DNA of 64,000 nucleotides, taken from assembly GCF_963675165.1 (NCBI RefSeq), contig NC_087382.1:496001-560000 (forward strand), read 5' to 3'. Origin of the DNA: Halichondria panicea (Eukaryota; Porifera; Demospongiae; Suberitida; Halichondriidae). The notes beneath the pieces are model-generated. The model had not been told where the DNA came from. It searched no databases and was given only the letters and a program-made list of their open reading frames with translations. Positions 1 through 64,000 of the stretch are shown in pieces (positions within the stretch are counted from its first letter, which is position 1; every line of letters starts with the position of its first letter). Position numbers and translations under genes: made by a program.

Positions 1-645
1 TTTTCTATATTTGAGTCAGGGGAATGGACTCATCCGTACCCACTAATGAACATTGCTCGTTATTCCTCAACAGCTGTCTCCTTCAACAACCACATCATTG
101 TAGCTGGTGGGGTTGATGGTAAAGGACAAACCTCCTCTGTGGAGGTGTTTGACGTGGCGTCAAGAAGATGGTACATTGCTCAGTCACTACCTAACCCACG
201 AGCAGTACTGAAATCAACTCTCATAGGAAACACCCTCTACCTAATGGGAGGGTTCGATCACACTAGGAGGGCAACCAAGACAGTGCACCACGTCGACCTC
301 AATGAACTGATTGCAAAGGCCCTTTTCAACCTGGACACACCCACTCTCTGGCAGACCTTACAGGAAGTACCACTCGAGCGTTCAGCCCCTCTCAGTATTG
401 GGAGGTCACTATTAGCCGTTGGTGGAGCGAACGACAAAATCTTAACAAGTTCATCGATCCACCTCTACCAGCCTGACACCAGGAGGTGGGTGAAAGTGGG
501 AGATCTGCCTACTGCACGATACTACTCCACATGCTCAGCACTTCCTAATGGAGAGGTTATTGTAGCCGGAGGAGAGACAAACGCTGATTACATTCAAACT
601 GTGAACTTCTTGTCAATAAGTTTAATTGTTTTGTTTTGTACATAA
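1..645 (+). CDS. Kelch-domain C-terminus (gene 0, 5' end outside window)
   Basis: The frame is open from the first base of the window, so this is the 3' part of a kelch exon whose upstream exons lie outside. It encodes roughly the last four kelch blades, each with a hydrophobic strand ending in a GG doublet (IIVAGG, LYLMGG, LLAVGG, VIVAGG) followed by an RW-type strand. It belongs to the same subtype as the kelch of gene 3, sharing the ending TVNFLSIS, and differs from genes 1, 2, 4 and 6, which end in TVDFFSISS. The stop is at 643-645. By analogy with its neighbours the full protein probably carried a kinase or death domain upstream. Kelch propellers bind protein partners; the partner is unknown. 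Confidence 0.85.
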   Translation, partial: FSIFESGEWTHPYPLMNIARYSSTAVSFNNHIIVAGGVDGKGQTSSVEVFDVASRRWYIAQSLPNPRAVLKSTLIGNTLYLMGGFDHTRRATKTVHHVDLNELIAKALFNLDTPTLWQTLQEVPLERSAPLSIGRSLLAVGGANDKILTSSSIHLYQPDTRRWVKVGDLPTARYYSTCSALPNGEVIVAGGETNADYIQTVNFLSISLIVLFCT

Positions 646-894
646 TTTGTCATGTTAACAACAACAATAATTATACATGATGTTTTTTCATGTTGTGAGA
701 AATGCTTTTCTATCGTATAATCATTTTTCCAAAAAATTTCACTGTTTGTTGGGATTGTAAATTCTGGAAAAAACAATGACATGCATGCATGAGTTCGTAC
801 ACATTATAATGTTTGCCCTGGATTGTAAAAGTAGTCGTTAAGAATATGACAATGATAGAATAGGCCGCAAAAACAGACAAAATGTGTGACAGTG

Positions 895-1853
895 TCATAA
901 CAAGTTCAGGTTATTGGTTGGGGTCTTGTCCGAGGGTAGGGTGGACGCCTTCTCCCAGAATCCAAAGTCTATCTCCTCTTCCGAGCCAGACAGTAAGAGG
1001 TGGGGCTCAGAAACTGAGGGGTTAAAAAGTCACATGGTCATAGTCATACTGAGTGGAAGTTTGAGGGCTTAGGAAGTGGCGAGAAAGTTGAAAGTACTTG
1101 TAACACTACTATACTGGCTAAAAGAAGAAAAAAAATGTCTTACGATGAAAAGTACATTGTGACTACTAGAATAATCGTAAGGGTCAGCCTTTTGCCGTTG
1201 GATTAATTTTCACTGCACGCCATCATGTATTACTTACTTACATTATAGTAATACTAGAATAGAGTAAGTGATACCTTTTGTGGAGAGTGAGAGCTGCTGA
1301 GCTTTGACACTCTCCAGGAACTTGTCAAAGTCCTCCTCGTCCTGAGTCAGTGTTCTGTAGCCAGGATAAACAACACATGGACACATTCAAACTGGTAGTG
1401 TGATGAAGGGTCTGGTACACGTACTGTACAATGTCATGTACAAATATTGTGAGCTAGTGTTCTCAATTGACACATGTTTCCCTGTACACACCTAAACTGC
1501 GTACATTGAAGCATACCTTGTATACAAGTGCATGTACATACAGACTAGTAAGCATGCTAGGTTCCCATTCTTTGTACTGTACATTCAATAGTACGCAGTC
1601 GACTCATTGCACTGCATAACTACACATTATACACACGTACCTTGTTCTTGATGAAGGTTCCTCAGTAGCCCCTGTCCATGGACCCATGTCTTCAGACTGT
1701 CCCTCACTGCTTGTAGGCTGCTCACCAGACTGGAGGTGGGCTGCATGTAAGGGCTGCGTGTCAGGGGAGTTTTTAGTCTCTGATGACAGACCCTTCTCCA
1801 TACTGCTGAGGTCTGTTAGCGTCTGAGTGGCCAGTCTTAGCAGCATAGTAGGC
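895..1853 (-). CDS. Minus-strand acidic coiled-coil gene, 3' exons (copy 0)
   Basis: Three minus-strand exons fit splice consensus and phase. The first is 1853-1641, ending in an AG|GTACGT donor and encoding a Ser/Glu-rich stretch with SSETKNSPDTQPL. The second is 1354-1275, 26 complete codons containing DEEDFDKFLESVKAQ. The terminal exon is 1013-895, containing SEEEIDFGFWEKASTLPSD, with its stop at 897-895. Phases run 2, 1, stop. This is the only copy in the window that keeps the middle exon; the others lack it and would stop soon after the join. The first exon has a 17-bp deletion near its 5' end compared with the 7.1 and 17.3 kb copies, which shifts that portion out of frame. The gene is convergent with the kelch gene. 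I do not recognise the family; the acidic and coiled-coil composition suggests a scaffold protein. Confidence 0.55.
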
Positions 1854-1860
1854 CTAGAGG

Positions 1861-1880
1861 TGTGTGTGTGTGTGGGGGGG
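1861..1880. repeat. GT/G-tract beside the minus-strand exon
   Basis: A (GT)n run followed by poly-G sits immediately upstream (minus-strand sense) of the main exon of the minus-strand gene. The same tract recurs at 7140-7167, 17369-17405, 34024-34047, 52052-52078 and 62558-62591, with different lengths in each copy. On the minus strand it reads as poly-C plus (CA)n, serving as a polypyrimidine-like tract before the acceptor. Confidence 0.7.
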
Positions 1881-2270
1881 GGTCGTACATTGCACACCTT
1901 TAAATACATTACAGGGAAACACACATCATGTGCTGAATAGGACACACTATAGCTGACCTTGAATAACTTTAAGGGACTCTACAAAGTATGACACAAATGC
2001 ATTTTCCAGCTAATGTACTCTGTACCTGTACAGGTAGATGTTTCCTGATCCACGGGTCCCAGTGTACATTGTTGAGTTGAGCTTAAACTTGTTCGTCAGG
2101 TAGGGAGGGGCAAGGTTTAGCAGACATTTGTGCACTTGGGTGAGCATGAACCTTTGACGCCTTTCATGGAGTGTGGTCCAGCCAAGTTGGTCCCTGAGGG
2201 ATGAGCTGCTGGTATGTGGAGGTTTTCCCAATATCACATGCATTCCATAGTTAGCAATTTTCCTCAGCAA

Positions 2271-2400
2271 TGGTCTCTCTCCATGGTCCTGGCTATGCCA
2301 CTGTGGTTCACAATAGGACTGGACAAAGCTTCCACCGAATACAGGCAATAGTTTGGCCAACTTCCTCCATGCTTCAAAAGTGTCAGACCTAAACCTTTTT
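2271..2400 (-). pseudogene. Antisense death-domain exon fragment
   Basis: Read on the minus strand this matches the end of the DD exon of the array: GGSW, then ALSSPIV and ARTMERDH, equivalent to GERSW...ALSSPIVGH..ARTIERDH in gene 1. It stops right after MERDHC. The front half of the domain, with its first helices and start codon, is missing, so it is a fragment. Equivalent inverted fragments occur in five other intergenic regions. Confidence 0.75.
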
Positions 2401-2427
2401 TGACCAGATCTCAAGAAGCATGTGGTT

Positions 2428-2475
2428 TGCTGATACAGCAATATTTTTGCTCAAAAGGGGGAGTATCTTGTAGCT
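2428..2475 (+). promoter_or_regulatory. Promoter-like block upstream of gene 1
   Basis: It contains an imperfect palindrome TGCTGATACAGCA (2428-2440), then an A/T stretch, then a diverged copy of the core seen upstream of every gene of the array (here GGGGGAGTATCTTGTAGCT). It lies about 235 bp before the ATG of gene 1. A non-coding leader probably follows and ends near 2589 (ATTATCA|GTGAGT), spliced to an acceptor at 2704, just before the ATG. Confidence 0.5.
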
Positions 2476-2709
2476 CAGTAGCTGTTATAAGTACGCGAGG
2501 TTAAGTACATGTACATGTGTTGTACATGTACGTAGACTACATGTGTATTAAATTTGAAGAAGATGTAGCCTCTGGATTATTATCAGTGAGTACAGACTAG
2601 ACAGCACTGTATACTGTAGATCTTTAGTGTAGTAATCATTGCACACTCCCAATATAAACTATGCTCATACATTTCACTGCAATATCTTATTCCACACTCT
2701 ACAGAGAAG

Positions 2710-5700
2710 ATGTCTGACACTTACCTCACAATAGCAGATCTAGGAAAACTATACATAGCTACGTTTGATGCTCGAGTGAAGTGGCGAAACTTCTTGCTGG
2801 TTCTTGAGATATCCTCAGATACTATCGACAGTATAGGTACGAAATGGCGAGATGATCCTGATGACTGCTATCGTGAGGGTTTGAAAGAATGGCTGAAAGG
2901 TGGGGAGAGAAGCTGGGAAGATGTTGTCAAAGCATTGTCTAGTCCTATTGTGGGCCACGTTCACATAGCCAGGACCATCGAGAGAGATCATCTACAGTCT
3001 AGCAATCCTACTGATGTGAAGTCAGAGGGTAAGTACCAATTATGCACCTATCAATGCAAACCCCCACCCCCCCCTCCTGGGATAGGGTGGGGCATTTGTA
3101 AGTCATTTGATTCCCCTGGGGTGGGGCTTTTGTAATTAAGTTTGTATACTCAGCAGCCACAAGTCAGTATACTATAATTTTAACTTCTAGTTCTTTTTTA
3201 TAACCTCCCACTGGCATGTGTACATGTAGCTCTTTGGAAGGAACAAACAGCCAGTATAGAAAGCTGGATCACTTGTGATTGCTGGAGCTGTGGTTTCATT
3301 GAGTTGAAGTAGAACCACAGACTTACTATTGTATACAGAGTGTACTCCATAATTATGTGCTATGTTGTTTATTCTTTGTGACTGTGTCAAATCCCGTGGG
3401 TTAGGGGAGGGGTATTTGTAGTGCTTTAGTACCGTAGAAACTGAATTATTAGCGCATGCGCTTTTGGGGTCAATAGCAGAGCTCTATACGCTTATATTCG
3501 AGAATGCGCCTATAATGCAGTCATTTCGAGCCCCACCCAGCAACCGGATGTCTCTGTGATGAGTGCTGACTCGCAAGCTAGCTAGAAAGTGAGCAAGCAA
3601 GGCAAGCAGGCAACCCTAACTGGATCTATATCATACTATTATGTTACAGTTCATTTTACAGTTCATTTACATCATTTTAAATTGACCAGGAACTTGCATA
3701 ATTGGAAAAGCGCTTCAATTCGAGTATAAAAAGCCTGCCGTTGAGCATGTGCTTAAAATAAAGATACGCTTATAGTCGAGTAAGCGCTAATAATCCAGTG
3801 TCTACGGTAGTGTATTTGTACTGAAAACTACCCCCCTGAAGAGGGGGGTTTGCAACTCCCAGTGTCAAATCCCCACCCTATCCAGGGAGGGGGGTGGGGA
3901 TTTACATTGATAGGTGCATTAATGCATCTATATATATGAACGATATGCCCCACCCCCCTCCCCCCCACCTAGGGTTATTAGTATCGCAACCTAGGGTTAT
4001 TAGTATCGCAAGCCACACCCCTTCACTCGAAGAAGGGTCAGACAACAGTGTGATATTGACCATTCTACTATATTGACCATATTGACCATTCCACTACATT
4101 TCCCTCACGTGCTCCCCAGGTGGTGGGGTGGGGTATATCATTGATAGGTGCATAACTTAATGATACGTAGTTTGTTAATTAGTATAATTATTTCACTACA
4201 TTACCACTCCCCCACCTACACACATTGTTCTGTACAGTTGACCAAAATTTAGCACTATAAAGTACCTAGTGCATGATAATTATGTGTTTTACGCTTCCGA
4301 ATAATGTGTCGATTTTCCTTTTAACGTTTAATTAGATGCTTCACTGACAAGAGACTCGGACTCAATGGAGGCAACAAAGAGGGACACTCAACCAATCAAG
4401 AAGGTGCGTACATGTAGTGTGTGAATGAGATTCCTAACTGCAGCCACAAACAACAGCACTGTACCTCAGGGTGCTGTTTCATTATAGCTATAAATAAGTA
4501 GTACTCGCTTGTTATTAGATCCCACTTGTGTGTGTTTAGCAGGGAATTATGAGCCATAATCTCATAGTTTCCCAGGGAATTATAAGCTTGAGGGTATAAA
4601 GTACAAGTATAATTTTTTGAATGTACAGAAATGATAATAAAGCTGTAGCTGTATGATAATTAGCTATGGCTATTCAGTTTTTTCACTACCAGTTTCTATA
4701 GCGTTTGCTGGGTTTATGGTAGGGTTCACCAGTATCTTTTCTTGTCCGCCAGTCTACGAGGAACACTAAGAGCCAATGATTTTAACTGCATGTTCTGGGT
4801 CCATTGTCACAAGCATGAAAGCATGTCTTCAACTAAGTAGCATTTGTCAACTTCGTCCTCCTGACTTCTGTTTCTAACAGCCATGTTTCAAAATAGGTAG
4901 ACTCCTGGGAACAATATAGTGCACTGTAGCATTGCTGCAAGCTGTTCCTTGCTAGCTAGCGTACAGATCAGAACAGTTTACTGAGAAGCTTGAGCTGGGG
5001 TGGGGCTTGAGTGCAGAGAAAAGAGGAGGCTGGGCTCAATTGTTGCAGAGTGCTTCCTGCACAAGGTGGAGACACTAGTTTGTCCATTCCAATGTTGAAG
5101 CAAGGCCAATGCAAAGGTTTTTAGCAGAGAAGCAGAACTCATCTAGCTTGTCAGAACAGGACATTTTCAAAACTAAAGCTGTTGCTAAGGCTCGCTGCTT
5201 TTATAGATACACTTCTTACCTGAGGCAGCCAATGAAAAGTGGGATCTAAATTAGTTAGAACATGTGCATTCGGTATCTATGGTTATAGTGTCCCTCATCC
5301 CTCGGGCAAAGCCCTCGTGATATGGGACACTATAACACATAGATACCTCATGCCCATGTACTATCTATAACGTAGACACTATCCTCATTCATTATTCAGG
5401 GTCCCCCTCCCAGAGAGTTGCCACTCACTCTGAAATGGAGAAGAGGAAAAGATATGCCAATCAAGATGGGCTACACAGTACAGAGTGTTGTTATCGGTGA
5501 CACGGCGTATGTTGGTGGAGGCAGTGCAGACAATTATCGTAACATGTGTACAGTGATGAAGCTCGAGCAAGATCAATGGACCAAACTACCAGAGTACACT
5601 GCCAAGTGGTTTGGTATGACATCACTCGCTAATCGACTAGTGCTAGTGGGAGGACGTGATCCAAAAAAAAACACACCCAGCAATCAACTTTCAGTGCTCG

Positions 5701-6314
5701 AGTCAGGGGAATGGACTCACCCGTACCCACCAATGAACATTGCTCGTCAATCCTCAACAGCTGTCTCCTTCAATAACCACATAATTGTAGCTGGTGGGCG
5801 TGATGGTGATGGTCGTATCTCCTCTGTGGAGGTGTTGGACGTGGTATCAAGAAGATGGTACATTGCTCAGTCACTACCTAACTCACGATCAGAACTGAAA
5901 TCAACTCTCATAGGAAACACCCTCTACCTAATGGGAGGGTACGATCACACTGGGCCAACCAAGACAGTGCACCACGTTGACCTCAATGAACTCATTGCCA
6001 AAGCCCTTTCCAACTCGGACACACCCACTCTCTGGCAGACGTTAGAGGAAGTGCCGCTCGAGTTGTCAGCTCCTCTCAGTATTGGGAGGTCACTATTAGC
6101 CGTTGGTGGAGCGAATGACAGAGTCAACCCAAGTTCATCGATCCACCTATACCAGCCTGACACCAGGAGGTGGTTGAAAGTAGGAGACCTGCCTACTGTA
6201 CGATACTGCTGCACATGCTCAGTACTTCCTAGTGGAGAGGTTATTGTAGCCGGAGGACAGATAGTAAATAAGATTAAAATCAAAACTGTGGATTTCTTCT
6301 CTATAAGTTCTTAG
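2710..6314 (+). CDS. Death domain-kelch protein (gene 1), three exons, about 433 aa
   Basis: The exons are 2710-3028 (death domain, residues 1-106), 4336-4403 (basic linker, 107-129) and 5400-6314 (kelch, 130-433). Splice phases are 1 and 0 and the joined frame is open to TAG. The DD shows the usual helix pattern with KWRNFLLVLEI, DDPDDCYREGLKEWL and GERSW, and ends in ALSSPIVGH..IARTIERDH. The kelch part has about five GG-type blades. Compared with genes 2, 5 and 6 the kinase exon is missing: its acceptor region survives at about 4240-4250, and the sequence then jumps to what normally follows the kinase donor. The protein could act as a kinase-less adaptor or decoy that shares DD and kelch partners with its kinase-bearing relatives (inference). 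Start chosen: ATG just after the acceptor CTCTACAG, the same in every DD gene. Confidence 0.8.
3430..3809. mobile_element. MITE with TACCGTAGAAACTG inverted ends
   Basis: A 380-bp element with inverted termini, TACCGTAGAAACTGAATTA on the left and its near-complement on the right ending CTACGGTA. It lies in the first intron of gene 1 and has no coding capacity. Related but longer members are at 11973-12549 and 57163-57739. Confidence 0.75.
4236..4335 (+). other. Deletion scar of the kinase exon in gene 1
   Basis: The left part (CTGTACAGTTGACC) equals the kinase-exon acceptor and first bases in gene 2 at 10981-10994. The right part (GTGCATGATAATTATGTGTT) equals the intron just downstream of the kinase donor in gene 2. 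The roughly 800 bp between them, including the whole kinase domain and its donor, are gone. Splicing from the DD donor to the linker acceptor at 4336 keeps phase. Confidence 0.75.
4404..5399 (+). other. Linker-to-kelch intron of gene 1
   Basis: A 996-bp intron with no trace of the coiled-coil exons that genes 2-4 and 6 carry at this place. It holds a short palindrome at about 5279-5336 (TATAGTGTCCCTCATCCCTC and its inverse around a small loop). I see nothing else in it. Confidence 0.55.
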
Positions 6315-6491
6315 TTTTTTTCATGTCCTTCGTGTTATAATTATAAATTAATGATACTTTTCTAGCATAATAATTAAAGTTGCAACTGAATTTCGATTGG
6401 CAGCTATTAAAGATTACGCAAAAACAATCAATGGCATTAGTTGGTACATAATTAAATTTCCCGAATAGACAAGAAACCGACAATAATTATA

Positions 6492-7357
6492 CTAATTATG
6501 TGACAGTCTCATAACAAGTTCAGGTCCTTCCTTGCATGGTTGGGGTCTTGTCCGAGGGTAGGGTGGACGCCTTCTCCCAGAATCCAAAGTCTATCTCCTC
6601 TTCCGAGTCAGACAGTAAGAGGTGGGGCTCAGGAACTGAGGGGTTAAAGAGTCACATGGTCATAGTCATACTGAGTGGAAAATTGAGGGCTTAGGAAGTA
6701 AGGGGTGAGAAAACTGAAAGCCAATTGACACACGTTTCCCTGTACACACCTAAACTGCATACATTGAAGCATACCTTGTATACAAGTGCATGTACATACA
6801 GACTAGTTAGTAAGCATGCTAGGTTCCCATTCTCTGTACTGTACATTCAATAGTACACAGTCGACTCATTGCACTGCATAACTATACATTATACACACGT
6901 ACCTTGTTCTTGATGAAGGTTCCTCAGTAGCCCCTGTCCATGGACCCATGTCTTCAGACTGTCCCTCACTGCTTATAGGCTGCTCACCAGACTGGAGGTG
7001 GGATGCATGTAAGGGCTGGGTGTCAGGGGAGTTTTTAGTCTCTGATGACATATCCTTTTCCATACTGCTGAGGTCTGTTAGCGTCTGAGTGGCCAGTTTA
7101 CGTGAGGCCCCTCTCTTAGCAGCATAGTAGGCCTAAAGGTGTGTGTGCGGTGGGGGGGGAGGGGGTCGTACATGATTGTACATTGCACACCTTCAAATAC
7201 ATTACAGGGAAACACACATCATGTGCTGAATAGGACACACTATAGCTGACCTTGAATCACTTTAAGGGACTCTACAAAGTATGACACAAATGCATTTTCC
7301 AGCTAATGTACTCTGTACCTCTACCTCCATTCTCAGTGCCTCTTCTTGTCTCCTCAA
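6492..7357 (-). CDS. Minus-strand acidic coiled-coil gene, exons (copy 1)
   Basis: Visible exons, read downward, are a small coiled-coil exon at 7357-7325 (LRRQEEALRME, acceptor CTGTACAG), the main exon at 7132-6903 starting AYYAAKRGASRK and containing SSETKNSPDTQPL, and the terminal exon with SEEEIDFGFWEKASTLPSD from 6635. The middle exon seen at 1275-1354 is absent, so joining main to terminal exon breaks phase. An extra CTTC in the terminal exon also shifts the end. This copy may therefore be decaying. It is convergent with the kelch of gene 1. Family not recognised. Confidence 0.45.
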
Positions 7358-7677
7358 CTGTACAGTAGGAGAGAGGAAGCCATTGAATGACATGAAAACA
7401 CCACTCACACCAACACAGTGTAATGCACACACCAAACAGACACACTCAACCAGAATAACAGAAGCAGCTCGGAATTGTCACCATTGCTTACAAGACTCTA
7501 TTGCAGTAGGCACTCACTCATCTCATGCTATAATGTACTGTACAACACACTGTACACTAACACAGGCTCAGAATTGTCATCTTCCTATGCAGTCTAGAGT
7601 CACTCATTGAGTTGCCTGCCCTTCTCATACCTATACGACGTTGGCTTCCTCAGTGCTTGCACCAGTAGACTGTACAT

Positions 7678-7770
7678 GGTCTCTCTCCATGGTCCTGGCT
7701 ATGTCACTGTGGCCCACAATAGGACTGGACAAAGCTTCCTACAAATCCAGACAGTGAAATGTTTGGCCAC
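7678..7770 (-). pseudogene. Antisense death-domain exon fragment
   Basis: The minus strand carries the last part of the DD exon (the region coding ALSSPIVGH..ARTMERDH), with small indels. It is a non-functional fragment, one of six in the window. It sits just before a promoter-like block at 7879-7934. Confidence 0.7.
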
Positions 7771-7878
7771 TGCACTAGCTTGTTCCATCATAGACTATTA
7801 ACAAGAGTTTATGATAGACTCTTGCTATTAATTATGCTTCAACTCCTGTCATGTTCTGTCTCTAAAAATGTGCATGTT

Positions 7879-7934
7879 TGCTGAATCAGCAATGTTAATT
7901 GCATGTGACAAGGAAAAGGGTGTGTCTTGTAGCT
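7879..7934 (+). promoter_or_regulatory. Promoter-like block (palindrome plus shared core)
   Basis: A perfect 13-bp palindrome TGCTGAATCAGCA (7879-7891) is followed about 20 bp later by AAAAGGGTGTGTCTTGTAGCT. The same arrangement occurs at 34517-34573 and 52735-52786. No intact coding gene starts directly behind it; the decayed cassette at 8.9-9.7 kb is the nearest candidate. Confidence 0.5.
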
Positions 7935-8147
7935 AGCTGCAAAAGGATCTCCTCTAGTTGGGCGGAGCCCGACCGTCCCTCCTAGCTAGCTGTGATGAGA
8001 ATGAAGATGCTGGAATATTATCAATGAGTACAGACACCACTGTGTACTGTAGATACACAGACTAGACATTGATACTGTAGAGACACATTAATTGCTTGTG
8101 AGTTTCATTGATGGCATAATTATATTATAATTATCACACACTAACAG

Positions 8148-8265
8148 ATCTTCTGCAAACAACTATCGATACGCTTCCTCAACCTGTGTGTACGTGTGTG
8201 AGGGATCTGGGCAACATGAAATGATGGATCCTTGGCTTATGTGATGATCTCCAACAGGTGACACT
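8148..8265 (-). pseudogene. Antisense kinase 3'-end fragment
   Basis: The minus strand resembles the last part of the DD-gene kinase exon (region coding KSAKD..HVAQIP and the segment before LIDSCLQED), shortened compared with the copies at 34797-34935 and 53290-53430. It is fragmentary and not translatable as a kinase. Confidence 0.6.
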
Positions 8266-8930
8266 GGACAGTACGAGAACATGGAACTGGACAAGGGGGT
8301 GTGGCAATGGGGGTGTGCTGCTCTAAACTACAATGTATAACATTTGTGGACTCTGTCAAGAGCTGCTTTAAGGTAAAGATGTAGCTCTATGGAATGTGGT
8401 ACGTGTTTGTTTAGCTAGTGGATCTGATTTTAATCAAGACTTGCACAGTATGCATGTATACGTATGTGCTGTGTCAGCAGAAACCTTGAAGACCCATACG
8501 ATAACTTAACTGACCAATTTCCAGTGTAAAAAATGTGTTCAGTAGCTTTTAGATTTATGGTGTGTTTAGCTTTAGTATCAAAATGACCAAACTAAAGGAC
8601 TTAACTTAATATTGTTGTAGCTCCTCCTAAAAGTGCTCGTATAATTATCGTGTTTGAAATGAAGAAGTCATCACACTTTGTGTCTACTACCGTATTACTA
8701 CTGCAATGTTTTAATTGTGAGTTTCAAACACTTGCAAACTTCGTGAGTGCTTATGACATCGCTAAAATAAGATTGCAAATACCTGTATACCAGTACTTGT
8801 ATGATAATAGCACGATCTCTCCTTATTGCAAAGTTTCAAATGTTTCCTCAATCATAAAGGCTGAATTTGAACTCTGTACCCAGGCACATTGTTACAGTAG
8901 CAGTACAGTATCTTAATGTACAGTGTGTAT
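8266..8930. other. Intergenic stretch, no supported gene
   Basis: A+T-rich sequence also present, with modest divergence, around 34.94-36.35 and 53.43-54.12 kb. One short ORF (8650-8916) is not conserved: the 53.8 kb copy breaks it with indels. I see no function. Confidence 0.5.
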
Positions 8931-8959
8931 TCTTGTAGTATGGCAATCCAAGGGGTTTA

Positions 8960-9715
8960 ATCATATCTCCATTCCTCCAGTCTTATCCCCCCGCCCACAC
9001 ACTCTCCACAGAGTCACTCCCAGAGTTCATAGTCCACCACACAATGGAAGAGCTGTGTATGCCTTGTTGACTGGTGCTCCCCCGAGACTCCGCCCCTTCC
9101 CCTGCCCAGCCCATCCCTCGGAGGAGACCAGCTGGTGTACAACAAGCACTGGAGCAGGTGGGTGGGGTTTGCAGTGTAGGAAGATTCCTAAGAACTGCTA
9201 TATTATGTTACGTAGGTAGAGTACGTACGTTCAAAGTTTGTTAGAGAATCATCTTATTTGAAGCATGTCTGTAGTTTTTGGTTGGGTCAAAATGATCAGT
9301 TTGCACATTTAAAAATTAAAGTTCATTGAAGGACCTTCTATATTGTTTAAAAAATATTCACAATAGCTTCATGTAATGGTGAAAAAACTTCAGAGAGGTC
9401 AGGGTTCACCCGTTACCCCATTACCTTATTACCGTACGTGTATGTAGGTAGCTATACATGAACTTGGAACAAGCCATCACAATTATACACAGGTGTCAAT
9501 ATTAGTAAAACATTCCGCTCTCTGTGACTAATCCACAAATTCACAAAATAGCCAATTCACAATTTTATATATACTATGTCCGTATTCCACACTACGCTAG
9601 TACACTATAATATTAACCGTCACTCCCCATGCATGTACAGGTGCTTTGGTATTGTCTACCACCCCTGCCTGCACAAGATGCTCTCAGCTACTCTTGTCTG
9701 ATGTTTTCCGATGTT
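8960..9715 (+). pseudogene. Decayed exon cassette, family unknown (copy A)
   Basis: It matches the better-preserved cassette at 36.4-37.5 kb. Here CTAG is missing at about 9120, so the reading frame that gives GDQLVYNKHWSR in the other copy is shifted. The following 56-bp exon (36891-36946 in the other copy) is deleted. A third exon-like segment remains at about 9640-9700 behind a CATGTACAG acceptor. I do not recognise the protein. Confidence 0.45.
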
Positions 9716-9862
9716 ACATTAAAAAGAAACTATAAAAATTAGCTTGAAATAATCAAGTGTTGTGTGTTGCATAGGAGTGCATGAATGCATGGTGACAGTT
9801 GTATATTATTATCTTCCCACAATCATCTAAGTTGTGTCATGTTTGTTGTCTTGTAATCTCCG

Positions 9863-9912
9863 GCGCATGCGCAGTATACCAATGTGCAAGGAAAGAGGGC
9901 GTGTCTTGTAGT
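9863..9912 (+). promoter_or_regulatory. Promoter-like block of gene 2 (GCGCATGCGCA plus shared core)
   Basis: GCGCATGCGCA (9863-9873) matches the palindromic consensus bound by NRF1-type factors. About 20 bp on is GAAAGAGGGCGTGTCTTGTAG, the core found before every array gene. A 5' leader ending near 9999 (TTTCA|GTGAGT) probably splices to the acceptor just before the ATG at 10129. Confidence 0.55.
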
Positions 9913-10128
9913 TCATGAGTGTTGTTTGGTTTGTCTGCTGTTCCCTGGCCCTACTAGCTGGTGAAATCAAAGGGAAGATACTGTAGCCTCGACATATTTC
10001 AGTGAGTGCAGACAGCACTGCATGTGTACTGTATACGTACTGTACATGATTTACTTTAGAGCTGTGCACACCTATGTACTCCCTCCTATAAAGCATTCTT
10101 TATATCTATTCCACACTCTACAGAGAAG

Positions 10129-13100
10129 ATGTCTGACTATCTCACAATAGCAGATCTAAACAAAGTGTACCTCGCTACGTTTGAAGCTCGAATCAAGTGG
10201 CGAAACATCTTGTTAATGCTCGAAGTCTCTGCAGCTACAATCAGAAGTATCAGCAAAGAATGGAACAATGATCCTGATGACTGCTATCGTGAGGGGCTGT
10301 TGGAATGGCTGAATGAAGGAGAGAGAAGCTGGCAATCTATGGTCAAAGCATTGTCCAGTCCTACTGTGGGCCACATTCACATAGCCAGGACTATCGAGAG
10401 AGATCATCTACAGTCTAGCAATCCTACTGATGTGAAGTCGGAGGGTGAGTACCAATTAATTCACCTAGCTATATAAATGATATGCCCCACCTAGGGCGAT
10501 TAGTCTTGCAAGCAAAGAAGGGTAGTGTCAAAATATTGACCATTCCACTACATTTCCCTAATGTGCTCCCCAGGTGGTGGGGGAGGAGACATATTATTGA
10601 TAGGTGCATAATTATGTCTAAAAATAGTTTACATACCGTATAGCGGGTATATTTCGAGCGTATAAAAATGTTCGCGGTTTTCGCGGATTGAGCCTGTACC
10701 GCAAAAATTTATGAATAGTAGGCGTGTTCAGTATTATTGACCACACCTATGACAATAAGAGGTGCCTCACACAGGCTAGGCCTGGATTTGAGGCTAACGG
10801 TGTGGAGGTACAGCTGCATGTTGATGTGCGCATGCGCCAAAAGGCTGGAACCAGACCACGAAAATAAAATCCGCGAAATTCTTTGTAATGGTCCATCCGC
10901 GAAAATTTATACCCTCGAAATATACCCGCTATACGGTAGTCATTCCTTACTACCCACTCATCCCACCCACACACATTTTTTTGTACAGTTGACCATAATC
11001 GTCAAAAGATCAATAAAGATTTGACCGTTTTCTTAGACGGGCCACTCGGTAAAGGTGCATTTGGAGCAGTTTTCAAAGGCAGGTACAGGGGCGATCCTTG
11101 TGCAGTCAAAGTGCTGCTTCACGATGCTATGGAGATGCAGACAAGTATTCCAGTTGACAAAAATGAAGATGCTAGCAATGCAATTGATTGTGAGAGTGAT
11201 TTTCTCAAGTCGTTCAAGCACCCAAACGTTGTGAAGTTTTTGTCGACTGCTAAGCACCCCAAATCAGGTGGTACAATCCTCGTTGTTGAGCTGATGGATT
11301 GCAATCTGAGATCCTATTTCTCCAGCCTTGATGAAGTGTCCCTCACTAGCGAATGTGAAATTAGCCTATCCAAAGACATGGCTTGTGGTCTGGCCTACAT
11401 TCACAGCAAGCAGATTATCCACCGTGACCTCTGTGGCGATAACGTCCTACTGAAGCTTACACTGCCAGTGCCTGTCGCAAAGATTTCCGACTTTGGCATG
11501 TCACGGCTTTACGACCCCTCCAAGCTTAGCTCCACCCTAACAGCCATTAGCCACCGTAGAGGGTATCTACCTCCCGAGGCCTCTCGATTGGAAGAAGAGA
11601 ATTACGATAGTAGCCTGGATGTGTTTTCCTTTGGGGTTATTTTGACACAGATTGTTTGCAAGTTGGAGACGATCAAATCAGCCAAGGATCGATCATTCCA
11701 TGTTGCCCAGATCCCTCGCACACACAGGTTGAGGAAGCTTATCGACAGTTGTTTGCAAGAAGACATGAAGAGGAGACCATCTGCCAGGGACATCCGTGAG
11801 TCTATTAGATACGTAGTGCATGATAATTATGTGTTTTACACTTCCGAAAAATGTGTCGATTTTTCATTTAATTCTTACTTTTAGATGCTTCACTGAAAAG
11901 AGACTCGGACCCAATGGAGGCAGCAAAGAGGGAGACGAAGGACACTCAACCAGTCAAAAAGGTACGTACATGTACCGTAGAAACTGGATTATTAGCGCTT
12001 ACTCGACTATAAACGTATCTTTATTTTAAGCGGATGCTCAACTGCAGGCTTTTTATACTCGAATTGAAGTGCTTTTCCAATTATACGAAGGTTATTAGTG
12101 AAATTTTAGAATTGATTCTTGTTTATCCGGGCTAGCTAGCTGAGCTAGTTAGCTTGTACTGTGCATGATAGCTATATAGCTTGTGATATCCATCTGGAAG
12201 GACTCTCTGGGCATGCTGTTCCCTTAATTGTCTGATCATGCTGAGAAAATGTGAGGCATGGATGAGGTCCTTTTATTCCAAGTTCCTGGTCAATATGATA
12301 TAATATTATGAATTTAAATGAATTGTAAAATGAATTTTAACATAATAGTATGATATAGATCCAGTTAGCTTGCCTTGCTTGCATGCTCACTTCTTAGCCA
12401 GCTTGCGAGTCAGCTCTCATCACAGAGACATCCGGTTGCTGGGTGGGGCTCGAAATGACTGCATTATAGGTGCATTCTTGAATATAAGTGTATAGAGCTC
12501 TGCTATTGACCCCAAAAGCGCATGCGCTAATAATCCAGTTTCTACGGTACTGTGTGATACAGAATGAGATTCCTAATTACAGCCACAAACAACAGTATAG
12601 GGTGCTGTTTCATTGTTAAGCATGTTAAGTTTCGTACGTAATTCAGGTTTTAAACTAACGAGCGCTAAGTCCCATAAATTAGAGCTAGCTAAATTACAAT
12701 AAAAAACTGATAATAGCTGTAGTAAAGCCATAATACCATATATAACGAGTAATTTTCGGGGGGCAAAATATTTGTGGTTGAGCAATATTTATATAGTCAC
12801 TTCGTGGACAATATTTTCGTGGTTGCTGCTTGCACTGCAGGTAAAGATAGACAAGGTCGTTTCATTCGTGAGTATTCGTGGTTAGACCTTCAACCACAAA
12901 AGCCACGAAAATTACCCGCTATACGGTACCTTGACTAAAGGGGGGATCCGTGGCACCCTGGGATCTCCCCCTGGATCCGCCACTGTTTAGCGTAAATTTG
13001 TTCTGTAGTACTGTAAATAATAGTCCATTCTACAATTATAATGTTTACAAGAGGATAGAGGCTCTACTGGTGAGTCCAGTCCAGTGAGCTAGTGAGCTAG

Positions 13101-15957
13101 TGGGTGCAAGGGTCTGACACTGCATGCTGTACTCTGTTCTCAGAGAGAGGTGGTCGAGAAGGACAGGATACTGGAGAGGAAAGATGAGCAACTTGTACAG
13201 AAAGACGATCAACTGGATCAGAAAAACGCACTTTTGGTACAAAAAGATGAGCAAGTAGCGGACAAAGATACTCAACTTGCTAGACAGCAACAGGTCAGTA
13301 GAATTTTTACTTCACTTTTTACACGCAATTTCGTATTATGTTAACCCTTTCCCCGCTTTAACCGACTATAGTCGGCATGGCTACTGCTAATTTTCAAAAA
13401 ATGATTGTGCGAGCTGTGTTGGAGCTATGCACACACTGTAAGTACCAGCACATGTGCATTGAGCTGCTCTTTCACATGGTATTTTCATTGTGCTGCCTTG
13501 AGGTACACTTCATACAGTATTGTCAAAAGAAAAGTGACCAATTGATAATTGCTACAAGATCTTGGTAGGATAATCTTAGTGAGGCTCTAGTGCAGCTAGA
13601 CAGTGAGGATATAGATGCTTATGACCTTGTTGAGTCAGAGGGGAGTGATGACTGTGATCATAGCCATGCAGATAGGAAGCTACTCCTCAGAGTTCAAGCT
13701 AGAAATAAAAAGCCTGAAGAGCCAGAGGAAGAAGCTCGTGAATTTAGCTCTTGAGACTGACCAAGTTCCTGGACCTGGTAAGTAACTATAGAGTAGCATC
13801 TGTAGTCTTCCTAGCTTCAATATTACTTTGTTTAGGCAGCAGTGGACATCATGAGCCAACATTGAACTTGTAAACCTGTAGGTGAAGAAAACATTTCCCG
13901 GGAAAAGAGCGTCTGCCAATACGACCTCATAGACAAGTTTCTGCAGATTCTGATTGAACCATGTTGCCGTGAAAACATTGAGAACACTTATTTAGTGCCT
14001 TCATACAATAATTATTGTTTGTGTACATACTTGTGAATGTTTGTAAACAATTGCTAATTAGTTGGGGGTGGTCTGTTGCTAGGTAACGATGATGGTGTCA
14101 AGATGCCTCCGGGGTCTGGGCTACCTGTATAGGAAATAGTTACGAGTGATTTCAATGTATGGTTCATGAGATACGAATTTTTAAAGAAAAATATGTATTT
14201 ATTCTGTATTTTCTTGTTTTAATTAAAGCTGGGAAAGGGTTAACCATGCAAGTTAATAATTTCTCTTCATACAGATATTGAATAGTGTCCATGCTGATGC
14301 TGCCACCAAAGATGGTATGATTGCTGACAAGGACAGACAACTCAGTGAACAAGAGTCAAGGATCACTGATCTCATTTCTCAGAGAGAGGCTGCTCTAGTT
14401 GAGAGGGACGCTCTCTCACAGGTATTATATAGTAGTCACCAAATGCACACACTCTTATACTCTAGTACAGTACAAGAGTGTAGAATTGTCCACTGATACA
14501 ATAATAATATTCATGTCTGTGTTCTAATTAGAAGATTTCCACCAACGTTCCCCTGTACAGGTACACGGGGTACAGATGGAGCACAATACTGAGCTGGTCA
14601 GGAGAGACGCCATCATTCAACAGCAGAGACAGGTGAGATGAATCCATATTATTGCAGAGCTATAGTAGAAGCTTTGATGTTATAGTTTGTACATTCTAGT
14701 GGGCTGGTGGTCTTCACCTCTTAAGCTTCAGTATAGCGAGTAATTTTTAGGGGGAAAAATATTCGCGGTTCAGCCATTTTGAGACATTTCGTGGGTAATA
14801 TTTTGAGACATTTCGTGGTTGCTGCTTGTACTGCTGGGAAGGGTAGGCAAGGTCGTTTCATTCGTGGGTAAAATATTCGTGGTCAGACCTTCAACTAGAA
14901 AACCACGAATATTTTGCCCCCCCGACATTACCCTTCATATGATAATTAGAAAAAGTGATTTAGTGTGCATACAATTATTGCTACAAGTAACACTCGCTTG
15001 TTAGTAGACACTATCCTAATTACACCTGCATTCATTATTCAGGATCCCCCTCCCAGAGAGTTGAGACCTCCACTCACTCTGAAATGGAGAAGAGGAAAAG
15101 ACATGCCAATCAAGATGGGCTACACAGTACAGAGTGCTGTTATCGGTGACACGGTGTATGTTGGTGGAGGCAGTGCAGACAATGATCGTACAGTGATGAA
15201 GCTCGAGCAAGATCAATGGACGAAACTACCAAAGTACACTGCCAAGTGGTTTGGTATGACATCACTCGCTAATCGACTAGTGCTAGTGGGAGGACGTGAT
15301 CCAAGAAACAACACACCCAGCAATCAACTTTCAGTGCTCGAGTCAGGGGAATGGACTCACCCGTACCCACCAATGAACATTGCTCGTCAATCCTCAACAG
15401 CTGTCTCCTTCAACAACCACATAATTGTAGCTGGTGGGCGTGATGGTGATGGTCGTATCTCCTCCTCTGTGGAGGTGTTAGACGTGGCATCAAGAAGATG
15501 GTACATTGCTCAGTCACTACCTAACTCACGATCAGAACTGAAATCAACTCTCATAGGAAACACCCTCTACCTAATGGGAGGGTACGATCACACTGGGCCA
15601 ACCAAGACAGTGCACCACGTTGACTTCAATGAACTCATTGCCAAAGCCCTTTCCAACTCGGACACACCCACTCTCTGGCAGACCTTAGAGGAAGTGCCGC
15701 TCGAGTTGTCAGCTCCTCTCAGTATTGGGAGGTCACTATTAGCCGTTGGTGGAGCGAATGACAGAGTCAACCCAAGTTCATCGATCCACCTCTACCAGCC
15801 TGACACCAGGAGGTGGTTGAAAGTAGGAGACCTGCCTACTGTACGATACTGCTGCACATGCTCAGTACTTCCTAGTGGAGAGGTTATTGTAGCCGGAGGA
15901 CAGATAGTAAATAAGATTAAAATCCAAACTGTGGATTTCTTCTCTATAAGTTCTTAG
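10129..15957 (+). CDS. Death domain-TKL-like kinase-coiled coil-kelch protein (gene 2), about 827 aa
   Basis: Seven exons join in phase: 10129-10444 (DD, residues 1-105), 10989-11795 (kinase), 11885-11961 (linker), 13144-13293, 14275-14421 and 14561-14632 (coiled coil), and 15043-15957 (kelch, 524-827). The DD has the KWR of helix 2 (23-25) and NDPDDCYREGLLEWL. The kinase keeps its key elements: glycine loop GKGAFGAV (126-133), lysine 146, helix-C glutamate near 174, HRD 250-252 with Asn 257, DFG 273-275 and PPE 300-302, so it should be active. DD plus kinase recalls IRAK/Pelle signalling kinases, and DD plus kinase also occurs in RIPK1; the kelch tail is not part of those families. The coiled coil is a heptad-like series of short K/E/D/Q repeats (VEKD, LERKDEQ, VQKD), probably for oligomerisation. 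Introns hold several transposons. Confidence 0.85.
10634..10938. mobile_element. MITE with TACCGTATAGCGGGTATATT ends
   Basis: A 305-bp element in intron 1 of gene 2, with long inverted ends (TACCGTATAGCGGGTATATT and, at the right, AATATACCCGCTATACGGTA). A second copy lies at 55824-56128, and split ends of the same family enclose 47139-49174. Termini of the form TAC..GTA suggest TA target duplication. Confidence 0.85.
11973..12549. mobile_element. MITE with TACCGTAGAAACTG ends (gene 2)
   Basis: A 577-bp member of the family seen at 3430-3809, inserted in the linker-to-coiled-coil intron about 10 bp after the linker donor. It is internally different in length but has the same TACCGTAGAAACTG and CTACGGTA termini. 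Confidence 0.75.
12734..12928. mobile_element. MITE with TACC..TATA..GTAATTTTCG ends
   Basis: A 195-bp inverted-repeat element with termini TACCATATATAACGAGTAAT and ATTACCCGCTATACGGTA. It is related to the elements at 14729-14940 and 31971-32172. No coding content. Confidence 0.7.
13047..13076 (+). pseudogene. Remnant of kinase exon 3 from a gene 3/4-type gene
   Basis: AAGAGGATAGAGGCTCTACT followed by GGTGAGTCCAGTCCAG matches the last bases and donor of exon 3 of genes 3 and 4 (22001-22031 and 31207-31242). It has no acceptor and is not used in gene 2. It marks where the 3' half of a gene 3-type gene was joined behind a DD-kinase gene. Confidence 0.75.
13341..14243. mobile_element. Non-autonomous piggyBac-like element
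   Basis: A 903-bp insertion in the intron between the first two coiled-coil exons. It is bounded by TTAA on both sides with inverted ends CCCTTTCCC(C)GC and GC(TG)GGAAAGGG. The intron of gene 4 at 31444-31522 lacks it and reads through the empty site. TTAA target duplication and CCC termini are characteristic of piggyBac. Internal short ORFs are interrupted, so it is not autonomous. A related fragment is at about 43800-44340 and the duplicate is at 58531-59433. Confidence 0.8.
14729..14940. mobile_element. MITE, GTATAGCGAGTAATTTTT type
   Basis: An inverted-repeat element between the last coiled-coil exon and the kelch exon. Its ends have the GTATAGCGAGTAATTTTTAG type on the left and an imperfect complement at the right. 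A homolog at the same intron position in gene 4 (31971-32172) shows the insertion predates their divergence. Confidence 0.65.
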
Positions 15958-16134
15958 TTTTTTTCATGTCCTTCGTGTTATAATTATAAATTAATGATAC
16001 TTTTCTAGCATAATAATTAAAGTTGCAACTGAATTTCGATTGGCAGCTATTAAAGATTATGCAAAAACAATCAATGGCATTAGTTGGTACATAATTAAAT
16101 TTCCCGAATAGACAAGAAACCGACAATAATTATA

Positions 16135-18161
16135 CTAATTATGTGACAGTCTCATAACAAGTTCAGGTCCTTGCATGGTTGGGGTCTTGTCCGAGGGTAG
16201 GGTGGACACCTTCTCCCAGAATCCAAAGTCTATCTCCTCTTCCGAGTCAGACAGTGAGGGGTGGGGCTCGGGAACTGAGGGGTTAAAGAGTCACATGGTC
16301 ATAGTCATACTGAATGGAAGATTCCAGAGGAGGTACAACAACATCAATTCACGTGCAGTGGAATGTCAACAGCATGCAGGGGCTGTTATCACGCAGACCA
16401 TACCCATTCAACTTTTTGCTGCTGTTGGTTGAAAATTCCGTTGTCACGCACATGATGTTGTCGTATGTACCTCCTCTGGGAAGATTCATGTAACTTTAGC
16501 TGCATGCATGACTAAGAAAAATGTCTCAACGATAAAATAAGGGACGCCATACATGTACTGGTACAATAATTATGTTAATAAGCACCTAAACTGCATACTG
16601 TATTTACTTGATTAAAAGCCGCCCTTGATTAAACGCCATCTCATTTAAATGCCCATCAGGCATGGTAAAAGCTCTGTCTTTGTCAATAAACGCCCATCTT
16701 AAATAATCGCCCATGTATACGCGTAGCGATGTGGGTGGAGCTGAATTAGCACGTGGAACCAGTTGCAAGCATGGCAGTATAGAGTAATAGATCTTTTTAT
16801 GATGGTAGAGAAGAGAGAGATACCAACACAAAGGTAGAATCACCACTTATGACTTAAGATTTAAGCTGAGAGCTGTGCAAGAGTTCGGAGTAGACATAAC
16901 AATAAACACCCATTTCGAATAAGCACCCATCTCGTTTAAACGCCCCCTTTAAAGACTTCGATATGAAATAAACGCCCAGGCGTTTAATCAACATACATTG
17001 AAGCATACCTTGTATACAAGTGCATGTACATACAGACTAGTAAGCATGCTAGGTTCCCATTCTCTGTACTGTACATTCAATAGTACACAGTGGACTCATT
17101 GCACTGCATAACTACACATTATACACACGTACCTTGTTCTTGATGAAGGTTCCTCAGTAGCCCCTGTCCATGGACCCATGTCTTCAGACTGTCCCTCACT
17201 GCTTATAGGCTGCTCACCAGACTGGAGGTGGGCTGCATGTAAGGGCTGGGTGTCAGGGGAGTTTTTAGTCTCTGATGACAGACCCTTTTCCATACTGTTG
17301 AGGTCTGTTAGCGTCTGAGTGGTCAGTTTACGTGAGGCCCCTCTCTTAGCAGCATAGTAGGCCTAAAAGTGTGTGTGTGTGTGTGTGTGTGTGGGGGGGG
17401 GGGGGTCGTATATGATTGTACATTGCACACCTTCAAATACATTACAGGGAAACACACATTGTGTGCTATAGCTCACGCTGTATGATGACAAATAAATTTT
17501 CCAGCTTTACCTCTTCTTCCACTCAGTGCTTCTTCTCTTCTCCTTAGCTGTACGAAAGAGACGTCATTGAAATTCCAATGTTATGTTGTAACAGTACATC
17601 GTGCAACTTGTGCTACTGGTACATGTCAAAGTATATACCGTGGAGCATGTCTATTGTAGTCACCCTATAGCAGGCCACCCTCTATAATACAGCCAGGTTA
17701 ATGGACTCCATAGTCTCTATAGCATGTGTTTGGACCTGTGTTAGCATGCAGGTCAGCCACTGTTGGTCTGCCCACAGGGTGACCACTATAGACAGTTTAC
17801 AACTAGAGAACTGGAGTGCTAACCCTCGGCTGGTTACCAATAAATTGGAAGCTGGCTAAGTAGCAAGTAACATTTCCATCGTTCCTGGTGCAGGATCACT
17901 GCAGCTGTAAATACGTACCTCAGAAAAAGGACGCATGCAGCTAGCTAGAGGCCAACGTGCAAGTTAAAGCTTCTTCAATAACGTGCGTACATGCATGTAT
18001 ACTCAATATAAACAGTCTCCACTGCACCTCATTATCTCTCTCTCTGTCCATTCTCTCTTGTTCTGCCAACAGCTGATCAAAGTTGCCACTCATCACATGT
18101 TCTCTCTCCTCTTCTGTCACCACCTGTGTACTCTCCCGGAGCTCGTTCTGTGAGGGGTGGA

Positions 18162-18210
<49 letters not shown>

Positions 18211-19100
18211 GGTTTGGATGTGTCGGGTGTGGGTGTGTACTAATTAAACTAGAATCCTTTGTGGACATAAAATGAATAATTATATAAGAGCTGCAGCATA
18301 GTAGGCCTAAAGGTGTGTGTGTGTGTGTGTGGGGGGGGGGGGGGAGGGGGATCGTACATGATTGTACATTGCACACCTTTAAATACATTACAGGGAAACA
18401 CACATCATGTGTTGAATAGGACACACTATTATAGCTGACCTTGAATGACTTTAAGGGACTCTACAAAGTATGACACAAATGTCCACCTCACCAGGTTAGT
18501 ACAAACTCCGGGTGTGTTGCTACCGCTGGTTGCTAGGTGGAGCTCCGCTAGTAAGTTATCCTCATTGGGGTCAAAGTCCTCCTCACCAGGTTGGTACAAA
18601 TCCTCAGGTCTGGTAGGGAGGGAAATACATGAACAGTAATAGTGTACCTGAATTCTGGCTAAAGCAATAATATTATTATAACTCTACAAACACAAACACA
18701 TCTTCAAAACTATACATGTAGCAAAGGCAATGGCTATAATAGTTTCAAGCAACTCCACCATAACACAAGCACTGGCAAAGGTCAAATACTCGTGTCATTA
18801 GAGGTCATGACAGTGCTTGTAATACATTTACTCACGCACTCTTCAACATCACAACAATTTCAAACACATTTCTACTATTCCGGACCATCCAAACAAATCA
18901 AAGCCCCCTATACATACAGTGTAAATGTTGGCAGTACGTATATCCTATAAAGAAGCTCCCCCCTCACTGGATAGAACCTGTTAGGCTAATAACAACACTA
19001 CCACTCACTCATCATCCAGTGTGTCATCAGACTCTGCATCTTTATGAGCAGCTTTCGTCATGTCCTGATTGGCCAGGAACTCGCTCTCCTCAGCAATGGT
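16135..19100 (-). CDS. Minus-strand acidic coiled-coil gene (copy 2)
   Basis: Exons, read downward: near 19009-19100 (ESEFLANQDMTKAAHKDAES, donor GTGAGT), about 18500-18605 (DLYQPGEEDFDPNEDNLLAE), 18147-18028 (40 codons, containing EEREHVMSGNFDQLLAEQER), a small coiled-coil exon near 17515-17550, the main exon 17362-17133 (AYYAAKRGASRK then SSETKNSPDTQPL) and the terminal exon 16274-16135 (SEEEIDFGFWEKASTLPSD). The middle exon of copy 0 is missing and a MITE sits just beside the terminal exon, so the 3' end is probably damaged. Composition is acidic with predicted coiled coil. I could not name it. It faces gene 2 tail-to-tail and gene 3 head-to-head. Confidence 0.5.
16325..16478. mobile_element. 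Mutator-like MITE with 9-bp target duplication
   Basis: A 154-bp element with ends CAGAGGAGGTACAACAACAT and its inverse, flanked on both sides by GGAAGATTC (16316-16324 and 16479-16487). An exact 9-bp duplication is typical of Mutator-type transposition. Confidence 0.85.
16594..16992. mobile_element. MITE with TTGATTAAA..GCC ends
   Basis: An inverted-repeat element of about 400 bp with ends like TATTTACTTGATTAAAAGCC and GGCGTTTAATCAA. It has several internal repeats of the AAACGCCCATCT type. A solo end of the same family is at 26049-26085. Confidence 0.6.
18164..18212. repeat. (GT)n microsatellite
   Basis: A GT tract of about 36 bp followed by GGGTGGGTGGG. The duplicate at about 63352-63402 is longer, one of the few differences between the two segmental copies. 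Confidence 0.9.
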
Positions 19101-19195
19101 CTCTCTCCATGGTCCTGACTATGTCACTGTGGTCCACAATAGGACTGGACAAAGCTTCCACCAAATACAAGCAATAGTTTGGCCAACTTCCTCCA
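19093..19195 (-). pseudogene. Antisense death-domain exon fragment
   Basis: The minus strand reads GGSW, then EALSSPIVDH and VRTMERDH, aligned with the end of the array DD exon. A short ORF runs through it but ends at the MERDHC stop. It overlaps or adjoins the first visible exon of the minus-strand gene in another frame. Confidence 0.7.
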
Positions 19196-19227
19196 TGCTT
19201 CTTTCTTGAACTTGAAAGCACGTGGTT

Positions 19228-19292
19228 TGCTGATTCAGCAATATTTTTGCGAGATTGGAATTCTTTATACAAAAGAGGGCGTGTCTTGTAGC
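19228..19292 (+). promoter_or_regulatory. Promoter-like block of gene 3
   Basis: The palindrome TGCTGATTCAGCA (19228-19240) is followed by ATATTTTTGC and, 30 bp on, AAAGAGGGCGTGTCTTGTAG (19272-19291). The ATG of gene 3 lies 31 bp after the core, so transcription must start within or very near it. Confidence 0.6.
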
Positions 19293-19322
19293 TTTACAAA
19301 ATAATGCAGAGATAAGATTAGA

Positions 19323-22300
19323 ATGGCTGCAATGTTTTCAGCTCTTCGAGATGACGCTAACTTGAGGGAGTTTGTGCTGGAGAATGTGGAGCACTTTGGA
19401 GAGGAGAGAGTTCTAGGAACTGGCTCCTATGGCTCTGTTCAAGAGGTCAGTCACTGCATGCTCTGTTTCTGTGCACTGTCGTCTCTAGTGTATCTGCTAG
19501 CTATTCAAGTGTGACTGCCTCCATGCACAGGTGAAGATCAATGGTGAGGTGTATGCAGCCAAGAAGATTCACGAGGTTCTCCTGGAGACGGACGAGCGTG
19601 GTGGAGTGGCCAACATAGCTGGGAACTACCACCGAGAGTGTCGACTCATGGCTCGCATCCGTCACCCCAACATCACCCAGTTCATTGGGCTGTGTTTCGT
19701 GACTGGCTCTCGACTGCCCCTTCTGGTCATGGAGAGGCTGGACTCATGTCTGGACGATCTTCTAGAGTCCACCCCCAACATCCCCCTTTCTGTCTCCCAG
19801 TACATTCTGGTCTGTGTGGCTCGAGGGCTGCTCCACCTGCATCGTGAGTCCGTGGTCCATCGTGATCTCACTGCCAAGAATGTCCTGCTGACGGCATCTC
19901 TGAGAGCCAAGATCACAGACTTTGGTAACTCTCGTATCGTGAATCTGGAGCCTGGTCGACTGGCCAGGACTCTGACGAGGTTTCCTGGGACACTGGTGTA
20001 CATGCCGCCCGAGGCCCTCTCTGACAGAGGCCACAGTGTGTCCGTACCCAGTCTGGACGTCTTCTCTTTCGGAGTGCTGCAATTGTTTGCACTCACACAA
20101 GTATGTGTTTAGATCCTCTGCAGTATTGCAGTTTGCTTTGTGTAATGGGGTATTCTTATCTATACATGTACTGTGGTATTGTATGTGTTGGTAAGTGGTT
20201 GACTTTTGCCTGTATTACGCAAATGCAGTGTGTACTAATGGAACGAGTGCTGCGCTGTGCTAATGCCTCTCGCCATGTTTTGCTTTTGCTCAAAAACTAT
20301 AGTTGTATCTCACCTTGGATCGATACAACTATATAGCTAACAGTCTCATAAACTATTAAAAACAAAACAAAAAGCTTTTCCGTATAGCTTGTAGCCAGTG
20401 CAAGCTTCTATAGCTCTTTGTACTGACCATGTCCAAGCAGTGAGCCCCACCTATATTCCAGCCTTCCCGAGCCCCATGCAGTCCTGCCCTTGTCAACATG
20501 TGTCTAGCTTCTTTTAGCTGTGTATAGATCTACTATAAAATCAGTGCGCCCTCAAGGCAAGGGAGTTTATGAGGAATGCGGGAGTTTATGGTAGTTAAAT
20601 CCCACCCAGTTGCTATGCAAGACCCCAAGTGGGGTATATAGAATATGTTATTACTGAATTGAATTCCACACAGTCATTATTAGGAGCTTAATGAAACAGA
20701 AGCCTATCTGATGGCTTGATGAATAATCTTCAATACACATGTATATGGTCTGTAGCCAAAGTGTAGGCCTATATGACAATTATATTATACATTATTCTAT
20801 AACCATAGCATTTATTGTCGTGTTTTGTGGCTTACCAGGACCTCAAGAAAAAGAAGTAAATTTGATTCTGCCAGGATCTGGATTCTCTCACTCGTGGGGA
20901 TGAGCGCGCATGCGCATTGCATCCACATTGCATCCACAGTAATACACAAATATATATAAATAAGGGGTGTGTATGCAAAGGGATCAAATTCACAAATGGT
21001 TGCTTTAACAGCTCTTTTCTGACTCTTGTAGCTAACAAAAAGCTAGCGCTTTAGTGCAAGGCTAACTCATGTGTTGAATAGAAAGTTTGTGCAGACGGAT
21101 GATACTATGAAAGATTCTGAAGAGACTTCACCAGCCGTCAATGTGAGTCAAAGTAGCCATAACTCGAGAAAGCTTTAGTTTGCTAATCCACGAATCAAAA
21201 TCCTACAACGTCCTACACTGAATTGTTCATCCATCCTACCCCATGCATCCTTCTTCGTCCTACACTGGATTGTTCAGCCATCCTACCTTATCGCACCCTT
21301 ATCATACATCCTACCCTGTAGCAATATATGAGATGATGTGGAGAGCACTCACCCCACTGATTGTTCATCCATCCTACCTTCTGCTCCCCCGTCCTACCAC
21401 AACCTTCTTTGTTCAACACTGGATTGTTAATACTGGATTGCATGTTCAGCCATCCTACCTTATCGTACCCTATCATATATACATCCTACCACGTCCTACA
21501 AAGAATTAGAAAATCGCTAGAAGTCTGTTAGTTTTCGTCGCATATTGCAACCGTTGAGCAGTTACAGCTGGAATACACACACACACACACACTCTTATGC
21601 GGCTACGCCTCGGGGCATAATAATTGTGACACATGTACACTTCATATATATACACGTACACTCAGTATTGACATGCTCTTCCACTCCAGGTGTTTCCAGG
21701 AGATCTCCTTGCCCCCACGTATAGCAACTCCAGCGACCTTGACCACCTCCTAGCTCGCTCAGAGTTTGAGCGTCGAGGTCCCTACACGGCTCTCCTTGAG
21801 AGGAATCTGGCGGGTGGACGTGAGCACCCTCTGTTTGGTCTGGTGAGGGAGTGTCTGACCAATACCCCAGAGAGAAGACCGACCACGGTTGAGCTCCTCT
21901 CGTCTCTGGAGGAGGTGGGGAGGGAGATGGACGGAGGACTGCTCCAGCTGGACATTGCACGAGTGAAGACTGCCAGGACCCTCAGGGCAAAGGAGAAGAG
22001 GATAGAGGCTCTACAGGTGAGTCCAGTCCAGTGAGCTAGTGGGTGCAAGGGTCTGACACTGCGTGCTGTACTCTGTTCTCAGAGAGAGGTGGTTGAGAAG
22101 GACAGGATACTGGAGAGGAAAGATGAGCAATTAACTGAGAAAGATGCACTTTTAGTGGAAAAAGACAATCAACTTGAACAACAAAGATACCAGAAAGATG
22201 CACAAGTAGATACTCAGCTTGCTAGACAGCAACAGGTGACTGGTCAGCAGAACATTTACTGTATACAAGTTAACCATACATGTAGCCTCGATTCCAGACC

Positions 22301-25300
22301 GCACTGAGGCCTTGTGAAGGAGGCTACCATACATGTTGATTATCTTTATTCACTTCACACAGATATTGAATAATGTCTGTGCCACCAAAGATGGCATGAT
22401 TGCTAACAAGGACAGACAACTCAGTGAACAAGAGTCAAGGATCATTGATCTCATTTCCCAGAGAGAGGCTGCTCTAGTTGAGAGGGACGCTCTCTTACAG
22501 GTATTATAGTAGTCACCAAATGCACACACTCTTATACTCTAGTAATGTACATGAGTGTAGAATTGTCCATTGCTACAATAATAATATTCAAATCTGTGTT
22601 TTGATTTACCAACGTTCCCCTGCACAGGCACACAGGGAACAGATTGAGCACAAAGATGCTGAGCTGGTCAGGAGAGACGCCATCATTCAACAGCAGAGAC
22701 AGGTGAGATAAAATGAACCAGTAAGCTTTGATCGGTTATATCATAGATAGTAGAGTGGAAACATCACAGGTGACCAATGTATTGCCTTGGAGAATTCCAC
22801 TATGCGTGTTGCATTCCGCAAGTGTTGATTGCGATTGATTGCGAGCCAGATGCAAAGACAATAGAGAATAAAGTGAAGAAAACTGCAGTAAGCACTGGCA
22901 AAGCTAGTCTGTATGTACATTATCCATATAGTAAATGTATGGTTTACATCATGTACCTAATTTATTTGATCATCAGAGGTCCATGTAGCACTGTTTTACA
23001 TGTATTTAGCTGGGAAAATTGAAGGTATGAAACTTTGTGGGGGATATCTTGAGCTAGGAAGTAGTCATGATTGCTTGAGAGTGATCACAGTGTAGAGGGA
23101 GCATTGAAATATGCCTTAGGCATAGCCAAGTTGAGCATTGTGCTGTTTATTGTTGGATATTAACATAGAAGTGTGAAAAAAAGAATTCAAAAGTACATTT
23201 GTTTGCGGGGGAGTTGCTGGTTAACAATAGATTGTACATCACTATTGTTTAGGTCTACATATTTACATATTGCCTAATGATCCCGATGTGCCTTATAGCT
23301 AACCTGTATAGTTTTTGAAATATGCTAATTCAAACTTACCCGTAAATTGGGTACTCAGAACATTAGTTCTAAGGATCTGCCAATTAGACCCTTTGGAAAA
23401 GTTTGGCATGCCAATGACAGGGGGAAGGGACACATGATAACCCCACTTATTCATTACGATTGGTCAATTCTTTTGCAAAAGCTGTGTAGTGACCTGATGA
23501 CGGATACGTACACCACTATACCTAAACGTCAGACTTATGTTTTGTGTTTGTAAACATAATCATTTCTCCATGCATCCTTTGTGATTGTGTGAATCATAAT
23601 GTTAAAAATAAGTATGCATCTATATGAACTGTGCCTAGTACTATATACATTTAGTGCTGATCACATGATCTCCAGCCAATCAGCTTATCTGAAAGCAGTC
23701 AGGTGACCATGGATTAAATAACTTAATCCACACTTAAGTGTGCTCTAAGTTGGTTAAGTGTGCTTTAAGTTGGTTTGTTAATGCACACTTTTTATCAAAC
23801 AACCATAATACAAGCAGATTGAATCTGAATGTCATCATAATTATAATAATAATACAAGCACAAGCAGATTGAATACGTACACAAGCAAAGCTGAAAAGTA
23901 TTAGAAAGTTGAATGTTATTGTTTCGACTTGTTTCATGTGTACCAAATTGCTGACTTGATCATAGCATCGTTTTTTCGTCTGAAGAAATAGGCCCAGCTT
24001 GCTTCGAAGATGTACATACCTGTACCTAATTAAGCCAGATCCATATAATCGTTTCATCAAAGGTGCTTCGAATATCATAGCTTTCCAAAAGAGCAAACCA
24101 GATACTCATTGCCATATAGTTTGCGCACAAAGTTTCCCATCCAGTAAGCCAGATCAGCTGGAGGCATATCCAGTAGTATAGTGGGATCGGGACTGTTGGT
24201 CAGCAGGAGAAATAAGTCGAGAACATGCCCAGTCAGTCCAGATAGCTTTAGATAGTATCTCCTTCTCCATTGCATCAGTTACTGGATCTACAAACCTACT
24301 AAAACTTGCTATTACGTCTAGCTAGCTAGCTAGCCACCAGCAACTGATTTAAAATGTAGCTAGATTTAGCTGCCACGAGGCTAGAGCTCACGTGACATAG
24401 CTGCCACGAGGCTAGAGCTCACGTGACAGCACTAAATCCTTTAGAACACACCTAGCCAAGTCACGTGTTTTAATCTGGTGCACTCGGATGGCCTCTCGGT
24501 TACGTAATGCTCTCGGCTGCGCCTCGAGCACCACGTTAACCTCGAGGCCATCCTCGGCACGCAGATTAAAACACTTAATCTTGGCTAGGTGTGTTCTAAA
24601 TAATACATAGACTCTTGTGGGTGCATGCCTTCAATGTTCTTTGAAGGTTTGTTGAGGACATGTAATTTTTCAATGCAACACTCAGAGAAAAGTCTCATTC
24701 TGATGTAAGAACAACAAACAAACAAAGAAACTAGTTAAGATCTATGTATGTAGCTATGTTAGCTATGTATGTAGCTACTATCCGGCCAGAGAAGCTATAA
24801 CTAGCTGTTCACTCTCTTTTGGCCCCAATTAAATTAACTTCCTGTCTATTTCCGGTGCGACACGCATGGGCCGCGTGAAATCCCTGTGTTTCCAATCCCT
24901 TCCCTCTACTGTCTATGGTTATATTCTTAAGACACTATCCTATAATTACGCTCATTCATTATTCAGGGTCCCCCTTCCAGAGAGTTGCTCACTCTGAAAT
25001 GGAGAAGAGGAAAAGACATGCCAATCAAGATGAGTGGCTCGATACAGAGTGTTGTTATCGGTGACACGGTGTATGTTGGTGGAGGGCTTGCAGTCAATGA
25101 TCATGATATGTGTACAGTGATGAAGCTCGAGCAAGATCAATGGACCAAACTACCAGAGTACACTTCCTATTGGTTCGCTATGACATCACTCGCTAATCGA
25201 CTAGTGCTGGTGGGAGGACGTGATCCAAAATCCTGCAATCAACTTTCTATCTTTGAGTCAGGGGAATGGGCTTATCCGTACCCACCAATGAACATTGCTC

Positions 25301-25869
25301 GTTCTTCCTCAACAGCTGTCTCCTTCAACAACCACATCATTGTAGCTGGTGGGCGTGATGATAAAGACAAGCGTATCTCCTCTGTGGAGGTGTTGGATGT
25401 GGCATCAAGAAGATGGTACATAGCTCAGTCACTACCTCACCCACGATCAACACTGAAATCAACTCTCATAGGAAACACCCTCTACCTAATGGGAGGGAGC
25501 GATTACACTGAAAGGGCAACCAAGACAGTGCACCACGTCGACCTCAATGAACTGATTGCAAAGACCCTTTCCAACTTGGACACATCCACTCTCTGGCAGA
25601 CCTTACAAGAAGTACCACTCAAGTTCTCAGCTCCTCTCAGTATTGGGAGATCACGATTAGCTGTTGGTGGACGGGACGGCCGAGGCAGCCCAAGTTCATC
25701 GATCCACCTCTACCATCCTGACACCAGGAGGTGGGTGAAAGTGGGAGACCTGCCTACTGCACGATACAACTGCACATGCTCAGTACTTCCTAGTGGAGAG
25801 GTCATTGTAGCCGGAGGACACGCAAACACTGATTACATTGAAACTGTGAACTTTTTGTCAATAAGTTAA
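19323..25869 (+). CDS. TKL-like kinase-coiled coil-kelch protein (gene 3), about 762 aa
   Basis: Exons 19323-19445, 19531-20100, 21690-22016 (kinase, residues 1-340), 22083-22235, 22363-22500, 22628-22702 (coiled coil, 341-462) and 24967-25869 (kelch, 463-762); all junctions are phase 0. Kinase motifs: GTGSYGSV (32-39), AAKK with lysine near 52, helix-C glutamate near 77, HRDLTAKN from 151, DFG 171-173 and PPE 200-202, so catalysis is expected. There is no death domain; a short N-terminal helix (FVLENVEHF) precedes the kinase. The coiled coil contains repeated KD/EQ units and the phrase RDAIIQQQRQ at its end. The kelch is the subtype shared with gene 0. It probably signals after oligomerisation through the coiled coil, with kelch as the binding face (inference). 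A possible extra exon at 22820-22888 was not included. Confidence 0.85.
20243..21620. mobile_element. Composite transposon insertion in gene 3 intron
   Basis: Comparison with the same intron in gene 4 (30517-30900) shows about 1.4 kb of extra sequence between ACTAATGGAA and TGATTGTGACAC-like flanks. Its ends carry CTAATGCCTCTCGCCATG and GGCTACGCCTCGGGGCATAA. The interior has a CATCCTACC-rich minisatellite (about 21225-21500). The reverse complement of much of it is at about 41930-42790 in gene 5, and terminal pieces occur near 43030, 45180 and 46690. Confidence 0.65.
21225..21505. repeat. CATCCTACC-type minisatellite
   Basis: Irregular tandem units built on TTCATCCATCCTACC and CATCCTACCTTATCG, inside the gene 3 intronic insertion. 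No coding role is seen. Confidence 0.7.
23648..24610. mobile_element. Long interspersed repeat (copy A)
   Basis: About 950 bp shared with 48138-49068 at high similarity. The left part begins TTTAGTGCTGATCACATGAT. The right end is a 165-bp hairpin (24441-24605) with arms TTAGAACACACCTAGCCAAG and CTTGGCTAGGTGTGTTCTAA. The minus strand encodes a short open stretch conserved between the copies (MEKEILSKAIWTDWACSR). The copies in two different genes show that it moves or is spread by recombination. Confidence 0.7.
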
Positions 25870-26209
25870 TTGGTTAGATTATATTATAGTTCCGCCTTAA
25901 ATTATTATGATAACATTGCCAAAATACCGGTATATAAATTATATATATATATAATTCGTGGTATATATAATTATACCCAAAATAGTCAAGAATTATGGCA
26001 TGAACATATAACTACATCGACAAAATATAATTCCTACAATGGGGTGTTTAAACGAGATGGGCGTTTAATCAAGTAAATACGGTATACATACGTATATGAA
26101 TAACAATTGACAATCGTGATATGTTGCAACAGAATTTCATTGTTTGTTAGGATTGTGTAGTTAATCAAATTGTACAAAATAATCAATGGCACGAGTTCGT
26201 ACAAATATT

Positions 26210-26358
26210 ACATTATGAGAATATAGACCACAAAAACAGACAAAATGTGCGACAGTCTCAAAACAAGTTCAGGTCCTTGGTTGGGGACTTTTATGCTTGC
26301 AGAGCGGAAGCTGAGGACTCGACAGTTGCCTTGTCTCTGTGTGGCAGGGGAGTGTGTG

Positions 26359-26403
<45 letters not shown>

Positions 26404-29116
26404 GAGGAGTGAGGGGGCATGTGTGTGCAGAGAGAGGAGGGTAACTACGTCTATTTGTGTTGAGTTTGACCTTCTATTAATTTTGTCATACTTCACTGAA
26501 ATTCAAAGTTTCATATGGATTCCTTCTTAAAAGCACTTCTACTATATGCTGTAGAGCTGGTAAGCTCCAACTAGTTAAAAGTTAGCATTTTCCATGTAGA
26601 AATCCCGGCATACTTGTCCACCACATAAAGCATAAATGAAGCCATAATCGACCACATAACTTCCGGGGCCAAAATCAGACTTTAATGCCCAATAATATTT
26701 ATGACCATGAATTAGAGAAATGGAAGGAATACATATAACCAAAACCTCTTAATGGTGCTTCTGCCCAATGTTTGAAGTACACCTATCCCACAGGAGCAGC
26801 CATTCCCCTAAAGACAGATCACAATAGATAAAAGCCACTCACAATTCAAGTTCCCTAACTTGAGCCAGGAGATGGTCCATTTCCAGAGACAATTCACTCC
26901 TGAAAGCTGGAGAAAAATTATAGACAGTGAGATACAACATGTACCAACACCACTGTGACTGACTATAGGATTGCTATAACACGCCCACACACTGGTCGGT
27001 GGTTGGCTCTAGACCAAAATAACCATCAGTACTACATACACGTAAACAGAGGCAAATTTGTGTATTGTATGTATAACACGGGCACGAGGGATTGTATGGT
27101 GTATATTGTACTGAAGCACGAGGGCTGAGTGCAATATACACTAGCATCCCGAGTGCATGTGTTTAGTTTATATCCCTAGCAACACAAAATACACCACAGC
27201 TTCTACACAAATTACTAGTCCCAGCTACTTGCATCTCCACTCAAAGATACCATCTGACCATTCAAGGTTGCTGTCGATCATTGGCATGACGAGGCTTGAC
27301 TCACAAAACGTTGGGCTCCTCGCTCGATGCTAGACAAGAGTAAAGCAACCCCACCCCCCACAACGCTGCAAAACAGCCCTAACCCCAAAGGCAAAGCTGC
27401 AGAGCAACTCAAGCAGCCCCACTTCAAACTCTGCTGCAAAAAAGCCACTCCCCAACTGTGACGATGCCTCTAACCAGTGACCGTGTCCTAGGACTATGTT
27501 CAAGCAGACAGAAAAAAATGGACAAACCTAGATATGATTATTTATACTGTAAGCCTGTGCTACGCGGCATTTAATTTTTTGTAAAAATGCCATGCATATC
27601 ATTAAATCCCTCAAGGCTTTGTGGCCAGTGTATAGAATATGAGATTCAGTGCATTATGCTGCATATTGCACATAGCAACAGCATAGCAACGGGATATAAA
27701 ATATTTGTATGGTATTAATTGAGGATTGCCATCACTTCCAAAATTCTGGCAAATCTACTGCTATAAATACAGGCCAATGCAATGTACACAGGATTTGGGG
27801 GAAATAAAGCATGCTTCTGAAAAGTAACCAGACATTTTGCTAAAAAACTGTTATTTCAATACCCTGTTACCATATAGCTAGAAATTTCTGCGGCCAAAAA
27901 CTTCTGCGAATTCTGCAAATGAATGAGCAAACGCATGCAGTCCTCAAATGCTTATTAACCACGCCTAATTTAACAGTTGAAAATTTAATTCGCAGAAATA
28001 TTATCCGCAGACTGAAGGTATTTTTACAGCTATTCCCAGGCCGCAGAAATTTCTAGCTATACGGTAGTACGTATAGACACTCAATCAATACAACTAGTAG
28101 CTAGAGCAAATTTTAGGAGGGTAGGAATTGGAGCTAGAGGAGGGGATATCCCCCTTCCCCCCCACCCCTCTACCAAATAGATAAAGTCACTCACAATTCA
28201 AGTTCCCTCACTTGAGCCAGGAGATGGTACAGTTCCAGAGACAATTCACTCCTGAAGATGGAGGATATAGACAGTGAGTACATGTACCAACACCACTGTG
28301 TCTGACTATAGGATTGCTATAACACGCCCACACACTGGTCGGTGGTGTTTGGTACTAACCACCTCTAGACCAAAATAACCACCTCTTAGGCCTAGTTACT
28401 ACACACACGCAAACAGAGGCATATGTGTGTGTTGAATTGAGATTGAGAGGATTGAAGATAACCATCACTTCCAACATTCTGGAACATCCACTGCTACAAT
28501 ACAAGCCAATGCAATGTCTACAGAACCATCTAGAGTTTAGGAAGTAACAGAAGGAGTGTGTTATTAGGTGCTATTGGTTGATAAGTACCACTCACTGATG
28601 AGCTTAGGTCCAGCTCCTGTCTCTTGTTACTCTGTGTTTAGCAATCAGCTCTAGCAGTAGTATCTATCCTACAGCAGCTAGGTCTCCAAACTGATTTATG
28701 TTGTGTCCTCTAACAATGCTGTCAAAAGTGAAGGTAAGCTCAGTAGCTGCAAAAGAGCCATTGAGCACAAGTTCTGCATTTCACTTGTTTTCTAAATGAC
28801 GGACACTAAAAGCTTTCTTATTAGGCACTCTTCAATTATAAGCGTTCATCGTTCCTGTGGGAATATAGGCACCTCCGCTTAATAACACACGTCTACGTGT
28901 ATACAAGTCAACAAAGCTCTCAGAAAGAGACCTACAATGTATATAGTTGTCTGACATGCTATCACTCACTTTTCCAGCATAAGTTTCTTATTGTCTATAA
29001 TGATCTGATCCACTCCGGGTGTGTTGCTACCGCTGGTTGCTAGGTGGAGGTCCGCTAGTAAGCCTTCCTCGTTGGGGTCAAAGTCCACCTCACCTGGTTG
29101 GTACAAATCCTCAGGT
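26210..29116 (-). CDS. Minus-strand acidic coiled-coil gene (copy 3)
   Basis: Two exons join in phase: 29116-28970 (48 full codons, DLYQPGEVDFDPNEEGLLAD at the front, ending DQIIIDNKKLMLE, donor GTGAGT) and 28251-28195 (ELSLELYHLLAQVRELE). A third exon at 26899-26843 (ELSLEMDHLLAQVRELE) is a near duplicate of the second, in the same phase, so it is either an alternative or a repeated heptad exon. A truncated terminal-exon remnant lies at about 26250-26290. The heptad pattern shows a coiled coil. This is the clearest evidence that the minus-strand family is spliced coding sequence. Function unknown. Confidence 0.5.
26355..26402. repeat. (GT)n microsatellite
   Basis: A GT repeat of about 45 bp with one C interruption, next to the terminal-exon remnant of the minus-strand gene. 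Confidence 0.9.
26900..28194. other. Intronic stretch of the minus-strand gene
   Basis: No ORF worth calling. The left side (26.80-27.06 kb) and right side (28.19-28.50 kb) are a direct duplication of about 250-300 bp carrying the repeated coiled-coil exon, with the same flanks (CACACACTGGTCGGTGGT). Between them are unique A+T-rich sequence and the MITE at 27868-28066. Confidence 0.6.
27868..28066. mobile_element. MITE with TAGCTAGAAATTTCTGCGG ends
   Basis: A 199-bp inverted-repeat element with ends ATAGCTAGAAATTTCTGCGG and CCGCAGAAATTTCTAGCTAT followed by ACGGTA. The terminal ACGGTA/TACC(G/A)T is shared with the other TACCGT-type families in the window. Confidence 0.75.
28502..28960. other. 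Non-coding stretch
   Basis: A+T-rich upstream part of a minus-strand intron. I see no conserved element or ORF in it. Confidence 0.4.
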
Positions 29117-29487
29117 CTGGTAGGGAGGGAAATACATGAACAGTAATAGTGTACGTGAATTCTGGCTAAAGCAATAATATTATTATAACTCTACAAACAC
29201 AAACACATCTTCAAAAGTATACATGTAGCAAAGGCAATGGCTATAATAGTTTCAAGCAACTTCACCATAACACAAGCACTGGCAAAGGTCAAATACTCGT
29301 GTCATTAGAGGCCATGACAGTGCTTGTAATACATGCACTCACGCGCTCTTTAACATCATAACAATTTCAAACACATTTCTACTATTCCGGACCATCCAAA
29401 CAAATCAAAGCGCCCCATACAGCCCCATACATACAGTGTACATGTTGGCAGTACATATATCCTGATTGGCCAAGAACTCGATCTCCT

Positions 29488-29605
29488 CAGCAATGGTCTC
29501 TCTCCATGGTCCTGGCTATGTCACTGTGGTCCACTATAGGACTAGACAAAGCTTCCTCCAAATACAGGTAATAGTTTGACCACTTTCTCCATGCTTCAAA
29601 AGAGA
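29488..29605 (-). pseudogene. Antisense death-domain exon fragment
   Basis: The minus strand matches the region coding ALSSPIV..HSDIARTMERDH of the DD exon, as at 19093-19195. The acidic exon that adjoins it at 19.0 kb is truncated here after AATCAGG. Confidence 0.7.
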
Positions 29606-29675
29606 CAGACTACACTTTCTTGACTGTTCTGGAATTAACTCTGGTCTTGACTCTAGTTCTCAAAAGCACGTTGTT

Positions 29676-29737
29676 TGCTGATTCAGCAATATTTTTGCAA
29701 CAAGCGATTCATACAAAAGGGGGCGTATCTTGTAGCT
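29676..29737 (+). promoter_or_regulatory. Promoter-like block of gene 4
   Basis: The palindrome TGCTGATTCAGCA (29676-29688) is followed by the core AAAAGGGGGCGTATCTTGTA (29715-29734), which lies about 10 bp before the ATG of gene 4. The 5' leader is therefore very short or the element lies in it. Confidence 0.6.
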
Positions 29738-29744
29738 GTACAAA

Positions 29745-32700
29745 ATGGCTGCAATGTTTTCTCTTCAAGATGACGCCAACTTGAGGGAGTTTGTGCTGGA
29801 GAATGTGGAGCACTTTGGAGATGAGAGAGTTCTAGGAACTGGCTCTTATGGCTCTGTTCAAGAGGTCAGTCACTGCATGCTCTGTTTCTGTGCACTGTCT
29901 CTAGTGTATCTGCTAGCTATTCAAGTGTGACTGCCTCCATGCACAGGTGATGATCAATGGTGAGGTGTATGCAGCCAAGAAGATCCACGAGGTTCTCCTG
30001 GAGACGGACGAGCGTGGTGGAGTGGCCAACATAGCTGGGAACTACCACCGAGAGTGTCGACTCATGGCTCGCATCCGTCACCCCAACATCACCCAGTTCA
30101 TTGGGCTGTGTTTCGTGACTGGCTCTCGACTGCCCCTCCTGGTCATGGAGAGGCTGGACTCAAGTCTGGACGATCTCCTAGAGTCCACCCCCAACATCCC
30201 CCTCTCTGTCTCCCAGTACATTCTGGTCTGTGTGGCTCGAGGGCTGCTCCACCTGCATCGTGAGTCCGTGGTCCATCGTGACCTCACTGCCAGGAACGTC
30301 CTGCTGACAGCATCTCTGAGAGCCAAGATCACTGACTTTGGTAACTCTCGTATCGTGAATCTGGAGCCTGGTCGACTGGCCAGGACTCTGACGAGGTTTC
30401 CTGGGACACTGGTGTACATGCCACCCGAGGCCCTCTCTGACAGAGGCCACAGTGTGTACGGACCCAGTCTGGACGTCTTCTCTTTCGGAGTGCTGCAATT
30501 ATTTGCACTCACACAAGTATGTTATTCGTTGGTAAATTCCTATAATTATTGATGACCTTCACTCCTAATGACATATTTATACACTTAATCAGTACTGTGG
30601 TATATATGTAGATTCCTCTAAAATGGTTGACCTTTTACCTGCAGCAAATGCATTGTGTACCAGAGGAGATAACGATAGGCGCGGTGCAGCTCAGGCAATT
30701 AGCCTTTGATTGAGCAATAATTATCCGCCCACGCCGTATGTTTTTGCTGAGAGTAATCAAAGGCTAATTACTTGAGCTGCACCGCGCCTGTCGTTACCTC
30801 CTCTGATTGTGTACTAATGGAATGATTGTGACACATGTACACTTCATACATACGTAAATGCAATCATGACACTCAGTATTGACATGCTCTTCCACTCCAG
30901 GTGTTTCCAGGAGATCTCCTTGTCCCCACGTACAGCGACCCCAACAACCCAGACCACCTCCTGGCTCGCTCAGAGTTTGAGCGTCGAGGTCCCTACACGG
31001 CTCTTCTTGAGAGGAGTCTGGCGGGTGGACGTGAGCACCCTCTGTTTGGTCTGGTGAGGGAGTGTTTGACCAACACCCCAGAGAGAAGACCGACCACCGC
31101 TGACCTCCTCTCGTCTCTGGAGGAGGTGGGGAGGGAGATGGACGGAGGACTGTTCCAGCTGGACATTGCACGAGTGAAGACTGCCAGGACCCTCAGGGCA
31201 AAGGAGAAGAGGATAGAGGTTCTACAGGTGAGTCCAGTCCAGTGAGCTAGTGGGTGCAAGGGTCTGACACTGCATGCTGTACTCTGTTCTCAGAGAGAGG
31301 TGGTCGAGAAGGACAGGATACTGGAGAGGAAAGATGAGCAACTTGTACAGAAAGACGATCAACTGGATCAGAAAAACGCACTTCTGGTACAAAAAGATGA
31401 GCAAGTAGCAGACAAAGATACTCAACTTGCTAGACAGCAACAGGTCAGTAGAATTTTTACTTCACTTTTTACACGCAATTTCGTATTATGCTAATCATGC
31501 AAGATAATTTCTCTTCATGCAGATATTGAATAGTGTCCATGCTACTGCTACCACCAAAGATGGTATGATTGCTGACAAGGACAGACAACTCAGCGAACAA
31601 GAGTCAAGGATCACTGATCTCATTTCCCAGAGAGAGGCTGCTCTAGTTGAGAGGGACGCTCTCTTACAGGTATTATAATAGTCACCAAATGCACACACTC
31701 TTGTACTCTAGTAATGTACATGAGTGCAGAATTGTCCACTGATACAATAATATTCACGTCTGTGTTCTAATTAGAAGATTTCCACCAACGTTCCCCTGTA
31801 CAGGTACACGGGGTACAGATGGAACACAATACTGAGCTGGTCAGGAGAGACGCCATCATTCAACAGCAGAGACAGGTGAGATGAATCCATATTATTGCAG
31901 AGCTATAGTAGAAGCTTTGATGTTATAGTTTGTGCATTCTAGTGGGCTGGTGGTCTTCACCTCTTAAGCTTCAGTATAGCGGGTAATTTTTGGGGGGCAA
32001 AATATTCGTGGCTCAGCCATTTTGAGACATTTCGTAGGTAATACTTTCATGGTTGCTGCTTGTACTGCAAGTAAAGGTAGGCAAGGTCGCTTCATTCGTA
32101 CAATATTCGTGGTCAGACCTTCAATCAGAAAACCACGAATATTTTGCCCCACGAAATTACCCTCCATACAATAATTAGAAAAAGTGATTTAGTGTGCATA
32201 CAATTATTGCTACAAGTAACACTCGCTTGTTAGTAGACACTATCCTAATTACACTCATTCATTATTCAGGGTCCCCCTCCCAGAGAGTTGAGACCTCCAC
32301 TCAGTCTGAAATGGAGAAGAGGAAAAGACATGCCAATCAAGATGGGCTACACAGTGCAGAGTGTTGTTATCGGTGACACGGCGTATGTTGGTGGAGGCAG
32401 TGCAGGCGATGATTGTAACGTGTGTACAGTGATGAAGCTCGAGCAAGATCAATGGACCAAACTACCAGAGTACACTGCCAAGTGGTTTGGTATGACATCA
32501 CTCGCTAATCGACTAGTGCTAGTGGGAGGACGTGATCCAAGAAACAACACACCCAGCAATCAACTTTCAGTGCTCGAGTCAGGGGAATGGACTCACCCGT
32601 ACCCACCAATGAACATTGCTCGTCAATCCTCAACAGCTGTCTCCTTCAACAACCACATAATTGTAGCTGGTGGGCGTGATGGTGATGGTCGTATCTCCTC

Positions 32701-33193
32701 TGTGGAGGTGTTGGACGTGGCATCAAGAAGATGGTACATTGCTCAGTCACTACCTAACTCACGATCAGAACTGAAATCAACTCTCATAGGAAACACCCTC
32801 TACCTAATGGGAGGGTGGGATCACACTGGGCCAACCAAGACAGTGCACCACGTCGACCTCAATGAACTCATCATTACAAAGGCCCTTTCCAACCTGGACA
32901 CACCCACTCTCTGGCAGACCTTACAAGAAGTACCACTCGGGTTGTCAGCTCCTCTCAGTATTGGGAGGTCACTATTAGCCGTTGGTGGAGCGAATGACAG
33001 AGTCAACCCAAGTTCATCGATCCACCTCTACCAGCCTGACACCAGGAGGTGGTTGAAAGTAGGAGACCTGCCTACTGTACGATACTGCTGCACATGCTCA
33101 GTACTTCCTAGTGGAGAGGTTATTGTAGCCGGAGGACAGATAGTAAATAAGATTAAAATCCAAACTGTGGATTTCTTCTCTATAAGTTCTTAG
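29745..33193 (+). CDS. TKL-like kinase-coiled coil-kelch protein (gene 4), about 769 aa
   Basis: Exons 29745-29864, 29947-30516, 30901-31227 (kinase, residues 1-339), 31294-31443, 31523-31669, 31804-31875 (coiled coil, 340-462) and 32270-33193 (kelch, 463-769), all phase 0. The kinase is nearly identical to gene 3 and keeps the glycine loop, lysine, HRDLTARN, DFG and PPE. The kelch is of the other subtype, shared with genes 1, 2 and 6. Gene 4 therefore pairs a gene 3-like kinase with a gene 2-like coiled coil and kelch, as expected from recombination or conversion within the array. Introns are shorter than in gene 3 and give empty-site evidence for several transposons. This is the most compact complete gene in the window. 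Confidence 0.87.
30661..30805. mobile_element. Mutator-like MITE with 9-bp target duplication (gene 4 intron)
   Basis: A 145-bp hairpin element. The ends CAGAGGAGATAACGATAGGC and GTCGTTACCTCCTCTG are inverted, and it is almost wholly palindromic. The flanks are ATTGTGTAC on both sides (30652-30660 and 30806-30814). The matching intron of gene 3 (20229-20237) has the single empty site. Confidence 0.9.
31971..32172. mobile_element. MITE in the coiled-coil-to-kelch intron
   Basis: Homologous to 14729-14940 in gene 2, with the left end GTATAGCGGGTAATTTTTGG and an imperfect inverse on the right. It sits at the same position in both genes, so it was inserted in their common ancestor. Confidence 0.7.
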
Positions 33194-33361
33194 TTTTTTT
33201 CATGTCCTTCGTGTTATAATTATAAATTAATGATACTTTTCTAGCATAATAATTAAAGTTGCAACTGAATTTCGATTGGCAGCTATTAAAAATTATGCAA
33301 AAACAATTAGTTGGTACATAATTAAATTTCCCGAATAGACAAGAAACCGACAATAATTATA

Positions 33362-34026
33362 CTAATTATGTGACAGTCTCATAACAAGTTCAGGTCCTTG
33401 CATGGTTGGGGTCTTGTCCGAGGGTAGGGTGGACGCCTTCTCCCAGAATCTAAAGTCTATCTCCTCTTCTGAGTCAGACAGTAAGAGGTGGGGCTCAGGA
33501 ACTGAGGGGTTAAAGAGTCACATGGTCATAGTCATACTCGGTGGAAGTTTGAGGGCTTAGGAAGTAAGGGTGAGAAAATTGAAAGCCAATTGACATGGAC
33601 ACATTCAAACTGGTAGTGTGATGAAGGGTCTGGTACACGTACTGTACAATGTCATGTACAAATATTGTGAGCCAGTGTTCTCAATTGACAGACGTTTCCC
33701 TGTACACACCTAAACTGCATACATTGAAGCATACCTTGTATACAAGTGCATGTACATACAGACTAGTAAGCATGCTAGGTTCCCATTCTCTGTACTGTAC
33801 ATTCAATAGTACACAGTGGACTCATTGCACTGCATAACTACACATTATACACACGTACCTTGTTCTTGATGAAGGTTCCTCAGTAGCCCCTGTCCATGGA
33901 CCCATGTCTTCAGACTGTCCCTCACTGCTTATAGGCTGCTCACCAGACTGGAGGTGGGCTGCATGTAAGGGCTGGGTGTCAGGGGAGTTTTTAGTCTCTG
34001 ATGACAGACCCTTTTCCATACTGCTG
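33362..34026 (-). pseudogene. Minus-strand gene remnant (copy 4)
   Basis: The terminal exon 33501-33362 (SEEEIDFRFWEKASTLPSD) and the main exon from about 34020 down to 33859 are present. The 5' part of the main exon, with its acceptor and AYYAAKRGASRK, is deleted and replaced directly by the GT/G tract. The middle exon is also absent. Probably non-functional. Confidence 0.5.
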
Positions 34027-34311
34027 TGTGTGTGTGTGGGGGGGGGGTCGTACATGATTGTACATTGCACACCTTCAAATACATTACAGGGAAACACACA
34101 TCACAAGCTATAGCTCACGCTGTATGATGACAAAATTTAATGTATTTTCCAACTCATCTCATGCTATAATGTACTGTACAACACACTGTACACTAACACA
34201 GGCTCAGAATTGTCATCTTCCTATGCAGTCTAGAGTCACTCATTGAGTTGCCTCCCATTCTCATACCTATACGACGTTGGCTTCCTCAGTGCTTGCACCA
34301 GTAGACTGTAC

Positions 34312-34405
34312 ATGGTCTCTCTCCATGGTCCTGGCTATGTCACTGTGGCCCACAATAGGACTGGACAAAGCTTCCTACAAATCCAGACAGTGAAATGTTT
34401 GGCCA
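34312..34405 (-). pseudogene. Antisense death-domain exon fragment
   Basis: Near-identical to 7678-7770, inverted relative to the DD genes, with the same flanks. Confidence 0.7.
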
Positions 34406-34516
34406 CTGCACTAGCTTGTTCCATCATAGACTATTAACAAGAGTTTATGATAGACTCTTGCTATTAATTATGCTTCAACTGTCAACTCCTGTTCTGTCTC
34501 TAAAAATGTGCATGTT

Positions 34517-34573
34517 TGCTGAATCAGCAATGTTATTGCGCATGTGACAAGGAAAAGGGTGTGTCTTGTAGCT
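34517..34573 (+). promoter_or_regulatory. Promoter-like block
   Basis: TGCTGAATCAGCA (34517-34529) followed by AAAAGGGTGTGTCTTGTAGC, as at 7879-7934. A leader-like segment ending ATTATCA|GTGAGTAC follows at about 34670, so a transcript could start here and splice into the cassette at 36.4 kb. Confidence 0.5.
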
Positions 34574-34796
34574 AGCTGCAAAAGGATCTCAATCTCATGT
34601 TCTCTTACTTGTGTATCTACTCCTAGCTGTGATGAGAATGAAGATGCTGTAGTCTCTGGAATATTATCAGTGAGTACAGTCACCACTGTGTACTGTAGAT
34701 ACACAGACTAGACATTGATACTGTAGACACATTAATTGCTTGTGAGTTTCATTGATGGCATAATTATATTATAATTATCACACACTAACAGATGTC

Positions 34797-34935
34797 CCTG
34801 GCAGATGGTCTCCTCCTCATGTCTTCTGCAAACAACTATCGATAAGCTTCCTCAACCTGTGTGTATGTGTGTGAGAGATCTGGGCAACATGGAATGATAG
34901 AGATCCTTGGCTGATTTGATGATCCAAGAGGTGAC
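34797..34935 (-). pseudogene. Antisense kinase 3'-end fragment
   Basis: The minus strand corresponds to the C-lobe end of the DD-gene kinase (QIP, LIDSCLQED-like, RRRPSARDI), with a frame-disrupting missing base compared with 53290-53430. It has no catalytic core. Confidence 0.65.
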
Positions 34936-35256
34936 ACTGGACGGTACGAGACGAGAACACGGAACTGGACAAGGGGGTGTGCCAATGTGAGTGTGCTGCT
35001 CTAAACTATAACATTTGTGGACTCTGTCAAGAGCTGCTTTAAGGAAAAGATGTAGCTCTATGGAATGTGGTACGTGTTTGTTTAGCTTGTGGATCTGATT
35101 TTAATCAAGACTTGCACAGTATGCATGTATATGTATGTGCTGTGTCAGCAGAAACCTTTGAAGGCCCATGCGGTAACTTGACTGACCAATTTCCAGTGTA
35201 AAAAAATGCGTTCAGAGAGTTCTAGGTTTATAGTGTGTTTAGTTTTAGCATCAAAA

Positions 35257-36012
35257 CATAGGTTGAAAAGGAAGGGGATTGGAAACGACCAGGCCACCCT
35301 GTGTCAACGGATGAAACACTCCGCGTTATGATTTCGCGCTCGCGAATATTTTAGTTTTTACCGTACTCAGGTTGTATTTCAACTGTTTCTAGCTCTCCTA
35401 TCCACTATTGATCACTCAGAAGCTGGGAGGTACTCTAGAGAAGTAAGTTTACACCACTGACAAGCTCTAAGTCCCTTGTCTTTACTCTGTTTTTACTTTT
35501 TGTTGAGTTTAGATTGAAATACTCCATGTCAACTTTTCTCTTTCCCTGCTGTGAAGCCGAAACAGCAAAGGACATTGCTTGACTTGGTTATTATGTATCT
35601 AAGTGCTATATAGGATGGTTTCATGCTATGGATAAGCTGTACTGTTCATAAACGTTTGCAGTATAGTCCTTCAAACTGCTTTAGTATACTTTTAGAGACA
35701 CCACGGGCCTTGACCTCCCACGACTTCATAGTAAGAGCTATATATTCCTTCTTGTAATTTATTTGTTTAGTGATAGTGGCTGCGTTGTTTAGTCTACCTT
35801 TTAGAGCTAGATTCCCTTTTCTTTTTAGAATAATCAACATTAAAAGTGATCAATTTCACCACTTCTATGTACAACACATTGTATGGCAGCAAGACAGGTA
35901 ATGAGCATGCTGACTATAAATATAATCCTTTGTAGTTTTAGCCACGCCCTATAACGCGGAGTGTTTTACGCAAACATTTTTCGTTTCCAATCCCCTTCCT
36001 TTTCAATCTGTG
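35257..36012. mobile_element. TIR transposon with 7-bp target duplication
   Basis: A 756-bp insertion with about 31-bp inverted ends (CAYAGRTTGAAAAGGAAGGG). It is flanked by ATCAAAA at 35250-35256 and 36013-36019. The homologous places at about 8577 and 53754 are empty, reading straight from ATCAAAA into TGACC. There is no long ORF, so it is non-autonomous. Confidence 0.88.
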
Positions 36013-36429
36013 ATCAAAATGACCAAACTAAAAGGACTTAACTTATACTGTTGTAGCTCCTTAAAAGTGGTTTTACCTCGTATAATTATCGTATTTGAAA
36101 TGAAGAAGTCATCACACTTTGTGTCTAGTAACTTAAACTATCGTATTACTACTGCAATTTTTTTGAAGTGTCAAACAGTGTCGAACTTTGTGAGTGCTTT
36201 ATGACATCACTAAAATAAGATTGCATACCAGTACTTGTATGATAATAGCACAAACTTTCCTTATTGCAAAATTTAGATTGCAAATGTTTTCTCAATCGTA
36301 AAATTTGAACTCTGTACCCAGGCACATTGTTACAGTAGCAATACAGTATCTTAATGTACAATGTGTATTCTTGTAGTATGGCAATACAATGTGTGTGTGC
36401 TTCCAAGGGGTTTAATCAATATCTCCATT

Positions 36430-37490
36430 CCTCCAGTCTTATCCCCCGCCCACACACTCTCCACAGAGTCCCTCCCAGAGTTCATAGTCCACCACACAAT
36501 GGAAGAGCTGTGTATGCCTTGTTGACTGGTGCTCCCCCGAGACTCCGCCCCTTCCCCTGCCCAGCCCATCCCTCGGAGCTAGGAGACCAGCTGGTGTACA
36601 ACAAGCACTGGAGCAGGTGGGTGGGGTTTGCCGTGTAGGAAGATTCCTAAGAGCTGCTATATTATGTTACATAGGTAGAGTACGTACGTTCAGTTTGCTA
36701 GAGAAAAATCTCATTTGAAGCATTCCTGTAGTTTTTGGTTGGGTCAAAATGATCAGTTGCACCGTTAAAAAAGTTCACTAAATTTGAATGACCTTCTATT
36801 GTTAAGAGCAATTAAAACATATTCACAACAGCCGTCTATCAAAATAATTATGACAGAAGAGTGATTATTTGGACTATTTTTTGCTTGCAGATGGAACTTG
36901 CTCGGTATTGAACATGCAGGAGATGTCTTGTCATTGAAAGATAACCGTAAGTCATGTGACACACAGTGATTTTATTTGCTACATACGTACATTATTCTGA
37001 CAGCTTCATGTAATCGATGAAAATAACTTCAGAGAGGTCAGGGTTCACCCTTTACCCCATTGCCTTATTACCGTACGTGCGTGTAGGTAGCTATACATGA
37101 ACTGGAACAAGCCATCACAATTATACACAGGTGTCAATAATTATTAGCAAAACATTCCGCTCTCTGTGACTAATCCACAAATTTACAAAATAGCCAATTC
37201 ACGATTTTTTACATACTATGTCCATATTCCAACTATATACACCTAGGCTAGTACACTATAATATTAACCGTCACTCTCCTTGCATGCAATTCACAAAATT
37301 AATGTTTAGACCCTCAACTATTATTATATGGTACGTCCATAGTGTCATTATTAACCGTCACTCCCCATGCATGCACAGGTGCTTTGGTATCGTCTACCAC
37401 CCCTGCCTGCACAAGATGCTCTCAGCTACTCTTGTCTGGTGTTTTCCGAGTTCGACATGTTACATTAAAAACAAACTAGCTTGAAGTCTT
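36430..37490 (+). CDS. Exon cassette of unknown family (best-preserved copy)
   Basis: One reading frame ends ELGDQLVYNKHWS at donor CAG|GTGGGT (36616). It joins in phase to a 56-bp exon 36891-36946 (RWNLLGIEHAGDVLSLKDN) with good TTGCTTGCAG acceptor and CC|GTAAGT donor. A third exon starts behind GCATGCACAG at 37379; its frame is ambiguous, with the joined phase giving RALVSSTTPAC and the other frame CFGIVYHPCLHKMLSATLVW. I do not recognise the protein and see no start codon with confidence. In the two sister cassettes (8.96 and 54.15 kb) the first exon is frameshifted and the second deleted. Confidence 0.4.
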
Positions 37491-37559
37491 GTGTGTTGCA
37501 TGGTGACAGTTGTATTATAGTTGTGACAAAAAAATTGTTTGTTGTCTTGATAATCTCCA

Positions 37560-37612
37560 GCGCATGCGCAGTATACCATTTTTGTATTGCAAGGAAAGAG
37601 GGCGTGTCTTGT
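37560..37612 (+). promoter_or_regulatory. Promoter-like block of gene 5
   Basis: GCGCATGCGCA (37560-37570) followed by GAAAGAGGGCGTGTCTTGTG, as upstream of genes 2 and 6. A leader ends near 37700 (ATTCA|GTGAGT) and the acceptor CTCTACAG precedes the ATG at 37811. Confidence 0.55.
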
Positions 37613-37810
37613 GTTAACGAGAGTGTTGTTTGTCTCTTTATAGTGCATGCTATACTTGCTGTGAGTTCAAAGTGAAGATACTGTAGCCTGGGGATCATTC
37701 AGTGAGTGCAGACAGCACTGCATGTGTACTGTACTGTACATGATTTAGAGCTGTGCACACCTACGTACTCTTATAAAGCTAATATATCTATTCCACACTC
37801 TACAGAGAAG

Positions 37811-40800
37811 ATGTCTGACTATCTCACAATAGCAGATCTAAACAAAGTGTACCTCGCTACGTTTGAAGCTCGAATTAAGTGGCGAAACATCTTGTTGATG
37901 CTCGAAGTCTCTGCAGCTACAATCAGAAGTATCAGCAGAGAATGGAACAATGATCCTGATGACTGCTATCGTGAGGGGCTGTTGGAATGGCTGAATGAAG
38001 GAGAGAGAAGCTGGCAATCTATGGTCAAAGCATTGTCCAGTCCTACTGTGGGCCACGTTCACATAGCCAGGACCATCGAGAGAGATCATCTACAGTCTAG
38101 CAATCCTACTGATGTGAAGTCAGAGGGTAAGTACCAACTAATGCAACCTATCAATAATATTCCCTACCCCCTTTCACCCAGAGGAGGTACGACACGAGTA
38201 CCTCGATTTAGCAATTACGCCCACGCTCAATGTTATTGCAGAGGCAATTCCTCGTGTCGTACCTCCTCTGCCACTCACCTAGGGCAATTAATCTCACAAG
38301 CCACACCACTTCACACGAAAAAGGATCTGGCAACAGTGTGCATGTGGAGTTGTCCCCTGCACCAGGACCCTGGCGCCGCCAAATCAGAGTGTAGAATTAG
38401 TAAAGCATCATTAACCCGCTCGTACCACACCCAATGATGTCATGATTTAGCATGCTGATACGAAACTAACCACGCCCACTCTATAGAGTGGACGTGGCAG
38501 AGTTACCACTGAAACAACCCCACAAGAAATGTGGCCTGCGAGACTATGGGGCGATATGGGGGTAACGTAGGGGAAGTGCCAACTGAACTCATTCCTGACG
38601 CTGTGTACTTTCCCCTATGTTACCCCTGTCCCCCATGTTGAGTAGGCCGCAATTTTTTGTCAACAATTACCACTAGGCCCTGGCAAATTATGCCGGCATA
38701 ATTGGGGCATAATAGGTTAGGTCATTATGCTGGCATAATTGGAGCACAATAGGGTTAAAATTTTGAATTTGGTCAGTTTGGTGCAAATGCAACGGTCCTC
38801 TGCTGCTGCTGAACGTGTTTTTTCTCTTTTAAATGCCTCTTACATCTAGAAGAATCTTCAGTTTCAGTTATGTTACAAATGAAATTATCTCTTGTTGTAT
38901 TGAAATGTACAATACAACAAGAGTTGTTATTACTGCTGAAAAAAGATTATTTATGACGTCAATATGGGGCATATGGGTTCTTTCGACGAGCATAATAGGC
39001 TGAATTTGGGGCACTGCTCAAAAGCATAACAGGCAGAAAAAGGAGCATAATTTGCCAGGGCCTAATTACCACCATGAAAACTTGTTTTGTCTAACACAAT
39101 AGCCGCCCTCGGTTCTTGTATTAAACAGCAGTCGAGGGCGGCTACAACCACGAATACCCACTATCAGGAGTGCATGAATAGGAGTATCCATGACACCCAC
39201 GCACATTCCACTCCATGCTTTCTCAGGGTGACATCACAAACACTTAGTAGTTGTGTAAACTGTGGTTTAGAGCCTAACCCAGAGGAGGTACGACACGGTC
39301 ACATGACCAGCCAAAAGGATTATGAATCTCATTAACTTGTTCATGAATATCATTCAAGACTGTACTTTGATAGTGGATTTGGTTTGGCGTGTATCTTTCA
39401 AGAAATACACTTGACGTTTCTAAGATGAGGATGGTTCATTGCTGGGCTTATACTGATGTGAAATAGCTTTTCAACCAGTTTCAACCACCACTTAGATTTT
39501 GAGATATTATTGTTTTTAGTGTAATTCTGTTTTAGAGTGTTTAATAAGTATTCTGTGCCTGCATTCAGGATAGGATCACTGCCAACATCTGAGCCTTGGT
39601 GGTTACAACAAATCTAATCTCTACTTGTAAAACTCTAGCTACTAGCCAGCAACAAATTCACTGAGTTTTATGCTCTAAACTTGTCTCTTTATGGCGCTTA
39701 CTTGCCACCAGTTGAATGTCGTCATTGGAATGCATTTTTAACGACTTCTTTGTCTTTCTTGCCTTCAATCAAGAAATAGCAGCCACGTGAGCTTAACGTG
39801 TCGTACCTCCTCTGAGCCTAACCCTAGGTTTGATTAGCACAAACCACAATACAAACAAGTGTCTTGCGCATTTTACAGAACTACCACGAGTAGAATATTA
39901 TTAACACCACCAAGCTAGTACTATACCAAGAAGAAGCCCATAGATTTGTTGTAGTCTCTACTAAAAAGCAATCCAGTTTATGTATACCATTGTGTTGTGT
40001 GACATTATGATCCACTATTGATGATCAATTCCCCTACCAATCTAAATACTCATTTCATTGATAGGTGCATAAGCACTATTCATATCTAATGCATAGAGCG
40101 GTTTGTTAGTTTACATCATTCCTCACTCACTCCCCAACCCACACACATTGTTCTGTACAGTTGAGCAGAAGATCAATGAAGATTTGACCATTTTCCTAGA
40201 TGAGCCACTCGGTAAAGGTGCATTTGGAGCAGTTTTCAAAGGCAGCTACAAGGGCGAGACTTGTGCAGTCAAAGTGCTGCTTCACGATGCTATGGAGATG
40301 CAGGCAAGTATTCCAGTCGGAAAAAGTGAAGAAGCTAGCAATGCAATTGATCGTGAGAGTGATTTTCTAAAATCGTTTCAGCACCCAAATGTTGTTCAGT
40401 TTTTGTCGACTGCCAAGCACCCCAAATCAGGTGGTACAATCCTCGTTGTTGAGCTGATGAATTGCAATCTGAGATCCTATTTCTCCGGTCTTAATGAAGA
40501 GTCACTCACTAGCGAATGTGAAATTAGCCTCTCCAAAGACATGGCTTGCGGTCTCGCCTACATTCATAGCAAGCAGATTATCCACCGTGACCTCAGTGGC
40601 GATAACGTCTTGCTGAAGCTCACACTGCCAGTGCCTGTTGCAAAGATTTCCGACTTTGGCATGTCACGGCTTTACGATTCCTCCAAGCTCAGCTCCACCC
40701 TCACAGCCATTTGTCACCGTAGAGGGTATCTACCTCCCGAGGCCTATCGATTGGAAGAGGAGAGTTATGATAGTAGCCTGGATGTGTTTTCCTATGGAGC

Positions 40801-43800
40801 GATTTTGACGCAGATTGTTTGCAAGTTAAAGAATATCAAATCAGCCAAGGATCGATCATTCCACGTTTCCCAGATCCCTCACACACACAAGTTGAGGAAG
40901 CTTATCGACAGTTGTTTGCAAGAAGACATGAGGAAGAGACCATCTGCCAGGGACATCTGTGAGTCTATTAGATAGTGTGTGATAATTTTACGCTTCTGAA
41001 AAATATGTTGATTTTCCTATTTAACGTTTAATTCTTAAATTAAGATGCTTCACTGACAAGAGACTCGGACTCAGTAGAGGCAGCAAAGAGGAACACTCTA
41101 CCAGTCAAGAAGGTGCATACATTCTCGGGTGCATTAAGGACTGGACCTTCAATTATTGCTGAATTTGCAAATTATAATCCCGCCCACACAGTTTCCATGG
41201 TTACTCCCACGCGTTCATTACTTCAACGTACTGCTCCCTTTTCATTTTGCAGTAATTCAGCGAAGTGACTTATTCAGCGTTCAAAACACCCTCTAGTGAT
41301 GCTTGTGAGGCAATACGTGACTTCCATAAGCCTTCCTTAGCTGATTTATCCTTGCATGTACTTGTCAACAAATTGTTGACCGTATCTCTGGGAAGCCTAT
41401 CCAAGATGAGGCTGCTACATCAAACAACTTCTGTTGTTTCTCCATTGCAAAGACCAGGAGGGCTAAGCGCTATAGCTAGAGTGAGTTGTTAGCTTATAGG
41501 TATAATGAGCAGCAGCAATAGCTAGTAGACTTCGTGTTAAAACACTGATTTTTCAATAGAAGAGTGAAATAGTGCTTCGACAAAACGGTGGGCGGGGGTT
41601 CATTTTATTATTTTCCTAGATAATTAGGGAAGCCAGTGTTTCATTTCATCATAAAAGTTTTACACATGCAGACTGATATATACACAGTAAACAGCAGCAG
41701 GTTTAAGTGCCTCTTATAATTATGTTGGTCCCAGTCCTTAATGCACCTGAGTTGCCACAACATCAAAAGTACTGTACCTATAGGTTTTGCGATTTTATTG
41801 TTGCGAATTGATCAACCCTCACAAAATTCGCATTATGTTTGATGCTCGCAAAACAAACGGTATAATTATACATCATTTTGAGTGTGCCTATAATTATGTA
41901 ATAGTCCTATTCATTTAAGAGCCTAGAACTTTGATTGCTCTTCCAACGCCTATGCTAATTATGCCTCGAGGCGTAGCCGCACGAGGGATACGGTAAAGCT
42001 GACTGTGTGTGTGTCTGTCTGTGTGTCTGTGTGTCTGTTCCAGCTGTAACTGCTCAACGGTTGCAATGCGACGAAAGCTACTGGCTTCTAGCCACGTTCT
42101 CTTGGATTTTGATTCGTGGATTAGCAAACTAAAGCTTCTTTCTCGAGTTATGGCTAGTTTGACTCACATTGAAGGCTGTTGCAGTCTCTTCAGAATCTTT
42201 CATAGCATCATCTGTCTGCACAAACTTTCTATTCAACATATGAGTTAGCCTTGCACTAAAGCGCTAGCTTTTTGTTAGCTACAATACTCAGAAAATATCT
42301 GTTAAAACAGCTAGCTAGCAGTATAGCCATTTGTGAAATTGATCTCTGGACACACCCTTTAATTATTCCTGTGGATGTAATGCGCATGCGCGCTCATTCC
42401 CCATGTGTGAGAAAATAATATCAGATCCAGATCCTCCTGGCAGAATCATCTTTGTCTTGAGGGCCTGGTAAGCCACAAAACACTACCATATAAAAATATA
42501 GATAACAATATGCATGTACACAGGTTTTTTCTTCTTAGATATTATATACACTGAACTACAGATCCTGGAAGAATCAATTTTCTTCTTTCTTGAGGTCCTG
42601 GTAAGCCACATAATACAATAAATAACAACAATAGATGCATGTAAATAAGTCTTTTCTTCTCAGTGACTTTATATAGATAAGCTAACTTTAATATAAAATT
42701 CATTATAGAAACTAATATAACACTCTAATACTTTTGAGCGAAAGCAAAAATATGGCGAGAGGCATTAGCACAGCGCCAGCTTGAACACTAGTTACTTTTG
42801 CAGTAACATTTTGCTGAGCTGGCACATTGAAGTCAATATAAAACCTAAACCCTGTACAGGCACACAGGGAACAGATTCAGCACAAAGATGCTGAGCTGGT
42901 CAGGAGAGACGCCATCATTCAACAGCAGAGACAGGTGAGACGAAATGCACTATTACATGTATAATTTGCCCTTGTTTTTTTTATCGAGCAACTGCTACTA
43001 TTTCACAATAAAAAAATAGTTGAACTGTGTGTGTGTGTGTTCCAGTGCTTAACAGTTGCAATGCGGCGAAAACTAACTGTTTCTATAGCCACGTTCTCTT
43101 GTATTTTGATTCGTGGATTTGCAAATTAAAAGCTTCTTTCGAGTTGGGCCTGGTATCGACTGCTTGCGCATGCGCTAACCATTAGCCATGCAGATACCGG
43201 CTAACGCAGGATAACAACGTGTATGCTCAGTAAAACAATGACGTCACAACGAACAGAAGTGGATTGAAGGAAAGTTCGATTGAAGGTTTCAGCCCGTCTG
43301 ATAGCATTCTGATAGCTATAGCCTGCTATATGCTAACAAAAGACTGCAAAGCCTTGCAACAGTGTGGATGACAATCGTGTGGACGGAGTGAAAGCTGACA
43401 AGAGCCTACTACAATATGGACAGGCCATGCCCATCTAAAACTAACTTTGGTGAAAGTCTACTATACTACTGCTATATACTGACTCTATCAGCTGTACATC
43501 TCTGTCTCTAGCTAGCTATATAGCTATATAGCTCTGCATGTGTATGTCTTTGTCAGGATTTGATAAACAGAAATTTTACGGGAAAAAATAGCCAATAATT
43601 TTGCGCATGCGCAAGCAGTCAGTAGCAGGCCTTCTCTTCAGGGGAGGCCAGTGAAGGAGGCTAGCTATATAGCTCTGTGTATGTCTTTGTCAGAACTTTT
43701 TCTCTGATAAATTCAGTATTACAGGAAATGTTACGGGGAAAACTAGCCATGCGCATGCAAGCAGTCAGTAGCAGACCTTCTCTTCAGGGGAGGGCAGTGA

Positions 43801-46800
43801 AGGAGGCTAATGCGCATTGAGCTGTTCTTTTACGTGGTATTTTAAAAATGCTGCCTCGAGGTACGCTTCGTTCAGTAATGTCGAAAAAAGTGACCATGCT
43901 TCAAGATCTTCGTACTACAACCTCAGTGAGGTTCTAGAGCAGCTATAGACAGTGAGAACATCGATGCTTATGGCCTTGTTGAGTGAGAGGACAGTGACTG
44001 GGATCATAGCTAGATAAGAAGCTACCTCAAGCTAGAAAATATAGAGCATGAAGAGCCTGAGGAAGAAGCTCTTGCGATGGACCAAGTTCTTGGATCTGGT
44101 AAGTCTAGAGTAGTCTTGATAGCTTCAGTATAACTGTATTTAGGCTAGTTAGTATAGCAGTGGACATCATGAACCACCATTGAACTTGTAAATCTGTGTG
44201 TAGGTGATTTCCCGGGAAAAGGGCGTTTGCTAATACGACCTCGCAGAGAAGTTTCTGCAGATCCTGATTGAACCATGTCACCATGAGAACATTGAGAGCA
44301 CTTGTTAATGCAGATTTTTCTCTATTTTTAGGGTACTAATTTTGGCGAATTTAAAGTTTGGAGTCTGATACAGATGAAAAAAGGGCTAACTTGCATAGCA
44401 TAATAATTATTATCAAAAGTACATTTTCATGAAAGAAAAAGTTTTTATTTTTGTTAATGAGTTCATTAAATGCGTTTTATTATTAGTGGATACTTAATTA
44501 AGGAACAAGGGGTAGCACTATTAGTAACTATCGGATCCTGGCCTAGATCTTTCACTATAATTATTGTACTACGTACGTAGCTATTATATAGCTATAGCTT
44601 AAGTTTTCAATGAAAGCACCACAGGTGCTAATGCCTCGGTGGAGGTGTCAAAGCTACATAACATATAAAGCTACTATAGCTATAAGCAATAGCATGCACG
44701 CATTTTTATCATGATTGCATTAATAAAATTAATTTTGCTGCATGCAGAATCACAGAGGAACTCAAAGAGTGCGTAATGATCGGTCATGATTGTTGTTGTA
44801 AACGATTCATGCCAAAAGTCTAAGTCTAAAATGAATGGTTGCATCCAGAGAAGGTACGACATCCGCGTGTCAAAGGAAGTTTTTTAAACTCACATTCCTT
44901 AGGTCAAAGTTCAATTGCGTATTACCTGCCAAACTTAAACATAAGCACTGGGCAATTTTTAGCTGCCAAGAGTCTGATTCGTGCACTGTTTGATCTAGGT
45001 TATAGCTATCAACCATCGTTTCAGCTTCAGAATCTTCAGGAGGGAGGCGGCCTGGAGTTGCTGTGAGTATCACTTTGTTTGATGTGCTATTGAACTTTGA
45101 CCAGGATATAATAAGGAATGTGGGTCTTTAAGACACAGATGTCTTACCTCCTCTGGGTTGCATCAGCAGAGCCTTGCAACTCTCTTTTAGCTTGCAGCTA
45201 TGGTACCAGTAGCTAGTGTTCTAGTGCAGAGCTAACTGTACTACGTATAGACTCCATGGACAAGCTTTTCTACGCACTCTTCTGAAAAGACTGCCATGGC
45301 ATTCCAAGTAAGCAAAACTCGAGAACGAAGCATTATTTTGCAAATCCACGAATTAAAATCCAACTAGAAGCCCATTACAGACCTGCCAACCTCTAATACT
45401 AAATTTATTTGGTAAAATCAAAGATTGTGCTTGAAATTATATGTTTCTCTAAATAACTCTTCCAATATAAAACAAAATAGTCTGGTAGAGCTGACATCAT
45501 TGTTTATTTTGTGGGTTTTGTGCACATCCTGCCACATGGCTCATTGGATTTTTCAATATTACTTCGGTTTGCACCTTTAATTGGAATGTTTACATGTGCA
45601 GTATTTAGAAATCAAACCGTGGCAAAAGTGTTTTGTGCTTGAAATTAGACCCCTTAGCCGGGATACCGGGAAGAGAGACAATTTTGAGGGATATTCCCGG
45701 TGGCAAGTATGCTATCAGGAGTGTATGAAGAGGAGTATCCAACTGTAGCAGTTGTAGTGTAAACCAGGTTTCGGTATGAGTATGTCATACTACGTCACTA
45801 TCAGACCGCATCTTAAGTGGGTGCGTAGGTGTATAGTGGTTAATTAATTTAAAATGAGCATACGTCTGCTGTCAGAGGAGGTTGACACGATCACGTGCAC
45901 CACTTTTTTTGCTGAGCTGGCACAAAAATTGACAATGAGTTCTATGTAAACTTCTAGCTGATGTTGCGCGGTCATTAGAGACTGAAGGCAAACTTTATGT
46001 GCCTCTCTGGCTTCTTTTGATATAAAACTTTCATTAACCAACCCGATCCCCTCTATTCTGGCGAGTTATCAGTGCATACAGTGTTTACTAGATTCTTGCC
46101 AGCCAGTACAATGCAAGCTATAGTCTAGCTAATCTTGGTCCAGCCAGACAACAGACACAGCTAGTCCGGTGTTACAAGTCAGCAAAGCAAGAGTATCCAT
46201 AACTTTTTTATTACAGTTATTTGGTATCTATGGTAACGTGAGCAGAGACCTTAGGAATGTCACATGATTGATGACGCATGGCCAACTTCCTCTGATCTGC
46301 TGTGGTTTGTACCTCCAGCCCCTAATGCTATAGAAACTCTTACCTTCACTTCTTATCCTAGTCTACACAGACACAACACACACACACAGACACACAAACA
46401 CACGTATACCTCTCTTGCGCATGCGCACCGAGGCATAATTAAATAATAAAAGCACTGCGGGTGCTGATGCCTCGGTGAGGTGTGCCAAAGCTACATAACA
46501 AAGCTACTATACATACATTATAATTATCATGATGAACATTTTTGCATTAATTAATTTTACTGCATGCAGGCAGGATCCAGAATCACAGGGAAAACTCGAA
46601 GAGTGGGTAATAATCGACCACGATTGTTATTAAAAACGATCGATGCCAAAAGGTAAAGTTCAAGTGTCTAAAATTGATGGCTGCATCAACAAAGCCTTGT
46701 AGCTCTCTTCTCACTCTTGCAGCTACCAATAGCTAGCGTTCTAGTGCAGAGCTAACTGCTAAGTAGAGTAGCAACACTCGGTGAACAAGTTTTGCTGAGC

Positions 46801-49800
46801 ACTCTTGAAAAGGCTGCAATGGCATTCCAAGTAAGCAAAACTAGGCATAACTCGAGAACAAAGCATTATTTTGCAAATCCCTGAATTAAAATCCAAGAAA
46901 ACATAACTAGAAGCCTATAAAAACTCTTACTTGCACTTCATTAATCCTTGAGCAGCTGTAGCAGTCTACACAGACAGACAGACAGACAGACATGCAGACA
47001 CACAAACACCGTATACCTCGCTGCGCATGCACACCGAGGTATAATTATGCTGACATAGCAATAATTGCCTTCGTGTGTTTTGGCAAACAGCTACACACAC
47101 CACGTGGATAAATGCGCATGCTTAATAGTATTGCCAATATCCATATAGCGGGTATATTTCGAAGGTATAAATTTTCGCGGATTTAATTTTCGTGGAATAA
47201 CAGCCTTTTTGCAGCATGCATGCATGCGATATTAAATTTGCAATTAATTAGGCCCTGATAAAATTAATTATGCTTTTTTCACCCATTATTCTATTCTTTA
47301 ATTCTTGAAAAATGTGCCTATTATTCTAATCCGATTATTCTCTGATTATTCTCATAAAAATGTATCCTAAAAAATGTGACATATAATCAGTAGACTCTCG
47401 TTAATCCGGTCACCCTTGGGACCATGCAGCTTGGCCGGAATAGCGAGGTGGCTGTATCTCAGGAAATAGCCGCGGCTTAAAAACGACCCTACCTCGAATC
47501 TAATGACTAATTTTGCGGTTCTTGTCTCGAGGATAATGTTATCTATTTAAGTGTAATCCAATTTTATTTGCTAAACCACGGTAAACGGAATAGCGAGTGG
47601 CCGTACTTCAGGGTGAGTTTTGTGCAGTAAACATATAGCTATATAGCATTCCGTGCCAAGCCAAATGGCCGGTATATCGAGGTGGCCGTACTTCAGAGAG
47701 CCGGAATAGCGAGAGTCTACTGTAGACATAAACACAACACACGACTGACATATGACATATTAATTAATATATCATGGTTCTCAGTGTTATCTTGCTGACT
47801 TGAACCAGGAGCCCATAAAGAGAAGGAGCGGCTAACTACGGGGATCACATCTCGTAATTGGTTATGACCGCATTTCCATATATGCAGGGTCACTAAGTGG
47901 TTGAATCCCTACACGTGTTATACGCAATGCAGGGATGCGGTTTGCAAGCACTTAGTCGCTTCCATACAAGGAAGTGCGATTTCACCGGCAATTACAAGAT
48001 GTGATCCCCGAGTGTACGTTGAAGTTGGGCGCTCCTTCTCTTTATGGGCTCCTGCTTGAACTGATCCACTAGAACATCATTATGCAAAACTTAATGTAAT
48101 GATCTTTACCAAAAATGAACATTGATGCCTATTATTCTTTAGTGCTGATCACATGATCTCCAGCCAATCAGCTTATCTGAAGGCAGTCAGGTAACCATGG
48201 ATTAAATAACTTAATCCACACTTAAGTGTGCTTTAAGTTGGTTAAGTGTGCTTTAAGTAGGTTTGTTAATGCACACTTTTTATCAAACAACCATAATACA
48301 AGCAGATTGAATCTGAATGTCATCATAATTATAATAATAATACAAGCAGATTGAATACGTACACAGCAAAGCTGAAAAGTATTAGAAAGTTGAATGTTAT
48401 CGTTTCAACTTGTTTCATGTGTAGTAAGTGTACCGAATTGCTGACTTGACCATAGCATCGCTTTTTCATCTGGAGAAATAGACTCAGCTTGCTTCGAAGA
48501 TGTACGTACCTGTACCTAAGCCAGATCCATATAATCGTTTCATCAAAGGTGCTTCGAATATCATAGCGTTCCAAAAGAGCAAACCAGATACTCATTGCCA
48601 TATAGTTTGCGCACAAAGTTTCCCATCCAGTAAGCCAGATCAGCTGGAGGCATATCCAGTAGTGGGATCGGGACTGCACTGTTGGTCAGCAGGAGAAATA
48701 AGTCGAGAACATGCCCAGTCAGTCCAGATAGCTTTAGATAGTATCTCCTTCTCCTTTGCATCAGTTACTGGATCTACAAACCTACTAAAACTTGCTATTA
48801 CGCCTAGCTAGCTAGCTAGCCACCAGCAACTGATTTAAAATGTAGCTAGATCTAGCTGCCACGAGGCTAGAGCTCACGTGACAGCACTAAATCCTTTAGA
48901 ACATACCTAGCCAAGTCACGTGTTTTAATGCTGGTGCACTCGGATGGCCTCTCGGTTACGTAATGCACTCGGCTGCACCTCGAGCACCACGTTAACCTCG
49001 AGGCCATCCTCGGCACGCAGATTAAAACACTTAATCTTGGCTAGGTGTGTTCTAAATAATACTTAGACACCTATTATATGCTAAAATTATTCCGAGCATA
49101 ATTTATCAGGGCCTATGCTTAATCCGTGAAAACCACAAACATTTATACCCTCGAAATATACCCGCTATACGGTACTTGAACTGACAATAAACCGGATAAA
49201 AGCTTGGAAATAAAGCTATTTGTGCGGAATTGCGATGTCAGACTGTTATTTTGTGCACTGAATGCATACAGACATGCACGTAGCCACACATGCAAGCGCA
49301 CACTGCCTGTGATTTGCTTCATTATCGTCGTAATTATTATATCCGTTTACAATGTCTATTTGTATTATTTGTTGTTTAATGTTTAATTCAATTTATTCGT
49401 AAATATACAAAGAAACTTATTCCCTCCTCTATAACACTCTAAATCAAAAGCGCAGCTTGTTAATAGACACTATCCTCGTTCATTATTCAGGGTCCTCCTC
49501 TCAGAGAGTTGAGACCTCCACTCACTCTGAAAAGAGGAAAAGACATGCCAATCGAGATGGGCACTTCGGTACAGAATGGTGACACAGTGTATGTCGGTGG
49601 AGATAATGCAGACAATGATCGTGATGTTGCAGCTACGGATGCCATAAGCACTGATCAGAACAGAGGACCCATCAACAATGACGACAAATACGAGGAAATT
49701 CGAAAAGCAGCAGCCTCTCTGATGCCAAAATCTATGCGAAAAATCGATGCAGTGCTGACTGAGGTAGAATCAACAACTCCAGCAAAATCAATTTCCATTC

Positions 49801-50756
49801 TTTTGACAGGAAAAACTGGTGTTGGAAAATCCACTCTAGCATATGGAATCTTGGGATTGAAAGTTGACGATGATCGTGCAGCACAAGAGGGTGGAAGCAT
49901 TAAGGCGAGGTGTACTACTGAAGTAAGAATGCATCAACAGAACAAAAATGGAGTCTTGATAACTGTTTGGGACAGCTCTGGGCTACAAGATGGTACCGAG
50001 GACCAAGATCAATATCTTCAGCAGATCAAGCTCAAATGCTCACAACTTGATCTGACGATGTATTGTATAAAAATGATTCAGACGAGGTTTGTTCGAGGCC
50101 ATGACAATCCAGACGTGGTAGCAATGGAAAAGTTCACAAAAGCATTCGGCTACGAATTTTGGAAAAGTACCATCATTGTCCTAACGTTTGCCAACATATT
50201 GACAGCAGTCAATCTGGAATGGGAGGATTTATCTAAGCTAAAAAAAGTCAAGGCATTTGAAGCGGAAGTACAAGAGTGGAAAGATAAGATCAGATTAATT
50301 TTGATTGATGATATCAAAGTACCACAGGAAATTGTGCACGGCATTAGGATAGTTCCAGCAGGGCACGCTAGGAGGCCAAATTTACCAGGAATTGAATACT
50401 GGCTTACGCATCTCTGGTTTCAATGCGTTTGGACAATGCCAACCAAGGGGGCACGAATCGCTATGGTGAAGATTAACGAGAAGCGAATGAAAAATGAAGA
50501 CGATGTAAGAGAAGATGGTGTAACAAGATGGACATCAGCAGATCAACAGCCACTTGTAGTGGTGGGTGATAGTAGTGCAATAAAAGTTGTAGCAATCAGT
50601 GGAACAAGTGGAGGTGCAGCTGGTGCTACGGTTGGTGCTTTGATTGGGCTGATTGGCGGTCCGCCAGGTGCTGCTCTCGGTGCAACAATTGGTGGTTTAA
50701 TTGGAGCGACGGTAGGTGGAGGTGCAGGAGGAATATACAAACACGTTACAAGCTGA
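37811..50756 (+). CDS. Death domain-kinase-coiled coil-GTPase-glycine zipper protein (gene 5), about 840 aa
   Basis: Exons 37811-38126 (DD, 1-105), 40161-40958 (kinase), 41045-41112 (linker), 42860-42934 (last coiled-coil exon) and 49491-50756 (residues 420-840); all phases fit and the frame ends at TGA. The kinase keeps GKGAFGAV, AVK, HRD, DFG and PPE. The last exon begins like every kelch exon of the array (GPPLRELRPPLTLK, then GDTVYVGG) but after about 40 residues becomes a P-loop GTPase: GKTGVGKST (526-534), a conserved CTTE, WDSSG (switch II, 579-583) and VLTFAN as a G4-like motif resembling AIG1/Toc34-type GTPases. It ends in a glycine zipper (about 791-834, repeated GxxxG such as GALIGLIGG and GATIGGLIGATVGGG), which could insert in membranes. 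The first two coiled-coil exons are missing. The 6.6-kb last intron is full of transposons, so co-splicing needs RNA support. Confidence 0.72.
38179..38270. mobile_element. Mutator-like MITE (92 bp)
   Basis: Ends CAGAGGAGGTACGACACGAG and CTCGTGTCGTACCTCCTCTG are perfect inverses. The flanks CCTTTCACC and CCACTCACC agree at 7 of 9 positions, a decayed 9-bp duplication. Confidence 0.8.
38674..39064. mobile_element. hAT-like MITE with 8-bp target duplication
   Basis: A 391-bp element with ends TAGGCCCTGGCAAATTATG and CATAATTTGCCAGGGCCTA, flanked by ATTACCAC at 38666-38673 and 39065-39072. An 8-bp duplication with short inverted ends is typical of hAT elements. A perfect inner hairpin (TCTTGTTGTATTG / CAATACAACAAGA) is at about 38890-38925. 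Confidence 0.85.
39280..39814. mobile_element. Mutator-like element with 9-bp target duplication (535 bp)
   Basis: Ends CAGAGGAGGTACGACACG and CGTGTCGTACCTCCTCTG, flanked on both sides by AGCCTAACC (39271-39279 and 39815-39823). No long ORF. Confidence 0.88.
41125..41757. mobile_element. TIR element in gene 5 (GGTGCATTAAGGACTGG ends)
   Basis: Inverted ends CGGGTGCATTAAGGACTGGA and CCAGTCCTTAATGCACC enclose about 630 bp directly after the linker donor of gene 5. It occupies the place where genes 2 and 6 carry their first coiled-coil exons. A short internal ORF has no recognisable domain. Confidence 0.7.
41930..42790. mobile_element. Inverted copy of the gene 3 intronic element
   Basis: The sequence from GCCTCGAGGCGTAGCCGCAC to the GGCGAGAGGCATTAGCACAG stretch is the approximate reverse complement of parts of 20243-21620. 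It ends about 70 bp before the only surviving coiled-coil exon of gene 5, so its arrival may be linked with loss of the first two coiled-coil exons. Confidence 0.6.
43800..44345. mobile_element. piggyBac-like fragment
   Basis: Diverged similarity to the interior of 13341-14243 (GTATTTT..TGCTGCCT, GACAGTGA.., TTTCCCGGGAAAAG). The TTAA ends are not visible, so it is an old fragment. It lies within the last intron of gene 5. Confidence 0.6.
44346..44845. other. Intronic stretch, no supported element
   Basis: A+T-rich. A GTGCTAATGCCTCGGTGGAGG segment at about 44625 recurs at 46455-46485 and belongs to the same scattered terminal repeats as the CCGAGGCATAAT-type ends. Nothing else seen. Confidence 0.4.
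44846..45155. mobile_element. Mutator-like element with 9-bp target duplication (310 bp)
   Basis: Ends CAGAGAAGGTACGACATC and GATGTCTTACCTCCTCTG, flanked by GGTTGCATC on both sides (44837-44845 and 45156-45164). Confidence 0.87.
45873..46294. mobile_element. Mutator-like element (about 420 bp), decayed
   Basis: Left end CAGAGGAGGTTGACACG, right end inverse of CAGAGGAAGTTGGCC. TCTGCTGT flanks both sides (45865-45872 and 46296-46303), 8 of the expected 9 bases. The inner part is unrelated to the other members. Confidence 0.65.
46330..47045. mobile_element. Element with CCGAGGCATAAT-type ends
   Basis: Two related segments each carry ACACACAAACAC..GTATACCTC..GCGCATGC.CACCGAGG, at 46385-46437 and 46987-47045, around a stretch (46690-46900) similar to 21000-21210 and 45180-45370. 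The pattern suggests nested or tandem copies of one family. Limits are approximate. Confidence 0.45.
47389..47724. mobile_element. pogo/Tigger-like MITE
   Basis: Ends CAGTAGACTCTCGTTAATCC and GGAATAGCGAGAGTCTACTG. The interior repeats GGCCGGAATAGCGAGGTGGC several times. The CAGTAGACTCTCG terminus is like that of pogo/Tigger elements of the mariner superfamily (family knowledge). Confidence 0.65.
47799..48062. repeat. Long palindrome (foldback element)
   Basis: Arms GAACCAGGAGCCCATAAAGA and TCTTTATGGGCTCCTGCTTG continue inward (AGAAGGAGCG / CGCTCCTTCT), with a second pair GGGGATCACATCT / AGATGTGATCCCC. It forms an almost full-length hairpin. Confidence 0.75.
48138..49068. mobile_element. Long interspersed repeat (copy B)
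   Basis: High similarity to 23648-24610 in gene 3, same orientation, with the same 165-bp terminal hairpin (48896-49060). This copy is inside the nested stack. Confidence 0.75.
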
Positions 50757-51354
50757 TATATATTTTGTAAGATTACTAAGTGTTGTTATTATTATGTGTA
50801 TGTGTGTGCACTTGACTAATTGTACATTGTTTACTTAGTTAATTTGTACTGTAGCTATGGTTTCTGTTATAGGTATGTTAATTACTTCCTGTGGAGCAGA
50901 GCCTCCTTTTGTGTTAACAATAGATTCTTTGTTGTAAAGAGGCCCTGCGCGTTTCTCTTGTTTTTGGTGCATGTATGATCTCTGTTTTGTCAGTTGTTAC
51001 TTTTGTCTATCTTGTTTAATGTTAAACCCTTGTCAAATCTTGAGCTGACTCCGCCGCTTATAGCTAGTTCTAGCACTCAACTCTGCCAACACTAAGGCCA
51101 TATATAGGGCCAGGCAAAGTAGATTAGCATCAAATGCATGGTTTTTGAAGTTGATGAGGTGATTATCATTATTTCATGTTGTGAGAAATGTGCTTTTCTA
51201 TCGTATAAGATTACATCAGAGATTGAGAATTTCGTTAATGTTTGTTTGGATTGTAAAATTAAAAGAGAAAAATAAAGTAAAAACAATGGCAAGAGTTCGT
51301 ACACATAATGTTTGATTTTACATATTACATTGTCGGTACAGAAATAGACAAGTC
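50757..51354. other. 3' flank of gene 5
   Basis: A+T-rich sequence after the GTPase stop. AATAAA-like AAATAAAG at about 51270 could be a polyadenylation signal. From about 51160 the sequence again resembles the flank downstream of gene 0's kelch (TTTCATGTTGTGAGAAATG), so the kelch-type 3' UTR survived the domain replacement. Confidence 0.5.
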
Positions 51355-52267
51355 TCATAACAAGTTCAGGTCCTTGGTTGGGGTCTTGTCCGAGGGTAGG
51401 GTGGACGCCTTCTCCCAGAATCCAAAGTCTATCTCCTCTTTCGAGTCAGACAGAGAGGGGTGGGGCTCGGGAACTGAGGGGTTAAAGAGTGACATGGTCA
51501 TAGTCATACTGAGTGGAAGTTTGAGGGCTTAGGAAGTAAGTGACAAGAAAATTGAATGAAAACTGGTTAAATGCAAAGTGGTTCAACAGTGATAAAAGGG
51601 ACACTATACACACATGTACTGGTGTACAATAATGTGTAGAAGTATCAGTAGTTTGACACTCTTCTCTTCTTATGCACTCTTGATTGAAGCATACCTTGTA
51701 TACAAGTGCATGTACATACAGACTAGTAAGCATGCTAGGTTCCCATTCTTTGTACTGTACATTCAATAGTACACAGTCGACTCATTGCACTGCATAACTA
51801 CACATTATACACACGTACCTTGTTCTTGATAAAGGTTCCTCAGTAGCCCCTGTCCAAGGACCTATGTCTTCAGACTGTCCCTCACTGCTTAGGCTGCTCA
51901 CCAGACTGGAGGTGGGCTGCATGTAAGGGCTGGGTGTCAGGGGAGTTTTTAGTCTCTGATGACAGACCCTTTTCCATACTGCTGAGGTCTGTTAGCATCT
52001 GAATGGCCAGTTTACTTGAGGCCCCTCTCTTAAAAGCATAGTAGGCCTAAAGGTGTGTGTGTGGGGGGGGGGGGGGGCGTACATGATTGTACATTGCACA
52101 CCTTCAAATACATTACAGGGAAACACACATCATGTGCTGAATAGGACACACTATAGCTGACCTTGAATAACTTTAAGGGACTCCACAAAGTTGACACAAA
52201 TGCATTTTCCAGCTAATGTGCTCTGTACCTGTACCTCCATTCTCAGTGCCTCTTCTTGTCTCCTCAA
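51355..52267 (-). CDS. Minus-strand acidic coiled-coil gene, exons (copy 5)
   Basis: The small exon 52267-52235 (LRRQEEALRME, acceptor CTCCTACAG), main exon 52046-51819 (AYYAFKRGASSK, then SSETKNSPDTQPL) and terminal exon 51473-51355 (EEIDFGFWEKASTLPSD) are present. The middle exon seen in copy 0 is absent, which breaks the phase between main and terminal exons. Convergent with gene 5. Family unknown. Confidence 0.45.
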
Positions 52268-52581
52268 CTGTAGGAGAGAGGAAGCCATTGAATGACATGA
52301 AAACACCACTCACACCAACACAGTGTAATGCACAAACCAAACAGACATACTCAACCAGAATAACAGAAGCAGCTCGGAATTGTCACCATTGCATACAAGA
52401 CTCCATTGCAGTAGGCACTCACTCATCTCATGCTATAATGTACTGTACAACACACTGTACACTAACACAGGCTCAGAATTGTCATCTTCCTATGCAGTCT
52501 AGAGTCACTCATTGAGTTGCCTGCCCTTCTCATACCTATACGACGTTGGCTTCCTCAGTGCTTGCACCAGTAGACTGTACA

Positions 52582-52680
52582 TGGTCTCTCTCCATGGTCC
52601 TGGCTATGTCACTGTGGCCCACAATAGGACTGGACAGAGCTTCCTACAAATCCAGACAGTGAATGTTTGGCCACTTGTTC
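52582..52680 (-). pseudogene. Antisense death-domain exon fragment
   Basis: Same fragment as at 7678-7770 and 34312-34405, with a small deletion at its distal end. Confidence 0.7.
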
Positions 52681-52734
52681 CATGGTCCAACAGTCACTTC
52701 TTGTTTCAACTCCTAAAATTAACATGTGCATATT

Positions 52735-52786
52735 TGCTGAATCAGCAATGTTATTGCATGTGACAGGGAAAAGGGTGTGTCTTGTT
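52735..52786 (+). promoter_or_regulatory. Promoter-like block
   Basis: TGCTGAATCAGCA (52735-52747) followed by GAAAAGGGTGTGTCTTGT. The final TAGC of the core is lost here. Confidence 0.45.
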
Positions 52787-52960
52787 GGCAAAAGGATCAA
52801 TCTGTTAGCTACATAGCTGTGATCAGAATGAAGATGCTGTAGTCTCTGGATTATTATCAGTGAGTACAGACATCACTGTGTACTGTAGATACACAGAAAG
52901 TCATACTGTACTCACAATTAATTGCTTGTGAGTTTCTTAATTTGATGGCATATAATTATC

Positions 52961-53259
52961 TAGTCTCGCGGACCCAGACCCTGAAAGAGGGTCTGGCCAA
53001 TTTCACCGTACAGAGTTGTGTTGACCGCGCCACAAATATCGTGGCGCTCTAAGTGGCTGATAAGTGTTTGTAGTAAGTTGTGAAACCGCACAGCTGCACT
53101 GGTAGCTAAAATAGATTTGGCAAATCTAATTATGTGGTTTCACACATCCGTCCTCCACCCACTAACCACTTATCAATGCAAACAGCCACTTAGACCGCTG
53201 CACAAGTAGCTCATGTGTAATTTGCCAGACGATAATATATAGGCTGGTCCACGAGACTA
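52961..53259. mobile_element. TIR element with 9-bp target duplication (TAGTCTCG ends)
   Basis: A 299-bp element with ends TAGTCTCGCGGACC and GGTCCACGAGACTA, flanked by ATAATTATC on both sides (52952-52960 and 53260-53268). The same places at about 8115-8135 and 34757-34780 are empty. It differs from the CAGAGGAGG family. Confidence 0.87.
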
Positions 53260-53289
53260 ATAATTATCACACACTATAAAATAGACTCA

Positions 53290-53430
53290 CAGATGTCCCT
53301 GGCAGATGGTCTCCTCCTCATGTCTTCTTGCAAACAACTGTCAATAAGCTTCCTCCACCTGTGTGTGTGAGGGATCTGGGCAACATGTAATGATGGATCC
53401 TTGGCTGATTTGATGATCTCCAACAGGTGA
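53290..53430 (-). pseudogene. Antisense kinase 3'-end fragment (best preserved)
   Basis: The minus strand reads EIIKSAKDPSLHVAQIPHTH, then WRKLIDSCLQEDMRRRPSA and RDI, ending at the usual donor. This equals the last about 47 residues of the DD-gene kinase exon. It has no upstream kinase core. Confidence 0.8.
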
Positions 53431-54149
53431 CACTGGACAGTACGAGATCACGGAACTGGACAAGGGGGTGTGACAATGTGGGTGTGGCAATGTGAGTGTG
53501 CTGCTCTAAACTATAACATTTGTGGACTCTGTCAAGAGCTGCTTTAAGGAAAAGATGTAGCTCTATGGAATGTGGTACGTGTTTGTTTAGCTAGTGGATC
53601 TGATTTTAATCAAGACTTGCACAGTATGCATGTATACGTATGTGCTGTGTCAGCAGAAACCTTGAAGACCCATACGATAACTTGACTGACCAATTTCCAG
53701 TGTAAAAAATGTGTTCAGTAGCTTTTAGATTTATGGTGTGTTTAGCTTTAGCATCAAAATGACCAAACTAACTATAACCAGGACTTAACTTAATACTGTT
53801 ATAGCTCTTCCTAAAATTGCTCGTATAATTATTGTGTTTGAAATGAAGAAGTCATCACACTTTGTGTCTACTACCGTATTACTACTGCAATGTTTTAATT
53901 GTGAGTTTCAAACACTTGCAAACTTCGTGAGTGCTTATGACATTGCTAAAATAAGATTGCAAATACCTGTATATATACCAGTACTTGTATGATAATAGCA
54001 CGATCTTTCCTATTGAAAAGTTTCAAATGTTTCCTCAATCGTAAAGGCTTTTAAATTTGAACTCTGTACCCAGGCACATTGTTACAGTAGCAGTACAGTA
54101 TCTTAATGTACAGTGTGTATTCTTGTAGTATGGCAATACAATGTGTGTG

Positions 54150-54920
54150 TGCTTCCAAGGGGTTTAATCAATATCTCCATTCCTCCAGTCTTATCCCCCC
54201 GCCCACACACTCTCCACAGAGTCACTCCCAGAGTTCATAGTCCACCACACAATGGAAGAGCTGTGTATGCCTTGTTGACTGGTGCTCCCCCGAGACTCCG
54301 CCCCTTCTCCTGCCCAGCCCATCCCTCGGAGGAGACCAGCTGGTGTACAACAAGCACTGGAGCAGGTGGGTGGAGTTTGCAGTGTAGGAAGATTCCTAAG
54401 AACTGCTATATTATGTTACGTAGGTAGAGTACGTACGTTCAAAGTTTGTTAGAGAATCATCTTATTTGAAGCATGTCTGTAGTTTTTGGTTGGGTCAAAA
54501 CGATCAGTTTGCACATTTAAAAATTAAAGTTCATTAAAGGACCTTCTATATTGTTTAAAAAATATTCACAATAGCTTCATGTAATGGTGAAAAAACTTCA
54601 GAGAGGTCAGGGTTCACCCGTTACCCCATTACCTTATTACCGTACGTGCATGTAGGTAGCTATACATGAACTTGAACAAGCCATCACAATTATACACAGG
54701 TGTCAATATTAGTAAAACATTCCGCTCTCTGTGACTAATCCACAAATTCACAAAATATTCACGATTTTATATATACTATGTCCGTATTCCACACTACGCT
54801 AGTACACTATAATATTAACCGTCACTCCCCATGCATGTACAGGTGCTTTGGTATTGTCTACCACCCCTGCCTGCACAAGATGCTCTCAGCTACTCTTGTC
54901 TGATGTTTTCCGATGTTACA
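54150..54920 (+). pseudogene. Decayed exon cassette (copy C)
   Basis: Same as 8960-9715: the frameshift (missing CTAG) and deletion of the 56-bp exon are shared, so both defects predate the duplication of these two units. Confidence 0.45.
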
Positions 54921-55064
54921 TTAAAAAGAAACTATACAAACTAGCTTGAAATAATCAAGTGTTGTGTGTTGCATAGGAGTGCATGAATGCGTGGTGACAG
55001 TTGTATATTATTATCTTCCCACAATCATCTAAGTTGTGTCATGTTTGTTGTCTTGTAATCTCCG

Positions 55065-55113
55065 GCGCATGCGCAGTATACCAATGTGCAAGGAAAGAGG
55101 GCGTGTCTTGTAG
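55065..55113 (+). promoter_or_regulatory. Promoter-like block of gene 6
   Basis: GCGCATGCGCA (55065-55075) followed by GAAAGAGGGCGTGTCTTGTA, identical to the block of gene 2. Confidence 0.55.
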
Positions 55114-55330
55114 TTCATGAGTGTTGTTTGGTTTGTCTGCTGTTCCCTGGCCCTACTAGCTGGTGAAATCAAAGGGAAGATACTGTAGCCTCGACATATT
55201 TCAGTGAGTGCAGACAGCACTGCATGTGTACTGTATACGTACTGTACATGATTTACTTTAGAGCTGTGCACACCTATGTACTCCCTCCTATAAAGCATTC
55301 TTTATATCTATTCCACACTCTACAGAGAAG

Positions 55331-58300
55331 ATGTCTGACTATCTCACAATAGCAGATCTAAACAAAGTGTACCTCGCTACGTTTGAAGCTCGAAACATCT
55401 TGTTAATGCTCGAAGTCTCTGCAGCTACAATCAGAAGTATCAGCAAAGAATGGAACAATGATCCTGATGACTGCTATCGTGAGGGGCTGTTGGAATGGCT
55501 GAATGAAGGAGAGAGAAGCTGGCAATCTATGGTCAAAGCATTGTCCAGTCCTACTGTGGGCCACATTCACATAGCCAGGACTATCGAGAGAGATCATCTA
55601 CAGTCTAGCAATCCTACTGATGTGAAGTCGGAGGGTGAGTACCAATTAATTCACCTAGCTATATAAATGATATGCCCCACCTAGGGCGATTAGTCTTGCA
55701 AGCAAAGAAGGGTAGTGTCAAAATATTGACCATTCCACTACATTTCCCTAATGTGCTCCCCAGGTGGTGGGGGAGGAGACATATTATTGATAGGTGCATA
55801 ATTATGTCTAAAAATAGTTTACATACCGTATAGCGGGTATATTTCGAGCGTATAAAAATGTTCGCGGTTTTCGCGGATTGAGCCTGTACCGCAAAAATTT
55901 ATGAATAGTAGGCGTGTTCAGTATTATTGACCACACCTATGACAATAAGAGGTGCCTCACACAGGCTAGGCCTGGATTTGAGGCTAACGGTGTGGAGGTA
56001 CAGCTGCATGTTGATGTGCGCATGCGCCAAAAGGCTGGAACCAGACCACGAAAATAAAATCCGCGAAATTCTTTGTAATGGTCCATCCGCGAAAATTTAT
56101 ACCCTCGAAATATACCCGCTATACGGTAGTCATTCCTTACTACCCACTCATCCCACCCACACACATTTTTTTGTACAGTTGACCATAATCGTCAAAAGAT
56201 CAATAAAGATTTGACCGTTTTCTTAGACGGGCCACTCGGTAAAGGTGCATTTGGAGCAGTTTTCAAAGGCAGGTACAGGGGCGATCCTTGTGCAGTCAAA
56301 GTGCTGCTTCACGATGCTATGGAGATGCAGGCAAGTATTCCAGTTGGCAAAAATGAAGATGCTAGCAATGCAATTGATTGTGAGAGTGATTTTCTCAAGT
56401 CGTTCAAGCACCCAAACGTTGTGAAGTTTTTGTCGACTGCTAAGCACCCCAAATCAGGTGGTACAATCCTCGTTGTTGAGCTGATGGATTGCAATCTGAG
56501 ATCCTATTTCTCCAGCCTTGATGAAGTGTCCCTCACTAGCGAATGTGAAATTAGCCTATCCAAAGACATGGCTTGTGGTCTGGCCTACATTCACAGCAAG
56601 CAGATTATCCACCGTGACCTCTGTGGCGATAACGTCCTACTGAAGCTTACACTGTCAGTGCCTGTCGCAAAGATTTCCGACTTTGGCATGTCACGGCTTT
56701 ACGACCCCTCCAAGCTTAGCTCCACCCTAACAGCCATTAGCCACCGTAGAGGGTATTTACCTCCCGAGGCCTCTCGATTGGAAGAAGAGAATTACGATAG
56801 TAGCCTGGATGTGTTTTCCTTTGGGGTTATTTTGACACAGATTGTTTGCAAGTTGGAGACGATCAAATCAGCCAAGGATCGATCATTCCATGTTGCCCAG
56901 ATCCCTCGCACACACAGGTTGAGGAAGCTTATCGACAGTTGTTTGCAAGAAGACATGAAGAGGAGACCATCTGCCAGGGACATCCGTGAGTCTATTAGAT
57001 ACGTAGTGCATGATAATTATGTGTTTTACACTTCCGAAAAATGTGTCGATTTTTCATTTAATTCTTACTTTTAGATGCTTCACTGAAAAGAGACTCGGAC
57101 CCAATGGAGGCAGCAAAGAGGGAGACGAAGGACACTCAACCAGTCAAAAAGGTACGTACATGTACCGTAGAAACTGGATTATTAGCGCTTACTCGACTAT
57201 AAACGTATCTTTATTTTAAGCGGATGCTCAACTGCAGGCTTTTTATACTCGAATTGAAGTGCTTTTCCAATTATACGAAGGTTATTAGTGAAATTTTAGA
57301 ATTGATTCTTGTTTATCCGGGCTAGCTAGCTGAGCTAGTTAGCTTGTACTGTGCATGATAGCTATATAGCTTGTGATATCCATCTGGAAGGACTCTCTGG
57401 GCATGCTGTTCCCTTAATTGTCTGATCATGCTGAGAAAATGTGAGGCATGGATGAGGTCCTTTTATTCCAAGTTCCTGGTCAATATGATATAATATTATG
57501 AATTTAAATGAATTGTAAAATGAATTTTAACATAATAGTATGATATAGATCCAGTTAGCTTGCCTTGCTTGCATGCTCACTTCTTAGCCAGCTTGCGAGT
57601 CAGCTCTCATCACAGAGACATCCGGTTGCTGGGTGGGGCTCGAAATGACTGCATTATAGGTGCATTCTTGAATATAAGTGTATAGAGCTCTGCTATTGAC
57701 CCCAAAAGCGCATGCGCTAATAATCCAGTTTCTACGGTACTGTGTGATACAGAATGAGATTCCTAATTACAGCCACAAACAACAGTATAGGGTGCTGTTT
57801 CATTGTTAAGCATGTTAAGTTTCGTACGTAATTCAGGTTTTAAACTAACGAGCGCTAAGTCCCATAAATTAGAGCTAGCTAAATTACAATAAAAAACTGA
57901 TAATAGCTGTAGTAAAGCCATAATACCATATATAACGAGTAATTTTCGGGGGGCAAAATATTTGTGGTTGAGCAATATTTATATAGTCACTTCGTGGACA
58001 ATATTTTCGTGGTTGCTGCTTGCACTGCAGGTAAAGATAGACAAGGTCGTTTCATTCGTGAGTATTCGTGGTTAGACCTTCAACCACAAAAGCCACGAAA
58101 ATTACCCGCTATACGGTACCTTGACTAAAGGGGGGATCCGTGGCACCCTGGGATCTCCCCCTGGATCCGCCACTGTTTAGCGTAAATTTGTTCTGTAGTA
58201 CTGTAAATAATAGTCCATTCTACAATTATAATGTTTACAAGAGGATAGAGGCTCTACTGGTGAGTCCAGTCCAGTGAGCTAGTGAGCTAGTGGGTGCAAG

Positions 58301-61147
58301 GGTCTGACACTGCATGCTGTACTCTGTTCTCAGAGAGAGGTGGTCGAGAAGGACAGGATACTGGAGAGGAAAGATGAGCAACTTGTACAGAAAGACGATC
58401 AACTGGATCAGAAAAACGCACTTTTGGTACAAAAAGATGAGCAAGTAGCGGACAAAGATACTCAACTTGCTAGACAGCAACAGGTCAGTAGAATTTTTAC
58501 TTCACTTTTTACACGCAATTTCGTATTATGTTAACCCTTTCCCCGCTTTAACCGACTATAGTCGGCATGGCTACTGCTAATTTTCAAAAAATGATTGTGC
58601 GAGCTGTGTTGGAGCTATGCACACACTGTAAGTACCAGCACATGTGCATTGAGCTGCTCTTTCACATGGTATTTTCATTGTGCTGCCTTGAGGTACACTT
58701 CATACAGTATTGTCAAAAGAAAAGTGACCAATTGATAATTGCTACAAGATCTTGGTAGGATAATCTTAGTGAGGCTCTAGTGCAGCTAGACAGTGAGGAT
58801 ATAGATGCTTATGACCTTGTTGAGTCAGAGGGGAGTGATGACTGTGATCATAGCCATGCAGATAGGAAGCTACTCCTCAGAGTTCAAGCTAGAAATAAAA
58901 AGCCTGAAGAGCCAGAGGAAGAAGCTCGTGAATTTAGCTCTTGAGACTGACCAAGTTCCTGGACCTGGTAAGTAACTATAGAGTAGCATCTGTAGTCTTC
59001 CTAGCTTCAATATTACTTTGTTTAGGCAGCAGTGGACATCATGAGCCAACATTGAACTTGTAAACCTGTAGGTGAAGAAAACATTTCCCGGGAAAAGAGC
59101 GTCTGCCAATACGACCTCATAGACAAGTTTCTGCAGATTCTGATTGAACCATGTTGCCGTGAAAACATTGAGAACACTTATTTAGTGCCTTCATACAATA
59201 ATTATTGTTTGTGTACATACTTGTGAATGTTTGTAAACAATTGCTAATTAGTTGGGGGTGGTCTGTTGCTAGGTAACGATGATGGTGTCAAGATGCCTCC
59301 GGGGTCTGGGCTACCTGTATAGGAAATAGTTACGAGTGATTTCAATGTATGGTTCATGAGATACGAATTTTTAAAGAAAAATATGTATTTATTCTGTATT
59401 TTCTTGTTTTAATTAAAGCTGGGAAAGGGTTAACCATGCAAGTTAATAATTTCTCTTCATACAGATATTGAATAGTGTCCATGCTGATGCTGCCACCAAA
59501 GATGGTATGATTGCTGACAAGGACAGACAACTCAGTGAACAAGAGTCAAGGATCACTGATCTCATTTCTCAGAGAGAGGCTGCTCTAGTTGAGAGGGACG
59601 CTCTCTCACAGGTATTATATAGTAGTCACCAAATGCACACACTCTTATACTCTAGTACAGTACAAGAGTGTAGAATTGTCCACTGATACAATAATAATAT
59701 TCATGTCTGTGTTCTAATTAGAAGATTTCCACCAACGTTCCCCTGTACAGGTACACGGGGTACAGATGGAGCACAATACTGAGCTGGTCAGGAGAGACGC
59801 CATCATTCAACAGCAGAGACAGGTGAGATGAATCCATATTATTGCAGAGCTATAGTAGAAGCTTTGATGTTATAGTTTGTACATTCTAGTGGGCTGGTGG
59901 TCTTCACCTCTTAAGCTTCAGTATAGCGAGTAATTTTTAGGGGGAAAAATATTCGCGGTTCAGCCATTTTGAGACATTTCGTGGGTAATATTTTGAGACA
60001 TTTCGTGGTTGCTGCTTGTACTGCTGGGAAGGGTAGGCAAGGTCGTTTCATTCGTGGGTAAAATATTCGTGGTCAGACCTTCAACTAGAAAACCACGAAT
60101 ATTTTGCCCCCCCGACATTACCCTTCATATGATAATTAGAAAAAGTGATTTAGTGTGCATACAATTATTGCTACAAGTAACACTCGCTTGTTAGTAGACA
60201 CTATCCTAATTACACCTGCATTCATTATTCAGGATCCCCCTCCCAGAGAGTTGAGACCTCCACTCACTCTGAAATGGAGAAGAGGAAAAGACATGCCAAT
60301 CAAGATGGGCTACACAGTACAGAGTGCTGTTATCGGTGACACGGTGTATGTTGGTGGAGGCAGTGCAGACAATGATCGTACAGTGATGAAGCTCGAGCAA
60401 GATCAATGGACGAAACTACCAAAGTACACTGCCAAGTGGTTTGGTATGACATCACTCGCTAATCGACTAGTGCTAGTGGGAGGACGTGATCCAAGAAACA
60501 ACACACCCAGCAATCAACTTTCAGTGCTCGAGTCAGGGGAATGGACTCACCCGTACCCACCAATGAACATTGCTCGTCAATCCTCAACAGCTGTCTCCTT
60601 CAACAACCACATAATTGTAGCTGGTGGGCGTGATGGTGGTGGTCGTATCTCCTCCTCTGTGGAGGTGTTAGACGTGGCATCAAGAAGATGGTACATTGCT
60701 CAGTCACTACCTAACTCACGATCAGAACTGAAATCAACTCTCATAGGAAACACCCTCTACCTAATGGGAGGGTACGATCACACTGGGCCAACCAAGACAG
60801 TGCACCACGTTGACTTCAATGAACTCATTGCCAAAGCCCTTTCCAACTCGGACACACCCACTCTCTGGCAGACCTTAGAGGAAGTGCCGCTCGAGTTGTC
60901 AGCTCCTCTCAGTATTGGGAGGTCACTATTAGCCGTTGGTGGAGCGAATGACAGAGTCAACCCAAGTTCATCGATCCACCTCTACCAGCCTGACACCAGG
61001 AGGTGGTTGAAAGTAGGAGACCTGCCTACTGTACGATACTGCTGCACATGCTCAGTACTTCCTAGTGGAGAGGTTATTGTAGCCGGAGGACAGATAGTAA
61101 ATAAGATTAAAATCCAAACTGTGGATTTCTTCTCTATAAGTTCTTAG
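55331..61147 (+). CDS. Death domain-kinase-coiled coil-kelch protein (gene 6), duplicate of gene 2, about 823 aa
   Basis: Exons 55331-55634, 56179-56985, 57075-57151, 58334-58483, 59465-59611, 59751-59822 and 60233-61147 join in the same phases as gene 2. The main difference is a 12-bp in-frame deletion in the DD exon that removes the four residues IKWR. The tryptophan lost is the helix-2 core position that death domains conserve, so the DD may not fold normally. Other differences from gene 2 are single residues (two in the loop after the kinase lysine, T to A and D to G; one P to S before the DFG strand; one D to G in a kelch loop). Kinase motifs are intact. Confidence 0.85.
55824..56128. 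mobile_element. MITE, duplicate of 10634-10938
   Basis: Same element at the same intron position in gene 6; carried along by the segmental duplication. Confidence 0.85.
57163..57739. mobile_element. MITE, duplicate of 11973-12549
   Basis: TACCGTAGAAACTG-type element in the linker-to-coiled-coil intron of gene 6; carried by the duplication. Confidence 0.75.
57924..58118. mobile_element. MITE, duplicate of 12734-12928
   Basis: Inverted-repeat element carried by the duplication; no base difference noticed. Confidence 0.7.
58531..59433. mobile_element. piggyBac-like element, duplicate of 13341-14243
   Basis: TTAA-flanked 903-bp element in the same intron of gene 6. It was carried by the duplication, not independently inserted, because all its flanks are identical too. 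Confidence 0.8.
59919..60130. mobile_element. MITE, duplicate of 14729-14940
   Basis: Same inverted-repeat element before the kelch exon of gene 6. Confidence 0.65.
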
Positions 61148-61324
61148 TTTTTTTCATGTCCTTCGTGTTATAATTATAAATTAATGATACTTTTCTAGCA
61201 TAATAATTAAAGTTGCAACTGAATTTCGATTGGCAGCTATTAAAGATTATGCAAAAACAATCAATGGCATTAGTTGGTACATAATTAAATTTCCCGAATA
61301 GACAAGAAACCGACAATAATTATA

Positions 61325-63348
61325 CTAATTATGTGACAGTCTCATAACAAGTTCAGGTCCTTGCATGGTTGGGGTCTTGTCCGAGGGTAGGGTGGACACC
61401 TTCTCCCAGAATCCAAAGTCTATCTCCTCTTCCGAGTCAGACAGTGAGGGGTGGGGCTCGGGAACTGAGGGGTTAAAGAGTCACATGGTCATAGTCATAC
61501 TGAATGGAAGATTCCAGAGGAGGTACAACAACATCAATTCACGTGCAGTGGAATGTCAACAGCATGCAGGGGCTGTTATCACGCAGACCATACCCATTCA
61601 ACTTTTTGCTGCTGTTGGTTGAAAATTCCGTTGTCACGCACATGATGTTGTCGTATGTACCTCCTCTGGGAAGATTCATGTAACTTTAGCTGCATGCATG
61701 ACTAAGAAAAATGTCTCAACGATAAAATAAGGGACGCCATACATGTACTGGTACAATAATTATGTTAATAAGCACCTAAACTGCATACTGTATTTACTTG
61801 ATTAAAAGCCGCCCTTGATTAAACGCCATCTCATTTAAATGCCCATCAGGCATGGTAAAAGCTCTGTCTTTGTCAATAAACGCCCATCTTAAATAATCGC
61901 CCATGTATACGCGTAGCGATGTGGGTGGAGCTGAATTAGCACGTGGAACCAGTTGCAAGCATGGCAGTATAGAGTAATAGATCTTTTTATGATGGTAGAG
62001 AAGAGAGAGATACCAACACAAAGGTAGAATCACCACTTATGACTTAAGATTTAAGCTGAGAGCTGTGCAAGAGTTCGGAGTAGACATAACAATAAACACC
62101 CATTTCGAATAAGCACCCATCTCGTTTAAACGCCCCCTTTAAAGACTTCGATATGAAATAAACGCCCAGGCGTTTAATCAACATACATTGAAGCATACCT
62201 TGTATACAAGTGCATGTACATACAGACTAGTAAGCATGCTAGGTTCCCATTCTCTGTACTGTACATTCAATAGTACACTGTGGACTCATTGCACTGCATA
62301 ACTACACATTATACACACGTACCTTGTTCTTGATGAAGGTTCCTCAGTAGCCCCTGTCCATGGACCCATGTCTTCAGACTGTCCCTCACTGCTTATAGGC
62401 TGCTCACCAGACTGGAGGTGGGCTGCATGTAAGGGCTGGGTGTCAGGGGAGTTTTTAGTCTCTGATGACAGACCCTTTTCCATACTGTTGAGGTCTGTTA
62501 GCGTCTGAGTGGTCAGTTTACGTGAGGCCCCTCTCTTAGCAGCATAGTAGGCCTAAAAGTGTGTGTGTGTGTGTGTGTGTGGGGGGGGGGGGTCGTATAT
62601 GATTGTACATTGCACACCTTCAAATACATTACAGGGAAACACACATTGTGTGCTATAGCTCACGCTGTATGATGACAAATAAATTTTCCAGCTTTACCTC
62701 TTCTTCCACTCAGTGCTTCTTCTCTTCTCCTTAGCTGTACGAAAGAGACGTCATTGAAATTCCAATGTTATGTTGTAACAGTACATCGTGCAACTTGTGC
62801 TACTGGTACATGTCAAAGTATATACCGTGGAGCATGTCTATTGTGGTCACCCTATAGCAGGCCACCCTCTATAATACAGCCAGGTTAATGGACTCCATAG
62901 TCTCTATAGCATGTGTTTGGACCTGTGTTAGCATGCAGGTCAGCCACTGTTGGTCTGCCCACAGGGTGACCACTATAGACAGTTTACAACTAGAGAACTG
63001 GAGTGCTAACCCTCGGCTGGTTACCAATAAATTGGAAGCTGGCTAAGTAGCAAGTAACATTTCCATCGTTCCTGGTGCAGGATCACTGCAGCTGTAAATA
63101 CGTACCTCAGAAAAAGGACGCATGCAGCTAGCTAGAGGCCAACGTGCAAGTTAAAGCTTCTTCAATAACGTGCGTACATGCATGTATACTCAATATAAAC
63201 AGTCTCCACTGCACCTCATTATCTCTCTCTCTGTCCATTCTCTCTTGTTCTGCCAACAGCTGATCAAAGTTGCCACTCATCACATGTTCTCTCTCCTCTT
63301 CTGTCACCACCTGTGTACTCTCCCGGAGCTCGTTCTGTGAGGGGTGGA

Positions 63349-63403
<55 letters not shown>

Positions 63404-63840
63404 GGTTTGGATGTGTCGGGTGTGGGTGTGTACTAATTAAACTAGAATCCTTTGTGGACATAAAATGAATAATTATATAAGAGCTGCAGCATAGTAGGCC
63501 TAAAGGTGTGTGTGTGTGTGTGTGGGGGGGGGGGGGAGGGGGATCGTACATGATTGTACATTGCACACCTTTAAATACATTACAGGGAAACACACATCAT
63601 GTGTTGAATAGGACACACTATTATAGCTGACCTTGAATGACTTTAAGGGACTCTACAAAGTATGACACAAATGTCCACCTCACCAGGTTAGTACAAACTC
63701 CGGGTGTGTTGCTACCGCTGGTTGCTAGGTGGAGCTCCGCTAGTAAGTTATCCTCATTGGGGTCAAAGTCCTCCTCACCAGGTTGGTACAAATCCTCAGG
63801 TCTGGTAGGGAGGGAAATACATGAACAGTAATAGTGTACG
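61325..63840 (-). CDS. Minus-strand acidic coiled-coil gene (copy 6, duplicate of copy 2)
   Basis: The terminal exon (61464-61325), main exon (about 62552-62323), the 40-codon exon near 63217-63336 and the DLYQPGEEDFDPNEDNLLAE exon near 63690-63800 are all as in copy 2. Exons further upstream lie beyond the window. The middle exon seen in copy 0 is absent here too. Family unknown. Confidence 0.48.
61515..61668. mobile_element. Mutator-like MITE, duplicate of 16325-16478
   Basis: CAGAGGAGGTACAACAACAT-ended element with GGAAGATTC flanks, carried by the segmental duplication. Confidence 0.85.
61784..62182. mobile_element. MITE, duplicate of 16594-16992
   Basis: TTGATTAAA..GCC-ended element carried by the duplication. 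Confidence 0.6.
63352..63402. repeat. (GT)n microsatellite, expanded in the duplicate
   Basis: The counterpart of 18164-18212, longer by a few GT units; a fast-changing marker between the two copies. Confidence 0.85.
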
Positions 63841-64000
63841 TGAATTCTGGCTAAAGCAATAATATTATTATAACTCTACAAACACAAACACATCTTTAAA
63901 ACTATACATGTAGCAAAGGCAATGGCTATAATAGTTTCAAGCAACTCCACCATAACACAAGCACTGGCAAAGGTCAAATACTCGTGTCATTAGAGGTCAT

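Follow-up and report, generated by a model that had tools for sequence, protein, structure and literature searches.

IRAK4 and the RIPK proteins combine a death domain with a TKL kinase and, to our knowledge, carry no GTPase tail. GTPases share a P-loop (GxxxxGK[ST]) and a switch II (DxxG), with [NT]KxD as the canonical small GTPase G4 motif, and vertebrate-type GIMAP proteins have a conserved box between G3 and G4. In the snail Biomphalaria glabrata, AIG1 GTPases occur with N-terminal death domains and with a protein kinase domain, and the sections of that account drawn on here name the two partners as alternatives rather than jointly and make no mention of tail exchange with a kelch gene (PMC7053062). 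Lineage-specific expansions of death-fold/TRADD-N proteins with variable C-termini have been described in Amphimedon, bivalves and amphioxus and, in the portion of that work used here, an AIG GTPase appears among the tails of death-fold proteins in Crassostrea virginica (PMC8195603).

The locus described here lies in a 64,000-nucleotide stretch of the genome of the sponge Halichondria panicea, analysed whole and hereafter called the window. Its gene has in common with the snail proteins an AIG1 GTPase joined to a death-fold or kinase (PMC7053062), and with the death-fold/TRADD-N expansions a death-fold head and a fast-evolving, variable C-terminus, whereas its own head is a death domain-kinase (PMC8195603, as far as the portion used here describes them). 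Pfam scans of the gene and its death domain relatives named no TRADD-N. A preliminary description of this DNA had called the combination undescribed, which fails for the pairs, given the parts of the Biomphalaria (PMC7053062) and Crassostrea virginica (PMC8195603) accounts cited above, and can hold only for the triple; among the reported proteins listed for comparison, none had death domain, kinase and AIG1 together. Another close comparison is with the death domain-kinase-kelch family of the window itself, with which the gene shares the death domain, kinase, short exons, acceptor, ~44-residue start and 3' flank, but it has an AIG1-type GTPase where the kelch propeller body stood.

Gene anatomy and family membership

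Five forward-strand exons spanning 37811-50756 join, as had been proposed, in phase into a single frame of 841 residues, and all four introns start with GT and finish with AG. The frame runs from the death domain through the kinase and two short exons to a kelch-like start, an AIG1/Toc34-type GTPase and a GxxxG-rich tail. Exon 1 (37811-38126; residues 1-105), an open frame with a GT donor and its 3' end in phase 1, was previously claimed to encode a death domain. This claim stood in the family, where 14 of 23 scanned relatives gave a Pfam Death match (best 1.5e-8), whereas a Pfam scan of this copy alone named no death domain. A profile of these 23 relatives, picked from 151 matches and including the window copies, matches the FADD death domain (E 1.4e-7) and PIDD (E about 1e-3).

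Exon 2 (40161-40958) encodes a protein kinase domain (Pfam Pkinase, E 7.5e-40), in which a GKGAFG loop, AVK lysine, HRD and DFG were recognized by eye. Death domain and kinase are common to this gene and IRAK4/RIPK, and IRAK4 (E 1.3e-16) is among the nearest solved kinases, but the exon 2 kinase is equally near plant CTR1 (E 1.4e-18) and CERK1 (E 4.5e-17), both of which outscored IRAK4, as did an EGFR construct, in a PDB comparison with 868 sequences below 1e-10. Against three paralogues the kinase has a dN/dS of 0.24-0.28. Exon 3 (41045-41112), a short linker, was placed by phase and by a 91% similar stretch of 68 bases at 4336-4403, with shorter matches at three further places. Exon 4 (42860-42934) encodes 25 charged residues (AHREQIQHKDAELVRRDAIIQQQRQ), which may form a coil, with phase 0 at its 5' and 3' borders; in the window and C6:617001-655000 there are five further occurrences, matching it over 73-75 bases and flanked by AG on the 5' side and GT on the 3' side, and only its last 44 bases were found at three additional places.

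The gene's head exons and kelch acceptor assign it to a large, largely tandem family of death domain-kinase-kelch genes, the majority of which terminate in a kelch propeller; 36 of the 121 kinase places in this comparison are without a listed kelch exon. No kelch match was found from 49658 to the kelch exon of the next gene at 60266.

Breakpoint, donor-like gene and second copy

The last exon (49491-50756, stop codon included) opens like a kelch exon and then becomes a GTPase, as the preliminary description had noted, and the switch is sharp. Its first ~44 residues align with kelch exons save for gaps of 6 nt and 9 nt that keep the frame (four exons aligned), and ungapped identity of the kelch-derived start (49491-49622) to seven kelch exons is 84.6-90.2%. 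Eight kelch alignments terminate at 49622-49625, and the GTPase alignment begins at 49622. From there the DNA (49622-50756, comprising GTPase, tail and stop codon) is 91% identical to C6:7269342-7270489, 6.7 Mb distant on the same contig, an apparently single-exon, stand-alone gene. Homology begins about 19 codons into the reading frame of this donor-like gene, which adjoins both fusion copies in a tree of 27 GTPase rows (support 96/93). Divergence is similar on either side of 49622 (10-15% from kelch exons, 9% from the donor-like gene), which fits one event. These alignments support a swap of the kelch exon body for a GTPase, with borders and phase that would allow it to be spliced to the death domain-kinase exons. 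A retrocopy origin was set aside, no poly-A tract being seen where the GTPase homology stops on its 3' side, although this does not decide the matter because the donor-like gene appears intronless.

On the 3' side, a kelch-type flank (51351-52132; 82-96% identical to the flanks of other kelch exons) points to replacement of the kelch body in place; the equivalent flank of four window kelch genes starts 182-191 bases past the stop codon. Just past the end of the GTPase homology sits a 311-bp insert (50781-51091), which appears LTR-like from its ends (TGTTG...CAACA) and the target duplication CTAAG read on both sides. A 99% identical stretch is present in the second copy described below, 18 of 40 other matches span most of the unit at 81-96%, and in five compared copies likeness to the window stops within a few bases of these borders. 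Being discrete and having its own 5-bp target duplication, this unit is read as a separate insertion, and a transposable element as carrier of the GTPase was rejected on the ground that the dispersed repeat behind the GTPase is this unit.

The fused exon recurs 98 kb away with 96% amino-acid identity. About 10 kb, comprising exon 4, the intron, the GTPase exon and the 3' flank (41959-52132), is common to C6:634890-645977, matched by megablast in two pieces at 99.0% and 98.3%. There the fused exon joins another kinase in phase, giving 785 residues from five exons that are each a multiple of three in length, and is still followed by a truncated kelch exon. This is not a second death domain-kinase-GTPase gene, as its head is a different kinase and the gene seems to begin directly at the kinase. 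The window copy was presumably the original and the second copy the recipient.

The GTPase module and its possible action

The assignment of the terminal exon to the AIG1/Toc34 type, made in the preliminary description, was borne out by an HMM search (Pfam AIG1, 45 bits against a curated cut-off of 27), and AIG1 was matched at E<=0.001 in 26 of 27 aligned relatives. Profile comparison relates the GTPase to Toc34, IRG and GIMAP structures, with septins matching too. The window copy carries the P-loop GKTGVGKST and the switch II DSSG, and in the 27-row alignment D161 and G164 are invariant and the P-loop G, K and S are present in at least 90% of rows. Compared with AIG1/Toc34/GIMAP GTPases (Pfam PF04548), the fusion has the G domain in common but follows a kinase and has a non-canonical G4, LTFAN, in a region where L231 and T232 are invariant and N235 occurs in at least 90% of the 27 rows.

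The GxxxG-rich C-terminal segment also held up: the final 62 residues contain 12 GxxxG, a number that none of 2000 shuffles attained (mean 4.7). The fusion did not create this tail, since several stand-alone GTPases of the same genome bear one too. In a predicted model of the last exon, block-mean pLDDT was 72-97 over exon residues 141-340 but stayed under 50 across residues 1-66 and the greater part of 360-421, and the tail helices are of low confidence.

We lean towards an in-place tail swap by which, if the gene is expressed, a GTPase would bring kinase heads together at a membrane. Judged from sequence, the birth of the gene is the very probable part of this explanation: a member of the death domain-kinase-kelch family would have lost its kelch body, with most of an AIG1-type GTPase gene taking its place, and ~10 kb with exon 4 and the new tail would also have been copied behind a kinase head of another kind. 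Splicing at the old kelch acceptor, in a transcript presumably shared with the head, would give a death domain-kinase-GTPase protein. By analogy with other AIG1/Toc34 GTPases, the tail would dimerize when GTP-bound and use its glycine-rich hairpin to sit at a membrane. Kinase (and death-domain) heads would thereby be gathered and become active through proximity, which would supplant recognition by a kelch propeller; we put this mechanism forward tentatively, as somewhat short of probable. A broader reading, in which a phase-0 cassette is swapped (kelch for GTPase), moved between kinase heads and quickly diversified at its tail, is doubtful, as is its corollary that tail exchange in such a head-tail assembly system yields new signalling receptors, including the first death domain-kinase-GTPase protein.

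The locus offers a view of a new multidomain signalling gene soon after birth. Donor-like gene, acceptor family and breakpoint can all be seen in a single genome and, with its tail found on a second kinase as well, it shows a possible new signalling protein in assembly from interchangeable parts. If expressed, it would allow a direct test of whether a nucleotide-switched membrane module can stand in for the recognition propeller of a death domain-kinase protein, and of how immune-like families of many genes acquire new parts.

Amino-acid change and rival explanations

The chimera could instead be a functionless by-product of recombination in an unstable cluster, drifting with its frame still unbroken. 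This is unlikely, yet several results are in its favour. The GTPase changes its amino acids at a near-neutral rate, more like an interrupted paralogue than the donor-like branch: dN/dS against the donor-like gene is 0.90 and 0.78, and codon changes are 12 synonymous to 30 non-synonymous on the fusion stem, 11:32 in the interrupted paralogue and 5:5 on the donor-like branch. Between copies, the GTPase exon (24 differences per 1266 bases) differs more than most 500-base intron blocks, and the cluster contains recent copies and fragments. However, both frames are open without stop codon or frameshift and the splice borders are intact; of the 81 substitutions and 15 indels in the shared segment, the exon has 24 and none, and the rest 57 and all 15. 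We counted this intact exon in favour of a functional fusion, although 17% (45 substitutions) or 11% (60) of simulated neutral sequences also lacked a stop and the chance of zero exon indels by length alone is about 0.12. That both gaps in the kelch-derived start keep the frame, and that one of them precedes the first internal methionine, was likewise counted for the fusion, and the family's kelch tails, taken as functional, also evolve fast (dN/dS 0.45-0.94). Counted against a working fusion were the near-neutral change, the non-canonical G4, the low confidence of the modelled tail helices and the 8.5 kb from kinase end to tail, compared with a median of 704 bp for 85 kinase-tail distances.

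The 6.5 kb intron ahead of the GTPase exon, the in-frame methionines inside the kelch-derived stretch and the apparently stand-alone, single-exon nature of the nearest relative would suit a GTPase exon used alone, with its own promoter and a start codon within that stretch, the kinase product being separate or truncated. We regard this as improbable: neither copy has lost the acceptor or the frame ahead of the first internal methionine, one of the in-frame gaps lies in that same part, an in-phase exon 4 precedes the GTPase exon in both genes, and the upstream region of the relative was left behind. Far more improbable still is a joining of unrelated genes by assembly error or collapsed haplotypes; the region is repetitive, but the open frame crosses the breakpoint and the identical breakpoint occurs in both copies behind different upstream genes.

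Between the two copies, GTPase dN/dS is 2.08 (3 synonymous and 21 non-synonymous changes), and positive selection was rejected as an explanation, as 3 synonymous changes against an expected 5.5 is a weak deficit. Copy 1's version of 50183-50214 was found at no other genome place within 3 mismatches. Eight of the 24 differences lie in these 32 bases, and copy 2 is identical there to the donor-like gene, a pattern suggestive of conversion or a mutation cluster.

Architecture of the fusion gene

Our searches covered a genome of 131.5 Mb in 39 contigs, taken to be that of an animal, in which the window occupies C6:496001-560000. As the preliminary description had proposed, the five plus-strand exons of the fusion gene (37811-38126, 40161-40958, 41045-41112, 42860-42934 and 49491-50756) are predicted to join in phase across GT/AG introns, giving a single 841-residue frame. 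The putative death domain (residues 1-105) is upheld through its family: a profile of 23 members, selected from 151 matches with the window copies included, matched FADD (E 1.4e-7) and Pfam Death was found in 14 of the 23, but a Pfam scan of the window copy by itself detected no death domain. The kinase (residues 106-371) was identified by Pfam scan, with catalytic motifs read by eye. Its earlier assignment to IRAK/RIPK-type TKL kinases stands in part, since the closest solved structures include CTR1 and CERK1 besides IRAK4, making 'TKL, IRAK-like' a fair but not exclusive label. Exon 4 (42860-42934, plus strand), a charged stretch of 25 residues in phase 0 on both sides, has 73-75-base matches with identical borders at five further positions within the searched sequence; three more matches cover only its final 44 bases.

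The fused GTPase scored above the Pfam AIG1 cut-off, and 26 of 27 aligned relatives matched AIG1 at E<=0.001. Among solved structures the profile matched Toc34, IRG and GIMAP proteins best and septins only slightly less well, consistent with the suggested AIG1/Toc34-type identity. The G4 motif of the fused GTPase reads LTFAN, a departure from the canonical motif. The predicted structure of the last exon (27-row alignment, mean pLDDT 66, pTM 0.65) was good across most of the G domain and unreliable at the kelch-derived start and in the tail, where it draws helices at 379-389 and 391-411. GxxxG enrichment of the tail is statistically real (12 motifs against a mean of 4.7 in shuffles, with 0 of 2000 shuffles reaching 12), but the proposed glycine zipper is not peculiar to the fusion, as several stand-alone GTPase relatives carry such a GxxxG-rich tail as well.

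Origin of the GTPase tail and its second copy

At its acceptor and over its first ~44 residues, the last exon matches the kelch exons that usually terminate genes of this family. Eight kelch-exon alignments all end at 49622-49625, and the alignment to a donor-like gene, an apparently single-exon AIG1-type GTPase gene 6.7 Mb away on the same contig (C6:7269342-7270489), runs from 49622 to 50777 at 91.2% identity; the breakpoint at 49622 is sharp, in agreement with the anticipated switch from kelch to GTPase. Because the kelch-derived part diverges by 10-15% from seven kelch exons and the GTPase part by 9% from the donor-like gene, the junction fits a single event. The fusion lacks ~19 codons from the start of the donor-like frame. 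In the GTPase tree (27 rows of 35 places, leaving out an interrupted paralogue), the two fused copies grouped together (support 100/99) and the donor-like gene adjoined the pair (96/93). Past the stop and an LTR-like unit, a kelch-type 3' flank begins at 51351, showing in-place replacement of the kelch body. The LTR-like unit itself (50781-51091, 311 bp, 5-bp target duplication CTAAG) lies behind the GTPase stop, and 18 other places match most of its length at 81-96%. Nested inverted repeats in the last intron (47800-48060; 38-nt arms at 89%, 22-nt arms at 95%) are possibly a small mobile element. Several AIG1-type GTPase genes, their open frames long, lie clustered in C6:7260001-7280000; in one of them (C6:7275889 and 7276857) some 400 bases of foreign sequence interrupt the gene.

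At least 35 GTPase places were found among the 99 candidates that were scored out of 234, and among the matches listed the kelch-derived start occurred in two, the window copy and C6:643330-644595 (copy 2), 98 kb away. The segment 41959-52132 is repeated at copy 2 as two pieces (98.3-99.0% identity) parted by 917 extra bases. The upstream kinase head differs from that of the window copy and seems to lack a death domain, beginning directly at the kinase (MAAMFS...); the gene has five exons, every length divisible by three, and 785 residues. Lying 1.5 kb downstream is a kelch exon that breaks off near residue 250, presumably the former tail of this gene. From the in-place 3' flank and this leftover exon we infer the order of the two copies. 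Judged from sequence, the gene fusion is real and well resolved, its tail swapped once and now present on two kinase heads. A second kinase type in the window (19305-22034 and 29736-31245), followed by a kelch exon, likewise seems to have no death domain, its frame opening with the kinase itself (MAAMFS...).

Selection on the fused exon

Function is favoured by open frames in both fused copies, by an exon differing between them by 24 substitutions and no indels, against 57 substitutions and 15 indels in the remainder of the shared segment (chance of zero exon indels about 0.12 by exon length, about 0.002 by substitution clock), and by gaps that are all multiples of three between the kelch-derived start and kelch exons. 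Counting against function, comparison of the fused copies with the donor-like gene gave dN/dS values of 0.90 and 0.78, and comparison of the copies with each other gave 2.08 (3 synonymous and 21 non-synonymous changes). The fusion stem (12 synonymous, 30 non-synonymous) resembled the side of the interrupted paralogue (11 and 32), an outgroup with larger dS, in a count that excluded 11 complex codons as well as codons at which the copies differ, and neutral simulations kept an open frame in 17% of sequences at 45 substitutions and in 11% at 60. The donor-like branch carried 5 synonymous and 5 non-synonymous changes, and the donor-like gene against the interrupted paralogue gave a dN/dS of 0.78. 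Within the same family, excluding the near-identical pair b-f, kelch tails evolve fast (dN/dS 0.45-0.94) and kinases slowly (0.24-0.37).

Between-copy divergence is uneven along the segment (2.0% at its start, 0-1.2% in the intron blocks between 42459 and 49458, as much as 3.4% in the exon and 0.8-2.3% behind it), so parts may have been converted. Eight of the differences fall within 32 bases (50183-50214), and at every one of them copy 2 has the same base as the donor-like gene; no other genome match to the version in copy 1 was found within 3 mismatches.

Proposed working, precedent and prevalence

AIG1, Toc34 and IRG GTPases dimerise or oligomerise in the GTP-bound state and many sit on membranes, whilst it is proximity that activates death domains and kinases of the IRAK/RIPK type. 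The GTPase tail may supply GTP-switched clustering at a membrane, where the kelch relatives would supply recognition.

The fusion is built from ordinary parts, and no death domain-kinase-AIG1 protein was reported in the open PMC literature searched (titles and abstract openings, with thin coverage). The combination had been called undescribed, which can hold only for the triple and not for its pairs: in Biomphalaria, PMC7053062 describes AIG proteins that carry death domains at the N-terminus or a kinase domain. Excerpts of PMC8195603 place AIG GTPases among variable C-termini of death-fold expansions in Crassostrea virginica, and those of PMC6208332 list death-domain and kelch as separate genes responding to microbial signals in sponges. 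AIG/IAN genes are stated in PMC11229196 and PMC7053062 not to have been found in the sponge Amphimedon, and GIMAP-family genes are reported from the sponge Dysidea avara; the AIG1-type genes found here, if sponge, would bear on this question.

Across the 121 kinase places examined (142 found), at least 84 had a listed kelch exon within 15 kb downstream, one had a fused GTPase and 36 had neither among the matches listed; as the kelch count is a lower bound and only the two fused GTPase places were entered, these 36 are no evidence for other tails. A death-domain match (37% identity, C6:5619341-5619601) lies inside a 1663-residue open frame. Minus-strand open frames recur between genes (1604-1978, 17941-18243 and 63128-63436), and Pfam scans of 1604-1975, 17941-18240 and 51092-51442 gave no match at E<=0.01. 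Blocks 8149-18808 and 53323-64000, each holding one whole death domain-kinase-kelch gene, are 98.8% identical over 10.7 kb, and since a single non-synonymous change and 0 synonymous ones separate the two kelch exons, the sequence points to a recent duplication extending past the window end.
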